NCBI RefSeq assembly: GCF_036345015.1 | Contig: NZ_CP084098.1 | Location: 1,997,326-2,061,325, forward strand | Length of the DNA: 64,000 nt | Direction of reading: 5' to 3' | Source of the DNA: Cyanobacterium sp. Dongsha4 | GTDB lineage: Bacteria > Cyanobacteriota > Cyanobacteriia > Cyanobacteriales > Cyanobacteriaceae | Made by a program: the position numbers and the translations under genes | Shown here: positions 1 through 64,000 of the stretch, piece by piece | Position numbering within the stretch: the first letter of the stretch is position 1 | Layout: each line of letters begins with the position of its first letter | The notes under the pieces: model-generated | Database searches by the model: none | Told to the model about the DNA's origin: nothing | What the model saw: only the letters and a program-made list of their open reading frames with translations

Positions 1-1
1 A

Positions 2-961
2 TGGATACAATCTGGCTATCTGGATTATCTATATCAATATCCTATCTGGGATTATAGTTTATCGAATATCGCTCAGTTACAAAAATGGGGTATTAACAAT
101 ATTCAACACCTACCCATCGGTTATCATCCCTGCTTGACTTGCATTCCTAACAATGAGAATCAAGATATTGATGTATTGTTTTATGGCTCAATTAATGAAC
201 ATCGTCAAGAAATTATAGACAGTTTAAAAGAGGAAGGAATAAAAGTTGAGGCACTTTTTGGGGTTTATGGAGAGGAAAGAAACCGCTATATTGCCAGAAG
301 TAAAATTGTTTTAAATATGCACTTTTACGAAGCTCAAGTTTTTGAAATTGTGAGGGTTTCTCATTTGTTAGCAAATCGAGTTTTTGTTATCTCAGAAAAG
401 GGTAATAATTTTCAGGAAGAAAGTTATTTTCAAGAAGGTTTAGTATTTTGTAATTATGAAGATTTAGTTTCCACTTGTATCGAGTATTTAAAAAGGGAGC
501 GAGATAGAAAGATAATTGCAGAAAGAGGTTATAATTTATTCACAAGTCTTCCTTTACAAGAATATTTAAAACCCCTAATTAATTCTCTTTCTCAAAATAT
601 TTATAATTGCCATAAATTTATCAAAGATTTTTATCGAAAAAATCAAGCTAAAACCGCTTTTAATCAAGGTCATTATCAAGATGCGATCGCACTTTATGAA
701 CAAAGTTTACAAGTTGATAGAGATTGTTTAGAGAGTCATGTTTATTTAGCATTAGCTTTTTTATATGATAATAATGATTTAGCGTCTGAATTAACCTTAT
801 ATTCTTTTATTTCTGAAGGGGAAGAAAAAGGAGAAGATGTAATCTTATTAACCGAAAATGTATGTAAATTATTAAGTAAGGAACTCGAACAACAACTATT
901 ATTAAATAATCTGGAATTAGCGAGTAAGATTAAAGTATATATTGAAAGTTTATCACAATAA
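2..961 (+). CDS. CgeB-like glycosyltransferase with C-terminal TPR region (5' end outside window)
   Basis: The frame is open from base 2, so the TTG at 134 is not the start and the gene is cut by the window edge. The visible part has the end of a GT-B-like domain (IDVLFYGSINEHRQEI, then ARSKIVLNMHFYEAQVFEIVRVSHLLANRVFVISE), which resembles CgeB/spore-coat type glycosyltransferases. From about base 640 follows a TPR-like tail (AKTAFNQGHYQDAIALYEQSLQVD). A 55-residue piece at 3422 looks like the N-terminus of the same kind of protein. The likely role is sugar transfer in surface glycan or protein glycosylation; acceptor and donor cannot be read from the sequence. Confidence 0.7.
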   Translation, partial: WIQSGYLDYLYQYPIWDYSLSNIAQLQKWGINNIQHLPIGYHPCLTCIPNNENQDIDVLFYGSINEHRQEIIDSLKEEGIKVEALFGVYGEERNRYIARSKIVLNMHFYEAQVFEIVRVSHLLANRVFVISEKGNNFQEESYFQEGLVFCNYEDLVSTCIEYLKRERDRKIIAERGYNLFTSLPLQEYLKPLINSLSQNIYNCHKFIKDFYRKNQAKTAFNQGHYQDAIALYEQSLQVDRDCLESHVYLALAFLYDNNDLASELTLYSFISEGEEKGEDVILLTENVCKLLSKELEQQLLLNNLELASKIKVYIESLSQ

Positions 962-1301
962 ATTATGACAGTAGCTATTAGCGAAATAATCGAAAATGGG
1001 ATAATTTTTGATCTAAAAAATTGGAATAAAAAAATAATGAATAGTAATAAATTACTTGAAAATGTTAATCAATTATTTAAAATATTAGAGAATCGCAAAA
1101 TTAACTACTTATTAGTTGGAGGAGTAGCTTTATTAAGCTATATTGAAGGAAGAAATACTCAAGATATTGACTTAATCTTATCTGTTGATGAATTGAATCA
1201 GCTACCAGAAATGATTGTTAATGAACAAAAGAAAGATTTCATAAGAGGGAGTTTTGGCTTTTTACAAATTGATATTTTACTAACTCAAAATAATTTATTT
1301 A

Positions 1302-2265
1302 ACCTCAGTTTTGGATAAGAAAACAGGCAGATAGTAAGCTGAATATAACAAACCATCAACTAACTACTGCCCTATGTTTAATTTAGATTATTTATTTTGT
1401 CATGTCGATGATTTCTGCCAACAATTTGAGCCTCAATGGCAACAAAAACTTATCTCTCATGGTGCTGTCCAACGTGTTCGTACTAAAAGTCTGTGTTTAA
1501 GTGAAATTATGACTATTCTCATTGCTTTTCACCAAAATCATTACCGTAATTTCAAACATTTTTATCTTAATCACGTTCAACAATATTGGACTTCTGCTTT
1601 TCCCAAACTTCCCAGTTATCAACGTTTTGTCCAATGGATTCCATCAACTATTATTCCCTTGTGTGTTTACCTCAAGCACTGTTTTGGGAACTGTACCGGA
1701 ATTAGTTTTATTGATTCTACCAAGATCCAAGTTTGTCATAACCGCCGTATTCGCCAACATAAAGTATTTAAAAATTTAGCTCAAAGAGGCAAAACCTCTG
1801 TGGATTGGTTTTTTGGTTTTAAACTCCATCTGGTAGTCAATGAACTGGGGGAAATTGTGAATATGAGCTTAACCCCAGGTAATGTCGATGACCGTAAACC
1901 TGTAGTCGATCTTTTAAAAGAGCTTTGGGGAAAAGTTTTTGGTGATAGAGGTTATGTCTCACAAAAATTAGCCACAAAGTTACTGAAAGATTTTGGTATT
2001 GAGTTTTTTGCCAAACCCAGACGCAATATGAAGAACAAATTAATGAGACTTCATAACAAACTTTTATCTCGGAAACGAGCGATTGTCGAAACAATCAATG
2101 ATCAGCTCAAAAACATATCACAAATAGAACATTCTCGTCATCGTTCACCAATAAATTTCTGTGTCAATATATTATGTGGGTTAATCGCATATTGTCATCA
2201 ACCAAAGAAGCCCCACCTTCGCTTAGAATGGATTTTACCTCAATCTGCTTAACCAAAACTCAGGT
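1302..2265 (+). mobile_element. IS982-family insertion sequence, copy 1
   Basis: The element is 964 bp with imperfect inverted ends ACCTCAGTTTTGGATAAG and ACCTGAGTTTTGGTTAAG. It is flanked by TATTTA on both sides (6 bp; the same bases also allow an 8-bp TTATTTAA duplication with ends one base shorter). A near-identical copy in the opposite orientation lies at 41919-42882. The ends starting with ACC and the transposase match the IS982 family. Confidence 0.92.
1374..2252 (+). CDS. IS982-family transposase
   Basis: This 292-residue DDE transposase is intact and full length for IS982. Family-typical blocks are visible: IDSTKIQVCHNRRIRQHKVFK, KTSVDWFFGFKLHLVVNELGEI and GDRGYVSQKL. It differs from the 42-kb copy by very few residues (for example HLRLEW here, HLSLEW there), so both copies are recent and this one could still be active. 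Confidence 0.95.
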   Translation: MFNLDYLFCHVDDFCQQFEPQWQQKLISHGAVQRVRTKSLCLSEIMTILIAFHQNHYRNFKHFYLNHVQQYWTSAFPKLPSYQRFVQWIPSTIIPLCVYLKHCFGNCTGISFIDSTKIQVCHNRRIRQHKVFKNLAQRGKTSVDWFFGFKLHLVVNELGEIVNMSLTPGNVDDRKPVVDLLKELWGKVFGDRGYVSQKLATKLLKDFGIEFFAKPRRNMKNKLMRLHNKLLSRKRAIVETINDQLKNISQIEHSRHRSPINFCVNILCGLIAYCHQPKKPHLRLEWILPQSA

Positions 2266-2674
2266 TATTTAATAAAGTCTTAAAAGAATTTGCCACAAAG
2301 AGAATATTTGGTAAAATCTCAATTAATTGTGTAAGCGTAAAAGGATTGATTTTACTTAAATTGTATGTTATTCCCTCTTTATATCGTCAAGGAAAATTCG
2401 AGCGAGTTAGTATTTATGAAAATGATATTCTGCTTTTAATGTTAAATTATAAGATGGAAACAGAATCGTTAATCAAGTTACTGAGTGAATATTTATTAGA
2501 GAGTGATTTAGATGAAATAAAAGAGATTTTAACTGATATTGAAGCTAAAATTAAACGTTTTGCTTCCAAAAAAGAATTTTTACAAGATAATGAACTGTAA
2601 ATAAATTGTTAATATATTTATTTCTTGTTGTATCTTTTTTACTAAATATAATTACTAAAACTTATTATTTTATT

Positions 2675-3415
2675 ATGGAATATATTGATTACGATTTTCC
2701 TAATTACCTCAAATTAATAGATCAAGAGATAGATAAACAAACTTATTTACCCGTAGAAGGAAATATTTATCTTGAGATATTAAGTGCTTTTCATGAAACA
2801 TTAAATCCGCAAACTTATTTGGAAATAGGAGTTAGTCATGGTGATTCATTAAGGTTTGCTAAGAATAGAATTATAGGGGTTGATCCTAATCCTCAAATAC
2901 AAGACAATGGTGAATATTTAATTTATGCTAAAACTAGCGATTTATTCTTTGCAGAAGATGCAAATAATCTCTTTCAAATAGCAAAAATAGATTTAGCATT
3001 TATTGACGGAATGCACTTATTTGAGTTCGCTTTAAGAGACTTTATTAATATTGAAAAATACGCCCATAAAAATAGCTATATTTTAATTCATGATATTTTG
3101 CCTCGTTGTTTTTCTGAAAGTAGTCGAGCTAGGGTTACAATAGATTGGACTGGTGATATTTGGCGTTTAATGATAGGTTTAAGAAAATATCGTCCAGACT
3201 TAAATATAACTGTTTTAGACTCCTATCCGACTGGTTTGGGTATTATTACTAATCTGAATCCAGAGTCTCGAATTCTAATAGATAACTATGATGAAATTGT
3301 AGAAGAATTATCACAAATCAGTACATTATCTTTTATTAAAGCAAGAGATTTAATTTTACATACTTTTTCTACTGAATTATATTTAATGAATTTTATTCTT
3401 GAAAATACTTTATAA
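2675..3415 (+). CDS. Class I SAM-dependent methyltransferase (Methyltransf_24 type)
   Basis: I place the start at ATG 2675 (MEYIDYDFPNYLK) rather than the upstream TTG at 2606, which would add a hydrophobic stretch not typical of the family; that gives about 246 residues. The SAM site motif LEIGVSHGDSLRFA is followed by the acidic strand end IIGVDPNP, then IDLAFIDGMHLFEF and ILIHDILP, as in methyltransferases found in glycan clusters. The neighbours are glycosyltransferases, so a sugar or glycan methyl acceptor is likely but not shown. Confidence 0.75.
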   Translation: MEYIDYDFPNYLKLIDQEIDKQTYLPVEGNIYLEILSAFHETLNPQTYLEIGVSHGDSLRFAKNRIIGVDPNPQIQDNGEYLIYAKTSDLFFAEDANNLFQIAKIDLAFIDGMHLFEFALRDFINIEKYAHKNSYILIHDILPRCFSESSRARVTIDWTGDIWRLMIGLRKYRPDLNITVLDSYPTGLGIITNLNPESRILIDNYDEIVEELSQISTLSFIKARDLILHTFSTELYLMNFILENTL

Positions 3416-3421
3416 ACAGCG

Positions 3422-3589
3422 ATGAAAATTTTGTTTATTTCTCAAGGGGATTTACCAGAATATCAATGTGATTCTCTTTTTCATGGACTGCGATCGCATT
3501 TTGGTGAGACAATAATAGATGTCAATAAAATTAATTATATGTATCAAACTTTTCCCCAAAATGCCAAAACAAAATTGTACAATAAATAA
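3422..3589 (+). pseudogene. N-terminal remnant of a CgeB-like glycosyltransferase
   Basis: A 55-codon ORF starts MKILFISQGDLPEYQCDSLF and ends after about 50 residues at TAA. The start reads like the beginning of a glycosyltransferase of the type seen at 2-961, and nothing downstream continues it. I interpret it as a 5' fragment left by deletion. It starts 6 bases after the methyltransferase stop, as expected for an operon member. Confidence 0.55.
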
Positions 3590-3640
3590 CATTATGTTTT
3601 ACTTTTTTTACATGATAGTGATGAGAATTAGTTCATCTAA

Positions 3641-4219
3641 TTAACAGTTAATATCCATTTGTAGCTCAAAATTAGGTAATACATCTTCTCCTGATAAAAG
3701 ACAAGGCATTTTTAACACTTCCACAGATTTTTCAGGACGATATACTTCTACTTCCCCATCTTGAGGGTTAATTAACCAACCTAATCTTAAACCACTATTT
3801 AAGTATTCTTGCATCTTTTCTTGTAATGGCTTTAGTCTATCACTTTCTGATCTCAATTCAATCACAAAATCGGGGCAAAGAGGTGGAAACTTCCTTTTTT
3901 CTTCTGGAGTTAAACTATCCCATTTTTCCTGTGATACCCACGCTACGTCTGGACTGCGATCGCCTCCATTGGGTAATTTAAAGATAGTTGATGAACTAAA
4001 AACCTGTCCTAGTTTATATTGAAGATTCCATATTCCTAGCTTAATCGTTAAATTAGCTTCTCGATTACCACTTTCTCCACCTACGGGTGACATAATAATT
4101 AAATCTCCTTGAGGACTTTTTTCCATCGTTATATCAGGATTACTAAGACATAATTGATAAAATGCTTCACTAGTTAGATTGATCAGTGGTTTAACATTAA
4201 TAACTGTAGCCATAGTCAT
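3641..4219 (-). CDS. Uma2 family (PD-(D/E)XK-like) putative endonuclease
   Basis: This 192-residue protein has the usual Uma2 layout: an N-terminal segment with EKSPQGDLIIMSPVGGESGNREANL, then SPDVAWVSQEKW and PDFVIELRSESDRLKPLQEKMQEYLNSGLRLGWLINP, and a C-terminal beta region. The Asp, Glu-x-Arg/Lys positions fit the nuclease-like core of the family. Biological function is unknown; such genes are numerous in cyanobacteria. It is encoded against the surrounding glycan genes. It is one of five apparently intact members in this window. Confidence 0.9.
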   Translation of the reverse strand: MTMATVINVKPLINLTSEAFYQLCLSNPDITMEKSPQGDLIIMSPVGGESGNREANLTIKLGIWNLQYKLGQVFSSSTIFKLPNGGDRSPDVAWVSQEKWDSLTPEEKRKFPPLCPDFVIELRSESDRLKPLQEKMQEYLNSGLRLGWLINPQDGEVEVYRPEKSVEVLKMPCLLSGEDVLPNFELQMDINC

Positions 4220-4259
4220 AATTCTAATTTTTATTTACTTATAATAACAGCTCATTTAT

Positions 4260-6644
4260 ATGAATCAGCGTTTTGCCATTAAACAATTTTTAGACTTAGA
4301 AAACTATGATAATTTGATTAGTTTTTATGAAAAAAGACTAGAAGAAAACTCAGAAAATTATACTGATTATATTTATTTAGGATTGGCTTATGTATTAAAT
4401 GGAAATCAAATTGAAGGGGAAACAACTTGGTTTTATCTTTTAACTCTGGAAAATTCAGAATATTCTGATTTATTAATTTCAGTTTTAGATCAAGTTATGG
4501 TAGCTTTTGTTGAGAATAATCAAATCGATTTTGCTATCTTAGTCTATCAAAATTTAAGAGCGATCGCACCTCATTATAAACAATTACAGCTAAAATGTAA
4601 TAATCTTATTCAACAGTGGATTGAAGAAGCCATAAAATTAACAAAAAATAGTTTGCTTAACGAAGCTAAATATCAATATCAATTAATTATTAAATTTGAA
4701 GATAATCAAAGTTATTTATGGCAAAATTTATCCTTAATTCACTATCAATTATCAGAATACATACAGGCTTATCAAGCTATTTTACAAGGGATTAATTCTG
4801 ATCCTGAAAATTATCTCAACTTCTATTATGGGGCAATATTTCTGGAAAAACTTAATAATATTGAAGATGCAATAAAATTCTATCAACAATCTATTAAGTT
4901 AAATCCTAACCATTTGGATAGCTACAATAATTTAGGAAATCTATTATTAAATAATAATCAGATAAAACAAGCAGGAAAATATTACCTATTAGCATTTGAT
5001 GTTGATAATCAATACTTTGGTACTTGTTTGAATTTAGGTAATTTATATTTAAAAGATGATAGAATCACCTTAGCATTAGATTACTATAATCAAGCCCTAA
5101 AAATTAGCCCAACTTATGAAAACTTTTTGTGGATAGTTAACAATATTCGCTCTTTTAATTATATTCAAGAATCTATTAATTTTGCTCGTCATAATTGTCA
5201 TTTATTGCCCGACGATAATTTATTTGCTTCTTTAGAATGGGATACCGAAGGCGTAGACTTCGCCTCCCGCATTTTACCTTTTATATATGAAAATGAAGAA
5301 GAAATTACTTTTTATCGACAGAATTTAACAAGATTTTTACAGAGAATATCTCAGATAAATTTAGAAGTTAAAAATAATCGTTTATTAGCTTTACATTTAA
5401 TAAATATTCATACAAACTATCACTTACATTATCAAGCCCAAAATGATTTACAATTACAAAAATTATATGGTAATTTTATTCATGAAGTAATGAAAACTAA
5501 TTATCCTGATTATTCTCAACCCATAAAAATAAATAAAAATCGAGAAAAAATCAGAATTGGTTATATTTCTTATTGTTTAAGAACTCATGTAGTCGGAAAA
5601 TTATTCCTCGGATGGGTAAAAAACCATAATCAAAATAAATTTGAAATTTACTGTTATTATTTAAGAGATTTTCCCCAAGACAAAATAACTGATGAATTTA
5701 AACAGCATAGCGATTATTTTTATCAATTTAAGGATAATATTAGTATCGAAAAGATTGCTAAACAAATTAAAGACAATGATTTGGATATTTTAGTCTTTTT
5801 AGACTTGAGTATGTATTCGAGAATGTCTCAATTAGCAGGATTAAAACTCGCACCAATTCAATGTGTTACTTGGGGACATCCTATTACTTCTGGTATCCCT
5901 ACCATTGACTATTTTATTTCTAGCGAATTAATAGAAGGAGATAATGCCCAAAATCACTATTCTGAGAAGTTAATTAAATTACCTAATTTAGGGGTAGTTT
6001 ATCCTCAAAGAAAATTACCTCAAGTTGAAAAAAATAAAGCTAAATTTAATTTAAGGGAAGACAAAATAATCTATATTTCTTCTCAATATTGTTCTAAATA
6101 TTTGCCCCAATATGATTATATTTATACAGAAATAGCACGACAAGTAAAAAACTGTCAATTTGTTTTTATTCACCCTAGAATTAATCAAAATAATGACAAA
6201 ATTACAGCTCAACTCTGGGCAAGAATTAAACGCAGTTTTAGTAATTATCAATTAGACTGGCAGGATTATTGTATCTTTTTACCTACTATTAAAAATCATC
6301 AAGATTACTGGCAATTATTAAATAGTTGTGATATATTCCTTGATACCATTGGTTTTACAGGATTCAATTCTACCCTCGACGCTTTAGAGTCTTTTTTACC
6401 CGTTATCACCTATTCAGGAGATTTTTTCCGCACTCGACAATCAGAAGGAATTTTAAAGATGATTCAAGTTATAGATACCATTGCTAACAGTGTAAAAGAT
6501 TATATCAAACTTGCGATTAGATTAGGTCAAAATGACGAGTTAAGAAATAATATTAGTGATAAAATCAGAAAAAACATTTATTTATTATATGATGATTGGA
6601 CAGCTGTTAAAGGACTTGAAAAGTTTTATTTAAGTATAAAATAA
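4260..6644 (+). CDS. TPR plus GT41 (SPINDLY/O-GlcNAc-transferase-like) glycosyltransferase
   Basis: The protein has 794 residues. The first about 330 are TPR-like helices (for example NIEDAIKFYQQSIKLNPNHLDSYNNLGNLL and DDRITLALDYYNQALKISP). From about residue 430 a GT41 catalytic region follows (KIRIGYISYCLRTHVVGKLFLGW, containing the conserved His; LAPIQCVTWGHPITSGIPTIDYFI; DIFLDTIGFTGFNSTLDALESFLPVIT). In other bacteria such proteins add a sugar to Ser/Thr of proteins; the donor here could be HexNAc or a nonulosonic acid, which is inference. At about residues 330-338 (bases 5249-5272) a palindromic repeat encoding EGVDFASR appears to be inserted in frame. The rest is AT-rich like its neighbours. 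Confidence 0.85.
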   Translation: MNQRFAIKQFLDLENYDNLISFYEKRLEENSENYTDYIYLGLAYVLNGNQIEGETTWFYLLTLENSEYSDLLISVLDQVMVAFVENNQIDFAILVYQNLRAIAPHYKQLQLKCNNLIQQWIEEAIKLTKNSLLNEAKYQYQLIIKFEDNQSYLWQNLSLIHYQLSEYIQAYQAILQGINSDPENYLNFYYGAIFLEKLNNIEDAIKFYQQSIKLNPNHLDSYNNLGNLLLNNNQIKQAGKYYLLAFDVDNQYFGTCLNLGNLYLKDDRITLALDYYNQALKISPTYENFLWIVNNIRSFNYIQESINFARHNCHLLPDDNLFASLEWDTEGVDFASRILPFIYENEEEITFYRQNLTRFLQRISQINLEVKNNRLLALHLINIHTNYHLHYQAQNDLQLQKLYGNFIHEVMKTNYPDYSQPIKINKNREKIRIGYISYCLRTHVVGKLFLGWVKNHNQNKFEIYCYYLRDFPQDKITDEFKQHSDYFYQFKDNISIEKIAKQIKDNDLDILVFLDLSMYSRMSQLAGLKLAPIQCVTWGHPITSGIPTIDYFISSELIEGDNAQNHYSEKLIKLPNLGVVYPQRKLPQVEKNKAKFNLREDKIIYISSQYCSKYLPQYDYIYTEIARQVKNCQFVFIHPRINQNNDKITAQLWARIKRSFSNYQLDWQDYCIFLPTIKNHQDYWQLLNSCDIFLDTIGFTGFNSTLDALESFLPVITYSGDFFRTRQSEGILKMIQVIDTIANSVKDYIKLAIRLGQNDELRNNISDKIRKNIYLLYDDWTAVKGLEKFYLSIK

Positions 6645-6764
6645 CTCGCTTTTTTTGATAAAATGTACTTTTGGTGAAAATTCTGGTTTTTGCATCTTAT
6701 TTAGGGCTTATAGCCCGATTTATGGATATGTCTAATCAAATTATTATTTTTCCTTTATAAATAG

Positions 6765-7053
6765 AAAAGAGGCAACTGTTACTAATGTTTTAGTAGAATT
6801 AAGGAAGAATGATCAACTTCAGGATTTATAACCGTTGTTATCATTCTTTGCATCTTTTGTTTTAGAAATGGCGATCGTACAAAAAATAATGAGGTGGGAT
6901 ATGACAGTATTGAGGGAATCTCTTTTGTATCAGACTATTTTACAAGAAGGTTTCGTCAAAGGGGAACAACAAGGAGAAAATAATTATCTTAAGTTGGCTA
7001 GTATTGATTTTTCTCTTTCTGTTTCCCAGATTTATCCAAGAATTATTTCTTAA
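6765..7053 (+). pseudogene. Chimeric remnant: Rpn/DUF4351 C-terminal part fused to a Uma2 3' end
   Basis: The frame reads EATVTNVLVELRKNDQLQDL, then an in-frame TAA (6829-6831), then LLSFFASFVLEMAIVQKIMRWDMTVLRESLLYQTILQEG. This is the C-terminal region of the Rpn-type transposase-like nuclease family. At about base 6970 it passes without a break into ENNYLKLASIDFSLSVSQIYPRIIS, which matches the last residues of the Uma2 proteins at 12.9 and 51.9 kb. A deletion between two genes, probably at a shared GGAGAAAATAAT-like stretch, explains it. Confidence 0.6.
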
Positions 7054-7184
7054 AAATTTACTTAAAGAAATAATTAATTGCAATTATTAAACTAAAATAA
7101 AATGTTCGTGGTGAAAATTGGTAGCCTCAAACCTCCCGTAAATATAGACTCAAATTATAACAAATTATACTCAAATAACTAACG

Positions 7185-8453
7185 ATGGATAGTCAAAAAT
7201 TTTTACAATTAATTCCCAGTATCTTTGATTTTGAGAATCTGGAATCGATCGCATATAAAAAAAATGATTTCTCTTTAATTTTAGAGAATCTTAATAGTAC
7301 CATCAACCCCTATGTTTTATTGTTACTAAATACTGCTGTCAGTTGCTTAGAAGAAAAAGAAGTATATTGCGAGGTATTAGAAAAATCTGGTGCTAGTTTA
7401 ATTTCTACCTTACAGCATAATCCTCAATTAATGGCTTATGGAATTATCGATGATGAAACCATCGACTTGGATGATATTAATAATCTTTTAGAATCATTTA
7501 ATTATCTTGAACGGACTTGCTTTTATGAGGGAGATGTAACAAGTTTTTGTGAAGATTTAGAATACTTAAATAGCGAGGAAAAAATTGGTTTATTTTACCT
7601 AGATGGCAATAAATCTTACCGAGAAATATTATTAGCATTAATGAGTATCAGACCGTTTTTAGCAGAAGAAGCCTTTATTATGATTTCTCATACAGAAAAT
7701 CAAGAAACAAAAAATGCTATTGCTGATTTTCAAAACTTTAATAATGCTAATAATATTCATGAGTTATTGGTTGTTAATCCAGAGACAAAATCTTACAGTT
7801 TTATGGAACAGGAGTTAGTTATTTTACTATGGCAAAACAATGCAATTAACAAACAAATAAAAAGAATTAATCATCAAGGATTAACCAAACTTAATCAGGC
7901 AACGGGAGATAGTAAAAAAACCCTTCTCCATGTGGGATGTGGCGGTTATAATCCTAATGCTTTACCTCAAGATTTTCGGGGGGATGATTGGGTAGAAATT
8001 CGTTTAGATATTGATCCTAATGTACAACCAGATATTATTGGTACAATCACCGATTTAAGTGGTGTGCCAGATAATAGTGTGGATGCAGTTTATTCTTCCC
8101 ATAATTTAGAACATATATATAATTTTGAAGTACCCATTGCCCTTGCTGAATTTAAACGAGTGTTAAAAGATGGGGGCTTTGTGATGTTTGTTGTACCTGA
8201 TATGCAAACCGCTGCGGAGTGGGTAATGCGAGGCGAAATGGAAGAACCTCCTTTATATCAATCTCCGGCAGGTCCTGTTCCTGCATTGTGGATGTTTTAT
8301 GGCATGGGTACTAGCTATCACGGTATGCCTTATATGGCACATAAAACAGGTTTTACTACTCAAAATTTGGGCAAACAGTTAGAAGAAAATGGTTTTAAGG
8401 ATTTGAAATTAATTAGAAGAAGTTTTGATATTGTTGCCTATGGTTATAAATAG
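7185..8453 (+). CDS. Two-part methyltransferase: unknown N-terminal half, methyltransferase-11 C-terminal half
   Basis: This is a 422-residue protein. The C-terminal half (from about 245) is a clear class I methyltransferase: LLHVGCGGYNPNALP, an acidic residue after VEIRLDIDP, VDAVYSSHNLEHI and FKRVLKDGGFVMFVVPD. The N-terminal half (DFENLESIAYKKNDF... GLFYLDGNKSYREILLALMSIRPFLAEEAFIMISH) looks like a second, degenerate Rossmann methyltransferase domain without a clear SAM-binding glycine motif. It lies among glycosyltransferases and probably methylates a sugar or lipid-linked glycan. The ATG at 7185 is the only sensible start. The acceptor is not known. Confidence 0.75.
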   Translation: MDSQKFLQLIPSIFDFENLESIAYKKNDFSLILENLNSTINPYVLLLLNTAVSCLEEKEVYCEVLEKSGASLISTLQHNPQLMAYGIIDDETIDLDDINNLLESFNYLERTCFYEGDVTSFCEDLEYLNSEEKIGLFYLDGNKSYREILLALMSIRPFLAEEAFIMISHTENQETKNAIADFQNFNNANNIHELLVVNPETKSYSFMEQELVILLWQNNAINKQIKRINHQGLTKLNQATGDSKKTLLHVGCGGYNPNALPQDFRGDDWVEIRLDIDPNVQPDIIGTITDLSGVPDNSVDAVYSSHNLEHIYNFEVPIALAEFKRVLKDGGFVMFVVPDMQTAAEWVMRGEMEEPPLYQSPAGPVPALWMFYGMGTSYHGMPYMAHKTGFTTQNLGKQLEENGFKDLKLIRRSFDIVAYGYK

Positions 8454-8554
8454 TTAATGGTAATAAATAATACTGGCAGGATTTCCTGTTACTATGGCAT
8501 CAGTCAAAATGTCTTCGGGCATAAATTCTATTGCCCGAGCAAATATATTATTAT

Positions 8555-9178
8555 TTATATGCCAGAAATCTTGATAATTTCCGCTACTATTAATTTTAAT
8601 TCAGGAAAAATGGAGGAAATTATTTGTTCATTATTTTTAAAGGATCTACATTGATATTTCCCGTCTTGCAACTGATAGACAAAAACCATCGGCACTTTTG
8701 GATTACCTAAGTAGCTACGGGAAGCGATCGCTAAATAATCCACGATCCAATATTCTTTAATACCCACAGTTTCATATTCTTCTAATTTATCAATATAATC
8801 GTCTTCCCAATTTGTTGATACCACTTCTACGGCTAATTCAAGAGGTTCGGTTACAGCACCGTAAGTGATTACATTATTGTTCCATAAAGAAGCCTGAACT
8901 AGGCTAACATCAGGAATACGTCCCCTTTCATTTCCTAATCTGTTAACTGTGCGAATCACTATATCCTTATCTACAATATAATCTAACCCTAAACGTCTAA
9001 TTTCATCGTTAAAACTAAACACTAAAAATCGGCTAATATTTTTATGAGCCCGAATAGCTTCCATTCTGATTAATTCTCCATCTACTAATTCAAAAAAACC
9101 CTCCCCTTGGGGGTATTGTCTTAAATATTCATCAAAAGTTAATTTTACCCTAGATGCGATCGCACTCATTGTAGTCAC
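8555..9178 (-). CDS. Uma2 family putative endonuclease
   Basis: This 207-residue Uma2 protein carries GEGFFELVDGELIRMEAIRAHKN at the N-terminus, GRIPDVSLVQASLW and LELAVEVVSTNWEDDYIDKLEEYETVGIKEYWIVDYLA. It is closely related to the Uma2 gene at 50977-51603, which lies in a partial duplication of this segment. It is oriented towards the methyltransferase at 7185 and lies 35 bases downstream of the methyltransferase at 9214. The function of the family is not established. Confidence 0.9.
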   Translation of the reverse strand: MTTMSAIASRVKLTFDEYLRQYPQGEGFFELVDGELIRMEAIRAHKNISRFLVFSFNDEIRRLGLDYIVDKDIVIRTVNRLGNERGRIPDVSLVQASLWNNNVITYGAVTEPLELAVEVVSTNWEDDYIDKLEEYETVGIKEYWIVDYLAIASRSYLGNPKVPMVFVYQLQDGKYQCRSFKNNEQIISSIFPELKLIVAEIIKISGI

Positions 9179-9213
9179 CTATTTATTAAATGTTTTTGAA
9201 GCAAGATTATTAT

Positions 9214-10551
9214 TTAATTGATTTTTTCCACTAAAACATATAAGAAATTTTCCAATCTAACAATAACATTAATTAATTCCTCATAAGCCAATTCTAAAGA
9301 TTTAGATTCTAAAGAAATTAGATCATTTGGTTGAATGATTAACCAACGATTGATTAATTCTTCTAGGGTAACACTTTCTGCTTCCCAGAGAACAAGAAGA
9401 CAACTGGCAACATCACTTTCAATTTCAACATTTCCCTTAGCAGGAAAAGAGATATAATTATTAAAAAGAAAAGATTGTTTAGTTTGAATTGCTTTTAATA
9501 AATCTTCTTTTATTTTCGAGTATTTTAAGCGAGGATGTAAAGAAATTTTAGCTTTCTTCCAATCATTTATATCCCAATTTACTAAAGGAATTGTAGAAGA
9601 TTGAGAACTATTATTAACACACCAAAAATCGATTAAACGATGAATGGGATTTAATAATTCATATAAAGATAACTCTTCTTCAGGAGAAATTTCGGCTAAT
9701 CCCAACTCCCAAATATCAGGTAAATCATTAGGATTTTGAAATAAATCTCTGATATTCCACTGTCTCCATATTACCATACTTAAAAAATTTAAGTTAGCGG
9801 AGTTTAACATCTCAAATACTTGGGGAATAGTAAAACCTTTATCTCCTTGTAAAAGATAATTAACTAAAACAGATTGCTTTAATTTTTCTGGTTGATTAAA
9901 GATACGAGAAAACTTATTTTGCCATAGTTGTTTTGCTCCAACTGTATCATTTAAACTATTAAAAGTTTCTTTGACTATCTCCACTTCTAAATCATCAGGA
10001 TTACTGTCCATTAAACCCATATTTTTAAATAAATTTTGTAATCTAAAAAAATTAAATCTCTGATAATAGCTATGAAAATTAACTCTAATAATTCCTTCAT
10101 TATTGATGACAGATTGAAAAAATTTTAAGACTTTTTCTGGTTCGGGCAAGAGATAAATAACTTCATCACAATTAATATAGTCAAAACAATAATTTAACTG
10201 CCCAATATCTTCTATAGAAAGGGCATAAAATTCTGAATTAGTAAAACCATGATAGTTTAATCTCGTCTTAGCTACCTCTACAGATTTTGCTGATAAATCA
10301 ACACCGATTATTTTTGCACCTGGATTGGCATAAGCTAAAAATAACGAAGTCCACCCACTACCGCAACCAGCATCTAAAATAATCTTATCTTTAGTGTCAA
10401 TAATTTTCTGTTGGTATAAATAATAGGGAGTAGTTAAATCATGAATAAATAAGGTATCGTAATATTCTTGGGGTGACTGTTCAAGAGGAATTTGTGGATA
10501 AGGTAAACTGTCATATTGTTGCTGTAATGATTCTGTTATTTCTTTGTTCAT
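9214..10551 (-). CDS. SAM-dependent methyltransferase with extended C-terminal region
   Basis: I prefer the start MNKEITESLQQQYDSLPYPQIPLEQ (ATG 10551) over a further start at 10578 because the YDSLPYPQ motif is the usual beginning of this family. The SAM core reads IILDAGCGSGWTSLFLAYANPGAKIIGVDLSAKSVEVAKTRL, with INCDEVIYLLPEPEKVLKFFQSVI at the active-site end. The C-terminal about 200 residues (WQNKFSRIFNQPEKLKQ, then ALQ-rich helices) are typical of the longer cyanobacterial homologues of unknown substrate. It diverges from the GT41 gene at 10664 across about 110 bases that must hold both promoters. Confidence 0.8.
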   Translation of the reverse strand: MNKEITESLQQQYDSLPYPQIPLEQSPQEYYDTLFIHDLTTPYYLYQQKIIDTKDKIILDAGCGSGWTSLFLAYANPGAKIIGVDLSAKSVEVAKTRLNYHGFTNSEFYALSIEDIGQLNYCFDYINCDEVIYLLPEPEKVLKFFQSVINNEGIIRVNFHSYYQRFNFFRLQNLFKNMGLMDSNPDDLEVEIVKETFNSLNDTVGAKQLWQNKFSRIFNQPEKLKQSVLVNYLLQGDKGFTIPQVFEMLNSANLNFLSMVIWRQWNIRDLFQNPNDLPDIWELGLAEISPEEELSLYELLNPIHRLIDFWCVNNSSQSSTIPLVNWDINDWKKAKISLHPRLKYSKIKEDLLKAIQTKQSFLFNNYISFPAKGNVEIESDVASCLLVLWEAESVTLEELINRWLIIQPNDLISLESKSLELAYEELINVIVRLENFLYVLVEKIN

Positions 10552-10663
10552 GTCAATTAAAAGATTTTTTATGGTCAATTATTGTATAATATTTTAAGCT
10601 CAAAATAATATGAAATATTTTGCTATTTTTGAAGTTATTTTAAGTTTTATTTAGGTTGATTTT

Positions 10664-12856
10664 ATGACTAACTGGAATCCACAAGTTAAAGATTATTTAC
10701 AACAAAAAGATTTCGGACAAGTAGTTACTTTTTATGAAAGTTTAGTAGAAAATTACCCAGAAGAGGTCAGTAATTATTGGTATTTAGGGTTAGCTTATTT
10801 ACTAGCACAAAAGGAGCAGGAATGTCAATCAACTTGGTTAACAGTTTTTTTTGAAGCAGATGAACTTAATCAGGACAAATGTCAGCAAGAATTAGTCAAT
10901 ATTTTAGAAAAAGAAGCGAATTATCTGGCAGATAATAAAGAATTATATCTTAGTTACTCAATTAGGGAAAAAATTAAAGAAATAGAGCCTAATAATCTGA
11001 ACAATTTGTTAGATTTAGCCTTGCTAAAATTCAACTTAAATATTTTGAAAATAGATGATATTAAAGACATAAATCTAAATAACTTATTGGATGAGAATAG
11101 TGTTGAAATTGATGATGAAAAATTACTAAATTTTATGGACAACATTTTGCTTATTCCTTGCGATGAATGCTTAGATTTTGCTGATATAGCTAATAATTAT
11201 TTTCAGGGAAATAAAGAAATAACAGATCTATTTTTGTCCAAAGCTGAAGTTATGGGGCAGGAAAGGAAATATTATTTTTATGCTTCTCAATTAGTGGAAA
11301 TTTGTATAAAAAATCAACCTAATAATTTAGAAATTATTAAACAAGGAATTTATTATTATTCCAGTAATTATAACTATGAGAAATCAAAAATTCTTGCTCA
11401 ACGTTTTTATGATTATAGTAATACTTTGGCAGAAAAATCGTTGGCTTTACGGCAGTTAATTTCTAATGCAATTACGGTAGGTGATTGGCAGAAAGCATTC
11501 AATATAATTCCAGAATACCGTTCTATTTTAATGGATTTGGTGGAAGAACAACCTCACATTGAAAAAGCCTATATTCGTACTTGTTTAAGTATGTTAACTC
11601 AACCTTTGCTTTATTTTGATGATCAAGCAAGGGGAAAAAGGTTAATTATTAATGGTGTCGGTGCATTATTTCAAAAATTAACTCAAGATCATTATAGTTG
11701 CCCTGTTCATTTTCCTTCACCAAATACTAATAATTTATCTCGAAAATTAAAAATAGGTTATATTGGACATACGATGCGATCGCACTCTGTGGGATTATTG
11801 AGTCGTTGGCTAATGCGTCACCATGATAAGGAAAAATTTACTACCTATGCTTATTTTATTTGTCATCAAGTGGAAGATGATATTACTAAACAGTATTTTA
11901 GGGATGTTGTGGATTATGCCTATAACTCCAATAATGTAATTAATGACTTAGTTACCCAAATTGAAAAAGACGAAATTGATATATTGGTTGATTTAGATAG
12001 CTTTACCCATAACATGACTTCCATGATAATGGCATTAAAACCAGCACCAATTCAGGTAAGTTGGCTAGGAATGGATACAAATGGTATTCCAGCTATAGAT
12101 TATTTTATCGCTGATCCTTATGTGTTACCTGACAACGCTCAAGAATATTATCAAGAGAAAATTTGGCGTTTACCTCATAGTTATGTTGCCGTTGATGGTT
12201 TTGAAGTTGATACGACACCCCTAAAAAGAGAGGATTTAGATATACCTGAATCGGCAATTATTTATTTTAACACCCAAAATGCTCTCAAACGCTATCCGGC
12301 AACTATTCATTCACAAATGAAAATTATTAAGGCTGTGCCAAATAGTTATTTAGTAATAAAAGGTGATGGTAATCAAGAAATATTAAAGCAATTATTTACT
12401 ACCATAGCAGAACAAGAAGGGGTCGATCGCACCCGTTTGAGATTTTTGGAGCGATCGCCCTCAGAGGAAATTCATCGGGCAAATTTGCAAATAGCGGATG
12501 TAGTATTAGACACTTATCCCTATAATGGGGCAACTACAACCCTTGAAACCTTATGGATGGAAATTCCTTTAGTAACAAGAGTTGGGGAACAATTCGCCGC
12601 ACGTAACAGTTATACTTTTATGATGAATGCAGGTATCACTGAAGGCATTGCTTGGAGTGATGAGGAATATATAGAATGGGGTATTAAGTTAGGTACAGAT
12701 GAAAATTTACGCAAGGAAGTTAGTTGGAAGTTAAGGCAGTCTAAAAAAACCTCTCCTCTGTGGAATGGGAAGCAGTTTACAAAAGAGATGGAAAAGGCTT
12801 ATCAACAAATGTGGGAAATTTATGTTAATCAACACACTAAAATAGAATCATCATAA
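10664..12856 (+). CDS. TPR plus GT41 (SPINDLY/O-GlcNAc-transferase-like) glycosyltransferase
   Basis: The protein has 730 residues. Helical TPR-like repeats occupy about residues 1-300. The GT41 catalytic part starts near 360 (LKIGYIGHTMRSHSVGLLSRWLMRHH, with the conserved His in RSHSVG), continues through ILVDLDSFTHNMTSMIMALKPAPIQVSWLGMDTNGIPAIDYFI and ends with the sugar-nucleotide site region VVLDTYPYNGATTTLETLWMEIPLVTRVGEQFAARNSYTFMMNAGI. It is complete, and it is the best source for the three truncated 3' copies at 44.9, 50.6 and 51.7 kb. It probably O-glycosylates a protein; the substrate is unknown. A Uma2 pseudogene follows after 45 bases. Confidence 0.88.
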   Translation: MTNWNPQVKDYLQQKDFGQVVTFYESLVENYPEEVSNYWYLGLAYLLAQKEQECQSTWLTVFFEADELNQDKCQQELVNILEKEANYLADNKELYLSYSIREKIKEIEPNNLNNLLDLALLKFNLNILKIDDIKDINLNNLLDENSVEIDDEKLLNFMDNILLIPCDECLDFADIANNYFQGNKEITDLFLSKAEVMGQERKYYFYASQLVEICIKNQPNNLEIIKQGIYYYSSNYNYEKSKILAQRFYDYSNTLAEKSLALRQLISNAITVGDWQKAFNIIPEYRSILMDLVEEQPHIEKAYIRTCLSMLTQPLLYFDDQARGKRLIINGVGALFQKLTQDHYSCPVHFPSPNTNNLSRKLKIGYIGHTMRSHSVGLLSRWLMRHHDKEKFTTYAYFICHQVEDDITKQYFRDVVDYAYNSNNVINDLVTQIEKDEIDILVDLDSFTHNMTSMIMALKPAPIQVSWLGMDTNGIPAIDYFIADPYVLPDNAQEYYQEKIWRLPHSYVAVDGFEVDTTPLKREDLDIPESAIIYFNTQNALKRYPATIHSQMKIIKAVPNSYLVIKGDGNQEILKQLFTTIAEQEGVDRTRLRFLERSPSEEIHRANLQIADVVLDTYPYNGATTTLETLWMEIPLVTRVGEQFAARNSYTFMMNAGITEGIAWSDEEYIEWGIKLGTDENLRKEVSWKLRQSKKTSPLWNGKQFTKEMEKAYQQMWEIYVNQHTKIESS

Positions 12857-12901
12857 ATATCGTAGTTAATTTATTATTAATTTTGATAGGAATTTCAAAT
12901 C

Positions 12902-13330
12902 ATGGTTGCTCAACTTGAACTCAAATACTATACCCCAGAAAAATATCTGGAATTAGAGGAAAAATCAGAGACAAAAAATGAATATCTTGATGGAGAAATA
13001 ATCCCCGTGGCTGGAGGCACAACTAATCACAATCAAATTGCAATCAATTTTTGTCGGGCTTTTCCCTTAACTATTGGCGATCGAGATTATTATATTTATA
13101 TAAATGATGTGAAACTCTGGATACCAGACTATCGCTTCGTTCTTTACCCAGTTTACAGGAATATATACTAATTTCTCAATCTAGTTATTATGTAGAACAG
13201 TTTATCAAACAAACGGAGCAACAATGGTTATTTAATGCCATAGAAGGGGAAAATAATCATCTTGCCTTAGCTAGTGTTGATTTTTCCATTTCCTTTTCTC
13301 AACTTTATCAGAGAATAGTTTTTGAATAGT
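12902..13330 (+). pseudogene. Uma2 family gene with internal deletion
   Basis: The first about 80 codons match the intact Uma2 at 51885-52463 almost residue for residue (MVAQLELKYYTPEKYLELEEKSETKNEYLDGE). About 150 bases are then missing: the reading jumps from DYRF to LYPVYRNIY and stops. The remaining 3' coding sequence (ending ..SFSQLYQRIVFE) is still recognisable up to base 13330 but out of frame. The deleted part includes the nuclease-like core, so the product is dead. Confidence 0.85.
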
Positions 13331-13489
13331 AAAAGGTGCGATCGTGTGGTGACACTTCGTGGTCAAGGTTTTTGCTAATGGTGGGGGTGCGATTAAGGAA
13401 GCCAGTTTTCATTGAGGATTTATTCAAGAGGTGCGATCGCACAATGCTACTTCGTGATCGGGTTTTCTATCTTTAAATTAATCCTTGTT

Positions 13490-13734
13490 TTATTTTTTGA
13501 GTAAATAAGATTTACCTGTAACAATTAAATCTTTAGTTTGTCTTGACTTTAATTTTTGTTTAATTAACTCAAATTTTTTCATCGTTTCAAGATCATAATA
13601 TCTTTCTCCACAATTATCACAAACTAGAGCGGATACTTCTAAACTGACGGTATCTCCATCATTTTTAATAATTTCTGTTACTGTTTTTTTCTTAATTTTC
13701 CTTCACAAAATAGGCATTTATCAATGGAAAACAT
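13490..13734 (-). pseudogene. MqsA/YgiT-type zinc-finger antitoxin gene, frameshifted in an A-tract
   Basis: From ATG 13734 the frame reads MFSIDKCLFCEGKLRKK and then stops at TAA. A one-base change in the run of seven A restores TVTEIIKNDGDTVSLEVSALVCDNCGERYYDLETMKKFELIKQKL to a stop at 13490. The two CxxC pairs and spacing are those of the zinc-binding N-terminal domain of MqsA/YgiT-type antitoxins. The usual toxin partner (DUF4258 or MqsR) is not seen next to it. A sequencing error in the homopolymer is possible. Confidence 0.65.
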
Positions 13735-13751
13735 AATTTACTTACTATTAG

Positions 13752-13983
13752 TTAGTTTGGATTTGCTGAAAATAAAGAAGCATTTAAAACGGTAATTCCT
13801 ACTAATATTTGATCAACATAATGATAGATTATATTATTTTCATAAATACTATCATTAGCTTTTTGGGGTTTACGAAAACTAATGTATAAAACTTCCGCAT
13901 CTTCATCATAAGTCATCCACATTTGATGGGAGGGCGCTTGAAGAAGATTAAGGTACTGATTTTAAAAGATTTATTTCTATCAT
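13752..13983 (-). pseudogene. DUF2283 family gene with a one-base insertion (N-terminus lost)
   Basis: Compared with the intact copy at 47803-48033, this copy has one extra A after codon 11, giving a stop (MIEINLLKSVP*). The rest remains open as MWMTYDEDAEVLYISFRKPQKANDSIYENNIIYHYVDQILVGITVLNASLFSANPN. Translation from ATG 13922 would still give the 56-residue DUF2283 core. A strong Shine-Dalgarno sequence (AGGAGG, 7 bases before ATG 13983) is kept. DUF2283 genes are often found with toxin-antitoxin pairs; the role is unknown. Confidence 0.7.
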
Positions 13984-14002
13984 AAAATACCTCCTTTAAT
14001 AA

Positions 14003-14224
14003 TTAAATTTCTGGGATATTTTCGTTCTCATAATTTTCAATTAAAACTCCAATAATTTCCATTAAATTTGCCAAAGGGTGAGATTCATTTTCCCCTACTT
14101 CATCAATAAGAGAGTCTAGTAATTTTACTAAATATTCATAATCTGCTTCATTATGAGGTACAAATAAAGTGTTATTTAAAAGTTGCCAATTTTTAGTTGT
14201 TTCTTGAATATCTAGGGCTAACAT
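14003..14224 (-). CDS. HigA-like antitoxin, short form without a visible helix-turn-helix
   Basis: This 73-residue protein (MLALDIQETTKNWQLLNNTLFVPHNEADYEYLVKLLDSLIDEVGENESHPLANLMEIIGVLIENYENENIPEI) resembles the N-terminal helical part of HigA antitoxins and ends before the DNA-binding domain. It starts 4 bases after the HigB-like toxin stop, in the toxin-first order typical of higBA. A second copy of its 3' end at 48242-48354 stops at nearly the same place, so the short form predates the duplication. Whether it can repress its own promoter without the HTH is doubtful. Confidence 0.65.
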   Translation of the reverse strand: MLALDIQETTKNWQLLNNTLFVPHNEADYEYLVKLLDSLIDEVGENESHPLANLMEIIGVLIENYENENIPEI

Positions 14225-14228
14225 AGTT

Positions 14229-14516
14229 TTATTCCTTCCATTTATCTAAATCATATTCAGAGTGAGTTAAGACAGCACGAATATAAACTTTTTTTCGATT
14301 ATAATGTATTGCTGTTATTAACCTGACTTTATTACCGCCAATATTAAATACTGTTAGCTTCCTAACTTGATCTGCTGTAGAAAAAATTTGTTTCACTTCG
14401 GCAAAAGAGTTAAAATTAGCTTCTTTAATTAATTGATACCATTTCCTTAAAGCTGTTTTAACTTCGGGATAACGTTCAGCAAATTCATTTAATTTTTTAC
14501 GGCTAATAATGTGCAT
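14229..14516 (-). CDS. HigB-type mRNA interferase toxin
   Basis: The protein has 95 residues: MHIISRKKLNEFAERYPEVKTALRKWYQLIKEANFNSFAEVKQIFSTADQVRKLTVFNIGGNKVRLITAIHYNRKKVYIRAVLTHSEYDLDKW. It has the HigB_toxin/RelE-like pattern: basic N-terminal helices, FNIGGNKVRLI strand, and the conserved T-H-x-E-Y-D near the end. It would cleave mRNA on the ribosome. It is the first gene of the cassette toxin, antitoxin, DUF2283, MqsA-like. It looks intact and full length. Confidence 0.85.
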   Translation of the reverse strand: MHIISRKKLNEFAERYPEVKTALRKWYQLIKEANFNSFAEVKQIFSTADQVRKLTVFNIGGNKVRLITAIHYNRKKVYIRAVLTHSEYDLDKWKE

Positions 14517-14622
14517 ACTTCTTTTTTTAAATTATTTTATTTCAATTATACTAATGCTTAATTCCCTCCATCAATCATAATTTATTTTCTACATTCTAAC
14601 ACCTAAATATTATTAAATATAA

Positions 14623-17600
14623 TTAATTATCTACCAATAAATTTTCTGGTAAATCTTCATAATTAATGCTCATTTTGTCTTTAATTAATCCCCCTAAACT
14701 TTGCCACTGTTTAGCAGTAAAATTCACAAAGTTAATGTGTAAATTATCGGATAATTCTATCCCCTCCATTAACATTAAATTCATGGCTATTTCTGAGAAA
14801 AATAAGCCGACTTCTTCTTGATCTACATTATTAAGATTAACTAATAAAGTACCGTTTTCTTCCTCAGAAAGATTCATTAATACTTGACTAATTTCTAAAG
14901 CTAAGTCCTCTTGATCTGCTTTCCAATCAGGGAAGATAGCATAGTTATTACCATTCCTCTCAATAGTAACTAAATCCTCAAGATTAAGCTGATTAATAGC
15001 TTCTTGATTTTCATTTTCAAGGGTTATTTTCGCCGTAATTTTTGGGAATAAATTATTCCATTGTTGTTCATTTAAGTTATTAATTAGGGCAAAGTCTAAG
15101 GTATTTTCTAAGTCTAATTCTTCCTCCATCATCAAATTCATGGCAATACCTGATAAGAATAAGTTAGCGTCTTCTTCCGTTATACCAGTGCGATCGACGA
15201 CAAGGGTGATTATGCCCTCACCCCCAACCCCTCTCCCAATGGGCGAGGGGAGATTTGATCCTTCTTTATCCTCTGGAGTGGGATTTGATCCCCCCCAACC
15301 CCCCTTAATAAGGGGGGAGTTATTGGCTAATAGGAAAATGAGGTTATATAATTCGGCGGTTAAGGTTTCTTCGTCGCTTTGCCAGTCAGGGAAAATTAGA
15401 TAATTGGTATTGGTTAAGTTAAACTCTCTGAGTGTATTTTCGTGTTGATATTGTTCATATAAATTAATAAATATTTTTTCTATTTTTTGAGAATATTTTT
15501 TACTATCTAAAAAGCTCGGATTACTCCGCATTTTTTGTTTTATTTTTTCTCGATATTCTTCTCTCAGTTGAGAATTTTGAGCTAGTAAAACTGCTTTTTC
15601 TATGTATTCTTCTGGGGAATAGGCAATTAGATCATCTAATTCAAAATATCTTAAAATAGAGGCTGCTTTTTGCGATCGAGAAGTCTTCCCACTAAATACT
15701 AATGTTGGTAAATAAACTGATAAAGGATCAATCATTGAAGTCATCCCAGAGTAGGGAAACGAGTCTAAATAAATATCACATACTTTGAGTCTTTCTTTTA
15801 TTTCTAAACTATTTTTAACAGGCTCAAGAATAATTAATCTATCTTCAGCAATATTATATTTTTGTAAAGTTTTAAATATTCTTTCTTGGAAAAGAGAAAT
15901 GGGGTAATTATTTGACCAATTCGGGTTAAAAGGATATAAAACTAAGACAGAATTAGCAACTTTTGTGAGTATTTTTATCCACGTTTCTTCTACTTCGGGA
16001 ATAATTTTAAAATAGTTTGCCCCTGAAACAAAAACTGTTTGATCAGATTTCAAACCTAAATCTTCTCTGTGGATAATTTGATCCGTTTTTAAGTTGGCTT
16101 CCGTACCAAAATCAAAGCATTGAGGAGGAATATCAAGGGTAATTAATCCTTCTGTGTAATGCTCTTGAGCCGTTGGCAAATGTTCGGATAGTTTACTGGT
16201 AATATAATAATCAATAGAGGGCAGTCCACTAGAAACAGGAGAGTTGGGATCAATAATCTGTATCCTTGCTAATCGGTGAAGTGCTAAGTATGTGATTGAG
16301 TGACTTCTTGCAGTAATATTTGTTCCAATGAATAAAACATCTAAGTCATGAGAACGAATTATATTTACTTGTTCTGATAAAGTTGAGGGTAGTTGAATAA
16401 CTCGATCGCAATGGGCAAAACAATATTTTTCTAAACGATGATTATTGACTCTTAAAGTGAAAAGAGTTATATCAAATTTATCTCTATCTAAATGATTATA
16501 AACTGGTAGAGTGCTAAAAGTTTCTGTTTGAATACCATAGTGAGCGGCTAAAATCCCTATTTTGATTTTTTCTTGTTTAACTTCTCTTGGTAAAAATTCA
16601 TATTCAAGTTGAAAACCTTTGATTCTTAAGGTAAATTCTAAAAGTTTGGCTCTATTAATATAGATTTCTTTAAGATTTTGATCATTAAAATAACAGGGAA
16701 TAAAATAGGAGTTTTGGGCAACAATTAGAGCTATTTTTTGCCAGAGTTGAGATTGAGTATTTGTTTCTATCTTTTCTACAATATAATTTAAAAAGGTATC
16801 ATAATAATCTAGGTATTTTTCAGCATCGTTATTATTCAAAAATATCTGACAATTTTGTAAAAGATATTGACAGTAACTTTCTAGGGCAGAATCTGGAACT
16901 TGATCAAATTGAAAAATTGTTGAATAAGGTAGCAGATAAGTTTGATTATTACCGATTTGTGCAAATAGTTTTTCCCACTGTGGAGAGGTTAAATTCCCAA
17001 TAAAAGCAATTTCCGTTGTTTCTCGTAATTCTATTCCCTCCTCTAAGATTAAATTCATCGTTACAGCCGAAACTAACATTTGAGCATCTTCTTCACTTTC
17101 AGCATTGGTTGTATCAATAATTAAGGTGATTTCCTCCGCTTGGGGATGAGATGCGATCACGAAGTGGCGCTGCGCGATCGCACTTAATACTTCTGTTAGG
17201 GTTAATGATAATTCTTCCTCGTCTTGTTGCCAGTCTGGAAATATGATTAAGTTAAGGGATTGGAAGTTAATATTAAAAGAATTATTAATAGATTGAGCGT
17301 TTTCTAATAAGATATTCTGACAAATTTCTGCCGTTTTTGTCCAAGAAAATTTTTCTGCTTGTTGAAAACCTTTATTTCTCAATAAATCTCTGATTCTGGG
17401 TTTTTGAACCTCACACAAAGCCTCTATCATTCCTTGTAAATCATCTGGATTAACATAAAATACTGCATCCCCTCCAACTTCAGGAATAGAAGAATTAGGA
17501 CAAGTTATCACAGGGCAACCACAAGTCATAGCTTCTAAAACGGGAAATCCGAAACCTTCGTATTTAGAGGGAAATACCAGTGCGATCGCACCATTGTAAG

Positions 17601-20600
17601 CAGTTTTTAAATCTTGATCACTCAACTGAAGTGAATGAATGGAACATCCTTGAATATATTGTCGATATTGTTCGGGAAAATAGCCTTTATTACCAGTCCA
17701 AACTATATCAAATCCAGACTTAGTAGGTAACTCAGCAAAGGCTTGGAAAAATAAAAGTTGATTTTTATAACCTTGAAATCCCTCATTTCCGACTACAAGA
17801 TAATAAGGTTTTTGAATATTATATTTATGACGAAAAGCCATAATTTCAGATGGAGAAACTACCCCAAAATCTTGATCTGCGGCTAATAACGCAACAGTGA
17901 TTTCTTTATTAACTGTTTCTGGGAAGAATTGTTGTAAATCTTGAGCAGTGTTTTTCGATATACTAATGAAACTAGAAGCATAATTAATAGCATCATGTTT
18001 TCCTTTCCAATAAAGATGATCACCATCCCAACCCATTACTTCAGGGATTAAATCATATATCATCATTACTGATTTGGTGGTTTTGGGAATAGTGTAATAA
18101 GTGGAAATGAATAAATCGGCTTTTTCTTCATCGCAGATTTGTTGTAATAAGGTGCGATCGCCCTCTAAGTTATTAGGATTATAAGGCTGAATAGTTCGAT
18201 AGCGAATACTGTTAATTTTAGGGGCGGTGTTGGCGCGATCGAGGACTAAAATATGATTAGCAAAGTCAGTATTTGCCCATTGTTCTAATAAAGATTTCCA
18301 AACCCTAGCAATACCTGTTTGATTTAATTGAAAAAATACTCCATCAATTACGATTATGGGTGAACTTACTTCTGGTGTATTAATCATTTCATAGGAATTA
18401 TTTTGAACATTAAGGGATGGGATAGTTATGTTATTGTCCTTTAATATTTTAGTGAGATACTGTATTTGTCGGTTTTGCTCCAATATTCGATAATCAATAT
18501 AAAAATCTAAAACATTAACAGGGTAAGTAAAATGTTGAGCTAATTCTTGAGATTCTTCTGCAATATAATAATCGTTAATTCCATCAAAGAAAACGTGCTG
18601 ATAACCTTTTTCTTTTAAAATACTGGGAATGTTATTTTCACAACGAATATTGGTATTAGGTAAAGTCGTTTCGATTACTAAAACAGTTGGTCTGAAATTT
18701 TCCCAATCACCACCTAAAATCACTTCTTCTTCTAAACCTTCAACATCAATTTTTAGAAAATCTATTTTTTGATTAACATATTCTTGGCAAATATCTTTTA
18801 AAGTCTTGACAGAAACCCTATATTGAAAGACATCTAAACCTTTTTCTTCTGCTACTTGATAGGCAACTTCTTTGTTTAAAGTGGAATTTCCCGGTTGTCC
18901 TACTACTTGGAAAAACTCTAATTCTCCCGAAGAATCACTCACCGCAATATTAAGGTTTATATCACGATTACGATCTTGTGTGAAAACATTATAAAAATCT
19001 TTAATAGGTTCTATATTAATACCAGACCAACCACGGTCATAAAATGCTTTCGTGACAGAATCAAAAGTGGGATGTAATGCCCCTATGTCAAGATAAAACC
19101 CTTTCATTTTATATTTAAAAACACGATTCAATAAAACATCTTCAAAGTTTTGAGCATAAGAAATAAAATTTAATTTGGAATTTTTATCTCCCTGACTAAA
19201 AATATATTTTTCCGTAAAATCATCAGCTTCAATGTTTCTCTCAACTTCAGTCGGATGAACAAGAGGAAAAACCATCTCATTCACAGGTATTTCAGCTAGA
19301 GGACTTTTTTTCGATGTGGTATGAGTACCTGAACCAAAACCGATATTAGAAACTAAATTTACTTCTGGTAAAATACATAAGCCATTATTAGCCCACATCG
19401 TAAACACCCAAATATAAGCCCAACTACTAAAACCATCATAAACAGATTGAAATATTCTTGACCAATAACCTGCGGCTTGATCATTTTTTAGAAGTTCAAA
19501 TAACCAACTGCTATCTCTTAACTCTTCCCATTGCCCGATAGAATCATCATATTTTGTCCATGCTCTTCGCCAACTAGCCCACCCCCACACATGACCATAA
19601 CGGGAGAAATAATAACTATATTCGGTTCGTTTGCGTCCAAATTGGAAATTATCGCCCGAAATCATCATGATTCTTTCATCATCTCGGTATTTCTCTAATA
19701 ATTCCTGACAGTAACGGAAAAAGGTGGGATGGGGTAAACAGTCATCTTCTAAAATAATCGCTTCTTCTACCTGCTCAAATACCCAATCTAAACCACTACT
19801 AACCCGTTTACGACAACCTAAATTAACATCGGAATAGTTAACTAATACCTCACAATCCCAGTCAACTTGATTAATTATTGCCCTTGTTTGTTGACATAAT
19901 TCTGCTTCTCCTTCTTTGTCAATCCTTGCACCATCAGCAACTACTAATAACTTGGGCGGTTTAGCTTCACGGATAGCGTTAAATATCTTTTGGGTGGTAT
20001 CAGGGCGATTGAAGATGATAAAAGCAACTGGAGTGGTTAATTGCCATTTTTTTCCTGTATTATTTGATAATTGGTTCTTATTCATCACATTTTCAACTAA
20101 TGTCTGTAATGTTTGTTTAGAAATATTTGTATCTGTTTGTATATAATTATTTTTCTCTGCTAATGAAGGAGGCTCGGATGAATTAATTATTTCGAGTATT
20201 TTATTTTTATTACTGGCGTAGTAAAAAATATTTTGTTCGATATACTCTTGATATAACTCTAAGCCAGAAGGGTGAAGAATAATGCTAGGAACATTAAAAT
20301 TGAGAGCTTCATAACAAACTGATGACCACATTGTTAAATGATAGTGACATCTTTTGAGTAAAGAATAAAGGGCAATATTCGTCGAAAAGACAATTTCGTA
20401 ATTAGAAACAGAATGATTTTTTAACATAGAGTCTATCTCCGAAAGCCAATGCTTTCTCAAAGGATGTACTCTAATTAACCAAAAGCATTCCGAAGGCGAT
20501 TCTTTAATTGCATCGATTAAAAACTCTGGCAAAGGCTCTTCTAAAGGTTGTAAACTAATGAGAATAACTTTCTTTTTACGATCTAGTTCTTCTAAAAATT

Positions 20601-21633
20601 TCTTCTCTTTTGCTGTAAATTCACTCTCTAAACCATCACTGTTAACCCATTTTGATAACCATAAATTACCAGCACTTAGTGCTTTATGATAGTTAATTTC
20701 TTGATGCCATTTATTAATATTGTCTGCTGATTCTTTTCCCCAACACCAAAAATAGTCTGGTAATAATTCATAACCTTTTTCTGGATTAATTTTAGTCCAA
20801 TGAGTATAAGCACCATGATAACGACCTTGTTTACCATGTTGTATGTCAACTGTTGTTATTCGTAACCTGTGACTAACTGCTATTAAAGCCCAGTGTTCTA
20901 TACGATAATAACAGGGAAATAAAACTATTTGAGGATCAATTATATTAAGTATATCTTCGTATAGTTTGCAATAAGCATCTAAAGATAAAATTTGATTTTG
21001 AAGATTTTTATAGTCAAGAAAAATATCTATTTTTTGTTTTTTTAGATATTGATCAAGTATGTTGATATTTCTAACTGTAAGACACGAGGCTATATCTCGA
21101 TTATTTTTCAGTGTTATGTTGCTATTATAATATTCAAAAAAAGTAGAAGTATCGAGCAAATAAGTATTTTTATATCTGGGAATATTAGCCTTATTATTAT
21201 CGTCTTTAATTTCTAATTTGAAAAAGTTTAATTTTGCTTCTATATTTTCAATAAAAGAATCAACAAATCGCTCATATATTTTTTGATTAAAAGTATCTAA
21301 ATGATAAGTACTAAAAGTATTAAAAAAGAAAAATATATCATCTATTTTTTGTTTTGCTATTTTTAACGGTTCTAGTACACAATTTATATATTTTTGTTGA
21401 TAATGTCTGTATTGCTGTAGCAATTCTAGATTGCTTTTATCTGAAGATTTAAAACTTTTTCTATCTAATAATTTACTGTCACCTTTTCGTAAATGTAATA
21501 AGTTAGTATAGATGTGCATTCTAATTAATGGCCAAATCTGTATATCTTGCCACATTAAATTGTTAACATCAACATTTTTTTCTATATCAACTAAAATATC
21601 GATCGCTTTACTATAATCAAATTTTCTGTCCAT
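14623..21633 (-). CDS. Giant multidomain glycosyltransferase/methyltransferase (2336 residues)
   Basis: There is one uninterrupted ORF with five catalytic modules. (1) Residues about 1-510: GT-B-like domain ([14 protein letters not shown] near 390, [25 protein letters not shown] near 440), similar in style to capsule/sialyl-type transferases. (2) About 530-820: GT-A domain ([38 protein letters not shown]). (3) About 835-1080: FkbM methyltransferase ([45 protein letters not shown]). (4) About 1125-1450: GT4 ([29 protein letters not shown]). (5) About 1690-2050: GT41-like domain, with Gln by eye at the usual His position ([12 protein letters not shown]). A roughly 110-residue repeat beginning 'L/AIFPDW' occurs near 1461, 2075 and 2230, and the second copy carries an in-frame insertion of about 35-40 residues. 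It could build several linkages of one glycan. It lies directly downstream of the nonulosonic acid genes, in their orientation. Confidence 0.85.
   Translation of the reverse strand: [2336 protein letters not shown]
15212..15328. repeat. Palindromic cyanobacterial repeat inserted in frame in the giant gene
   Basis: On the + strand this stretch is C/G-rich with blocks CCCTCACCCCCAACCCC and a hairpin CCCCCCTTAATAAGGGGGG (15301-15319), unlike the AT-rich surroundings. Read on the minus strand it gives [35 protein letters not shown]. The other two FPDW repeats in the protein lack it. It therefore looks like an intergenic repeat that entered a coding region and kept the frame. Confidence 0.7.
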
Positions 21634-21657
21634 GGTGTTTATTTTGAGTTATTTAAT

Positions 21658-22620
21658 TTAATTGGTATTTTCTATTACTTCTTGAATCGGTAAACTATCT
21701 ATCAACTCAGCGACTTGTAAATATTCTTTTTCTGGTAGTGCCTGTAATGGTAGTCTTTCATAACGAGACATTAAGCCTAAATGTTCTAAGGTTGCTTTGA
21801 TGGTAAGATGCCAACCAAAACGTTGTACACCATGTTCAAAAAAGGGAATCTCTATCTTATCAATAATTTCTTGGCATTTATCTTTTCTTCCTTGTTGATA
21901 ACATCTCCAAAAATTAGTGGCGAAACGAGGTTCAAACACACCAATCCCATTTAACCAAGCCTGACACCCTTTTTCTGCAAAACGTAGCCATTGTCTTTTG
22001 CCACCCCCTGAAATGACGATGGCAACTCTATCTTTGATCGTATCTATTACTTGACGAGAATAGTCATCATCTTTAGCATCTTCTTTGACTGCAATAATAT
22101 TAGGAATATCAGCTAGACGATCAAGTAAAGACAATGGATAATTAATCGGAGAACCTCCCAAACCATTGAGAAAAGGCATTTCATGCACCAAAATGCCTAT
22201 ATCAATTTTATCTGCAATGGAATTGTAATGATTATAAATTTGATCGTCAAAATAGTATTTTTCTCGGCAAATAATGGAAATTATATCAGCACCAATACTT
22301 TGGGCGTGTTGTGCAAATTCAATACTAACTTTAGTGGAACAGTGCAAAGGATCGGCTACAATCACGATATTGTTAGAGTCTAATTCTTTAACATTGTCGG
22401 TAACAAATTGATTGAGTTGTTTGATTTCATCCCAAGACAATTCACTAAAACGACTGTTGTACCCCATGACATAAAATATTCTTGCCCCACCTTGATGGAT
22501 ATAATTAATATATTTTTTCAATGCTTCATAATCAATTTCATCATTTTTAGGTAGAAAAGGGGTAATAATAGAAAATACTGGACCTTTGATACGATGACGA
22601 AGTTTCTCTATATTATTCAT
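21658..22620 (-). CDS. Dihydrodipicolinate synthase / N-acetylneuraminate lyase family protein
   Basis: This 320-residue TIM-barrel class I aldolase family member has the N-terminal VFSIITPFLPKNDEIDYEALKKYINYI and the Schiff-base Lys in NIIAVKEDAKDD. The usual Tyr of the Y-N-x-P motif is replaced: the strand reads IGILVHEMPFLNGLGG. It is therefore unlikely to be lysine-biosynthetic DapA. It sits between the CMP-sugar synthetase gene (24 bases upstream) and the giant glycosyltransferase, so it probably acts on a keto-sugar acid, either forming or breaking the carbon chain. The exact reaction is unknown. Confidence 0.75.
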   Translation of the reverse strand: MNNIEKLRHRIKGPVFSIITPFLPKNDEIDYEALKKYINYIHQGGARIFYVMGYNSRFSELSWDEIKQLNQFVTDNVKELDSNNIVIVADPLHCSTKVSIEFAQHAQSIGADIISIICREKYYFDDQIYNHYNSIADKIDIGILVHEMPFLNGLGGSPINYPLSLLDRLADIPNIIAVKEDAKDDDYSRQVIDTIKDRVAIVISGGGKRQWLRFAEKGCQAWLNGIGVFEPRFATNFWRCYQQGRKDKCQEIIDKIEIPFFEHGVQRFGWHLTIKATLEHLGLMSRYERLPLQALPEKEYLQVAELIDSLPIQEVIENTN

Positions 22621-22643
22621 TATTTCTATCTTTTGATAATTTT

Positions 22644-23366
22644 CTATTTAATGTTAATTTTCCCATTATCCAACAAAAATTGAGCATAATCTAAATCATC
22701 TTGTGTATCTATGTCTATGGATGCAATTCTTGACATTACATGACCTTTAACTTTTCCTCTCCAATAGTTACGATTGACTAAAAATGATTTCCACCAAGAT
22801 ATATAAAATCCACCATTGGGGCGATAAATTGGAGTTTGATCTTGAGAGCGTGTATTTCCTGTCATTAATGGACAAGGTTCAAATACTGGTTTAATAAAGT
22901 TATCTTCTTCTAATGTGACACTTAATTGTGGTGGAAATTCATAAGGTGTAATACTTACTACCGAATCAATTTCTGAGGTTAAATTCTCAAATCCTGCTTG
23001 AATATCCCTTGCTTGACGAAAGGGTGCGGTTGGTAAAAGTAAAGCAATCACATCATATTTTTGTTGATATTCTTGGTTTTCTGCTATTTCACATACCAAC
23101 TCTAAAACTTTTATTTTGTCTCCTGAAAGCCGCTCTGGTCTTTTATGAGGACTAATTTCATTATAATCATCAGCTAGGGCTAAAATCTCGGAATCATCAG
23201 ATGAAAGTAATATCTCGTCAAAACAATTACTTTTTATAGCGGCCTCGATCGTATAACTCACAAGAGGTTTGTTGTTGAGTAACTGAATATTTTTTTTCGG
23301 TAGCCTTTTTGAACCTCCACGGGCGGGAATGATTGCTAGAGATTTAATTTGTTTTTTATTAATCAT
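22644..23366 (-). CDS. neuA: CMP-nonulosonate (acylneuraminate) cytidylyltransferase
   Basis: The protein has 240 residues. The N-terminal nucleotide-binding motif AIIPARGGSKRLPKKNI, the LLLPTAPFRQARDI segment and the C-terminal SIDIDTQDDLDYAQFLL are those of NeuA/LegF/PseF enzymes, which activate a nonulosonic acid with CTP to give the CMP donor. It lies downstream of the broken sulfotransferase and upstream of the aldolase-like gene. Which sugar acid it activates (Neu5Ac-, Leg- or Pse-like) cannot be told from sequence alone. All core motifs seem intact. Confidence 0.85.
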   Translation of the reverse strand: MINKKQIKSLAIIPARGGSKRLPKKNIQLLNNKPLVSYTIEAAIKSNCFDEILLSSDDSEILALADDYNEISPHKRPERLSGDKIKVLELVCEIAENQEYQQKYDVIALLLPTAPFRQARDIQAGFENLTSEIDSVVSITPYEFPPQLSVTLEEDNFIKPVFEPCPLMTGNTRSQDQTPIYRPNGGFYISWWKSFLVNRNYWRGKVKGHVMSRIASIDIDTQDDLDYAQFLLDNGKINIK

Positions 23367-23609
23367 ATACTAATTTTTTTTAATAACTTTAATCACTAAT
23401 ATTCACTAAAAGTAGTTATATTCTTTCAGATTAAGATCATAGTGTGATGATAGTTTTTTATTGCTATAGGAATAGTAGCCTAATATTTCATTCAAAATCT
23501 TTTGATGTTCTTTAGTTTGTTTGATTTTTTGTTTCGCAACATTAATGTAACAATTATTGTTTTGTAAATAATTAAAATCACTCATCAATTGCCCGTTAAT
23601 GTTTGATAC

Positions 23610-24401
23610 CTCAGTACAGGACAAAAAATAAAGAAAGGGGTTGCAATGTGGGAAGGTAGGAGGTTTGATAGAAGTTAACAAAAAATCACACAAATCCTCC
23701 TATGAATCAGGTTAACTTACTTCGGGATACTTTGAAACAACACTTACCATGGCATGGTGCAAGACTCAATTTTCTGGCATTATTCTTGATGGCACTAATT
23801 AGAGTGCGCAGATAGAGAATTTATCGGGAAACAATGGCTCACTTATCTGATGATAGAACCGCAAATACCATTTCGTCTCAGAATCAAAGCTAATCATAAA
23901 ATCAGTGATGGTCGAAAAACCCTCAGTGCCAAGATAGTTTTTGCTCATCTTCAAAAAGGAGAGCAGATCACTCTTAGAGCAAAATGTTGGGTTTGGGGAA
24001 GAAAAGTCTGTGTCAGTGCCTTACTTTTGGATGATGGTGAGTTACTGATTATCATTAGCAATCAGAAAAATTCTCATGCCATCAGTGATTATGCTCATCG
24101 ATGGGGAATTGAAACCTTATTCGGAATATTTAAAACGAAAGGTTTTAACTTGGAGTCCACTCATTTTAATCAACAAGAACGATTAAGTAAATTATTTGCC
24201 CTAATGAGTTTAGCAATGTGTTGGGCGATTTTAATGGGAGAATGGTTACATCAAAAAGTTCCCTTGAAAGTCAACAATCATGGTCGAAAAGCTCAAAGTA
24301 TTTTTCGTTATGGACTGGATTATTTACGAGCTATTATCTTGAATTTAGACTTAAGATATGATCAATTTCTTGACTCTCTTCATTTTTTGTCCTGTACTTA
24401 G
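23610..24401 (+). mobile_element. IS4-family remnant with internally deleted transposase
   Basis: The ends are near-perfect inverted repeats CTCAGTACAGGACAAAAAAT and CTAAGTACAGGACAAAAAAT. The transposase start MNQVNLLRDTLKQHLPWHGARLNFLALFLMALIRVR (from 23702) is joined at GCGCA directly to its C-terminal part (DREFIGKQWLTYLMIEPQIPFRLRIKANHK... to 24401), losing most of the DDE domain and shifting the frame. I find no target duplication, in keeping with the deletion of host sequence next to it. A 5' fragment of the same element lies at 53580-53843. Confidence 0.82.
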
Positions 24402-24623
24402 TAATATAGTTATTTGTTGAAAGCATCTTGTGATTTTGGCTAAACGTTCTACATTTCTCTCTAAGCACTAAGCAATATGGTCTTAATAATATTTCTGAAG
24501 AAAATAGTGCAAAGCTATATTCTTCCATACTTAATCTTAATTTTTCTTCAAGTTCATCTAAATTGCAAGACGAAGCAAATTGAAGTGTAAAAAGGAAATT
24601 TTCATTAAGTAACGGGTGTTGCT

Positions 24624-25836
24624 CAGGGCAAACGCATACTCAAGCAGACAAAATCTTAAGTAAATAATCGTTATCCCATCCAGCCTTAAGTCGTTTTGCC
24701 TTTTTACCTCGAGAGCAACTCTTTTCCTTATTCAACAAATTTAAAGCAATATGTCTAATAACTGCCATGTTTTCACTACCCTGACCTTTTCTGATTCGAC
24801 TCTCATCCTCTCTAAACTCTACATCTAAGCACCAATGTAATTTATTCTCTATTCCCCAATGACTCCTGATTCCTTGGGCGAACTTTTCTACTCCTTGGTC
24901 TAAACTGGTTAAGTAGTACCTTCTTTCCAATGTGGCTTTTTGTCCTAATAGTTTTCTCTCTGATTCTACTATTCCGATCGTTTTTAATCCCACCCATTTT
25001 TCCCTGTCTATAAAATCTGTACCCGAATTTATTAGCCAATAACGGCGTTTTTCTATTCGACCATGATTCTTTTCTATCGTTTCATATTTTTCTTTGATAA
25101 TTTCTTGATAGTTATTTTTTAATGTCCAATCAAATAATTGTTTGACATCCTCAAATAAATTACCTTGATTACCTTTGAGGCTCAGAATATAGTCTCCACC
25201 TTTCTCTATAATATTTTTGGCTATATTCTTTTGACACCCCATGGCATCAATGGTCACAATACAACCATTAAGTTCTAAAACTGCCAATAACTTGGGAATT
25301 GCCGTAATTTCATTGGATTTATCTTCCACTTTTAACTGCCCCAAAACCAAGTTATTATTACTAGCCCAAGCACTTACCATGTGAATGGCACTTTTATTTT
25401 GACTCCAATCATAAGAACTCCGTAATGTTTTACCATCAATGGCTATTATTTCTCCTTGCGTTATTTGAGCAACGTGATTAATCCAATCTAGGAAAGCTGA
25501 TTGCAATTGCTTTGGACATAGACGAGCAAATAAACGAGCGATAGTATCATGAGAAGGAATACCATTGGGCAGTTCAAGAAACCTTTCGAGCCAAGATTGT
25601 TTACTTTTACCATATTCTTCAATTTCTACCCAAGAGTCGGCACCACAAATTACTGCCAGAATTGTTAATGCTACAATGTCAACTAATTTATGTTCAATTA
25701 AGTAACTGGTTCGTGGGTCTTCAATATTTTCAAAATGTTTCCACAGGTATGATTTCTCAGAAATCACGGCTATTAATTCCCTCTATAATCTTTACTATAT
25801 TACTTTCTCATAAATTTTTAGTATGCGTTTGCCCTG
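24624..25836 (-). mobile_element. ISAs1-family insertion sequence
   Basis: The element is 1213 bp with perfect 17-bp inverted ends CAGGGCAAACGCATACT. It is flanked by a perfect 10-bp direct repeat GGGTGTTGCT (24614-24623 and 25837-25846). Ends and duplication length fit ISAs1. It lies inside the sulfotransferase gene. Confidence 0.95.
24640..25767 (-). CDS. ISAs1-family transposase
   Basis: This intact transposase has 375 residues. Family features are HFENIEDPRTSYLIEHKLVDIVALTILAVICGADSWVEIEEYGKSK at the N-terminus, the first catalytic region IIAIDGKTLRSSYD, then GNQGNLFEDVKQLF and the C-terminal IRSHWGIENKLHWCLDVEFREDESRIRKGQG. No stop or frameshift is visible, so the element may still be mobile. 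Confidence 0.95.
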   Translation of the reverse strand: MISEKSYLWKHFENIEDPRTSYLIEHKLVDIVALTILAVICGADSWVEIEEYGKSKQSWLERFLELPNGIPSHDTIARLFARLCPKQLQSAFLDWINHVAQITQGEIIAIDGKTLRSSYDWSQNKSAIHMVSAWASNNNLVLGQLKVEDKSNEITAIPKLLAVLELNGCIVTIDAMGCQKNIAKNIIEKGGDYILSLKGNQGNLFEDVKQLFDWTLKNNYQEIIKEKYETIEKNHGRIEKRRYWLINSGTDFIDREKWVGLKTIGIVESERKLLGQKATLERRYYLTSLDQGVEKFAQGIRSHWGIENKLHWCLDVEFREDESRIRKGQGSENMAVIRHIALNLLNKEKSCSRGKKAKRLKAGWDNDYLLKILSA

Positions 25837-26008
25837 GGGTGTTGCTGATTTTGTGGAAGTTTTTTGCCTTCTGTGCTGTAGAATGTTCCTAAATATTCTA
25901 TTCTCTGACTTGATGGAAAAATTAAAGATTGCAGATATGTTGTACCAGTCTTGGGATAACCAACATGAATTATTAGCTTTTTATTCATAAAAATAAATTT
26001 ATATTTAC

Positions 26009-26668
26009 CTATTTAATGATGTAACAAGGAGTCATACAGAAAGGAAATTTCTTTATTTCCACATCTTCATTTGCAAAAAACTCATCTACGGCTTTTGTTT
26101 CTCCTGGAAATACTCCATAGTCATCAATAATCAAAATTCCTCCTTGAACTAATTTTGGATAAAGACATTCTAAAATAACTTTTGCTGGTTCATAAATGTC
26201 TGTATCTAAATTTAACAATGATATTTTTAATTCAGGATGATTTTTGACATATTCAGGAACTGTTTGTGTAATATCCCCTTCTACTAATTCAATAAATTGA
26301 TCGGTTTTTTTATGCTGAAGTACTTGTTGCAGTTGTTGTTTGGATATACTATCACTACCTGCTGAATTAATAAATTTTTCTCTAATCAATTGATCATCAG
26401 CAAAATCAGTTTCAGGAAATTGATCAAAGGTATCAAAAGCAATGATTTTTTTTGAGTAGGAATTACCTGTTAAATCTCGGAATGCTGCAAAACGAGTTAG
26501 CGATGAACCTTTAAAAACTCCACATTCGACGATCGCACCGGGTAAATCAGAAACCATTTTATATAATTCCCAATGGGCAATTATTTTACTTATTCTGTTA
26601 ATATTACAGGACAAATAAAAATTATTTTCATATTCAAAACTTTTAGAAAAATCTGGCAATTCAATCAT
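26009..26668 (-). CDS. TylF/MycF-like O-methyltransferase
   Basis: The protein has 219 residues. The SAM site IVECGVFKGSSLTRFAAF is followed by KKIIAFDTFDQFPETDFADD and the metal-binding acidic cluster LLNLDTDIYEPAKVILECL and GGILIIDDYGVFPGETKAVDEFF. These features match macrocin O-methyltransferase (TylF) relatives, which methylate sugar hydroxyls. It starts 32 bases after the NeuB fusion gene and precedes the sulfotransferase gene by 20 bases, suggesting one operon for decorating the sugar acid or glycan. The exact acceptor is unknown. Confidence 0.8.
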   Translation of the reverse strand: MIELPDFSKSFEYENNFYLSCNINRISKIIAHWELYKMVSDLPGAIVECGVFKGSSLTRFAAFRDLTGNSYSKKIIAFDTFDQFPETDFADDQLIREKFINSAGSDSISKQQLQQVLQHKKTDQFIELVEGDITQTVPEYVKNHPELKISLLNLDTDIYEPAKVILECLYPKLVQGGILIIDDYGVFPGETKAVDEFFANEDVEIKKFPFCMTPCYIIK

Positions 26669-26700
26669 ATTGTTTTACTATTGAAAAGTAGTATTTTGAT

Positions 26701-28950
26701 TTATAAAAGCCCCTCTAATTTTTCTAGGGCAGTCCAAAAACCTTCTCCTTCATTTTCATGCCCTTGCCATATTTCAGGGATAAAGGAAGCATGGGGGGCA
26801 AATTCCTCCAAATCAGAGGCTAAAGCTGAGAAGTCTATATCTCCTTGTCCTATTTGTAAACCTTCTCCATCTTCATCTTGTGCATCAGCAATATGAATGT
26901 GAGCAGTATAAGGGGCAACTTGTTTGATAAATTCTTTAAATGACCATTTCTTGGTATTACAAGCTAATTTAGAATGAGAAATATCTAAACAAATTCTATA
27001 GTGAAACTTTTGGCAAAATTCACTGATTTGCTGAGCATCTACAAATATATTATGATGCCTTTGTCCCCCAAAGTGCCAAGGAAAAGGGGGCATTGTTTGA
27101 GGTATTATTTCTACTCCATTAGTATCAACCTTTGACAGACTATCTAATAATTTATCTTGTAGTTTATCCAACTCAAATGAGGGTAAATGGGAATCAAGAG
27201 TAAAACCACCCACATTAGTAACGATCAAAGGTTTTGATGAATGACTGAAAAATAATTTCAGTTCATTAGTGATGTCTATAACTCGTTGTAACTCAAAAAT
27301 GGATCGTTGGCGATAATTTTCATCTAAAGAACATAAATCAAGAGTATGATCTCCAAAAAACAGCTCAGGGCTGTGTACAATCAATTGTAAGTTTAGCTTT
27401 TGCTTAAAATACTTATCAATTGGTTCTTCCAAATCTTTATAACTTAAGTGAAACTCAAGAAAATCAGGGTTGGATTTATCTAATATTTTTTGATAATCAT
27501 GATAACGCACAGGTAAACCCCAAGGACGTTTGAATTTATATTGACGAGGTTTTATTGCTTGTTCTACTAAATCACTGGGATAAAAATAATCTCCTGCTTG
27601 AAAATTTCTTTTAGCAATTTGACCGATTAAATCTTGACGACGATTAGGTTGTAAACCTCTACCGGGGCTTTTAATTTCGATCATTTCTGGTTTGATTATT
27701 TCTCCTTGTTTTAAAGAACAGTTAATAACAAGACTTTTTGCAAGAGTTACTCTATTCATCATCTCCCCTTGACTAATTCTTCTTTCACTACTGTTTCCAA
27801 GAGCTTCTTCTATTTGTTGAATAGCTTCTATCATGGTCTTAAATTCGCTTGGTAATAAACTAACTTTATGGTCATTCCCTTCCATATTGCGGTCAAGAGT
27901 GATATGTTTTTCGATAACTTTTGCTCCTTTAGCTACGGCGGCAATGGGGACGAAAAACCCCCTTTCATGACCAGAATATCCCACCAAACATTGTCCAATT
28001 TGTTTGAGATGATCTAAGTAGTTAAGATTAATGTCTTTGAAAGGGGCAGGGTAGGTAGAATTACAATGTAGCAAAATATACTGAGTACCTAAATCTTGTA
28101 GTAATTTGACTGATTCTTTTATCTCTTGTTCTGTGGACATTCCTGTAGAACAAATCAACGGTTTTCCTGTTTTGGCTATTTCTGATAGAAGTTGATGGTT
28201 TGTTAAATCGGCTGAAGCTACTTTATAAGCCTTCATTCCGTATTTTTCTAGTATTTCTAAACTTTTTAGATCCCAAGGAGTACAAAGTGGCAAAATACCT
28301 TTTTCTTGACAATAATCAAAGATTTCCAACATTTGCTGATCTGTAAGTTGAAACCTAGAAAGTAGATCAAGAGTATATTGAGAACCTAGGTTTTCCTTGG
28401 CATCATTGGCGTTACCCGCATTTTGATATAAACTAGCTATATTTCGCATTTGGAACTTGGCACAGTTCGCACCAGATGCAATAGCGGAATCAACTAATTG
28501 TTTAGCTAGTCCAAAATTGCCATTGTGATTAATCCCGATCTCAGCGATAATAAAGGTAGAAGATTTTTCATGAATATGGAAATTGTCAATACGCATACCC
28601 TCTCCATCATGGCGATGACGGGCAACGGCAACTAATCTTTTATTCTTATCAATAAGAGGAATATAAAGAACTTTGTCTAATAGCAGTTTGATTTTTTCTG
28701 GTTCATCTCCTACTGTGGCATACAGAAATTTTCTATTTATTACCTGTTTTACAGGTTGTTCTAAATTAACATTCGTTTGATTCATCAACCATCTCAATAT
28801 ATCCCCGTTTGTTAGCAATCCTTGCAATCGGTGATTTTCGTCTAGCACAAATATTATTCTACCTTTATGAACTTCGATTTTTTGTAAAGCATTTAGAATA
28901 CTCTCCTCTTGGTAAATAATATATTGAGATAGTTCTTTTTCTATATACAT
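26701..28950 (-). CDS. Fused CBS - NeuB-like synthase - SAF - TIM-barrel isomerase-like protein
   Basis: The protein has 749 residues in four parts. Residues about 1-115 are a CBS-domain pair (IIFVLDENHRLQGLLTNGDILRWL). About 130-395 is a NeuB-type sugar acid synthase (FIIAEIGINHNGNFGLAKQLVDSA, KVASADLTNHQLL, ILLHCNSTYPAPF, VIEKHITLDRNMEGNDHKVSLLPSEF), which condenses PEP with a hexose-type substrate. About 400-465 is a SAF/antifreeze-like domain (LAKSLVINCSLKQGEIIKPEMIEIKSPGRGL). About 470-749 is a xylose-isomerase/AP-endonuclease-like TIM barrel (FLEFHLSYKDLEEPIDKYF, FRICLDISH-like stretch YRICLDISHSKLACN, PEIWQGHENEGEGFW). The TIM barrel could supply an isomerised substrate to the synthase. 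A stand-alone NeuB lies at 36.3 kb, so the two probably make different products. Confidence 0.85.
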   Translation of the reverse strand: MYIEKELSQYIIYQEESILNALQKIEVHKGRIIFVLDENHRLQGLLTNGDILRWLMNQTNVNLEQPVKQVINRKFLYATVGDEPEKIKLLLDKVLYIPLIDKNKRLVAVARHRHDGEGMRIDNFHIHEKSSTFIIAEIGINHNGNFGLAKQLVDSAIASGANCAKFQMRNIASLYQNAGNANDAKENLGSQYTLDLLSRFQLTDQQMLEIFDYCQEKGILPLCTPWDLKSLEILEKYGMKAYKVASADLTNHQLLSEIAKTGKPLICSTGMSTEQEIKESVKLLQDLGTQYILLHCNSTYPAPFKDINLNYLDHLKQIGQCLVGYSGHERGFFVPIAAVAKGAKVIEKHITLDRNMEGNDHKVSLLPSEFKTMIEAIQQIEEALGNSSERRISQGEMMNRVTLAKSLVINCSLKQGEIIKPEMIEIKSPGRGLQPNRRQDLIGQIAKRNFQAGDYFYPSDLVEQAIKPRQYKFKRPWGLPVRYHDYQKILDKSNPDFLEFHLSYKDLEEPIDKYFKQKLNLQLIVHSPELFFGDHTLDLCSLDENYRQRSIFELQRVIDITNELKLFFSHSSKPLIVTNVGGFTLDSHLPSFELDKLQDKLLDSLSKVDTNGVEIIPQTMPPFPWHFGGQRHHNIFVDAQQISEFCQKFHYRICLDISHSKLACNTKKWSFKEFIKQVAPYTAHIHIADAQDEDGEGLQIGQGDIDFSALASDLEEFAPHASFIPEIWQGHENEGEGFWTALEKLEGLL

Positions 28951-29213
28951 AAGATGAGATTTTATTTTATTTGGTCATTTTTGAAGTCAAACTCTATTAT
29001 TATTTAAGTTACTTTATTTAAAGTTAATAATAGTGGAGGTTTTTATAGAATCCGTTTGAATAAACCTATATTGGCAAGTATAAAAAAAGATTATGTTCAA
29101 TTTGACTCATTCTGTTTCTTAGTTTTTATTAGACTGGTCAAAAGTTCTTCAACATTGATTTTTAATTCCGCAAAATTTTCAGGCATGATCATTAATTTTA
29201 TTCTAATTTCTGC
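28951..29213. other. Spacer between the NeuB fusion and the nucleotidyltransferase gene
   Basis: There is no convincing gene. A 31-codon ORF on the minus strand (ATG 29192, stop 29097; MIMPENFAELKINVEELLTSLIKTKKQNESN) follows the nucleotidyltransferase stop closely but matches nothing I recognise. The promoter of the NeuB fusion operon is expected here, but no convincing -35/-10 pair stands out from the AT-rich background. Confidence 0.35.
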
Positions 29214-29834
29214 TCATCTTAATTGATAACCGTAGGCATGACGGAAAAAATGTCTAAATCCTAAATATTCCTTCAAGACTTGATACTGTTGGGGATTAAT
29301 TACTGCTTTTCTCACATTAGGAATGTCTGAAGACATTTGGGTTAATAAATCTAAGTGCGATCGCTCTCCTGTGGGCAAAGAATTATCAATGTTGATAGCT
29401 ATTCTGCGAAAAATCCCTTCAATGCTAGTGTAATATTGATGAAGATAAGAAGCTAAACCATTCATTTCTAACTGCGTTGGTGGTTCTTTTAAAGAAGATA
29501 AATCTTTTCGGGTTTCTTCTACAAGTCTTTGTAAAGAGAGTAATTCATCATCAATTAAGGACTTCAAAGCATCAAGAGAATTAGTATTCATAATTTTTCC
29601 CTGTAAAATTCTCGTTTTAATTTCAGGATAAGCGGTTTCTAAGGGTACTAAATCTAAATCTATTCCTTTTGGTAATAAATCACGACATAAGGAGTAAGCA
29701 CGAAAAAAACTCCCTTCGGGTAATCCTTCCACAGCTAAATCAATATCAGAAAAATCATGCCAAGGAGTTTGCCCTGCTAAAGAGCCAAATAAAATTACTT
29801 TTTTTGCACTAAATTCTGTGATTAAAACTGACAA
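29214..29834 (-). pseudogene. Nucleotidyltransferase-HEPN fusion, 5' end cut by an IS
   Basis: The apparent start TTG at 29834 lies inside the inverted repeat of the IS at 29828, so the true N-terminus is lost. The remaining part has an MNT nucleotidyltransferase core (VILFGSLAGQTPWHDFSDIDLAVEG) to about residue 80, then a HEPN-type helical domain ending with FRHFFRHAYGYQL, which contains an R-x(4)-H-like motif. In many genomes these are two separate toxin-antitoxin genes; here one reading frame contains both, with an internal ATG at KIMNTNSLDALKSL. Only the first about 20 residues of the nucleotidyltransferase seem missing, so the HEPN part may still be made. Confidence 0.65.
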
Positions 29835-31120
29835 TTCTGAAAATGGCTGAAAAGCTGAAAGTGTTAAGAATCAAACCGTATGCTTAAATGAAAATGCCCA
29901 AAATATTTTTCCTAAATCATGAAATTTCATCTATCTAGCATAATTCAGATTTTCTTTGTCAGATTTAATAGATTATTTCGCTCTCATAAAATTGAAGCAT
30001 TTGAAGCTATTATGATTTTAGCAATCAGTCATGCCTATGGCTGTTTTAATCCTAAACAATTGGCAGATTTCTTAGGAGTTAATCATCAAAAAATATATGC
30101 AGAAATTTCTTCATGGACATTATACAAGCTCCAAAAAGTTTTAAAATTATTGATGGTCAATGTGGCAGTAGAACAGTTACAAATTATTGAAAAAAAGAGT
30201 AATTCTACACAGTCAAGGGCAAAGATAACATTTGCTGTAGATGATAGTGTTATTGACAGAGTAGGAAAGAGGTTACGCTGTACATTTACTTGGTATAGTG
30301 GACGTTGGAAAAAAGTGGTAAATGGACAAAATATATTAGGAATCATATTAACAATCAATGGAAAAGCAATACCCATTGGATTAAAATATTGCTCCAAACA
30401 GGGAAGAAAAAATACGGATAAACCAAGTATTTTAATTGCGATGTTAAAGGAAATTAAAGAAGAATGTCTCAAAGAAAATATCAATATTAGTAAATATCCT
30501 ATTACTCTCGATTCTTGGTATGTATCACAACAATTAAAAGAACAATTAGATGAACTAGGATTCACCAAAATTATTATGGCTGGGAAAAGTAGTTATGTAT
30601 TTGAAGGAGAAGATTTTAAAGGAAAAGGAAGTGAATGGAAAAAAAGAGTGGATTATCAAGAAAATCAATGGGGAATAGATGTGCCTTGTGTGAGAAAAAA
30701 ATTATCAAATCCGACTTTTGGGGAGTTAAATTGGTTATTTTTTCAAAAAAGTAATAGTAGTTGTTATTTATTGATGGATTTAAGTAGTATATCGTTGAGA
30801 GGAGTAGAAATATGGCGGATATGGTCTGCACACAATATTATTGAACAGTTTTGGAAAATGTTAAAATCGGTACTAAAAATTGCGGAGATGAAATTAAGGA
30901 AACAGGGAATTTATATAGGATTATTAATTAAAGTAATAATGTATTTAATACTGTTATCAATGCAGTTTATGCCTAGTTTAGGTCGTTTATCATTGACGCA
31001 AATAATGAGAAAAATAGAATCAACAACTAAGCTACCTGATGTAATCAAAGAGCATTTTCAGCACGATTTTCTAGGGGTTTCAGCTATGGCATAGCTTTTC
31101 AGGGTTTTTGGAATTATCAG
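29828..31120 (+). mobile_element. IS4-superfamily insertion sequence, copy A (no target duplication)
   Basis: The element is 1293 bp with ends CTGACAATTCTGAAAATGGC and CTGATAATTCCAAAAACCC (inverted). It is the same length as copy B at 39919-41211, and I find only one coding difference. Unlike copy B it has no matching flanks (left ..TAAAA, right TTGAT..), and it separates the 5'-truncated nucleotidyltransferase from a 3'-truncated Rpn-like gene. This points to a deletion or recombination after insertion. Confidence 0.88.
29919..31094 (+). CDS. IS4-superfamily DDE transposase (copy A)
   Basis: The transposase has 391 residues. Probable catalytic Asp residues are in ITFAVDDSVIDRVGKR and YPITLDSWYVSQQLKEQL, and the Glu in WSAHNIIEQFWKMLKS. 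The LDSWY block and the 5-bp duplication at copy B suggest an IS701- or ISH3-like group, but I cannot assign it firmly. It is intact. Two long antisense ORFs inside it are shadows. Confidence 0.88.
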   Translation: MKFHLSSIIQIFFVRFNRLFRSHKIEAFEAIMILAISHAYGCFNPKQLADFLGVNHQKIYAEISSWTLYKLQKVLKLLMVNVAVEQLQIIEKKSNSTQSRAKITFAVDDSVIDRVGKRLRCTFTWYSGRWKKVVNGQNILGIILTINGKAIPIGLKYCSKQGRKNTDKPSILIAMLKEIKEECLKENINISKYPITLDSWYVSQQLKEQLDELGFTKIIMAGKSSYVFEGEDFKGKGSEWKKRVDYQENQWGIDVPCVRKKLSNPTFGELNWLFFQKSNSSCYLLMDLSSISLRGVEIWRIWSAHNIIEQFWKMLKSVLKIAEMKLRKQGIYIGLLIKVIMYLILLSMQFMPSLGRLSLTQIMRKIESTTKLPDVIKEHFQHDFLGVSAMA

Positions 31121-31504
31121 TTGATAATTCTGATAGCTTCTAATGCCCTTAAACTCTGATTGATAACAATTAGGGATGTTTTCATTTTGAGAATTAGGAA
31201 GAATATTGATTAATACGGGATAAACTGGCAAATTATATTTTTCCTCTGCTAAGGCAGTGTAAGCCCTCATTCTCAAAGGCATTTCTTTTTTATATTTTAA
31301 TTGCAGTTCATTCAAAATCAAAAATTCCCCATTGTCAGGATTATTAACTTTTAATAGTACATCATTATCTCTACCGATCCACTGAAATTCTGAAGAGAGA
31401 AATTCCTGTACTTCAATAGTTTGATCTTGCGTAATCCAGCGTACCCAATTATTGGGTGCTAAACTGATTAATCTTTTACTACCTAAATCTGCTTTTTTTG
31501 TCAT
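31121..31504 (-). pseudogene. Rpn-like (PD-(D/E)XK) protein gene, 3' end cut by IS copy A
   Basis: The start MTKKADLGSKRLISLAPNNWVRWITQD and the blocks FLSSEFQWIGRDNDVLLKV, GEFLILNELQLKYKKEMPLRMRAYTALAEEKYNLPVYPVLINIL are typical of the cyanobacterial Rpn/transposase-like nuclease family, with the core E-x-Q in the LNELQL strand. At about residue 128 (SYQNYQ) the frame runs into the IS and ends there as LIIPKTLKSYAIAETPRKSC. More than half of the usual protein is missing. Confidence 0.8.
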
Positions 31505-31534
31505 TAAGTTAAGTTTTGTAAATAAGTAATATAG

Positions 31535-32506
31535 TTAGTGAATCTTAGCAGAAATCATCAATTTCACCACATCTGGAGTTGTATTTTTCGCTTCCCATCT
31601 TAACTTATCCCATGCCTTTTGAGGGTTCGATCGTCCGAATGCCAAATCAGTAGGACGAAATAAACTAGAATCCGTTTGAACGTATTTTTGCCAATCTAAA
31701 TGGAAGTATTCAAAGGCAAAACGAACAAAATCTTCTAAGGAATAACTTTCTCCCGTAGCAATGACATAATCATCAGGTTGATCTTGCTGTAACATTAAAT
31801 ACATTGCTTCCACATATTCTTCCGCCCATCCCCAATCTCGATAAATATTAATATTACCTAACCTTAAAATTTCTTGACTTCCTTGAGCAATACGACAGAC
31901 ACTGGCAATGATTTTTTGGGTGACAAATCGATTCGGTCTGAGGGGGGATTCATGGTTAAATAGAATACCAGAACAAGCAAATAAATTATAGGCTTCTCTG
32001 TAATTAGCTACTTGCCAAAAAGCTGCGGATTTGGCTACCGCATAAGGACTTCGAGGGCGAAAAGGAGTATTTTCATCGGCAGGAATATCCCCTGTATCAC
32101 CGAAACACTCACTAGAACTAGCATTATAGATTTTGATGGGTTGATTGAGAAAACGGATTACTTCTAAAAGATTTAACGTGCCAATGGTGATACTTTCGAG
32201 GGTTTCAACGGGCATTTCAAAGGATAAACCCACAGAACTTTGTCCTGCTAAATTGTAGATTTCATCGGGTTTAACTTGGGCTATCACTTGCAAGACACTA
32301 CGGAAATCCGTTAAAGTCATGGAGGTTAAATTAACTTTGTCTTTAATGCCTAAATACTCCAAGTTCCGAAAGTGGGATATTTGAGCATCTCTGGAAGTTC
32401 CCCAGACGTTGTAACCTTTTTCTAATAGTAGTTTAGCTAAATAAGCTCCGTCTTGTCCTGATATGCCACAAATTAAGGCGGTGTTCATTAGTTTCTTGAG
32501 TAACAA
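31535..32506 (-). CDS. GDP-mannose 4,6-dehydratase family sugar-nucleotide dehydratase
   Basis: The protein has 323 residues. The Rossmann motif [23 protein letters not shown], the SSSECFGDTG segment and the catalytic SPYAVAKSAAFW (YxxxK) are followed by SPLRPNRFVTQKI and RDWGWAEEYVEAMYLML, all characteristic of GMD-type extended SDRs. The second Met (MNTALICG) is the likelier start. The product would be a 4-keto-6-deoxy sugar nucleotide for the glycan. The neighbours are nonulosonic acid genes. A copy of its 5' end and leader sits at 44768-44905. Confidence 0.82.
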   Translation of the reverse strand: MLLKKLMNTALICGISGQDGAYLAKLLLEKGYNVWGTSRDAQISHFRNLEYLGIKDKVNLTSMTLTDFRSVLQVIAQVKPDEIYNLAGQSSVGLSFEMPVETLESITIGTLNLLEVIRFLNQPIKIYNASSSECFGDTGDIPADENTPFRPRSPYAVAKSAAFWQVANYREAYNLFACSGILFNHESPLRPNRFVTQKIIASVCRIAQGSQEILRLGNINIYRDWGWAEEYVEAMYLMLQQDQPDDYVIATGESYSLEDFVRFAFEYFHLDWQKYVQTDSSLFRPTDLAFGRSNPQKAWDKLRWEAKNTTPDVVKLMISAKIH

Positions 32507-32544
32507 TTAACTATCTTTTAAGTTACCCTATATTAGTGAAGGGG

Positions 32545-32985
32545 CGATCGAGCTTTTGGTTAAGTTTTGTTACTGGGTTCGATCGAGTTTAGGAATGGGG
32601 AGGTGCGATCGGCTTTTGGGAATGGGGAGGTGCGATCGGCTTTTGGGAATGGGGAGGTGCGATCGTGTTTTGGAATGAGTAGGTGCGATCGGGTTTTGGA
32701 ATGGGGAGATGCGATCGCTGTTTGGGAATGGGGAGATGAGATCGCTGTTTGGGTAATGGGGAGATGCGATCGAGTTTTGGGGAATGGGGAGGTGCGATCG
32801 GGTTTGAGAATGGGGAGGTGCGATCGAGTTTTGGGGAATGGGGAGGTGCGATCGCTGTTTGGTAATGGGGAGGTGCGATCGGGTTTTGGGAATAGGAAGG
32901 TGCGATCGCTGTTTAGGAATGGGAAGGTGCAATCGATGTTTTGGGAATGGGGAGATGCGATCGATGTTTGGGTAATACTCACATC
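32545..32985. repeat. 27-bp minisatellite, each unit containing (G)CGATCG
   Basis: Units have the form GGGGAGGTGCGATCG + 2-3 bases + TTTTGGGAAT. CGATCG (or a one-base variant) starts at 32545, 32580, 32606, 32633, 32660, 32686, 32712, 32739, 32767, 32795, 32821, 32849, 32876, 32903, 32930 and 32958, so the spacing is 26-28 bp after the first. There are no unique spacers. The long ORFs on both strands here are by-products of the 27-bp period. It lies directly upstream of the GMD-type dehydratase gene. Confidence 0.92.
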
Positions 32986-33007
32986 TTGCACTAATACATA
33001 GTAACTA

Positions 33008-33180
33008 GGTAAAAGGTGACAGGTAGCAGGTAGCAGGTGTCAGGTTTGATGATTTTTGATTATATTTAATATTTAAAGCAAAAATTAAGATGGTTTTGGT
33101 GGAATAGCTTAAATTTAAGTTCTTTTTCTTAACCTAAAACCTGAAACCCGAAACCTAAAAACTGACCTATTTTTAATCAG
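33008..33180. repeat. Short 7-bp type tandem repeats
   Basis: AGGTAGCAGGTAGCAGGT (33023-33040) and an opposite-sense run of CCTAAAACCTGAAACC-type heptamers (33135-33165) are present. These are the STRR style of repeats common between cyanobacterial genes. Similar runs occur at 48101-48131, 55600-55690 and 62240-62260. No gene is seen in 33008-33225. Confidence 0.7.
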
Positions 33181-33225
33181 GTGCAAGATCTCAGTAATAG
33201 AGAGATGCGATTTATGTTTGGTAAG

Positions 33226-33498
33226 TTAACTAAATAAATCTGAATGAGTGCCTGTCCTTTCAAAAACAATTAGATCATCTTGAGGAATTAGTTTATAAAT
33301 CAATAACCAATCCGGTGAGCTATGACATTCTCTACGATCAGCATAATTTCCGATTAGTTTATGATCCTTATGTTTGGCTTCCAGAATTTCTCGATTAACT
33401 AATTTTGAGATTATTTGTTTGAGTTTATCGATATTTTTCCCTCTTTTTTTCATCGTCTTTATATCTTTTTCAAAACGCTTAGTATAAGAAGGTTTCAC
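33226..33498 (-). CDS. YafQ/RelE-family mRNA interferase toxin
   Basis: The protein has 90 residues: YTKRFEKDIKTMKKRGKNIDKLKQIISKLV followed by HKLIGNYADRRECHSSPDWLLIYKLIPQDDLIVFERTGTHSDLF. The L-x-G-x-(Y/W)-x-x-x-R-E-C-H-x-x-P-D-W-L-L-I-Y pattern and terminal GTHSDLF are diagnostic for YafQ toxins. It follows its antitoxin with a 2-base gap, a classic translationally coupled pair. It appears intact. Confidence 0.93.
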   Translation of the reverse strand: MKPSYTKRFEKDIKTMKKRGKNIDKLKQIISKLVNREILEAKHKDHKLIGNYADRRECHSSPDWLLIYKLIPQDDLIVFERTGTHSDLFS

Positions 33499-33500
33499 TA

Positions 33501-33761
33501 TTATATCCCCAGTTGCTCAAACATATTCTCTAAATTGTCACAGTGGATCAATTCCTCCCCCTGATCCGTTTTTTCTAGTGTTTTTTGAGTTATCTGATTG
33601 GGAATTTTGACTTCAAAAGGTAATCCTTGCTGTAGTTCAACTTGCTTATAAAAAAGATTGATTGCCTCTGTCGTACTCAATCCTAACTTTTGAAAAATAT
33701 GTTCTACTTTAATCTTCAATTCAGGTTCAATTCTAGCTCTTACAGTTGCAGTTTTAGTCAT
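33501..33761 (-). CDS. RelB/DinJ-family antitoxin
   Basis: The protein has 86 residues. TATVRARIEPELKIKVEHIFQKLGLSTTEAINLFYKQVELQQGLPFEVKIPN is the ribbon-helix-helix DNA-binding and dimerisation region of DinJ/RelB antitoxins, and the acidic C-terminus would wrap the toxin. It is encoded first and autoregulation is expected from the family. It pairs with the YafQ-like toxin downstream. Confidence 0.92.
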   Translation of the reverse strand: MTKTATVRARIEPELKIKVEHIFQKLGLSTTEAINLFYKQVELQQGLPFEVKIPNQITQKTLEKTDQGEELIHCDNLENMFEQLGI

Positions 33762-33948
33762 AACTTAAACATTTAATTTTCATCCATTATCATAGCCCAT
33801 TTTGGCTACACTTGGTGACTATAAAGTTTTACTCAGATGATAATAGAGCGGGTGCTTACTGCGTAGCTGATCCCTTCGGGATAAACCCGTCAAGAACTTT
33901 TTTGAGCTAAAGTACAGTTATAAGTGTTTTAGTGTAGCTGAATTTAAT

Positions 33949-34521
33949 ATGGTTATTACCGTCGAATCCATTACTTAATCGTCTTTGAGTTTAGAAGAAT
34001 TTTTACAACTCCCCGAAACCAAACCCTATAGCGAATATATTGATGGAAAAATACAACAGAAGCCCATGCCTCAAGGACACCATAGCGTTTTACAAGGTCG
34101 TTTAGTTACCGCCATAAATGAAAACGTTTTAGCAACAAAAATTGCTTGTGATTTACCTGATTTACGATGTACTTTTGGGGGGTGATCGATCGTACCAGAT
34201 ATATCGGTTTTTAGTTGGCAACGGATTCCTAAAGATGAAAGGGGAAGAATCGCTAATCGTTTTGAAACTCATCCCGACTGGGTGATTGAAATTTTATCCC
34301 CTGAACAATCTGCTAATAAAGTGATGAGAAAAATTATGTTTTGTTTGAATCAAGGAACACAATTAGGGTGGTTAATTGATCCTGAAGATGAATCAGTAAT
34401 GATATTAAAGCCTAACCAATTTCCTGAGATAAAAGTGGAAAAGGAAATCTTGCCTGTTTTGGATGAGATTAAAGATTTACAATTATCAGTAGAGGAAATG
34501 TTTAATTGGTTGGCTATTTAG
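33949..34521 (+). pseudogene. Uma2 family gene with two in-frame stop codons
   Basis: From ATG 33949 a single frame gives MVITVESIT*SSLSLEEFLQLPETKPYSEYIDGKIQQ...LRCTFGG*SIVPDISVFSWQRIPKDERGR... PDWVIEILSPEQSANKVMRKIMFCLNQGTQLGWLIDP... to the stop at 34519-34521. The stops are TAA (codon 10) and TGA (codon 79). Both fit single C-to-T changes from CAA and CGA. The rest of the Uma2 sequence is complete, so inactivation is recent. Confidence 0.85.
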
Positions 34522-35140
34522 CTGGTACTCCCCATACTTGACAATTATCTTCTACATCTTTGATAACTAAAGCTCCAGCGCCCACCAGACTATTTTTCCC
34601 AATCTTAATATTTTGAATAATGGTTGCTCCTGTACCAATATGGGTGCGATCGCCGATGGAAACTCCACCCGAAATAGTTACTCCAGGCGCAATATGAACA
34701 TGATCTCCAATTTGACAATCATGATCAATAGAGGTTTTTGTATTAATGATTGTATTAACTCCTATCGTACAACTAGGTTGAATAATTACACCTGCCATTA
34801 TCTGTGCGCCTTCGCCAAGTTTCACATCCTGAGCAATGATAGAAGAAGGATGAATAATGGTTAAAAAAGAATAATTTAATTGTTTAAAATGAGCCAAAAT
34901 TTTGCTTCTTAAATCTGTATTTTTAGTAGAGCCGATCGCATTTACTAATCTAATTTCAGAGGGTGAATATTGTAAAACAGATTCATCATTCCCAATAAAA
35001 TTAACCCCTAAAACATCTTGACTGTAATTTTGATAATTAGGATCAACAATGCCAATAATTTCTCGTTTTTGTAAGAGGAGAATATTAATTAAAACTTTAG
35101 CATGACCACCACCACCTAAAATAATTATGGGAAGATTCAT
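34514..35140 (-). CDS. neuD: NeuD-type sugar O/N-acyltransferase (left-handed beta helix)
   Basis: The protein has 208 residues. The N-terminal Rossmann-like PIIILGGGGHAKVLINILLLQKREIIGIVDP is the pglD/NeuD nucleotide-sugar binding part. It is followed by hexapeptide repeats (AIIQPSCTIGVNTIINTKTSIDHDCQIGDHVHIAPGVTISGGVSIGDRTHIGTGATIIQNIKIGKNSLVGAGALV) with the catalytic His in SIDHDCQIGD. Members acetylate sialic, legionaminic or bacillosamine-type sugars. It lies in the nonulosonic cluster and may be the LegH-like acetyltransferase. It converges with the Uma2 pseudogene, overlapping 8 bases. Confidence 0.88.
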   Translation of the reverse strand: MNLPIIILGGGGHAKVLINILLLQKREIIGIVDPNYQNYSQDVLGVNFIGNDESVLQYSPSEIRLVNAIGSTKNTDLRSKILAHFKQLNYSFLTIIHPSSIIAQDVKLGEGAQIMAGVIIQPSCTIGVNTIINTKTSIDHDCQIGDHVHIAPGVTISGGVSIGDRTHIGTGATIIQNIKIGKNSLVGAGALVIKDVEDNCQVWGVPAK

Positions 35141-35154
35141 AATTTAATTTAATT

Positions 35155-35553
35155 TTAGCAATTGAATAATTGACTAATGATAATGTCAATTTCGGGAAAT
35201 GCCAAAGAATTAATTATGGGTTTCTGCCATGTTATTTTAACTGCATAATCTCCATTTTCTGGCTGACGAAAAACTATTAATTCTTGCTCCATTAAATTTA
35301 TAATCCAATACTGCGGTATTTGAGCTTGAGCATAAATATTTTTTTTAATAGATAAATCTTTATTTAAACTGCTATTGGCAATTTCGATTAACCAAAAAAT
35401 GTCATCTGGATAAGGATGGTGTTCATTATATTTTGATTCAGGTAATTTAACAATTGCAATATCTGGTTCTGGTTCAGAATTTGATAAAGTGATAGGACCA
35501 TTAAACCTAACATCAGCTTTTCCCTTTAAAATATTGAGAGTATCAATTAAGTA
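35155..35553 (-). pseudogene. Uma2 family gene, 5' end removed by an IS1-like element
   Basis: A continuous frame without a start reads IDTLNILKGKADVRFNGPITLSNSEPEPDIAIVKLPESKYNEHHPYPDDIFWLIEIANSSLNKDLSIKKNIYAQAQIPQYWIINL... to TAA at 35155. PEPDIAIV and FWLIEIANSS are the Uma2 core strands. The N-terminal about 60 residues are missing where the IS begins, and they are not found on the other side of the IS. Confidence 0.8.
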
Positions 35554-36317
35554 ATGTTATGATATAGACTGATCCTATCATCATTAATTAACCATGTCTC
35601 ATCAATGCCCTCGATGTCATAATACTAAAATCATCAAAAACGGTTTTGCTCGTGGTCAACAAAGGTTTAAATGTAAGCACTGTAACTATCAGTTCACCAC
35701 TGATAAGATTGATCGAGGTAAACCTATGTGGATGAAACTAGAAACAGCAATTCTGTATTGCAGTGGAATGTCTATGAATTCGATCGCAAAGCTTCTCAAT
35801 GTTTCTGCTCAGACTATTTTAAATTGGATTAGAGCTTTGGCACTAGAAAATTATGAAAAGCCTGAACCCTGCGAAGCGGTGGTTGTGGAACTAGATGAAC
35901 TTTGGCATTTTATAGAGTCAAAAAAAACAAGTTATGGATCTGGAAAGCTTATGACCGTAATACTAACAGACTTATCGACTGGGAATTGGGAAAGCGTGAT
36001 AGTGAAACCCTCAAAAAACTTTTAATTAGATTACTAAAATGGGATGTAACAGTCTACTGTACTGATGATTGGAAACCGTACCAAGAGTTATTATCTAAAC
36101 ATCCAGATGCGTATCATGTGATGACAAAAAGCGAAACTATAGCCATAGAAAGAAATAATTCCGATAATCGTCATTGGTTTGCTCGCTTTCATAGAAAAAC
36201 AAAAGTAGTATCAAAATCAATAGAAATGGTGGATTTAACAATGGGACTATTTGCAAAATTTAGAGTAAATGGAACGATCGATTCGTTAATAAATCAAAGA
36301 CTAACATTACTTAGTTG
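35553..36317 (+). mobile_element. IS1-family-like insertion sequence
   Basis: The ends are short and inverted (AAGTAATGTTA on the left, TAACATTACTT on the right). Length is about 765 bp, as for IS1. I see no target duplication (left flank ..TATCAATT, right flank AGTTGAAG..), and the neighbouring Uma2 gene has lost its 5' part. A deletion next to the element is the simplest reading. Confidence 0.75.
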
Positions 36318-36318
36318 A
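35594..36318 (+). CDS. IS1-family transposase, two frames joined by -1 frameshifting
   Basis: The first frame (35594-36025) has the InsA zinc-finger start MSHQCPRCHNTKIIKNGFARGQQRFKCKHCNYQF and an HTH. The second frame (from 35902) carries the InsB DDE part WKAYDRNTNRLIDWELGKRDSETLKKLL... RFHRKTKVVSKSIEMVDLTMGLFAKFRVNG. At 35920-35930 a run of eight A followed by C allows a -1 shift, which gives the continuous product WHFIESKKNKLWIWKAYDR. This is the usual IS1 expression mode, so the element may be functional. Confidence 0.85.
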
Positions 36319-36333
36319 AGCTCTCAAAAAATT

Positions 36334-37410
36334 TTATGGTTTTATCCTCTCATCTTGACCATAATGTTTATTTGCTATTTTACCTAGATATTCCCAATAA
36401 AATAACGGTGAAATACCATAACCAGGACGTTTAGAAGTTAAATTATCTTCTGTCAAAATTTCCCCTTGTTGAATATCTTGATTTGCTACTAAACTTTTAC
36501 GCGCTACTTTTCTATTTTTTAACTCCACAGAAGCAGGTTTTTTTAAACTATCACCTAAAGCTGATTCCACTTCCCTAATGGATTTTATCATCTCTTTTAA
36601 CTCTGATGGTTCTAAAGAGGCTTGATGATCTGGTCCGGGGAGGGTGCGATCGATGGTAAAATGTTTTTCGATTACTGTTGCACCCCTTGCCACTGCCGCA
36701 ATGGGAATACTAATTCCTAAAGTGTGATCAGAGTAACCAACAGGTAAATTAAATGCTGATTTTAAAGTATCCATTGCCTTAAGATTCACTTGGTTGAAAG
36801 GAGTTGGATATTCGGTGACACAGTGTAATAAAGTGACATTTTGTTGTAATTTTGCTTGTCCTTCTTCACTCAAATAGACAGATTGAAAGTTAGAAATACT
36901 GGGTTTTTCTTGAATATTTAGATAACCAAAAGCTAATACTCCTAAAGCAGTTTCAATTTCTCCTAGTAAACTCATTCCCGTAGATAAAATAACAGGTTTT
37001 TGGGTTTGAGCAATTTTTAGTAAAAAAGGTGCATTAGTTATTTCACCAGAAGGAATTTTTATCAGAGGTAAATCAAAGGTTTTTGTTAATAATTCTAAAC
37101 TATCAACATCGAAAGGAGTTGATAAAAACTGAATATTTTTTGACTGACAATAGTTAATTAATTCATAATGAGCATTGGTATCTAATTCTAATTTTTTTAC
37201 CATTTCTAACTGAGATTCATTATCTCCAGTATTAGTAATTTGATATTCAGCTTTAGGGGCTGTTTTACTAATAATTAGATCAGCTTTAAAGGTTTGGAAT
37301 TTAACAGCATCAGCTTGGGCTTCACTAGCAATATCAATTAACTGTTTTGCCAGTTTTAATGAGCCGTTATGATTAACTCCTGCTTCGGCAATGATATAAC
37401 ATTTAGACAT
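36334..37410 (-). CDS. neuB: NeuB/LegI-type nonulosonic acid synthase
   Basis: I place the start at ATG 37410 (MSKCYIIAEAGVNHNGSLKLAK); the longer reading to 37464 adds an unrelated leader. The protein has about 358 residues. The PEP- and metal-binding blocks are complete: IIAEAGVNHNG, ADAVKFQTFKADL, LPLIKIPSGEITNAPFLL, TLLHCVTEYPTPF, VGYSDHTLGISIPIAAVARGATVIEKHFTIDRTLPGPDHQASLEP. The C-terminal SAF domain (KSLVANQDIQQGEILTEDNLTSKRPGYGISP) is present. It condenses PEP with the ManNAc-type product of the downstream-acting NeuC/LegG. Two His of the metal site are visible in the EKHFT and PDHQAS motifs. Confidence 0.92.
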   Translation of the reverse strand: MSKCYIIAEAGVNHNGSLKLAKQLIDIASEAQADAVKFQTFKADLIISKTAPKAEYQITNTGDNESQLEMVKKLELDTNAHYELINYCQSKNIQFLSTPFDVDSLELLTKTFDLPLIKIPSGEITNAPFLLKIAQTQKPVILSTGMSLLGEIETALGVLAFGYLNIQEKPSISNFQSVYLSEEGQAKLQQNVTLLHCVTEYPTPFNQVNLKAMDTLKSAFNLPVGYSDHTLGISIPIAAVARGATVIEKHFTIDRTLPGPDHQASLEPSELKEMIKSIREVESALGDSLKKPASVELKNRKVARKSLVANQDIQQGEILTEDNLTSKRPGYGISPLFYWEYLGKIANKHYGQDERIKP

Positions 37411-37517
37411 TGGTAAAATTAAGTAATGATGAATATTTGTTATGGAGTTTTTGTCTCTTGGCAATTAGTAATAATAATTTATTTTCGGATAAGAGCAAAT
37501 TTAATATGGTAATAGTC

Positions 37518-38078
37518 TTAACCAAAAATATCAGATAAATTGATTTTTAAATCTGGAAAAGAAAGAGGCGAAATAATTTTTTGCTTATTAAGTTTCTGTA
37601 AATTTTGATAGAAATTATCCTCTGGTTGGGTGTAAATTTCAAGAATATCATCATTGAGATTAACTAACCAAACTTCTTGAATTTTATTTTCGGCATAGAG
37701 AGGAATTTTAATTTTAACTTCTTGATCATATTTTATTGTACTATCTGAAACTTCGATTAATAAGCAAATATCATCAGGTTGAATGGGTTTAGTAGCGTAA
37801 AAATCATCTCTAAGTTTTGCTACTACTAAATCTGGTTGAGGTTCACTATAATTATCTAATTGAATAGAATTTTGCACACTAATTAGAGCTTTATCTAATA
37901 AATGACGATAAAATAAATTCGTCAAGCGATTAACTGTTGTCATGTGCTTTAAGCCAAGAGGAGACATGGGAACAATTTTTCCTTTAATTAATTCAAGTCT
38001 TTCTTCAGGATGAAATATATTAGTTTCACCCATTCGATGATATTGTTCAATTGTAAATTTTCTGGTAAGTAATTGCAT
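37518..38078 (-). CDS. Uma2 family putative endonuclease
   Basis: The protein has 186 residues: KFTIEQYHRMGETNIFHPEERLELIKGKIVPMSPLGLKHMTTVNRL, then EPQPDLVVAKLRDDFY and DDICLLIEVSDSTIKYDQEVKIKIPLYAENKIQEVWLVNL. All Uma2 strands are present and the gene is intact. It lies between neuB and neuC on the same strand, which is unusual, since it splits a biosynthetic pair. Function unknown. Confidence 0.9.
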   Translation of the reverse strand: MQLLTRKFTIEQYHRMGETNIFHPEERLELIKGKIVPMSPLGLKHMTTVNRLTNLFYRHLLDKALISVQNSIQLDNYSEPQPDLVVAKLRDDFYATKPIQPDDICLLIEVSDSTIKYDQEVKIKIPLYAENKIQEVWLVNLNDDILEIYTQPEDNFYQNLQKLNKQKIISPLSFPDLKINLSDIFG

Positions 38079-38118
38079 GACTTCAAAAAAGCATTTTCAT
38101 TAAAATTTACCTATTAAG

Positions 38119-39294
38119 CTATAAATCGTAAAATTTTTTTATGATGATATTATTTAATTGAATATTATTTAATTGAATATTTTTGAGGACATTTTTAATC
38201 TTTATACTAACATCTCCTTGTCCATAAGGAGAAACAACATTTTTCAAAGATAATTGAAATTCAAAAGAAAGAGCTTTATTTATACTTATTATTATATCTT
38301 TCGATTTTTCGGCACAATCAATAATTGAAGTGGCTTTTAAACGTCCTTTTTGTCGATCACCAATATTAATAGTAGGTTTTTTCAAAAAGGGGACTTCTAT
38401 TAAACCACTGGAAGAATTGCCGATGACTAAATCACAATTTTTAATAGCACTTAAATATCTCAATTGTCCGAGGGAATTAAAGGTGATCGCTCTAGTTTTA
38501 TTGTAGCTAACATATTGAGCTATTTTATAATTAATAATATTATTTTCTGGATCTGAATTGGGCTTAGTAAAAATGATTTTTGCTGAGAAGAAATTGTCTA
38601 AAGCGATTAATAATTCATCAAAGGCTTGAGCCGAATTATTTTCCATTAAAGTAACGGGATGATAGGTTACTAAAAAGTTTAAATTTCCGAGTTTAAAATT
38701 AATAGATTCTTCTAATTCTTCTCTTTCTAAAAGTTTTAATTTGGCAATATTATCTACTCCGATCGCACCAAAATTGAATACTTTTTCTGGGTTTTCTCCT
38801 AATTGAATAACTCTTTTTTCATATTCTTTTGCCGCCACAAAATGAAGATGAGACATTTTGGTAATAGAGTGTCTAATAGCTTCATCTATTGCCCCTTGTG
38901 TAGTTTCTCCGCCATGAATATGTGCTAAGGGTATTCTGAGAATTAAGGCAGTTTGAGCAATAGCTAACATTTCGGTGCGATCGCCTAATACCACTAATAT
39001 ATCTGGTTTTAAGCGTTCTAAAGCATCAGCAAAGCCCATAATACCCACACCTATTGATTTAGCAACACTAACAGGAGTATCACTAGATAAAAGCATTTCT
39101 ACTTTGGCGGAAATAGTGAAACCATCATCCTCAATAATTTTGTAAGTAGAACCAAACTCTGGAGAAAGGTGCATTCCCGTCACAAGAATTTGTAAGGTTA
39201 AATCAGAATCGTCTTGAATTTCCCTCATTAACCAATACAATAAACCATATTCGGCACGAGTACCTGTTGCCACACAAATTTTTCTGGACATCAA
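38119..39294 (-). CDS. neuC: NeuC/LegG-type UDP-GlcNAc 2-epimerase (hydrolysing)
   Basis: The protein has 391 residues. Features of hydrolysing epimerases are ICVATGTRAEYGLLYWLMREI, DILVVLGDRTEMLAIAQTALILRIPLAHIHGGETTQGAIDEAIRHSITKMSHLHFVAA and CDLVIGNSSSGLIEVPFLKKPTINIGDRQKGRLKA. The enzyme releases a ManNAc-type sugar from a UDP sugar for the NeuB/LegI step. At the 3' end a 15-bp direct tandem duplication (about 38149-38178) repeats QLNNI just before IIIKKFYDL. That tail should be harmless. Confidence 0.9.
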   Translation of the reverse strand: MMSRKICVATGTRAEYGLLYWLMREIQDDSDLTLQILVTGMHLSPEFGSTYKIIEDDGFTISAKVEMLLSSDTPVSVAKSIGVGIMGFADALERLKPDILVVLGDRTEMLAIAQTALILRIPLAHIHGGETTQGAIDEAIRHSITKMSHLHFVAAKEYEKRVIQLGENPEKVFNFGAIGVDNIAKLKLLEREELEESINFKLGNLNFLVTYHPVTLMENNSAQAFDELLIALDNFFSAKIIFTKPNSDPENNIINYKIAQYVSYNKTRAITFNSLGQLRYLSAIKNCDLVIGNSSSGLIEVPFLKKPTINIGDRQKGRLKATSIIDCAEKSKDIIISINKALSFEFQLSLKNVVSPYGQGDVSIKIKNVLKNIQLNNIQLNNIIIKKFYDL

Positions 39295-39918
39295 TGATTT
39301 TTTTATTTGTTATTTAACCATGCGATCGCATCATCTAAGGAGTTAAAATCAAAAAGACTTTCTCCAAATAATTCCAGTTCCTCAATGAATAAAGTGTTAA
39401 GTTTTGATTGTAAGATTTCACTAACATTCCCAAAGCGTTTTTTAATAAGACGACTCATGAGAGAAACCTCACCTTTTTCAAAACCTTCATTCAAAATCCG
39501 TTGATAAGTAACAGATTCTTTTAAAAGATCATCTTGTAAATACATTTTGATTAATTCCTCCGAATAATTAATACCTGCTAATAGTTCGACACAAGCGGCA
39601 ATATTGCTTTTTTGTCTGGGATCAACTATGTTTTTGATACTATCTGCTACTTGAGATAATAGCATTTCTGGTTGTTCACTTTTAGCCAAAACTGCCAACG
39701 GTAACAACTCAGGTTGAGATAAAAGAGGAGCAGGATCACATTCCCAAATTCTAATTACCCGATAACGATGGCTAGTTTTCCCCACCTGAAAACGATCTTC
39801 AAACACTTTGGGAGAATTGTCTGGGCGTAAAAAGATGATTACTTGTTCAATAACCTTATCTTCTTGATAGAGTTTATGAACTCGATAAAGCCTTACCCAA
39901 TAATCTAACATTCTCAAA

Positions 39919-41211
39919 CTGATAATTCCAAAAACCCTGAAAAGCTATGCCATAGCTGAAACCCCTAGAAAATCGTGCTGAAAATGCTCTTTGATTACAT
40001 CAGGTAGCTTAGTTGTTGATTCTATTTTTCTCATTATTTGCGTCAATGATAAACGACCTAAACTAGGCATAAACTGCATTGATAACAGTATTAAATACAT
40101 TATTACTTTAATTAATAATCCTATATAAATTCCCTGTTTCCTTAATTTCATCTCCGCAATTTTTAGTACCGATTTTAACATTTTCCAAAACTGTTCAATA
40201 ATATTGTGTGCAGACCATATCCGCCATATTTCTACTCCTCTCAACGATATACTACTTAAATCCATCAATAAATAACAACTACTATTACTTTTTTGAAAAA
40301 ATAACCAATTTAACTCCCCAAAAGTCGGATTTGATAATTTTTTTCTCACACAAGGCACATCTATTCCCCATTGATTTTCTTGATAATCCACTCTTTTTTT
40401 CCATTCACTTCCTTTTCCTTTAAAATCTTCTCCTTCAAATACATAACTACTTTTCCCAGCCATAATAATTTTGGTGAATCCTAGTTCATCTAATTGTTCT
40501 TTTAATTGTTTTGATACATACCAAGAATCGAGAGTAATAGGATATTTACTAATATTGATATTTTCTTTGAGACATTCTTCTTTAATTTCCTTTAACATCG
40601 CAATTAAAATACTTGGTTTATCCGTATTTTTTCTTCCCTGTTTGGAGCAATATTTTAATCCAATGGGTATTGCTTTTCCATTGATTGTTAATATGATTCC
40701 TAATATATTTTGTCCATTTACCACTTTTTTCCAACGTCCACTATACCAAGTAAATGTACAGCGTAACCTCTTTCCTACTCTGTCAATAACACTATCATCT
40801 ACAGCAAATGTTATCTTTGCCCTTGACTGTGTAGAATTACTCTTTTTTTCAATAATTTGTAACTGTTCTACTGCCACATTGACCATCAATAATTTTAAAA
40901 CTTTTTGGAGCTTGTATAATGTCCATGAAGAAATTTCTGCATATATTTTTTGATGATTAACTCCTAAGAAATCTGCCAATTGTTTAGGATTAAAACAGCC
41001 ATAGGCATGACTGATTGCTAAAATCATAATAGCTTCAAATGCTTCAATTTTATGAGAGCGAAATAATCTATTAAATCTGACAAAGAAAATCTGAATTATG
41101 CTAGATAGATGAAATTTCATGATTTAGGAAAAATATTTTGGGCATTTTCATTTAAGCATACGGTTTGATTCTTAACACTTTCAGCTTTTCAGCCATTTTC
41201 AGAATTGTCAG
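39919..41211 (-). mobile_element. IS4-superfamily insertion sequence, copy B
   Basis: The element is 1293 bp, with the same inverted ends as copy A. A perfect 5-bp direct repeat TCAAA flanks it (39914-39918 and 41212-41216). It is inserted in the Rpn-type gene and oriented opposite to copy A, so the 8.8 kb between the copies could invert by homologous recombination. Confidence 0.93.
39945..41120 (-). CDS. IS4-superfamily DDE transposase (copy B)
   Basis: The transposase has 391 residues and is identical to copy A except WYVSKQL for WYVSQQL (one base, A for C). It is intact. The single difference indicates that the two copies separated very recently. Confidence 0.9.
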   Translation of the reverse strand: MKFHLSSIIQIFFVRFNRLFRSHKIEAFEAIMILAISHAYGCFNPKQLADFLGVNHQKIYAEISSWTLYKLQKVLKLLMVNVAVEQLQIIEKKSNSTQSRAKITFAVDDSVIDRVGKRLRCTFTWYSGRWKKVVNGQNILGIILTINGKAIPIGLKYCSKQGRKNTDKPSILIAMLKEIKEECLKENINISKYPITLDSWYVSKQLKEQLDELGFTKIIMAGKSSYVFEGEDFKGKGSEWKKRVDYQENQWGIDVPCVRKKLSNPTFGELNWLFFQKSNSSCYLLMDLSSISLRGVEIWRIWSAHNIIEQFWKMLKSVLKIAEMKLRKQGIYIGLLIKVIMYLILLSMQFMPSLGRLSLTQIMRKIESTTKLPDVIKEHFQHDFLGVSAMA

Positions 41212-41918
41212 TCAAAGGTAAAGGAGGATCAGATTTTGGGCGAGTTTGAAATTCGAGATGAATAATTTTATTTCCTACTTCTAAGAAAAAAACGCCATCA
41301 GCACGAATAGGCTCAATATTTAATTCCGTAGGTAACATTTCGATTTTATCGTTAATTTCTCGGTTGAATAACCAAGTTAAAATTGGTTTTTTGTATTCAT
41401 CGATAATGAATTTAAGAATACTATCGTAACTCATAGATTTTGTATCAATTGTAATTAATAAATTTTATAAAAACACGCTACTAGGAATATTAATTAAACA
41501 AGAAACAATCTTTTCGGCTTGAGTTAAATCCATTTTCGGAGAATTTTTAAACATCGGTAATTTATTCATTAAAGTCCATACAGGACGAGTCATAATACCA
41601 TTATCATTGAGTAATTGTAGTAAATCATTTCGCTCATGTATATAATTCGTATCTAAAAGGAGAACATTTAACCAATAGTTACTTTTTGCATATTCTCTCT
41701 CAGAAAAAAAAGAAATACCCTCAATATTTTGAAAAACTTGTCGATATTTATCAGCTAATTGCCTTTTCTTCTCTAAAAATTTGGGTAATTGTTCCAGTTG
41801 TGCAACCCCCAAAGCTGCATTAAGATTAGGCAAACGGTAATTGTAACCAATCTGATCATGATTAAATTCCCATTTATGAGGGATTTTTGCGGTATTGGTA
41901 ATATGTTTAGCTAAATTA

Positions 41919-42882
41919 ACCTGAGTTTTGGTTAAGCAGATTGAGGTAAAATCCATTCTAAGGAAAGGTGGGGCTTTTTTGGTTGATGACAATATGCGAT
42001 TAACCCACATAATATATTGACACAGAAATTTATTGGTGAACGATGACGAGAATGTTCTATTTGTGATATGTTTTTGAGCTGATCATTGATTGTTTCGACA
42101 ATCGCTCGTTTCCGAGATAAAAGTTTGTTATGAAGTCTCATTAATTTGTTCTTCATATTGCGTCTGGGTTTGGCAAAAAACTCAATACCAAAATCTTTCA
42201 GTAACTTTGTGGCTAATTTTTGTGAGACATAACCTCTATCACCAAAAACTTTTCCCCAAAGCTCTTTTAAAAGATCGACTACAGGTTTACGGTCATCGAC
42301 ATTACCTGGGGTTAAGCTCATATTCACAATTTCCCCCAGTTCATTGACTACCAGATGGAGTTTAAAACCAAAAAACCAATCCACAGAGGTTTTGCCTCTT
42401 TGAGCTAAATTTTTAAATACTTTATGTTGGCGAATACGGCGGTTATGACAAACTTGGATCTTGGTAGAATCAATAAAACTAATTCCGGTACAGTTACCAA
42501 AACAGTGCTTGAGGTAAACACACAAGGGAATAATCGTTGATGGAATCCATTGGACAAAACGTTGATAACTGGGAAGTTTGGGAAAAGCAGAAGTCCAATA
42601 TTGTTGAACGTGATTAAGATAAAAATGTTTGAAATTACGGTAATGATTTTGGTGAAAAGCAATGAGAATAGTCATAATTTCACTTAAACAGAGACTTTTA
42701 GTACGAACACGTTGGACAGCACCATGAGAGATAAGTTTTTGTTGCCATTGAGGCTCAAATTGTTGGCAGAAATCATCGACATGACAAAATAAATGATCTA
42801 AATTAAACATAGGGCAGTAGTTAGTTGATGGTTTGTTATATTCAGCTTACTATCTGCCTGTTTTCTTATCCAAAACTGAGGT
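41919..42882 (-). mobile_element. IS982-family insertion sequence, copy 2
   Basis: The element is 964 bp, inverted relative to copy 1. The flanking direct repeat on the + strand is TAAATTA (41912-41918 and 42883-42889), 7 bp. The ends are as in copy 1. Confidence 0.92.
41932..42810 (-). CDS. IS982-family transposase (copy 2)
   Basis: The transposase has 292 residues and is intact. It matches copy 1 with only isolated differences, and it lies inside legC. The downstream ORF reading into legC across the IS end (starting at 42010) is a fusion artefact. Confidence 0.94.
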   Translation of the reverse strand: MFNLDHLFCHVDDFCQQFEPQWQQKLISHGAVQRVRTKSLCLSEIMTILIAFHQNHYRNFKHFYLNHVQQYWTSAFPKLPSYQRFVQWIPSTIIPLCVYLKHCFGNCTGISFIDSTKIQVCHNRRIRQHKVFKNLAQRGKTSVDWFFGFKLHLVVNELGEIVNMSLTPGNVDDRKPVVDLLKELWGKVFGDRGYVSQKLATKLLKDFGIEFFAKPRRNMKNKLMRLHNKLLSRKRAIVETINDQLKNISQIEHSRHRSPINFCVNILCGLIAYCHQPKKPHLSLEWILPQSA

Positions 42883-43600
42883 TAAATTACCTAGAGATTC
42901 ATAATTGGTTAAAATTGCACCTCCTCCCCCTGTAGTAATAATTTTATTGCCATTAAAACTTAAAGCGGAAACTTTGCCCCAATTTCCCGTATGAATATCG
43001 TTATAAAAACTACCTAAAGATTCGGCGGCATCTTCGATTAGTTCTAATTTAAAGTGTTCACACAAAGCGACTAATGGCTCTATATCAACGGGATGTCCAA
43101 AAGTATGTACACAGGTATAACAGCCTTAATTTTCCTGCCTGTATGACGATTAAAACAACCTTCAGAAGTGATCTTAGCAATAGTATCAAGATAATCTGCT
43201 AATTTAGTTACATCTAAGCCTAAACTAGAAAAATTACTATCGACAAAATGAGGAATTGCCCCACAATAAGCAACAGCGTTAGCAGTAGCCACAAAAGTTA
43301 AAGCAGGAATTAGCACCTCATCATCTCTTTTTACGCCTAATAATTTCAGACAGATATGTAAAGCAGATGTACCATTGACAACGGCGATCGCTCTTTTTAC
43401 GCCAGTATAATTGGCTAAATCATCCTCGAAGCGATCGACAAATTTACCCACAGAAGAAACCCAACCAGTATCAAGACATTCTTTCACACATTCCCATTCA
43501 TTGCCTTGAAAATAAGGCTCATGTAAAGCAATAAAATCTTTATTTTTGGGTAATACTTCCTTGATAGCGTCTAAAATTAAGTTTAAATCGAGCTTTTTCA

Positions 43601-44653
43601 TTAAATATTGTAGATATTAGCCTTATATTGTTTTAAATTATCAGGATTCGTAAACCAAGCCACCGTTTCCGCTAAACCTTGCTTTAATCCTTCCTTACCA
43701 CCATATAAAGGTTGCCAGTCTAGCAGTTTTTTAGCTTTGCTATTATCTGCCCATAACCGATTAACTTCACTTTTTTCTGGACGTAAACGTACCTGATCTG
43801 TTTCTATTTCAATTTCTACATTCATAACATCTGCAATGGTTTGAACTAAATCACCAATAGAAATTTCGTAATTACTACCAATATTAATTACTTCTCCAAT
43901 AGAATTTTCCGATTCAGCAATAGAAACAAATCCTCTTACGGTATCTTTGACATAGTTAAAATCTCTAGTAGGATGTAACGCTCCTAATTTTATTTTACGT
44001 TTCCCGTTGGCAATTTGAGTAATGACGGTGGGAATAACTGCTCTAGCTGATTGTCGAGGTCCATAAGTATTAAATGGACGTATAATTGCAACTGGAGTAT
44101 TAAAACTATTGTAAAAAGACATAGCAATTTGATCTGCACCTATTTTACTGGCAGAGTAGGGAGATTGTCCCTGTAGAGGATGATCTTCTGTAATCGGTAC
44201 AAATTTGGCAGTACCATAAACTTCACTGGTAGATGTATGAACAACCTTTTTGATGCCTAATTCTTTAGCTGCTTGGACGATATTTAATGTTCCTTTTATA
44301 TTTGTGTCAACATAGGTATCAGGGGAATGGTAAGAGTAAGGAATTGCAATTAAGGCGGCTAAATGAAAAACTAGATCACAACCTTTCATGGCTTCTTTCA
44401 CTCCATAAGGATCTCGAATGTCACCACTAAAAACTTCTAAATTATCAATAACTTCTTTCGGTGAGTTATCTAGCCATCCCCAAGAGTTGAATGAGTTGTA
44501 TAAAACAAAGGCTCTAACATTACAACCTTGTTCAACTAATGTTTCGGTTAAATGAGAACCGATAAAACCATCTGCACCAATTACTAATATTTTTAAATCT
44601 TTTATTTGTGGTTTTTTCATAAGCATAAATATTTGACTTTCTCTCCATGACAT
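43601..44653 (-). CDS. legB: LegB-type NAD-dependent sugar-nucleotide 4,6-dehydratase
   Basis: This extended SDR has about 340-350 residues. A start at the internal MLMKKPQIKDLKILVIGADG or MKKPQ is at least as likely as the ATG at 44653. Motifs are ILVIGADGFIGSHLTETLVEQG, TSTSEVYGTAKFVPITEDHPLQGQSPYSASKIGADQIAMSFY (catalytic YxxxK) and RPFNTYGPRQSARAVIPTVITQ. LegB makes the 4-keto-6-deoxy intermediate of legionaminic acid from a nucleotide-linked GlcNAc. It is the first gene of the minus-strand cluster. The stop overlaps the legC start by one base. Confidence 0.9.
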   Translation of the reverse strand: MSWRESQIFMLMKKPQIKDLKILVIGADGFIGSHLTETLVEQGCNVRAFVLYNSFNSWGWLDNSPKEVIDNLEVFSGDIRDPYGVKEAMKGCDLVFHLAALIAIPYSYHSPDTYVDTNIKGTLNIVQAAKELGIKKVVHTSTSEVYGTAKFVPITEDHPLQGQSPYSASKIGADQIAMSFYNSFNTPVAIIRPFNTYGPRQSARAVIPTVITQIANGKRKIKLGALHPTRDFNYVKDTVRGFVSIAESENSIGEVINIGSNYEISIGDLVQTIADVMNVEIEIETDQVRLRPEKSEVNRLWADNSKAKKLLDWQPLYGGKEGLKQGLAETVAWFTNPDNLKQYKANIYNI

Positions 44654-44663
44654 AATATTAAGC

Positions 44664-44766
44664 TAAGACGCATTAAACTTTCCTTTTTTATTAATTATTA
44701 AAAATGACCAAAACGCTTACCTGTTAAATGTTCCCTACTTTCCTCTAACGATTTAGATGCGTCCTA
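44664..44766. mobile_element. Small MITE-like element with TA ends, upstream of legB
   Basis: The stretch of 103 bp starts TAAGACGCATTAAA and ends with the inverted counterpart of TAGGACGCATCTAAA. The outermost TA on both sides would be the duplication of an IS630/mariner-type element. It has no coding capacity. It lies just upstream of legB and ends exactly where the copied dehydratase 5' end begins. Confidence 0.5.
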
Positions 44767-44905
<139 letters not shown>

Positions 44906-44935
44906 TGATGTTTGGGGATAAAGGGGGTGCGATCA

Positions 44936-45359
44936 CACCCGTTTGAGATTTTTGGAGCGATCGCCCTCAGAAGCAATTCATCGAGCAAATTTACAAATAG
45001 CAGATGTAGTATTAGACACTTATCCCTATAATGGGGCAACAACAACCCTTGAAACCTTATGGATGGAAATTCCCTTAGTAACAAGAGTTGGGGAACAATT
45101 CGCCGCCCGTAATAGTTATACTTTTATGATGAATGCAGGTATCACTGAAGGCATTGCATGGAGTGATGAGGAATATATTGAATGGGGAGTAAGGTTAGGT
45201 ACAGATGAAAATTTACGCAAGGAAGTCAGTTGGAAGTTAAAACAATCTAAAAAAACTTCTCCTCTGTGGAATGGGAAGCAGTTTGCGAGGGAAATGGAGA
45301 AGGCTTATCAACAAATGTGGGAAATTTATGTTGGGGAGAAACAGAAAATATTGTCATAA
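44936..45359 (+). pseudogene. 3' fragment of a GT41 glycosyltransferase gene (copy 1)
   Basis: It corresponds to about the last 140 residues of the 730-residue protein at 10664, nearly identical: RFLERSPSEAIHRANLQIADVVLDTYPYNGATTTLETLWMEIPLVTRVGEQFAARNSYTFMMNAGITEGIAWSDEEYIEW... to IYVGEKQKILS. The catalytic N-terminal lobe and all TPRs are absent. The homology begins at a GATCACACCC that corresponds to GATCGCACCC in the full gene, next to minisatellite-like sequence. It is not expected to be active alone. Confidence 0.85.
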
Positions 45360-45401
45360 TGAAATTATCATCAATCAAAACTTATTTCGGAGTTTAAAAT
45401 T

Positions 45402-45685
45402 ATGGTTGCTTTAATGTCAACACCTCTGATCAATTTTCCTACTCAAGATGACTTACCTGTTATCAGCCCTACGATGATAACGAAAATATGGAAACTTTAC
45501 GTCATAAATATCAAATGGATTTACTCTTAGAAACAATTTACCCTTGGCTAGAAAAACGTGAAGATGGTTTTGTAGGAGGAAATATGTTTGTCTATTTTAG
45601 CCAAGCTCAAGTAAAAAACTATGACTATAAAGGACCAGATTTTTTTTGTGTTTTAGATGTAACTAAAAAAGAACAAAAAATCTAA
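45402..45685 (+). pseudogene. Uma2 family gene, frameshifted and 3'-truncated
   Basis: From ATG 45402 the frame gives MVALMSTPLINFPTQDDLPVIS and then goes out of register near 45465. The correct frame continues as YDDNENMETLRHKYQMDLLLETIYPWLEKREDGFVGGNMFVYFSQAQVKNYDYKGPDFFCVLDVTKKE and stops at 45685, before the nuclease core is complete. Homologues continue with a PDVIIEL-type strand that is missing here. Confidence 0.75.
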
Positions 45686-45725
45686 ATTGTATTATATAAT
45701 TATTGTTAACACATTAAGACAATCA

Positions 45726-46055
45726 TTAACCGAGGGCAAATTCCGTAAATTGTCGTTTATAGGGTGCTTGAAAACCCAAGACAATATCTTGTTTTACCAC
45801 TCCCTTTTCTAGTAATTGATTAGCAATACCGATTTCTGTAGCATCTCTTTGAATCCAAATTTTATCCCCTTTTAAGTCCACATGAATAATTACACCATAG
45901 ATTCTAGTTTGATCCTGCCAACCAATGTTTAAAACTTGATAATGATAATTATAATCATCGAATATTAATTGAATTTCTGTATCAGTTTGAGAGTGATTGA
46001 TTGAGTGTTGAGTCAAAATATCTTTGATTAATTCTACATAATCTATTCTTTCCAT
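45726..46055 (-). CDS. XisI family protein
   Basis: The protein has 109 residues: MERIDYVELIKDILTQHSINHSQTDTEIQLIFDDYNYHYQVLNIGWQDQTRIYGVIIHVDLKGDKIWIQRDATEIGIANQLLEKGVVKQDIVLGFQAPYKRQFTEFALG. The ends (..YRQFTEFA) and the HYQ...GW....R.YG.....DIK..KIWIQ.D.TE motif are diagnostic of XisI, first described as a factor controlling fdxN-element excision. Most cyanobacterial copies are linked to a XisH gene. No XisH is seen next to this copy. Confidence 0.92.
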   Translation of the reverse strand: MERIDYVELIKDILTQHSINHSQTDTEIQLIFDDYNYHYQVLNIGWQDQTRIYGVIIHVDLKGDKIWIQRDATEIGIANQLLEKGVVKQDIVLGFQAPYKRQFTEFALG

Positions 46056-46125
46056 AAAACCACCTCTTGCTTAACGGAATCAAAAATCATTAATTTTATT
46101 TGACTTTATTCATAAATACTATTAT

Positions 46126-46401
46126 CTAAAATATTGCTTTTTGTTGAGGATTTTTTTCTGTGGATGAAAATAATTGAGGTAAGTTAGCCAAAACATCTAA
46201 ATACCACCACCAAAAACCAGAAGAAATTTGCTCACGTTCTCTTTTTTTAAAAATTTATCTGCTAAGGATAATTCTTCTTTTTCTAATCCATTTAATTCAT
46301 TTTCAATTATCGCTAATTTGTAACATTTCTAAGTGTTCAAATCCACTAGCTTCTGAGAAATTAACAGTAATTTGATAGTTTTTTAATAATTGTTTTTTCA
46401 T
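46126..46401 (-). pseudogene. Unrecognised gene with two frameshifts
   Basis: Joining three frames gives MKKQLLKNYQITVNFSEASGFEHLEML, then LAIIENELNGLEKEELSLADKFLKK, then REREQISSGFWWWYLDVLANLPQLFSSTEKNPQQKAIF. The composite is coherent (charged helix then a Trp-rich segment), and the codon use is like the neighbours, so I take it as a decayed small gene. I do not recognise the family. It sits between xisI and hicA. Confidence 0.45.
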
Positions 46402-46442
46402 AGTTCAAAATCTTATAATAAACCGATTGATAAAAAGAGCAA

Positions 46443-46685
46443 TTATCCCAAAGTATCTAAAATATCTTGTTTAGAAACTTTTTTATGACGAGCAACACTG
46501 GTTAAAATCCCATTTAAAGTTCCTACCCTTAAAGGGGAATGATTTGGGATACTAATTCTCTGATGACTGGGTATTTTAGTTTCCAAAATAATATGACTTC
46601 CTTCTTGATGAACTATTTTATAATCCCATAATTTACAGAGAATTTTACTTAGTGATGAGCCTTTTAAATTACGAGGAATTTTCAT
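46443..46685 (-). CDS. hicA: HicA/YcfA-family mRNA interferase toxin
   Basis: The protein has 80 residues: MKIPRNLKGSSLSKILCKLWDYKIVHQEGSHIILETKIPSHQRISIPNHSPLRVGTLNGILTSVARHKKVSKQDILDTLG. The GSH motif with the catalytic His (EGSHIIL) and the basic IPNH..LR.GTL segment identify a HicA double-stranded-RNA-binding-like RNase toxin. Its ATG overlaps the antitoxin stop by 4 bases. Confidence 0.92.
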   Translation of the reverse strand: MKIPRNLKGSSLSKILCKLWDYKIVHQEGSHIILETKIPSHQRISIPNHSPLRVGTLNGILTSVARHKKVSKQDILDTLG

Positions 46686-46894
46686 TGAACTACTAAAATT
46701 TCATCTTTAATAAGGTGTAATTTTACATTAGGATAAAAAGGTCGATCAAAATAAAAACCTTTGACGGCTTCATTAATATTCATTTTTAATTCTTCCCAAG
46801 TATCTCCTTGAGTAAAAATATCTTCTGTGAGACACTCGGCGACAAATCCGCCGTCTTCTTCTTGAGATATTTCAAATATGATAGTTTGTTTCAT
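46682..46894 (-). CDS. hicB: HicB-like antitoxin (short, no DNA-binding domain)
   Basis: The protein has 70 residues. FEISQEEDGGFVAECLTEDIFTQGDTWEELKMNINEAVKGFYFD has the partial RNase-H-like fold of HicB with the G-G-F/Y-V-A-E-C and Q-G-D-T-x-E-E motifs. It ends without a C-terminal HTH or RHH region, as in the short cyanobacterial HicB types. It is encoded upstream of the toxin and coupled to it. Confidence 0.9.
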   Translation of the reverse strand: MKQTIIFEISQEEDGGFVAECLTEDIFTQGDTWEELKMNINEAVKGFYFDRPFYPNVKLHLIKDEILVVQ

Positions 46895-46936
46895 AGTTTA
46901 AATTACTCCTTGTTTTATTCTTTTAGTAAATAAGAT

Positions 46937-47362
46937 TTATTGAGAAACAGGTGGATGCCAACCTGCTTTAACCCAATTTTTTCTAACCATAACGGCTAAA
47001 GTGTTATTTAATTTCAAGGCGTTAACTGTAGCACGACCACAAGGATTTAAGGCCCTAATTTCTGTACCATTTTCACTCCATGTGAAATGTTCAGACCATT
47101 TTTGTAGGCGCGGATTAAATAAACGAACGATGTTTCCTGTTTCTAAATCTTGAGATTCGATTTGAACCCACTTATATTGATTACATAATTCACAAGCTAA
47201 ACATAAATTAGTCGTGTCATTTTTTCCGCCTTTAGCCACTGGAATTGTATGATCTATTTGTAGAATACCCATTACATATTCTTGAGAACTTAAACAATAC
47301 TCACAATGGTTATTGGCTCGTTTTCTCACTTCTTGACGAACAGAATCGGGAATTTTACTCAT
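46937..47362 (-). CDS. HNH endonuclease
   Basis: The protein has 141 residues. The zinc/HNH core HCEYCLSSQEYVMGILQIDHTIPVAKGGKNDTTNLCLACELCNQYK is complete: two CxxC pairs and the I-D-H-I/T-x-P catalytic site. The C-terminal half (LFNPRLQKWSEHFTWSENGTEIRALNPCGRATVNALKLN) is found in many cyanobacterial stand-alone HNH proteins. It follows a small gene at 47427 with which it probably forms a two-gene unit. The target is unknown. Confidence 0.9.
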   Translation of the reverse strand: MSKIPDSVRQEVRKRANNHCEYCLSSQEYVMGILQIDHTIPVAKGGKNDTTNLCLACELCNQYKWVQIESQDLETGNIVRLFNPRLQKWSEHFTWSENGTEIRALNPCGRATVNALKLNNTLAVMVRKNWVKAGWHPPVSQ

Positions 47363-47426
47363 GGTGATAAAGTAAAGGTTGTTTTAGTCCACGTTTAACT
47401 GCTTCAATTAAGGCTTCTGATTTTTT

Positions 47427-47759
47427 TTATTGCCCCATCTGATATATTTGGATTAAGGTTGCTAGTTCATATTGTTCTGCTTGAGTTAAACCACTAATTT
47501 TGCCCTTACTTTGTAAGTCTCCTAATCTTTGATTTTGTGTTACATCCATTTTTGTATTGGCTAAAGATAAAATTTCTTTATCTGATAATTGAGATAAGCC
47601 ACAAGCAAAATCATTCTTAGATAGATTCTCTAAGGTTGGTAGTAACATTTCTAGGGTATCATTGATGACAGTCTCGACATCTCTTTGAGTAGAATAAGCA
47701 AGGTTTTGAGCATATTCTACTATCTGATCAGGTAAATTTATTGTTAGTTTGATCGTCAT
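47427..47759 (-). CDS. Small unrecognised protein, possible antitoxin-like partner of the HNH gene
   Basis: The protein has 110 residues: MTIKLTINLPDQIVEYAQNLAYSTQRDVETVINDTLEMLLPTLENL... QLSDKEILSLANTKMDVTQNQRLGDLQSKGKISGLTQAEQYELATLIQIYQMGQ. The N-terminus resembles a ribbon-helix-helix start and the rest is helical. I do not recognise a named family. It is 64 bases upstream of the HNH nuclease on the same strand, an order compatible with regulator or antitoxin plus nuclease. Confidence 0.6.
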   Translation of the reverse strand: MTIKLTINLPDQIVEYAQNLAYSTQRDVETVINDTLEMLLPTLENLSKNDFACGLSQLSDKEILSLANTKMDVTQNQRLGDLQSKGKISGLTQAEQYELATLIQIYQMGQ

Positions 47760-47802
47760 TTTTTCTCTCTAATCATTATAAATACTGTTTACTGATTTCT
47801 AT

Positions 47803-48033
47803 CTAATTTGGATTCGCTGAAAATAAAGAAGCATTTAAAACGGTAATTCCTACTAATGTTTTATCGGCATAATGATAAATTATATTATCTTCATAAATAC
47901 TATCATTGACTTTTTGCGGTTTACGAAAATTAATATATAATACATCCACATCTTCATCATAAGTCATCCACATTTGATTGGAAGGCGCTTGGAGAAGATA
48001 AGGTATTGATTTTAAAAGATTTATTTCTCCCAT
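47803..48033 (-). CDS. DUF2283 family protein
   Basis: This intact 76-residue protein, MGEINLLKSIPYLLQAPSNQMWMTYDEDVDVLYINFRKPQKVNDSIYEDNIIYHYADKTLVGITVLNASLFSANPN, has the DUF2283 core (YDEDVDVLYINF, then V.GI.VL.AS). A strong ribosome binding site AGGAGG lies 7 bases before the ATG. It is the undamaged counterpart of the gene at 13752. The family often accompanies toxin-antitoxin genes; the role is unknown. Confidence 0.85.
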   Translation of the reverse strand: MGEINLLKSIPYLLQAPSNQMWMTYDEDVDVLYINFRKPQKVNDSIYEDNIIYHYADKTLVGITVLNASLFSANPN

Positions 48034-48060
48034 AAAATACCTCCTTTAATAATTAAATTT

Positions 48061-48238
48061 GGCTCTTCTACAGTAGTTATGATAAATTATTGCTTAAAAA
48101 AGGTGTCAGGTAGCAGGTGGCAGGTGTCAGGTTAAAGAAAAATTGAAAAGTTTATAAATTATTATTAAATAACTCTCTGTTCCCTGTTCCCTGTTCTCTA
48201 TCCTCACCAGAAATTTACATACTCAAAGTGAAAGAGCC
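48061..48238. mobile_element. 178-bp MITE with 8-bp target duplication (ISL3-like ends)
   Basis: It begins GGCTCTTCTACAG and ends with the inverted counterpart of GGCTCTTTCAC. It is flanked on both sides by TTAAATTT. The paralogous cassette at about 13.98-14.01 kb has a single TTAAATTT and no element, i.e. an empty site. Inside are heptamer-type repeats (GGTGTCAGGTAGCAGGTG and TGTTCCCTGTTCCC). It has no ORF. End sequence and 8-bp duplication resemble ISL3 elements; no ISL3 transposase is in this window. Confidence 0.85.
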
Positions 48239-48241
48239 TTA

Positions 48242-48354
48242 AATTTATGGGATATTTTCGTTTTCATAATTTTCAATTAAAACTCCAATAATTTCTATTA
48301 AGTTGGCTAAAGGATGAGTTTCATTTTCTCCTACTTCATAAATCAGAGAGTCTA
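48242..48354 (-). pseudogene. 3' fragment of a HigA-like antitoxin gene
   Basis: On the minus strand it reads DSLIYEVGENETHPLANLIEIIGVLIENYENENIP then stop, matching the last 37 residues of the gene at 14003. The 5' part is replaced by the IS5 element that starts at 48355. It shows that the HigA-DUF2283 cassette exists twice. Confidence 0.8.
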
Positions 48355-49454
48355 GGGCGTGTCTGCAAAATGGTAAAATGAGTAAAACTACTTAAAATAA
48401 TTAATGTTATGGAAGCGCGCCGCGAAGCGGATCCCGTCGGGATCGCTCTTAATCCTAACCAAGCAATTAATAGAAAAGATATAACGGATATACAATGGGA
48501 AAAGTTACAACCATTATTACCACCACAGAAACCATCAAAAGGAAGACCTAATCTAGATCACAGGCAAATAATCAATGGAATTCTCTGGATTTTGAGAACT
48601 GGTGCACCTTGGAGGGATTTACCACCTTGTTATGGGATTCATAGCACAGTTTCTAGCCGATTCTATCGATGGCGAAAAGCAGAAGTTTGGGAGCAAATTC
48701 TCGCAAAACTTCAAACGATCGCAGACTATGAGGAACGGATTGATTGGGAAGTCCATTCTGGAGATAGTACAGTTATCAGGGCCCATCAACAGGCAGGGGG
48801 TGCAAAAGGGGGCAACAAAACCAAGATTTAGGGCGTAGTAAAGGGGGATTTACCACCAAAGTTCATGTTAGAGTGGAGGGATTCGGAAAACCAATAACTT
48901 TGAGTCTAACTTCAGGGGAACGTCATGACACCGTAGCTTTTGACGATTTACTGACTGGAGGAAAAGTAAAACGTAGGGGCAGAGGAAGACCAAAGAGTAG
49001 GTTTCGCTATTTTTTAGGTGATAAAGCGTACAGTAGTCAAGAAATTCGGGAAAAACTCCGAAAAAAAGGTGTAACTCCCATAATTCCTCGCAAAAGTAAT
49101 GAAAAAAAACGAGAACGCTTTAATAAAGGTCTTTATCGAGAGAGAAACCAAGTAGAAAGATTAATCAACCGTCTCAAACAAAATAGAAGAATAGCAACTC
49201 GTTACGAGAAGTATGCAGTAAATTACTTAGCTATGCTTACAATTGCTTCAATTTTTATCTGGTTATAACTAAACTTTATCAAAAAAAACTGGTTAGCGTA
49301 ACTTCTACAGTAATGAAGGGCCTAAAAGCATGGGCAATTTTAATTAGCGTAGATATTACACTAATTATCAGAGACTTTTTCATATTTCAAAATCTAAGTA
49401 ATTGTATAGCACCAAACATACAACAGCTTAATTTGATAATTTGCAGACACGCCC
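48355..49454 (+). mobile_element. IS5-family (IS427-like) insertion sequence
   Basis: The inverted ends are GGGCGTGTCTGCAAA at 48355 and its complement ending at 49454. It is flanked by TA on both sides. The two flanks belong to different genes (HigA remnant left, glycosyltransferase module right), so sequence was lost beside it. It is about 1100 bp, with about 185 bp of non-coding sequence between the transposase stop and the right end, which is long for the group. Confidence 0.85.
48409..49268 (+). CDS. IS5-family transposase in two overlapping frames
   Basis: Frame 1 (48409-48831) has NRKDITDIQWEKLQPLLPPQKPSKGRPNLDHRQIINGILWILRTGAPWRDLPPCYGIHSTVSSRFYRWRKAEVWEQIL and the first catalytic Asp in VHSGDSTVIRAHQQAGGAKGG. 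Frame 2 (about 48805-49268) carries SKGGFTTKVHVRVEGFGKPITLSLTSGERHD, then FLGDKAYSSQEIREKL and RERNQVERLINRLKQNRRIATRYEK. Joining by frameshift near 48800 is usual for this group. The first codons (MEARREADPVGIAL) come from a palindromic cyanobacterial repeat, so the native start is probably further in. Confidence 0.85.
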
Positions 49455-50426
49455 TAATAACTTGGGTGGTTTAGCTTCACGAATAGCGTTAAATACTTTT
49501 TGGGTGGTATCAGGGCGATTGAAAATGAGAAAAGCAACAGGAGTGGTTAATTGCCAGTTATCATCATACTCATAATTATTCATGTTTGTTGGTTTGGGAC
49601 TTGTAATTTGCATACAGGATTTACCTAAACAAGATTCTTTATCACTGGGCAAAGTTTTAGTTTCTAAAATTTCTGTAGATTTGAAGAATAAAGAAGTACA
49701 GTTTTTGTAAGTATAACTAGGAATTAAACCATAAAAATCAATTCTTTTATAACCTTGAGATGATAATAATTTTAATGATGAATCGTAACGGTGATCATCG
49801 GTATTATCAAAAATTAATAAACCATCATTTTTAAGTTTATTTAAGCTATTTTCTAAACAACTATTTCTATTGATTCCATCAACAATAATTACATCAAAAT
49901 ATTGATCAGGATATTGGTTAATAAAATCTGCGTATTTTGTCTCATCAACTTCTAAATTTAATTGCACATTATCGGGCATTTGTTGTTTAATTTGATCATA
50001 CCAACCTCGATCGCTTTCGATGGAAATAACTTGTTTTGCCTTACTTGCCCACCATAAAGTAGAATTTCCTCCACCAAATTCAAATACTATAGAATCGGGC
50101 TTTATTTTATCTTCTAAAAATTCAATGGCGGGATAAGTGTACCAAGGAATGGGGTTACTTTCAGCATTAACGGGTTTCCCTTGAAATAGAGAATTAAGCC
50201 ATCCTGAAGTGGATAAATAATTAATTCCTTGAATTAAGTTACCTGAAATTTGTTGCCAGTTTGCTTCTAAGATTAAACAATGGGCTAAACGAATGGATAG
50301 AGTGGGTTTAAGTTGAGGATTTTCGTTGATTAATTGTAAATATAGTTGCGATGCTTTGCTAAATTCTTTTTGATCAAAATATTGATTAGCTTGATTGAGT
50401 TTAAGTTGTAAATCTGATTGATTCAT
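49455..50426 (-). pseudogene. TPR-methyltransferase-glycosyltransferase gene, 3' end cut by IS5
   Basis: From ATG 50426 the gene encodes a short TPR-like start (NQANQYFDQKEFSKASQLYLQLINENPQ), then a class I methyltransferase-like domain (SIVFEFGGGNSTLWWASKAKQVISIESDRGWYDQI, FDVIIVDGINRNSCLENSL). It then begins a GT-A domain, WQLTTPVAFLIFNRPDTTQKVFNAIREAKPPKLL, that matches module 2 of the giant protein (residues about 530-560). The IS5 end cuts it there. The original protein was probably another multi-module glycosyltransferase. The methyltransferase part may still be made. Confidence 0.8.
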
Positions 50427-50499
50427 GGTTTTGAAAATACTTAACTATCTTTCAAGTTACCCTATTTTTGGATAGGTGCGATCTTTACTTTTCCTTAAG

Positions 50500-50575
50500 T
50501 TTTATGACAGCGATGCGATCGGGTTTGAGAATAGGAGGTGCGATCGAGGTTTGGGAATGAGGAGGTGCGATCGTG
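50500..50575. repeat. Short stretch of GCGATCG minisatellite units
   Basis: There are three units of the 32.5-kb type (GATGCGATCGGGTTTGAGAATAGG, GTGCGATCGAGGTTTGGGAATG, GTGCGATCG) with 26-27 bp spacing. They are joined directly to the GT41 3' fragment that follows. The leader before it (TTAACTATCTTTCAAGTTACCC) resembles the leader of the dehydratase gene at 32.5 kb. Confidence 0.75.
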
Positions 50576-50955
50576 TACAGAAGCAATTCATCGGGCAAAT
50601 TTACAAATAGCGGATGTGGTATTAGACACTTATCCCTATAATGGTGCAACTACAACCCTTAAAACCTTTATGGATGGAAATTCTTTTAGTCACCAGAGTT
50701 GGGGAACAATTCGCTGCTAGGAACAGTTATACTTTTATGATGAATGCAGGTATCACCGAAGGCATTGCATGGAGTGATGAGGAATATATCGAATGGGGTA
50801 TTAAGTTAGGTACAGACGAGGATTTAAGAAAGGAAATTAGTTGGAAGTTAAGGCAGTCTAAAAAAACATCTCCTATGTGGAATGGGAAGCAGTTTGCGAG
50901 GGAAATGGAGAAGGCTTATCAACAAATGTGGGACATTTATGAGAGTGACAAATAA
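50576..50955 (+). pseudogene. 3' fragment of a GT41 glycosyltransferase gene (copy 2)
   Basis: It reads EAIHRANLQIADVVLDTYPYNGATTTLKT, then a one-base frameshift at CCTTTATGG, then MEILLVTRVGEQFAARNSYTFMMNAGITEGIAWSDEEYIEWGIKLG... IYESDK. It matches residues about 600-725 of the protein at 10664. No start or catalytic N-lobe is present. It begins right after GCGATCGTG. The stop faces the Uma2 gene at 50977. Confidence 0.83.
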
Positions 50956-50976
50956 TACTATCCCCATTTCCTGCAA

Positions 50977-51603
50977 CTAAATGCCAGAAATCTTAATAAT
51001 TTCTTCGATGGTTAATTTTAATTCAGGAAAAATGGAGGAAATTATTGTTTCATTTTTCTTAAAGAATTTACCTTGATATTTCCCATCTTTTAACTCATAG
51101 ACAAAAACCATTGGCACTTTTGGATTACCTAAGTAACTACGAGATGCGATCGCTAAATAATCCACAATCCAATATTCTTTAATTCCGATGGTTTCATATT
51201 CTTCTAATTTATCAATATAATCGTCTTCCCAATTGGTGGAAACTACTTCTACTGCTAATTCAAGGGGTTCAGTGACAGCACCGTAAGCGATTACATTATT
51301 ATTCCAAAAAGAAGCCTGAACTATACTAACATCTGGAATACGTCCTCTTTCTTTTCCTAATCTGTTAACGGTACGAATCACTATATCTTTATCAACAATA
51401 TAATCTAACCCTAAACGTTCACTTTCTCGATCAAATATTTTGACTAAAAACCGACTAATATTTTTATGAGCTCTAATAGCTTCCATTTTGATTAATTCTC
51501 CATCAACTAATTCAAAAAAACCCTCTCCTTGGGGATATTGTCTTAAATACTCGTCAAAAGTTAATTTTACCTTAGATGCGATCGCAACCATTTTATTCAC
51601 CAA
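50977..51603 (-). CDS. Uma2 family putative endonuclease
   Basis: The protein has 208 residues and is very close to the Uma2 at 8555-9178: KLTFDEYLRQYPQGEGFFELVDGELIKMEAIRAHKNISRFLVKIF, GRIPDVSIVQASFWNNNVIAYGAVTEPLELAVEVVSTNWEDDYIDKLEEYETIGIKEYWIVDYL. It is intact. It marks the left part of a duplicated segment whose middle has been deleted. Function unknown. Confidence 0.9.
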   Translation of the reverse strand: MVNKMVAIASKVKLTFDEYLRQYPQGEGFFELVDGELIKMEAIRAHKNISRFLVKIFDRESERLGLDYIVDKDIVIRTVNRLGKERGRIPDVSIVQASFWNNNVIAYGAVTEPLELAVEVVSTNWEDDYIDKLEEYETIGIKEYWIVDYLAIASRSYLGNPKVPMVFVYELKDGKYQGKFFKKNETIISSIFPELKLTIEEIIKISGI

Positions 51604-51686
51604 TTATAATTTAAGTTGATAATTAATATTTTATTAGATGTTTTTGAAGCAAGATTGTTGTTTAATTAATTTTTTCCACTAAAACA

Positions 51687-51838
51687 TAATTTACGCAAGG
51701 AAGTCACTTGGAAATTAAAACAATCAAAAAAAACTTCTCCTCTGTGGAATGGAAAACAGTTTGCGAACGAAATGGAGAAGGCTTATCAACAAATGTGGGA
51801 AATTTATGTTAATCAACACACTAAAATAGAATCATCAT
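51687..51838 (+). pseudogene. 3' fragment of a GT41 glycosyltransferase gene (copy 3)
   Basis: It encodes only the last about 50 residues, NLRKEVTWKLKQSKKTSPLWNGKQFANEMEKAYQQMWEIYVNQHTKIESS, identical in ending to the gene at 10664. Directly before it lies the complement of the last codons of a methyltransferase like that at 9214 (..FFPLKHI). This marks a deletion of about 3.5 kb compared with the first copy of the segment. Confidence 0.85.
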
Positions 51839-51884
51839 AATATCGTAGTTAATTTATTATTAATTTTGATAGGAATTTAAAATC

Positions 51885-52463
51885 ATGGTTGCTCAACTTC
51901 AACTCAAATACTATAGCCCAGAAAAATATCTGGAATTAGAGGAAAAATCGGACACAAAAAATGAATATCTCGACGGAGAAATAATCCCTATGGCAGGAGG
52001 CACTACTAATCATAATCAAATTGCTGGTAACTTTTTTCGGGCTTTTCCTCTAACCATCAGCGATCGAGATTATTATATTTATATAAATGATGTGAAACTT
52101 TGGATTCCCGACTATCGCTTTTATACCTATCCAGATTTAATGATTATTGAAGGTAAACCAGTGTATCAGTCTGAAAATAGTAATATAGTCACCAATCCGA
52201 AAATAATAATTGAAGTTTTATCAGATTCTACTCAAAACTACGACAAAACTGAAAAATTCAGAGCCTACCGTTCTTTACCAAGTTTACAGGAATATATATT
52301 AATTTCTCAATCTAGTTATTATGTAGAACAGTTTATCAAACAAACTGAGCAACAATGGTTATTTAATGCCATAGAAGGGGAAAATAATCATCTTGCCTTA
52401 CCTAGTGTTGATTTTTCTATTTCTTTTTTCCAGATTTATCAAAGAATTGTTTTTAATTCCTAA
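51885..52463 (+). CDS. Uma2 family putative endonuclease
   Basis: The protein has 192 residues and is intact: MVAQLQLKYYSPEKYLELEEKSDTKNEYLDGEIIPMAGGTTNHNQIAGNFFRAFPLTISDRDYYIYINDVKLWIPDYRFYTYPDLMIIEGKPVY, then NPKIIIEVLSDSTQNYDKTEKFRAYRSLPSLQEYILISQSSYYVEQF. The core residues are Asp in YPDLMII, Glu in IIEVLS and Lys in KTEKF. It is the complete counterpart of the pseudogene at 12902 and lies 46 bases after a GT41 3' end, as there. Confidence 0.92.
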   Translation: MVAQLQLKYYSPEKYLELEEKSDTKNEYLDGEIIPMAGGTTNHNQIAGNFFRAFPLTISDRDYYIYINDVKLWIPDYRFYTYPDLMIIEGKPVYQSENSNIVTNPKIIIEVLSDSTQNYDKTEKFRAYRSLPSLQEYILISQSSYYVEQFIKQTEQQWLFNAIEGENNHLALPSVDFSISFFQIYQRIVFNS

Positions 52464-52495
52464 CTAACAACCATGCTAAACACAATCAAAGGAAA

Positions 52496-52625
52496 ATGTT
52501 AATTCAAGATTTATCATTACAAAAAAGACAGTTTTTCATTAATTTAATCAAAAAAAGAGTAACATCTGGTAGTGGTAGCAGTAGAGAATTTTTACATAAA
52601 CGAACTTGGACTTATTTTGTGAGTA
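52496..52625 (+). pseudogene. 5' fragment of an unrecognised gene cut by IS630
   Basis: From ATG 52496 (preceded by AAAGGAAA) the frame reads MLIQDLSLQKRQFFINLIKKRVTSGSGSSREFLHKRTWTYFVS and then enters the IS630 inverted repeat. I do not recognise the protein. No continuation is found beyond the IS/IS4 block at 53.84 kb, where lpxB begins. Confidence 0.45.
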
Positions 52626-53578
52626 TAGTAATTTCAAATAAGAAAGTTACATTTAACTTGTGCAATAATCACGGATAATTTCATCTAAAGATGTTCCTGA
52701 AGGGGCATACATTCTCATTTTCTTTAATGCGGCAAAATCATGTTCAATATCATTTAAATCTGGAGAGTATTTTGGCAAAAATAAAATTATGTGTCCTGAT
52801 TCTTCTACTAATTGTTTAATTATATTTTTCCGGTGAATTGGTGCATTATCCATAATTAGCACCGATAACTTTTTAAGTGATGGCAATAAATATCTTTCTA
52901 ACCATCCTTCAAAACCTTCTGCATTTAAACTTCCTGTAAATATCATTGGTGCAATAAAATCTTTTTCTTTCTTTCTTCTTCCTGCTACTAAATTTTCTCT
53001 TTTACCCCGTTTTCCTTGTTTATTTCCATAAATTTTTACCCCTTTCTTTGACCAACCATAAACCATAAGGACAAATTATTGTTTCTTCAAATCCTGACTC
53101 ATCAATAAAAACAAGACTTTTACTACCATACTCTTTGATTACTTTTCCTAAAATTTGGAAATATTCTATTCTTTCTTGTCTATTTCTCTGTTGATAACGA
53201 AGCTGTTTTTTTTTCGATTAATTTTCATTTTTTGGAGAGCATAAAATATGGCAGAAGGGCTAACTCCAAATTTCTTAGCTCGATCAATCAATCGAAGATC
53301 TCGATTTTGGGCGACATCTTTTTCTAAAGCAAACCAATCAAGTTTACGTTGACGGTGTTCAACTATTGTAGCCTGCAGATTATTTCGATTTAACCATCGA
53401 TAAATGGAAGTTCTGGAAACTTGAAACAGTTTAGATGCTCTTGTAATACCACCACCGTTTTCCACAAAAGTAACGACTCTAGTTCTCAAATCTAGACTGT
53501 AAGGCATAATTTAAAGTTGTTAGAGAAATCAATATTTATTTAATTATATTATTGTTACAGTCTTAATTAAAACTACTA
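52626..53578 (-). mobile_element. IS630-family insertion sequence (defective)
   Basis: The inverted ends are TATAGTAATTTCAAATAAGA and TATAGTAGTTTTAATTAAGA, with TA at both borders as expected for IS630. On its right it interrupts an IS4 remnant. The transposase has two breaks (see its entry). Confidence 0.82.
52653..53507 (-). pseudogene. IS630-family transposase, inactivated by a 7-bp duplication
   Basis: The N-terminal frame (53507-53166) gives the HTH part MPYSLDLRTRVVTFVENGGGITRASKLFQVSRTSIYRWLNRN. At a run of nine A (about 53207-53215) a -1 shift continues as QLRYQQRNRQERIEYFQILGKVIKEYGSKSLVFIDESGFEETIICPYG, with the first catalytic Asp. Next TTATGGT is duplicated (about 53055-53068), shifting the frame. 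The rest GWSKKGVKIYGNKQGKR... SVLIMDNAPIHRK... LPKYSPDLNDIEHDFAALKK has the second Asp and the final catalytic residue. The A-run may be programmed; the duplication is a true lesion. Confidence 0.82.
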
Positions 53579-53843
53579 TATAACTTGATTCTGGTTTGGC
53601 AGATGTGCAAAAAGCTACGGAAAGGCTCGTTAAGTCAACGGTGCGCACTCTAATTAGTGCCATCAAGAATAATGCCAGAAAATTGAGTCTTGCACCATGT
53701 TATGGTAGGTGTTGTTTCAAAGTATCCCGAAGTAAGTTAACCTGATTCATAGGAGGATTTGTGTGATTTTTTGTTAACTTCTATCAAACCTGCTGCCTTC
53801 CTACATTGCAACCCCTTTCTTTATTTTTTTGTCCTGTACTGAG
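53579..53843 (-). mobile_element. IS4-family 5' remnant at the 3' end of lpxB
   Basis: Read on the minus strand it starts with the IS end CTCAGTACAGGACAAAAAAA, then the transposase start MNQVNLLRDTLKQHLP... LIRVRTVDLTSLSVAFCTSAKPESSY. It is then cut by the IS630. It is nearly identical to the left end of the element at 23610. The rest of the IS4 is gone. Confidence 0.82.
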
Positions 53844-54989
53844 AATTTCTTGAGCAACTTGATCGCACACAGAATCTTTTCCGCTATCTAAGACTTTAAT
53901 CATGGTTGCATAATCTTGACTTAATTGATGTTGACGAGAGGAATTAAACAGTAATTCTTCCGCAAGATTGGTAATATTTTCAACGGTGGCTTTTTCTTGC
54001 AATAATTCTGGCACAATTTCTGTCATGGAAACTAAATTCACAGGAGACATAAAGGGGATAGAAAAGTTAAGAATTTTACGAGCAACCCACATGGTTAATT
54101 TATTAACTTTATAAATAACTATTTGTGGAATTTTTAATAAGCCTAATTCCAGGTTTACTGTTCCTGACTTTGTAATTGCTAAATCTGCTCCTGCTAAAAT
54201 CTCTAAGGTTTCTCCTTCAAATAAAGTTATTTTTAATTGATTTTGATTGATAACTCTTTCTATTTCTTCTCTATATTTAGCTAAAGATATGGGTAAATAA
54301 AATTTAATTTTGGGAAATTTAGCCTGAATTTTTTTTGCAGATTCTATGATTACTGGCAATAAATATTTTAATTCTTGTTGTCGAGATGCAGGTAATAAAA
54401 CAATCATTTTTTCTGTTTCTTGAATACCTAATTTTTTTCTGGCAGTTTCTCGACTGGGGGCTTTTTTGATTCTATCAGTTAAAGGATGTCCCACATAAGT
54501 AACATCAATGCCTTTTTCTTGATAAAATTTAGCTTCTTCGGGAAATATTGCTAATAATTTATCAGTAACTTTAACTAATTGCTCAACATCTTGCCCTAAT
54601 GGTGTCCAAACCCAGAATTGTGGGCCAATATACCAAATTATAGGAGTATTTGGATATTTTTTCTTTAATGAAGATGCGATCGCAAGATTTGGCCCCACAT
54701 AATCAATTAAAATAATTGCATCAGGAAGATGAGTTTGTAAATATTTCTTTGCCTTATTTTGCACTTGTAAAGTAGGGATGATGAAAGGCACTGATTCCCA
54801 TAAACCCACTGAGCCTATAGCCGTAGTATCAGCGATAAGTTTTGCCCCTGCCTCTGCCATTTTTTTGCCCCCTAATCCTTCTATTTCCAGAGAGATATTG
54901 AGTTTTTCGGCTTGTTGAAAAAGGGCTTTGACTAATAAACCCCCTTGTAAATCTCCCGAAACTTCCCCTGTACTAATAAAAAGACGCAT
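53784..54989 (-). CDS. lpxB: Lipid-A-disaccharide synthase with an IS-derived C-terminal tail
   Basis: I start at ATG 54989 (MRLFISTGEVSGDLQGGLLVKAL), since LpxB proteins begin with this motif; the upstream ATG 55028 adds 13 residues. LpxB (GT19) joins UDP-diacylglucosamine and lipid X at the inner membrane to form the lipid A disaccharide. Visible blocks are PDAIILIDYVGPNLAIASSLKKKYPNTPIIWYIGPQFWVW, FPEEAKFYQEKGIDVTYVGHPLTDRI, LLPASRQQELKYLLPVIIESA and ADLAITKSGTVNLELGLLKIPQIVIYKV. About 384 native residues end at AQEILS; the final 17 (TGQKNKERGCNVGRQQV) are read from an IS4 end. The core is complete, so activity may persist. Confidence 0.93.
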   Translation of the reverse strand: MRLFISTGEVSGDLQGGLLVKALFQQAEKLNISLEIEGLGGKKMAEAGAKLIADTTAIGSVGLWESVPFIIPTLQVQNKAKKYLQTHLPDAIILIDYVGPNLAIASSLKKKYPNTPIIWYIGPQFWVWTPLGQDVEQLVKVTDKLLAIFPEEAKFYQEKGIDVTYVGHPLTDRIKKAPSRETARKKLGIQETEKMIVLLPASRQQELKYLLPVIIESAKKIQAKFPKIKFYLPISLAKYREEIERVINQNQLKITLFEGETLEILAGADLAITKSGTVNLELGLLKIPQIVIYKVNKLTMWVARKILNFSIPFMSPVNLVSMTEIVPELLQEKATVENITNLAEELLFNSSRQHQLSQDYATMIKVLDSGKDSVCDQVAQEILSTGQKNKERGCNVGRQQV

Positions 54990-55042
54990 ACTAACCCACC
55001 GTGAGCAAAACAAGACTGATTTTAACAAAATTTCGTCTCTTT

Positions 55043-55495
55043 TTAACGGCTCATTTTGATGGTGGCGTAAATTAGTAAAACAATGCCAATGTTAATGCAC
55101 ACATCAGCCATATTAAACACGGGGAAATTAATCAAGCGAAAATCGAGAAAATCCACCACATAACCAAATAAGAAGCGATCGACCCCATTACCTAAAGCAC
55201 CTGCTAAAATGAAACCATAGGCAAATTGTTCGATTTTACTCAACTTTTCTTGCCAAGCAAATATCATTAAACCTAAACTAACAATTAAAGAAAGCCATTT
55301 TAGCCAACCAACTCCTCCTTGAAAAAAGCTAAAAGCCGCCCCCGTATTCTGCACATAAGTAAAATGAAAAACTCCTTGCCATAGAGGCATTGTGTCGCCA
55401 ATTTCAGAAAAGGAAATAACAACTAAATATTTAGTAATTTGGTCAATAATTAAAGCTATAATTGCGACTATCCAAAAGATTGGATTTTTTTTCAT
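55043..55495 (-). CDS. lspA: Signal peptidase II (prolipoprotein signal peptidase)
   Basis: The protein has 150 residues with four hydrophobic segments. LspA is an aspartic membrane protease that removes the signal peptide of lipoproteins after lipidation. The two catalytic Asp are visible in GNGVDRFLFGYVVDFLDF and FNMADVCINIGIVLL, together with the family motif QNTGAAFSFFQ. It lies 54 bases upstream of the lpxB start on the same strand. All expected residues are present. Confidence 0.96.
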   Translation of the reverse strand: MKKNPIFWIVAIIALIIDQITKYLVVISFSEIGDTMPLWQGVFHFTYVQNTGAAFSFFQGGVGWLKWLSLIVSLGLMIFAWQEKLSKIEQFAYGFILAGALGNGVDRFLFGYVVDFLDFRLINFPVFNMADVCINIGIVLLIYATIKMSR

Positions 55496-55509
55496 GATTA
55501 ATTTTTTTA

Positions 55510-55712
55510 TAATAAATAAATTTTAAGGTCAAGGGGCAAACCCCCCTTCATTCCCAGGGCTGATCCATTCTAAAATTTTCTGGTTAAGGCAGGGAATGGG
55601 GAATAGGCAATGGGCAATAGTTTTTGAAAGTGTTTAATTAACTTCTCCCTAATACCCCAACATCCTAACACCTGAAACCTATATTTATCTGATATTCTTA
55701 AACTCCTTTTAA
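55510..55712. repeat. Intergenic short repeats between glyS and lspA
   Basis: No gene is seen. It contains GGGAATGGGGAATAGGCAATGGGCAATAG-type heptamer repeats (55597-55620) and CACCTGAAACCTATATTTATCTGATATTC (55670-55697). A close relative of the latter, AACCTGAAACCTACCCTTATCGGATATT, lies at 62246-62275. Both occur just downstream of genes. Confidence 0.65.
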
Positions 55713-57848
55713 TTATTTAACTATCGCACCGAAATCGGCTAAAACACGGCTATAATTGCGCAATAAACCAAGTAAATTTAATCGATTAGTTTTTATTCTC
55801 TCATCTTCTGCCATGACTAAAACGCTGTTTTCCCCATCAAAAAAGTTACTAATAATGGGGTTAATTTCTAATAAGCCATCAATTAATAATTGATAGTTAC
55901 TTTCTCTTTTTGCTTCTTGACTGATGGGAGCTAATTTTTGTAAGGCTTGGTATAAATCTTGTTCAGAATTAGATTCAAAATATTCAGGATTGATTACTTG
56001 ATTTATTTCTAATTCATTGGTTTTTAAACTTCCTTTAACTGCTAATTTTGTGGAACGATTTACAGTTTCATAAATTTGAGAGAGTAAACCATTATTTCTA
56101 ATTTCTTGGAGGAATAGCGCCCTATTTCTAATGTCTAATAAGTTAGTCAATGCCCTTGTTATATATTCTGAATCATTATCCCCTAAAACTGAATTTACTA
56201 AATCATAATCAATATTTAATTCGTCTTGTAAAAGGGTATGTATTCTTTGAGTAAAAAACTCTTGAATGGCATTTAAGGGAGATTTTTTGTCGGGATGAGA
56301 GGTGACAAAATCTTCACAGGCTTGGGTTAACAATTCTTTTAAATTAATCTCAAGATTTCCGTGCCATGTAATGTTAATGATAGCATTAGCCGATCTTCTT
56401 AGAGCAAAAGGATCACTTGAACCCGTTGGCATCATCCCTAATCCAATTATACCCACAATGGTATCGATGCGATCGCCTATTCCCACAATTTGACCATTAA
56501 GAGTTTCTGGCATTATATCTCCTGCGTTGCGGGGCAGATAATGTTCAAAAATTCCCTTGGCAACGGTTGGGGATTCACCGCTTTTAAGGGCGTATTTTTC
56601 TCCCATAATTCCCTGTAACTCTGGAAATTCATACACCATTTGGGTAACTAAATCGGCTTTACATAATGATGCAGTGCTTTCTACTTCGGATTTTTGTAAC
56701 TCATTTAACCCCAATTGCTCACTAATTTGTTGACAAATGCCAATAATACGATTAACTTTATCGTGCATTGTGCCTAAGTCTTCTTGGAAGGTTACGTTTT
56801 CTAACTCCGGTAAATAGGTTTCTAAATGTTCATCACAATCTGCTTGGTAGAAAAATTGAGCGTCTGCTAATCTTGCCCTAATTACTTTAGCATTTCCTGT
56901 GGCAATAATATCAGATTTTGTGGGATCTCCATTAGAAATAGTGATAAAATATGGCATTAATTCCCCTTTTTCGTCTTTAATGGGAAAATAACGCTGATGA
57001 GTAACCATTACGGTGGTAATTACTTCTGAAGGTAATTGTAAAAACTCGGCTTCAAATTTGCCTAATACAGGGGTGGGATATTCCACTAAATTAGTAACCT
57101 CTGTGAGTAAATCAGGATAAATTTCGGCTTTACCTTTAACTAAAGTGGCTAAATGCTTAATTTCTTCTTCTATCTTCTTATATCTAGTTTTAACATCCAC
57201 TAAAACCGAGGCTTTTTCTAAAGTAGCAACATAGTCTTGAGCGGAATTAATGACAACAGTTGCAGGATGTAATACACGATGACCAGTAGAGATGCGATCG
57301 CATCTTAAAACATTAGTACCAAGATTTAATTCAAGGGGCAAAATCTCACTATCCCACAAAGCAACTAAATGACGAATAGGGCGAGGAAAACGCAATTCAT
57401 CATCAGCCCACCGCATAAATCTTCTACCTTCTAAGCCTGTAATCCACTGAGGCACTAACCTTTGTAAAATATCTTTGGTTGCCTCTCCCATAATTTTCTT
57501 TTGAATAAAAATAAATTCTCCCTTCTCTGTTTCTCTTATCTGAAAATCCTCGATAGAAACCCCTTGTTTACGGGCAAAACCTTCCGCCGCAGGAGTGGCT
57601 TTTCCATCCTTGAATGCCGCCGTTACAGGAGGCCCTTTTATTTCTTCCTCTCTATCTGGTTGTTTTTCTGCTAATCCTTCTATTAACACCGCTAAACGGC
57701 GAGGAGTGCCATAAATTTTTATCTCTGTAGGCTCTAAAAACTCGCTTTTTAAATTATCTTTAATTTTACTATCCCATTGTGCGATCGCACTATCAACGAA
57801 GTCTGCGGGTAATTCTTCAGTCCCAATTTCTAAGAGGAAATTTGCCAT
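55713..57848 (-). CDS. glyS: Glycyl-tRNA synthetase beta subunit
   Basis: The protein has 711 residues, the usual length. It forms an alpha2beta2 enzyme with GlyQ (not in the window) and charges tRNA-Gly; the beta subunit handles tRNA binding. Typical blocks are the N-terminal [133 protein letters not shown] and the C-terminal anticodon-binding DALR-like helices. It is intact. It heads the minus-strand run glyS-lspA-lpxB. Confidence 0.97.
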
Positions 57849-58022
57849 ATTCTCTGTTTAATAATAACTTTATTTATATCTTCATCTCATTATCGGTTAT
57901 TGTCGATGGATAAATCAACGATTAAGAGAATCAAGCCTAAAGAAGTCTAAAAATAAACTGTATCGAAAAATGAATATTGACTAGAATTTAATTATTTTAT
58001 AAATTTCTATCAAAACAAATTA

Positions 58023-58331
58023 ATGAAATATTTTTTTTTGACTGCGGGATGGACTTATAATCGTATTTGGGAAAGAAGTGGGCTTTGGAATGAAATGGTT
58101 TGGCGACGACAACCCCATATAAAATCCTTGCCCATTGGTATCATTGAAAATGATCAAACTCTTTGGCTGTATGAAGTAGAAGACACTATTATAATGGTGG
58201 AAGTAAGTCCTTTATCTGACAATGTCAAGTTCGATAAAAATATTGGTCAAGTAGTTTTAAAAAGATTAATCGATTCTGATCAAGTGCTTGATACTCTAAT
58301 TAAAGCGCAAAAAGTAGTTAAGCCATTCTAA
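58023..58331 (+). CDS. Conserved hypothetical protein (102 residues)
   Basis: I do not recognise a characterised family. The sequence MKYFFLTAGWTYNRIWERSGLWNEMVWRRQPHIKSLPIGIIENDQTLWLYEVEDTIIMVEVSPLSDNVKFDKNIGQVVLKRLIDSDQVLDTLIKAQ is Trp-rich at the start and looks like a small soluble alpha/beta protein; the style is of a conserved cyanobacterial unknown. It is divergent from glyS and starts a + strand run that continues with a membrane protein and a hydrolase. The ATG is well placed. Confidence 0.75.
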   Translation: MKYFFLTAGWTYNRIWERSGLWNEMVWRRQPHIKSLPIGIIENDQTLWLYEVEDTIIMVEVSPLSDNVKFDKNIGQVVLKRLIDSDQVLDTLIKAQKVVKPF

Positions 58332-58432
58332 ATATTCCTACAACTTCTGATACAATAACTTTGTTAGACGAAAGTAACAGTATATTTTTAACACCTGCTT
58401 TGATGATACCAAAGGATTAACTAAGTTAAACA

Positions 58433-59173
58433 ATGTCCATTAATGTTAATAATTTTTTCTTAAAAAAAACACTATTTAATCAATACTTAAAAGATAAAAG
58501 ATTTTATTTTTTTTTGTTGGGATTAACCATTTCTATTGGAGATTTAGAACTGGTTATATCTACTGTGGCTTTTCTTTGTCTAATGGTTATTAGCTATCAG
58601 ATAAAATCTCAGTATTGGTTAAATTATATTCACCGATTTACTAAGCACTTAACCCCAGAAAATAAAAAACTATTCTACTCCATTGCCATTGCCAGTTTTT
58701 TCTCTTTAGGTAGCTATTTTTCTTTGAATATATGGACAGAAATTGACAATAAATGGTTAGCATTTGGGATTATTATTCAAACTATATTTAGTGGTGCAGG
58801 GCTAATATTTTTAGCCAACACTCTGATTAAAAATAAATCCCGAAATTTTAATGTAAATAATTTGTTTGAAAAAATAATTGAGCAGTTAAACGATTCTTCT
58901 CCTCTAAAAAGATTATGGGCTGTTAATCAAGTTATTTTACAATGGCATCATCAAACATTTACTCAAGAAGAATATGAGCAAATAAGAGAATATTTAACTA
59001 TATTAAAAGATTTAGAAACAGAACCGATTATTATTAGTAAAATTGACCATTGTTTAGAACTAATTACTCCTTTCTTCTCAAATAATTCCCCAAGAATACC
59101 GATTAATAAGTTTCCTCTCTCAAGAAAAAAGAAATTATCATCAGTAAAAACCTTTAAAATCTTAAAAAGTTAA
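58433..59173 (+). CDS. Unknown membrane protein with a soluble helical C-terminal half
   Basis: The protein has 246 residues. Hydrophobic segments lie near residues 24-56 (FYFFLLGLTISIGDLELVISTVAFLCLMVISY), 80-100 (LFYSIAIASFFSLGSYFSLNIW) and 108-127 (WLAFGIIIQTIFSGAGLIFLA). The C-terminal half (FEKIIEQLNDSSPLKRLWAVNQVILQWHHQTFTQEEYEQIREYLTIL) is helical and ARM/HEAT-like. Family not recognised. It is 21 bases upstream of the hydrolase gene, so co-transcription is likely. Confidence 0.7.
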   Translation: MSINVNNFFLKKTLFNQYLKDKRFYFFLLGLTISIGDLELVISTVAFLCLMVISYQIKSQYWLNYIHRFTKHLTPENKKLFYSIAIASFFSLGSYFSLNIWTEIDNKWLAFGIIIQTIFSGAGLIFLANTLIKNKSRNFNVNNLFEKIIEQLNDSSPLKRLWAVNQVILQWHHQTFTQEEYEQIREYLTILKDLETEPIIISKIDHCLELITPFFSNNSPRIPINKFPLSRKKKLSSVKTFKILKS

Positions 59174-59193
59174 AAAACTCAATTTGAAACAGA

Positions 59194-60072
59194 ATGAATA
59201 CTTCCACCAAGCAAACCAACTTAAATGAAAAAGGCACTGTCAACATTCGAGGGGTAAATCATTACTATGAGTGGATTCGCACCCCTTCAGAAAATAATTC
59301 TCCTAAACCTGTAATGGTATTTATTCATGGTTGGGGGGGGTCTTGTCGTTATTGGCGTAGTACAGCAGATGCGATCGCATCTAATTATGATTGTTTACTT
59401 TATGATATGAGAGGCTTTGGACAATCAAAAGAAGAAAAAGGAGCAAAAATAGGTTATGAATTAGAAGATTACGCCCAAGATTTATTATTATTACTAGACA
59501 AATTTAATTTAGAAAAAGTATATTTAAACTCCCATTCTATGGGAGCATCAGTAGGGGCAATATTCTTAAATTTAGCACCAGAAAGAATACATAAAGCGAT
59601 TCTAACCTGTAATGGTATTTTTACTTATAATGCTCTTGCTTTTTCTGCTTTTCATAAAGTAGGTGGATATGTAGTTAAATTTCGTTATAACTGGTTTTTA
59701 AAAGTACCATTTGCAGAAAAACTTTTTATGGCAAGATTTCTTTCTCAACCGATACCAAAACGATTGAGCATCGATTTTTTAGAAGATTTTTTGTTAGCAG
59801 ATTATGATGCCGCTTTAAACACAATTTATTCTTCTGTTAGTAAAAAAGCAGTGGAAATAATGCCCCAAGAATTTGGCAAAATTCAAGTACCAACATTATT
59901 AGTTTCAGGAGAAAAAGACCAAATAATTCCTGCTTCTATGGGTAAAGCCGCCGTTGCTTTAAACCCGGAAAAAATATCTTATTTTGAAGTTCCTAAAACA
60001 GGACATTTTCCCATGTTAGAAGATTCTACAACTTATCTAAAAGCTATTAATCAATTTTTAAAGACAAATTAA
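59194..60072 (+). CDS. Alpha/beta hydrolase
   Basis: The protein has 292 residues. The oxyanion-hole strand is VMVFIHGWGGSCRYWR, the nucleophile elbow LNSHSMGASVGAIFL (S-H-S-M-G), the acid in LLVSGEKDQIIPASMG and the catalytic His in VPKTGHFPMLED. The cap region spans roughly residues 140-215. Substrate is unknown; such proteins act as esterases, lipases or epoxide-type hydrolases. It looks complete, with no signal peptide. Confidence 0.9.
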   Translation: MNTSTKQTNLNEKGTVNIRGVNHYYEWIRTPSENNSPKPVMVFIHGWGGSCRYWRSTADAIASNYDCLLYDMRGFGQSKEEKGAKIGYELEDYAQDLLLLLDKFNLEKVYLNSHSMGASVGAIFLNLAPERIHKAILTCNGIFTYNALAFSAFHKVGGYVVKFRYNWFLKVPFAEKLFMARFLSQPIPKRLSIDFLEDFLLADYDAALNTIYSSVSKKAVEIMPQEFGKIQVPTLLVSGEKDQIIPASMGKAAVALNPEKISYFEVPKTGHFPMLEDSTTYLKAINQFLKTN

Positions 60073-60676
60073 TAATTTAATAAAAAATAAGTATTTTAGA
60101 TTATTTCCTGTTAATTATTTTCTGTTGCTTATCTTTTTGATACCACTTTTTCATTAGCTCCTGAGTATCTTAACTTAAATGGGTCTAAAAGAAATAATAA
60201 TAATTAGTGATAGAGGAAAACTTATTCATATTTATTAGCATTAAGTATGACAACTTAGGTAGCATCCCTATTTAAGTATTTCGATAAAATGAATACAAAA
60301 AATACGAGAATTGTCTAAAAAAGACATTAATGCTTTAAGAAATAGTTAATGTTTATTGCTTCCCTTAAGTAGCTCCACTTAATTAAACGTAAAATAGGCT
60401 CGTTTAGTAGTAAGGGCTTCAGCCCTTATTTCAAGAACGTTAAAACCCCTAAAGGGGTAACTACAAACTTTCTTTTATTTAATTGGCTCTACTTATTTAT
60501 TGTCCCATAAATTTTCTCTGCTTATTGCAAATATTTAGAAATAGTGATATTCTAGTTGCGACAGTAAATATGACCCAGATAAATATATTTAACTTGTTTT
60601 ATCTGTTCTGTTTTCATTAAAACAATAGGCTTTAACTGTTTTAAACAAGAAAATTCGTATCGCCAAAATAATTATC
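60073..60676. other. Intergenic region with one palindromic repeat cassette
   Basis: No gene is supported in these 604 bases. The only clear structure is the 67-bp repeat cassette at 60402-60468 (separate entry). Otherwise the DNA is AT-rich and the promoter of the histidine phosphatase gene must lie here. Confidence 0.6.
60402..60468. repeat. Palindromic repeat cassette (REP/MITE-like)
   Basis: It is bounded by GTTTAGTAG and the near-complement CTACAAAC, and holds two hairpins, TAAGGGCTTCAGCCCTTA (60411-60428) and CCCCTAAAGGGG (60446-60457). This pattern is typical of dispersed cyanobacterial repeats. It could fold into a double hairpin in RNA. Confidence 0.65.
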
Positions 60677-61450
60677 ATGAAAAAATCTAAGTCTCTCGAA
60701 CTATTAATGGCAATAGGGCTAACTGCAACTTTAAGCTCTACTTCATCATTTGTTAATGCCCAAGAAAACGCTAATAATAATACAAACATCGCACCATTTT
60801 TACTGGCGCAGGGGGGCGAAGGGGTTGAAGGTGGTGAAGGTGGCGAAGGGGGTGAAGGGAGTGAAGAATATAGCGAGGGAGAACAAGCCAATGCTGATTT
60901 TACAGATAAAATAGATGGAAAACAATTACTTGACTCATTAAAACAAGGTGGTTACGTTATTTACTTCCGTCATGCAGAAACAGAAAAAGATTATGCTGAT
61001 CAGGTAACTGCCGTTATGGGTAATTGTTCAACTCAAAGAACTCTAAGTGAATACGGTTGGAATCAGGCTAAAATGATTGGAGAAGCCTTTAGAAAATACT
61101 CAATTCCCGTGGCCGATGTTATTGCAAGTCAATATTGTCGTGCTTGGCAAACCGCAGATTTAGCTTTTGGGAGATACGTGAAAAATGGTGATCTAAATTT
61201 TCCTAAAGCGGAAGATTATACAGATGAACAAGTAGCAGAAATGAAAGCTAGATTGATTCCTATGCTGACAAAATTACCCCCTCAAGGAGAAAATACAGTC
61301 ATTGTTGGCCACGATGATTTATTTGAAGCGGCTACAGGTATTTATCCCGCTCCTCAAGGTTTAGCTTATGTAGTAAAACCAGACGGCAACGGTGGATTTG
61401 AATTAATTGCAAATCTGCTACCAGAAGAATGGATGAAATTAGGACAATAA
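60677..61450 (+). CDS. Secreted histidine phosphatase family protein with Gly/Glu-rich spacer
   Basis: The protein has 257 residues. An N-terminal signal peptide (MKKSKSLELLMAIGLTATLSSTSSFVNAQE) is followed by a low-complexity stretch (residues about 47-66, repeats of GEGG and related units). The phosphoglycerate-mutase-like domain follows, with the RHG-type motif YVIYFRHAETEKDYAD, the second basic segment SQYCRAWQTADLAFG and the late His in TVIVGHDDLFEA. It probably removes phosphate from an extracytoplasmic substrate. A hairpin terminator follows. The antisense ORF over the Gly/Glu stretch is a shadow. Confidence 0.88.
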   Translation: MKKSKSLELLMAIGLTATLSSTSSFVNAQENANNNTNIAPFLLAQGGEGVEGGEGGEGGEGSEEYSEGEQANADFTDKIDGKQLLDSLKQGGYVIYFRHAETEKDYADQVTAVMGNCSTQRTLSEYGWNQAKMIGEAFRKYSIPVADVIASQYCRAWQTADLAFGRYVKNGDLNFPKAEDYTDEQVAEMKARLIPMLTKLPPQGENTVIVGHDDLFEAATGIYPAPQGLAYVVKPDGNGGFELIANLLPEEWMKLGQ

Positions 61451-61493
61451 TTAACTTTCCCCGACATCTACAAGAAATTTTTTGGTTTTTATT

Positions 61494-61514
61494 AAGGGCA
61501 GAAGCCCTTTTTTT
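61494..61514 (+). terminator. Rho-independent terminator after the histidine phosphatase gene
   Basis: The stem AAGGGC / GCCCTT has loop AGAA and is followed by seven T. It ends 3 bases before the next ATG (61517), so that gene must have its own transcript start inside or depend on read-through. Confidence 0.75.
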
Positions 61515-61516
61515 AT

Positions 61517-62179
61517 ATGATTTTGCAACTAGAGAACATTCTGACACCAGAAATTTTACAGACTATAAATCACCAGTTAGAAGAAGCTAAATTTATTGAC
61601 GGCAAAAAAACCGCAGGTTGGCACGCTGTTAAGGTTAAAAATAATGAACAGCTATCGAATCAATTCCCTGAGATTCGTAATCTGGAAAAAATTATTTATC
61701 AAGCGTTGAATGAAAATATAGTTTTTCAAATGGCAACGATACCCAAAAAAATTCACTCTCTCAGATTTAGTCGTTACAGTCAAGGCATGGGTTATGGTTC
61801 TCATGTTGATGATGCTCTTATGAAAGAAGGGCGCACAGATATTTCTTTTACTATTTTTTTGAACTCACCCCAAGAATATGAGGGAGGAGAGCTAATTTTA
61901 GAAGAAGTCAATGAGGAACGCTCTTTTAAATTGAGTGCTGGTACGATTATTTTTTATCCTTCCTATTCTCTTCATCGTGTGGAAACCGTCACGAAAGGAA
62001 TTAGAAAAGTTGTCGTAGGCTGGATAGAAAGCTGGATTAGAGATGTTCAAAAGAGAGAGATTCTTTTTGATTTAGATACAGTGCGTCGTTCTATTTTTCA
62101 TAAACAAGGAAAAACTGTCGAATTTGATTTACTTTCTAAGTCTTATTCTAATTTACTAAGGTCTTTTGCTGATAGCTAA
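61517..62179 (+). CDS. PKHD-type Fe(II)/2-oxoglutarate dioxygenase (PiuC-like)
   Basis: The protein has 220 residues. The jelly-roll core has the metal site H-x-D in GYGSHVDDALM and the distal His plus Arg in IIFYPSYSLHRVETVTKGIRKVVVGWIESW. The EYEGGELILEE strand and the C-terminal helical tail (RREILFDLDTVRRSIF-like) match bacterial PiuC/YbiX proteins, linked to iron uptake in other bacteria. The start MILQLENILTPEIL is right for the family but has no Shine-Dalgarno sequence and abuts a terminator hairpin, so translation may use a leaderless or unusual mRNA. Confidence 0.9.
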   Translation: MILQLENILTPEILQTINHQLEEAKFIDGKKTAGWHAVKVKNNEQLSNQFPEIRNLEKIIYQALNENIVFQMATIPKKIHSLRFSRYSQGMGYGSHVDDALMKEGRTDISFTIFLNSPQEYEGGELILEEVNEERSFKLSAGTIIFYPSYSLHRVETVTKGIRKVVVGWIESWIRDVQKREILFDLDTVRRSIFHKQGKTVEFDLLSKSYSNLLRSFADS

Positions 62180-62324
62180 ATAATTTGATTGTGGAGTTAG
62201 GAGTTTAGATAAAAAAGAAAATTTCCCCCATCCCCACAACACCCTAAAACCTGAAACCTACCCTTATCGGATATTTGAAAACTGAACTAATTTTAAATAA
62301 CTAGAAATTGATGAAAAAGTTGTG

Positions 62325-63215
62325 TTATTTGATTTTGTCTAAGACAGGTTTAACAGAAACGATATGTTTATTCATACCTAATTTACTCGGTTTCATGCCC
62401 ATTGCTAACCCGATGAGTTCGGTAATATAAATAATGGGTATGTTATAGGTTTCGCCGAATTTTTTGCCGATGTCTGCTTGACGTAATTCTAAATTTGTGT
62501 CACATAAAGGACAAGCCAATACTATACAATCGGCATTGAGGGATTTGGCTTCATCAAGGATTTTTTTTGTAAGATGAAATGCTCTTTCTTCCTGAGATAC
62601 TAAAATTGGACCTCCACAACAACTGGTTTTACTTTGAAAGTCAACGACTTCCGCACCGCAAATACGGGATAATTTATCCATAGAGGTAGGAAAACGGGGA
62701 GAATCCCAACCAGTTATATCGGCAGGGCGAGTGAGTAAACATCCGTAATAACAAGCGACTTTTAAGCCTGTCAGGGGTTTGACGACACGGGAGGCGATGT
62801 CTATATCGTTAACTAATACATCCACCACGTTCCGCACTCGGATATTATAGTCATCAACATCGATGCCCATTTCGGACATAATCGCCATGATTTTGCTTTT
62901 TTCGTCGTCGTCTTTCAAGGCTTTCATGGCACGGGCGGATTTATTGTAACATCCTGAACAGGAAGCTAAGAGGTCTAAATTTTGTTTTTGGGCTAGGGCG
63001 ACATTTCTTCCAGCCATTGCCATACCCATATCATGGCCGACACTAGCTGCGATCGAACCTCCGCAACAAGACCAATCTTGTAATTCTTGTAAGTCAATGC
63101 CCAATTCTTTCATAACCACTCTGGTGGAGATGTCAAATTCTCTGGCGGTGGTGTGTAAACTACAACCGGGGTAATAGGCGTATTGGGTGGTGGTGGGTTT
63201 AATCATTGTTTCCAT
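62325..63215 (-). CDS. HdrB-like CCG-domain protein (heterodisulfide reductase subunit B family)
   Basis: The protein has 296 residues. It has two CCG (cysteine-rich) domains: CSLHTTAREF..., WSCCGGSIAASVGHDMGMAMAGRNVALAQKQNLDLLASCSGCYNK in the first half, and KVACYYGCLLTRPADITG with KTSCCGGPILVSQEE and LACPLCDTNLELRQ in the second. These bind a non-cubane 4Fe-4S pair in HdrB. In cyanobacteria related proteins are not methanogenic and may act in quinone or thiol redox chemistry; that is inference. The start overlaps the HdrC-like gene by 17 bases. Confidence 0.9.
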   Translation of the reverse strand: METMIKPTTTQYAYYPGCSLHTTAREFDISTRVVMKELGIDLQELQDWSCCGGSIAASVGHDMGMAMAGRNVALAQKQNLDLLASCSGCYNKSARAMKALKDDDEKSKIMAIMSEMGIDVDDYNIRVRNVVDVLVNDIDIASRVVKPLTGLKVACYYGCLLTRPADITGWDSPRFPTSMDKLSRICGAEVVDFQSKTSCCGGPILVSQEERAFHLTKKILDEAKSLNADCIVLACPLCDTNLELRQADIGKKFGETYNIPIIYITELIGLAMGMKPSKLGMNKHIVSVKPVLDKIK

Positions 63216-63801
63216 GCTTTTTTCTCGCTTTATCTAATGCTTGGCTAAATTGTTGAGGATTTTTGATTTTTTCGGGGAAGGGTGATATTTTGCCCCGTAA
63301 TGCTAATTGAATACCGAGGGGTGCTTGATCTATCATTGCTTGTAAACCGCCGAATCTCTGCATCAATTCGGGTTCAAAGAGAATACCCCGTTTTTGGACT
63401 AAATCAACGAAAATTTGGTTAAATTTAGTGGAATCGTTCTTAATTCCTTCTTCGATCGCAATAGCTTTAACTGCTTCAATGACATCGGAAGGACGTACAC
63501 CACGAGGACAACGAGAGGTACAAATATAACAAGAACTACACATCCATAAGGTGTTACTTTGCAGGACTTTTTCCCATTCTCCCCTTTGAGTCATGAGGAT
63601 TAAAGTACGGGGTGACATATCCATCACATCGATATTAGTACAACCACCGCTACAAGTCCCACATTGCATACAAGCTGCGATCGCACTTCCTTTTCCTCCT
63701 TCGGCTTCGACTCTTTTAGCAAAATCGAGATTCATTTTATCGCCATCTAATTGACGATCTTTTTTCATGCCAAAGACAAACTTTTTCTTTTTCGTAATCA
63801 T
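63199..63801 (-). CDS. HdrC-like 4Fe-4S protein
   Basis: The protein has 200 residues with two ferredoxin-type clusters: CMQCGTCSGGCTNIDVM and CSSCYICTSRCPRGVRPSDVIEAVKAIA. This is the HdrC/GlpC-type electron transfer subunit that would pass electrons between the HdrA-like flavoprotein upstream and the HdrB-like protein downstream. The 17-base overlap with the next gene and the 12-base gap to the previous one indicate an operon. Both cluster motifs are complete. Confidence 0.9.
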   Translation of the reverse strand: MITKKKKFVFGMKKDRQLDGDKMNLDFAKRVEAEGGKGSAIAACMQCGTCSGGCTNIDVMDMSPRTLILMTQRGEWEKVLQSNTLWMCSSCYICTSRCPRGVRPSDVIEAVKAIAIEEGIKNDSTKFNQIFVDLVQKRGILFEPELMQRFGGLQAMIDQAPLGIQLALRGKISPFPEKIKNPQQFSQALDKARKKHGNND

Positions 63802-63813
63802 TTTATATATTCC

Positions 63814-64000
63814 TTATACTAAAGTGGGGATTTGACCGTTGAGAGAAATTGCTCGTGGTTGCATCATGAAACCTGCTATTTCAGAAGCCGCAGAACGCCC
63901 ATCAGTAATGGATTCCATAATGGCTTTAGGACCTGTTGCCGCCCCTGCAAGGAAGATTCCAGCACGTTGAGAATGGTTGTTAGAATACTGTTGGTGAGCA
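63814..64000 (-). CDS. HdrA-like FAD-dependent protein, C-terminal end (runs off window)
   Basis: The frame is open from the right edge to a stop at 63814: AHQQYSNNHSQRAGIFLAGAATGPKAIMESITDGRSAASEIAGFMMQPRAISLNGQIPTLV. The AGIFLAGAATGPKAI and DGRSAASEIAGFM segments match the C-terminal FAD-binding part of HdrA. It is the first gene of the hdrACB-like set in this orientation. Only about 61 residues are visible. Confidence 0.75.
   Translation of the reverse strand, partial: AHQQYSNNHSQRAGIFLAGAATGPKAIMESITDGRSAASEIAGFMMQPRAISLNGQIPTLV

Follow-up and report, generated by a model that had tools for sequence, protein, structure and literature searches.

Integron arrays carry small genes or gene pairs, rich in toxin–antitoxin (TA) systems, that are separated by repeats in the same orientation and are reordered between relatives; each attC site is a single imperfect palindrome with long arms. 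Bacterial minisatellites (VNTRs) consist of head-to-tail tandem units of 10–100 bp and show higher-order duplication. HIP1 sites occur as dispersed singles. PMC4390886 associates them with two methyltransferases and mentions hints of site-specific and illegitimate recombination at HIP1, citing Akiyama 1998 and Robinson 1997, and notes no evidence for homologous recombination there. PMC6604393 reports HIP1 as having no direct role in the regulation of expression, and describes more than 50 double-methylated CGATCG elements, which occur in every repeat, in the CRISPR1 array of Synechocystis 6803, whose CGATCG methyltransferase it names as slr0214.

Here we analysed a stretch of 64,000 nucleotides from Cyanobacterium sp. 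Dongsha4 (the window), which contains a tandem array that resembles each of these systems in part. As with HIP1, CGATCG anchors every unit and the genome is rich in HIP1, but the sites form a tandem array with a polar spacer, and the full octamer GCGATCGC is present in only 3 of the 16 cores. Like the Synechocystis CRISPR1 array (PMC6604393), it packs CGATCG tightly, but it has no unique spacers, and the sequence between the cores is the conserved part. Its likeness to integron arrays lies in small, TA-rich cassettes, same-orientation repeats (78 to 4) and an order that differs between relatives, whereas no integrase was seen, the cassette genes face both directions, and tandem multi-copy units of about 27 bp take the place of the attC palindrome. 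The predicted stems, which mainly pair neighbouring HIP1 cores, are also unlike attC. Head-to-tail units (period 27, 13.9 copies) and higher-order duplication are shared with VNTRs, but the build and polarity seen here are common to many loci and genomes and are tied to cassette boundaries. We found no description of HIP1-anchored cassette arrays in article titles and abstract openings, in which subscription journals are thinly covered. The repeats apparently represent a widespread and so far undescribed HIP1-anchored class that separates small movable gene cassettes, often TA pairs.

The array and its surroundings in the window

The initial annotation had described a 27-bp minisatellite of sixteen (G)CGATCG cores at 32545–32985. 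The minisatellite itself was confirmed: TRF reported a period of 27 (83% match, score 449), and after an irregular first step of 35 bp the cores follow one another at 26–28 bp. They start at 32545, 32580, 32606, 32633, 32660, 32686, 32712, 32738, 32767, 32795, 32821, 32849, 32876, 32903, 32929 and 32958. Of these 16 cores, 14 are perfect and two have one mismatch each (GAGATCG at 32738 and GCAATCG at 32929); the hexamer CGATCG is the part of the octamer that is kept. The right end required correction, because a MITE-like element splits a unit that resumes at 33196–33224 (Table 1). The unit consensus is GCGATCG-NN-TTTTGGGAATGGGGAGGT, with the polar order CGATCG, two variable bases, TTTTGGG, AATGGGGAGGT and the next core. 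Inter-core sequence is near-identical between units, some of which are identical throughout, and TRF also detected a higher-order period of 109 bp (four units).

CGATCG occurs 70 times in the window, where a first-order Markov model predicts about 3.7 (mean of 30 runs). The longest run of perfect cores at 25–29 bp is six, and 2,000 random placements of the 70 sites never gave more than three; the HIP1 array at 32545 is far beyond chance. Array units folded better than shuffled sequences on both strands (z −4.6 and −3.4), with predicted stems that chiefly pair neighbouring HIP1 cores (5–7 bp) across a unit, and no inverted repeat of at least 12 was found within the array. Searches for an Rfam match to the array and for a terminator in its region found none. 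Both strands are open for about 120–144 aa, but the array is not a protein repeat, since unit lengths of 26, 27 and 28 bp break the reading frame. A CRISPR array was ruled out by the absence of unique spacers and the conserved inter-core sequence. A scan of genome contigs for the exact unit, which may omit the window's own records, gave seven stretches (three cyanobacterial, the rest unrelated) with one match each, and the exact unit is therefore lineage-specific. Elsewhere in the window, 9-bp GGGGGTGAA units in tandem, with a higher period of 27 bp, lie inside a possible ORF (60812–60866).

The array had been placed upstream of a sugar dehydratase gene, which agrees with the strong Pfam match of the adjoining GDP-mannose 4,6-dehydratase-like (GMD) gene and with the position of the first core, 57 bp upstream of the likely ATG. 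The match of this gene to the NCBIfam gmd model (E 4e-105) is under the model's cut-off. Copy number differs between relatives, seen as presence or absence between species with one genome for each. We compared 20 GMD-homologue loci together with flanks of 1.5 kb, or less where the contig ended. A run of at least three cores was found only at the window's own locus and at 0 of the 19 others, where relatives other than genome G012 were judged by the core-run scan alone. In G012, a GMD gene 89% identical to that of the window is present without the array, and homology to the window ends at 32573; the second core begins seven bases further on. Promoter-like matches in the array region showed no excess (2 versus 1.6 in shuffles). 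The array is not merely a promoter minisatellite, and the comparative sequence evidence points away from the roles proposed earlier (protein binding, methylation of the whole block or tuning of the dehydratase gene).

To the right of the array, the 219-bp insert fits a MITE: it has inverted repeats (19 nt, 84%), a short target duplication, a further copy elsewhere in the same genome (96%, with matching ends) and no transposase gene, no ORF of at least 80 aa being listed inside it. The split-unit continuation is common to the window and to G003, a genome of the window's own family, and lies beside the same toxin gene in both. The array joins the GMD gene to a YafQ/RelB cassette (PF15738, E 5.5e-32; PF04221, E 3.2e-13). 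This cassette forms a block 87% identical in G003 that starts at a HIP1 unit in both genomes; no repeat was found at its right edge (33830).

The window has further features. A short dispersed repeat (33850–33882) has a copy that directly adjoins the array at G000:C1:2826133. The segment at 33988–34511 has many matches in related genomes and no long ORF; it is probably the remnant of a decayed gene, which by eye may be a Uma2-type one. One ORF at 29214–29834 combines HepT-like and nucleotidyltransferase domains, a second TA type near the array. An unusual 749-aa fusion of CBS, NeuB, SAF and xylose-isomerase-like domains is encoded at 26701–28950, and a second NeuB gene at 36334–37464. One element of 1296 bp is present as an inverted pair with 99.9% identity (29827–31122 and 39917–41212), each copy with a 391-aa ORF that looks transposase-like by eye; the two, which lie about 9 kb apart, form a recent insertion-sequence pair. 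A second inverted pair (1297–2270 and 41914–42887) spans 974 bp at 99% identity.

Two sister junctions, at 44.9 and 50.5 kb, involve an intact family-41 glycosyltransferase gene (10664–12856; PF13844, E 6.2e-50) that contains two HIP1 cores. Two 3′ fragments of this gene start at one of these cores each. The first is separated by degenerate HIP1 units from a copy of the GMD 5′ segment, and the second is separated by a short array from the 5′ end of a methyltransferase-like gene (49428–50426). The fragments start at HIP1 cores, so unrelated genes were joined there, with the repeat unit on one side.

Table 1 Coordinates of the array, its neighbours and the sister junctions in the window
Feature	Position	Strand	Details
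Two HIP1 cores 28 bp apart	12424–12457		Within intact family-41 glycosyltransferase gene; donor side of both sister junctions
GDP-mannose 4,6-dehydratase-like gene	31535–32506	−	Pfam PF16363, E 1.3e-108; 5′ end abuts array
HIP1-anchored minisatellite	32545–32976	+	16 cores (14 perfect CGATCG); 26–28 bp units; G-rich on + strand
MITE-like insertion, 219 bp	32977–33195		Terminal inverted repeats; AAT target duplication; splits last unit of array
Continuation of split array unit	33196–33224	+	Degenerate core GCGATT; 79% to reference unit
Toxin–antitoxin cassette	33197–33830	−	YafQ/RelE-type toxin 33226–33498; RelB antitoxin 33501–33761
Duplicate of GMD 5′ segment	44768–44902	−	97%; homology ends inside first HIP1 core (32545)
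Degenerate HIP1 units and 3′ glycosyltransferase fragment	44903–45332	+	93% from 44924; junction is the gene's first HIP1 core
Second array, three cores	50516–50573	+	Cores 25 and 27 bp apart; between methyltransferase-like gene 5′ end and glycosyltransferase fragment
3′ glycosyltransferase fragment	50564–50941	+	90% to 12448–12824; joined at the gene's second HIP1 core

Repeat clusters and cassettes in related genomes

Of 243 genomes of the order, 149 contain three cores spaced at 24–29 bp, although many of these hits are chance sites in coding sequence. Repeats of the window's build (CGATCG-N-TTTGGG-purines-GCGATCG) were sought with the directional pattern CGATCG-N1-5-TTTGGG-N8-16-GCGATCG, which matched in 108 of the 195 genomes sampled from the order, versus a single match in all for the same pattern written backwards. 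Across the phylum it is present in 33 of 146 genomes; the matches listed outside the order look by eye mostly like single coding sites, and none was found in the many small genomes of family f43. A relaxed detector reported 254 units in 515 kb of array regions, which had been selected because repeats were present or as relatives (5 of the 38 have no unit by this detector), versus 2 in 291 kb of 20 control regions, which were hand-chosen, fixed-offset neighbours from some of the same genomes rather than random draws. A letter-order control (TTTGGG 163 versus 0–44 for other orders) was biased, many regions having been chosen with TTTGGG, and was not used. Units from different loci are more alike within a genome than between genomes in 17 of 18 genomes (0.74 versus 0.60), which is what exchange of sequence between arrays should produce; common descent of the loci could add to this likeness. 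In two genera, arrays of differing unit (22/45 bp at L126 8140–8279 of the window's own genome, 21–22 bp at L130 8559–8736 of G008) lie about 1 kb from the point where homology to the same gene starts, so the position is kept and the unit replaced; the gene has an FtsK/SpoIIIE domain in G008.

The repeats are strongly polar over kilobases. In 58 fetched regions and the window, neighbouring clusters no more than 3 kb apart have the same orientation in 78 cases and opposite orientations in 4; this count combines a first set (53 to 2, median gap 835 bp) with 20 more regions. Orientation is uniform in 30 of 33 regions, and the genes between clusters face both directions. Repeats are somewhat commoner downstream of genes (98) than upstream (65).

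What the clusters bracket are gene pairs of about 0.8 kb that are rich in TA families, with examples in G045, G109, G117 and G026 (the last read by eye). Genes adjoining repeats are short, with a median of 106 aa versus 223 in controls. We ran Pfam on 148 of 203 array-flanking genes and 147 of 239 control genes (one 2506-aa ORF of the 148 control genes sampled was left out) and compared the 25 commonest of 135 and of 242 families, respectively. The flanking genes included PIN (9 of 148), HicA (6), ParE (6), PemK (4) and HicB (4), and further families were DUF433, DUF5615, PhdYefM, cytosine methylases and XisI. These families are absent from the 25 commonest control families, the 25th of which has a single member, which leaves at most 1 of 147 control genes for each of the five TA families and up to 5 for them together; a Fisher figure that assumed 4 was not used. 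Control genes included phycobilisome and photosynthetic reaction-centre genes, which together with the abundance of HIP1 mark the genomes as cyanobacterial. A PADLOC scan returned mainly DNA methyltransferase models. No integrase was found in the window scan, the cassette scans or the 25 commonest of 135 flanking families, which cover part of the ORFs, and a non-exhaustive search identified no recombinase. When the search was reversed to start from HicA, 2 of the 30 best loci had a unit within 1.5 kb versus 2 of 89 control windows; most of the HicA modules tested are not bracketed by repeats. At L124 7103–11787 in G008, tandem paralogues of about 600 bp are related to the DUF29 gene of L121 and L123, and several have a HIP1-type unit in front.

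Comparison of related genomes revealed cassettes in differing order. G045 and G117 have five blocks in common (HicAB, ParDE, PIN, an MNT/HEPN-side block and a second PIN pair) that are 92–95% identical, with the same orientation but arranged A-B-C-D-F in one genome and B-A-...-C-F-D in the other. Leaving aside block ends that coincide with a contig end, seven of the remaining nine are no more than 75 bp from a HIP1 tandem in one or both genomes, where about 42% of positions qualify by chance. In the window's own family, a DUF29 gene of G003 is followed by tandem HIP1 cores and then HicB/HicA. Both ends are present in G011 as well, where they are 1.4 kb apart; the intervening DNA contains an addiction-antidote/Gp49 pair and a HicA pair, and HIP1-type units precede, separate and follow these two extra TA cassettes. 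By sequence comparison, one site is filled in G011 and nearly empty in G003, with repeats at the boundaries. Cassettes that are 91% identical are adjacent in one of G109 and G026 and 12 kb apart in the other, and families f32 and f2 share a HicAB cassette at 90% identity. In family f33, six genomes have a long flank (a CobN/Mg-chelatase gene in G136) and one TA cassette in common, separated by 1.4–5.1 kb whose content differs. Of 249 cassette homology ends in all, 67 fall within 60 bp of HIP1 tandems versus 29.1 expected (2.3-fold) and 182 lie away from them, these ends not being independent events. The count excludes HSPs more than 35% inside arrays; the unfiltered 436 of 620 is inflated by array-to-array matches.

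Proposed cassette exchange and alternative explanations

These results suggest, with fair likelihood, that HIP1-anchored, polar, G-rich tandem repeats are recombination junctions between cassettes that serve cassette exchange; the repeats are probably the point where cassettes get swapped in, out and around. Our reading draws on what the genomes display: polar repeats in a cassette context, HIP1 cores at the junctions, cassettes in shuffled order, and a site that is filled in one relative and nearly empty in another. We infer that recombination between repeats, either homologous or through cutting at HIP1, brings this about and that natural transformation moves the cassettes. Recombination between two repeats, or between a repeat and a HIP1 site in a gene, would insert, remove, duplicate and reorder cassettes carrying TA, restriction–modification and surface-glycan genes. 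Such exchange would leave all repeats in one orientation, and the same exchanges would lengthen, shorten and homogenize the arrays.

An unlikely alternative is that the arrays are neutral minisatellites, in which a chance intergenic HIP1 pair was expanded by slippage or unequal crossing-over. Arrays would then pile up without counter-selection in gene-poor, TA-rich islands where rearrangements occur anyway. The 109-bp higher-order period, the identical units, the location of arrays in accessory regions and the negative reverse test from HicA are all as this explanation would have it. However, it does not account well for an orientation that stays uniform over kilobases regardless of gene direction, for junctions located exactly at HIP1 cores inside a coding gene, for a build common across families or for the enrichment of homology ends at repeats.

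Considering that the array begins so close to the likely GMD start, the CGATCG block might instead bind protein or be methylated as a block, with unit number tuning the dehydratase gene; dense methylation is plausible in view of the double-methylated Synechocystis CRISPR1 array (PMC6604393). We regard this as improbable, because G012 has a closely similar GMD gene without the array, promoter-like matches are at the level of shuffles, and repeats elsewhere flank genes in both directions and lean downstream. Less probable still is that the repeats are small mobile elements spread by a putative transposase that land between cassettes by chance. Dispersed copies and fixed polarity would fit such elements, and PMC4390886 mentions SDR5 elements inserted into HIP1, but we saw neither a target duplication nor element ends beyond the unit, units are homogenized within genomes, and copies are nearly confined to cassette clusters.

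We put forward a broader proposal only tentatively: many cyanobacteria of the order may run a cassette system that lacks an integron integrase, in which HIP1 polar repeats would be the attachment or exchange sites and addiction modules the main cargo, with exchange driven by HIP1 methylation, by HIP1-directed cutting or by homologous recombination after transformation. The purpose of HIP1 is an old question, and repeats at the boundaries of shuffled TA cassettes make its link to recombination directly testable. If true, HIP1 would gain a concrete function as a recombination site. The repeats could explain how cyanobacteria assemble and trade TA genes, and integrons would no longer be the only design of cassette array to consider.
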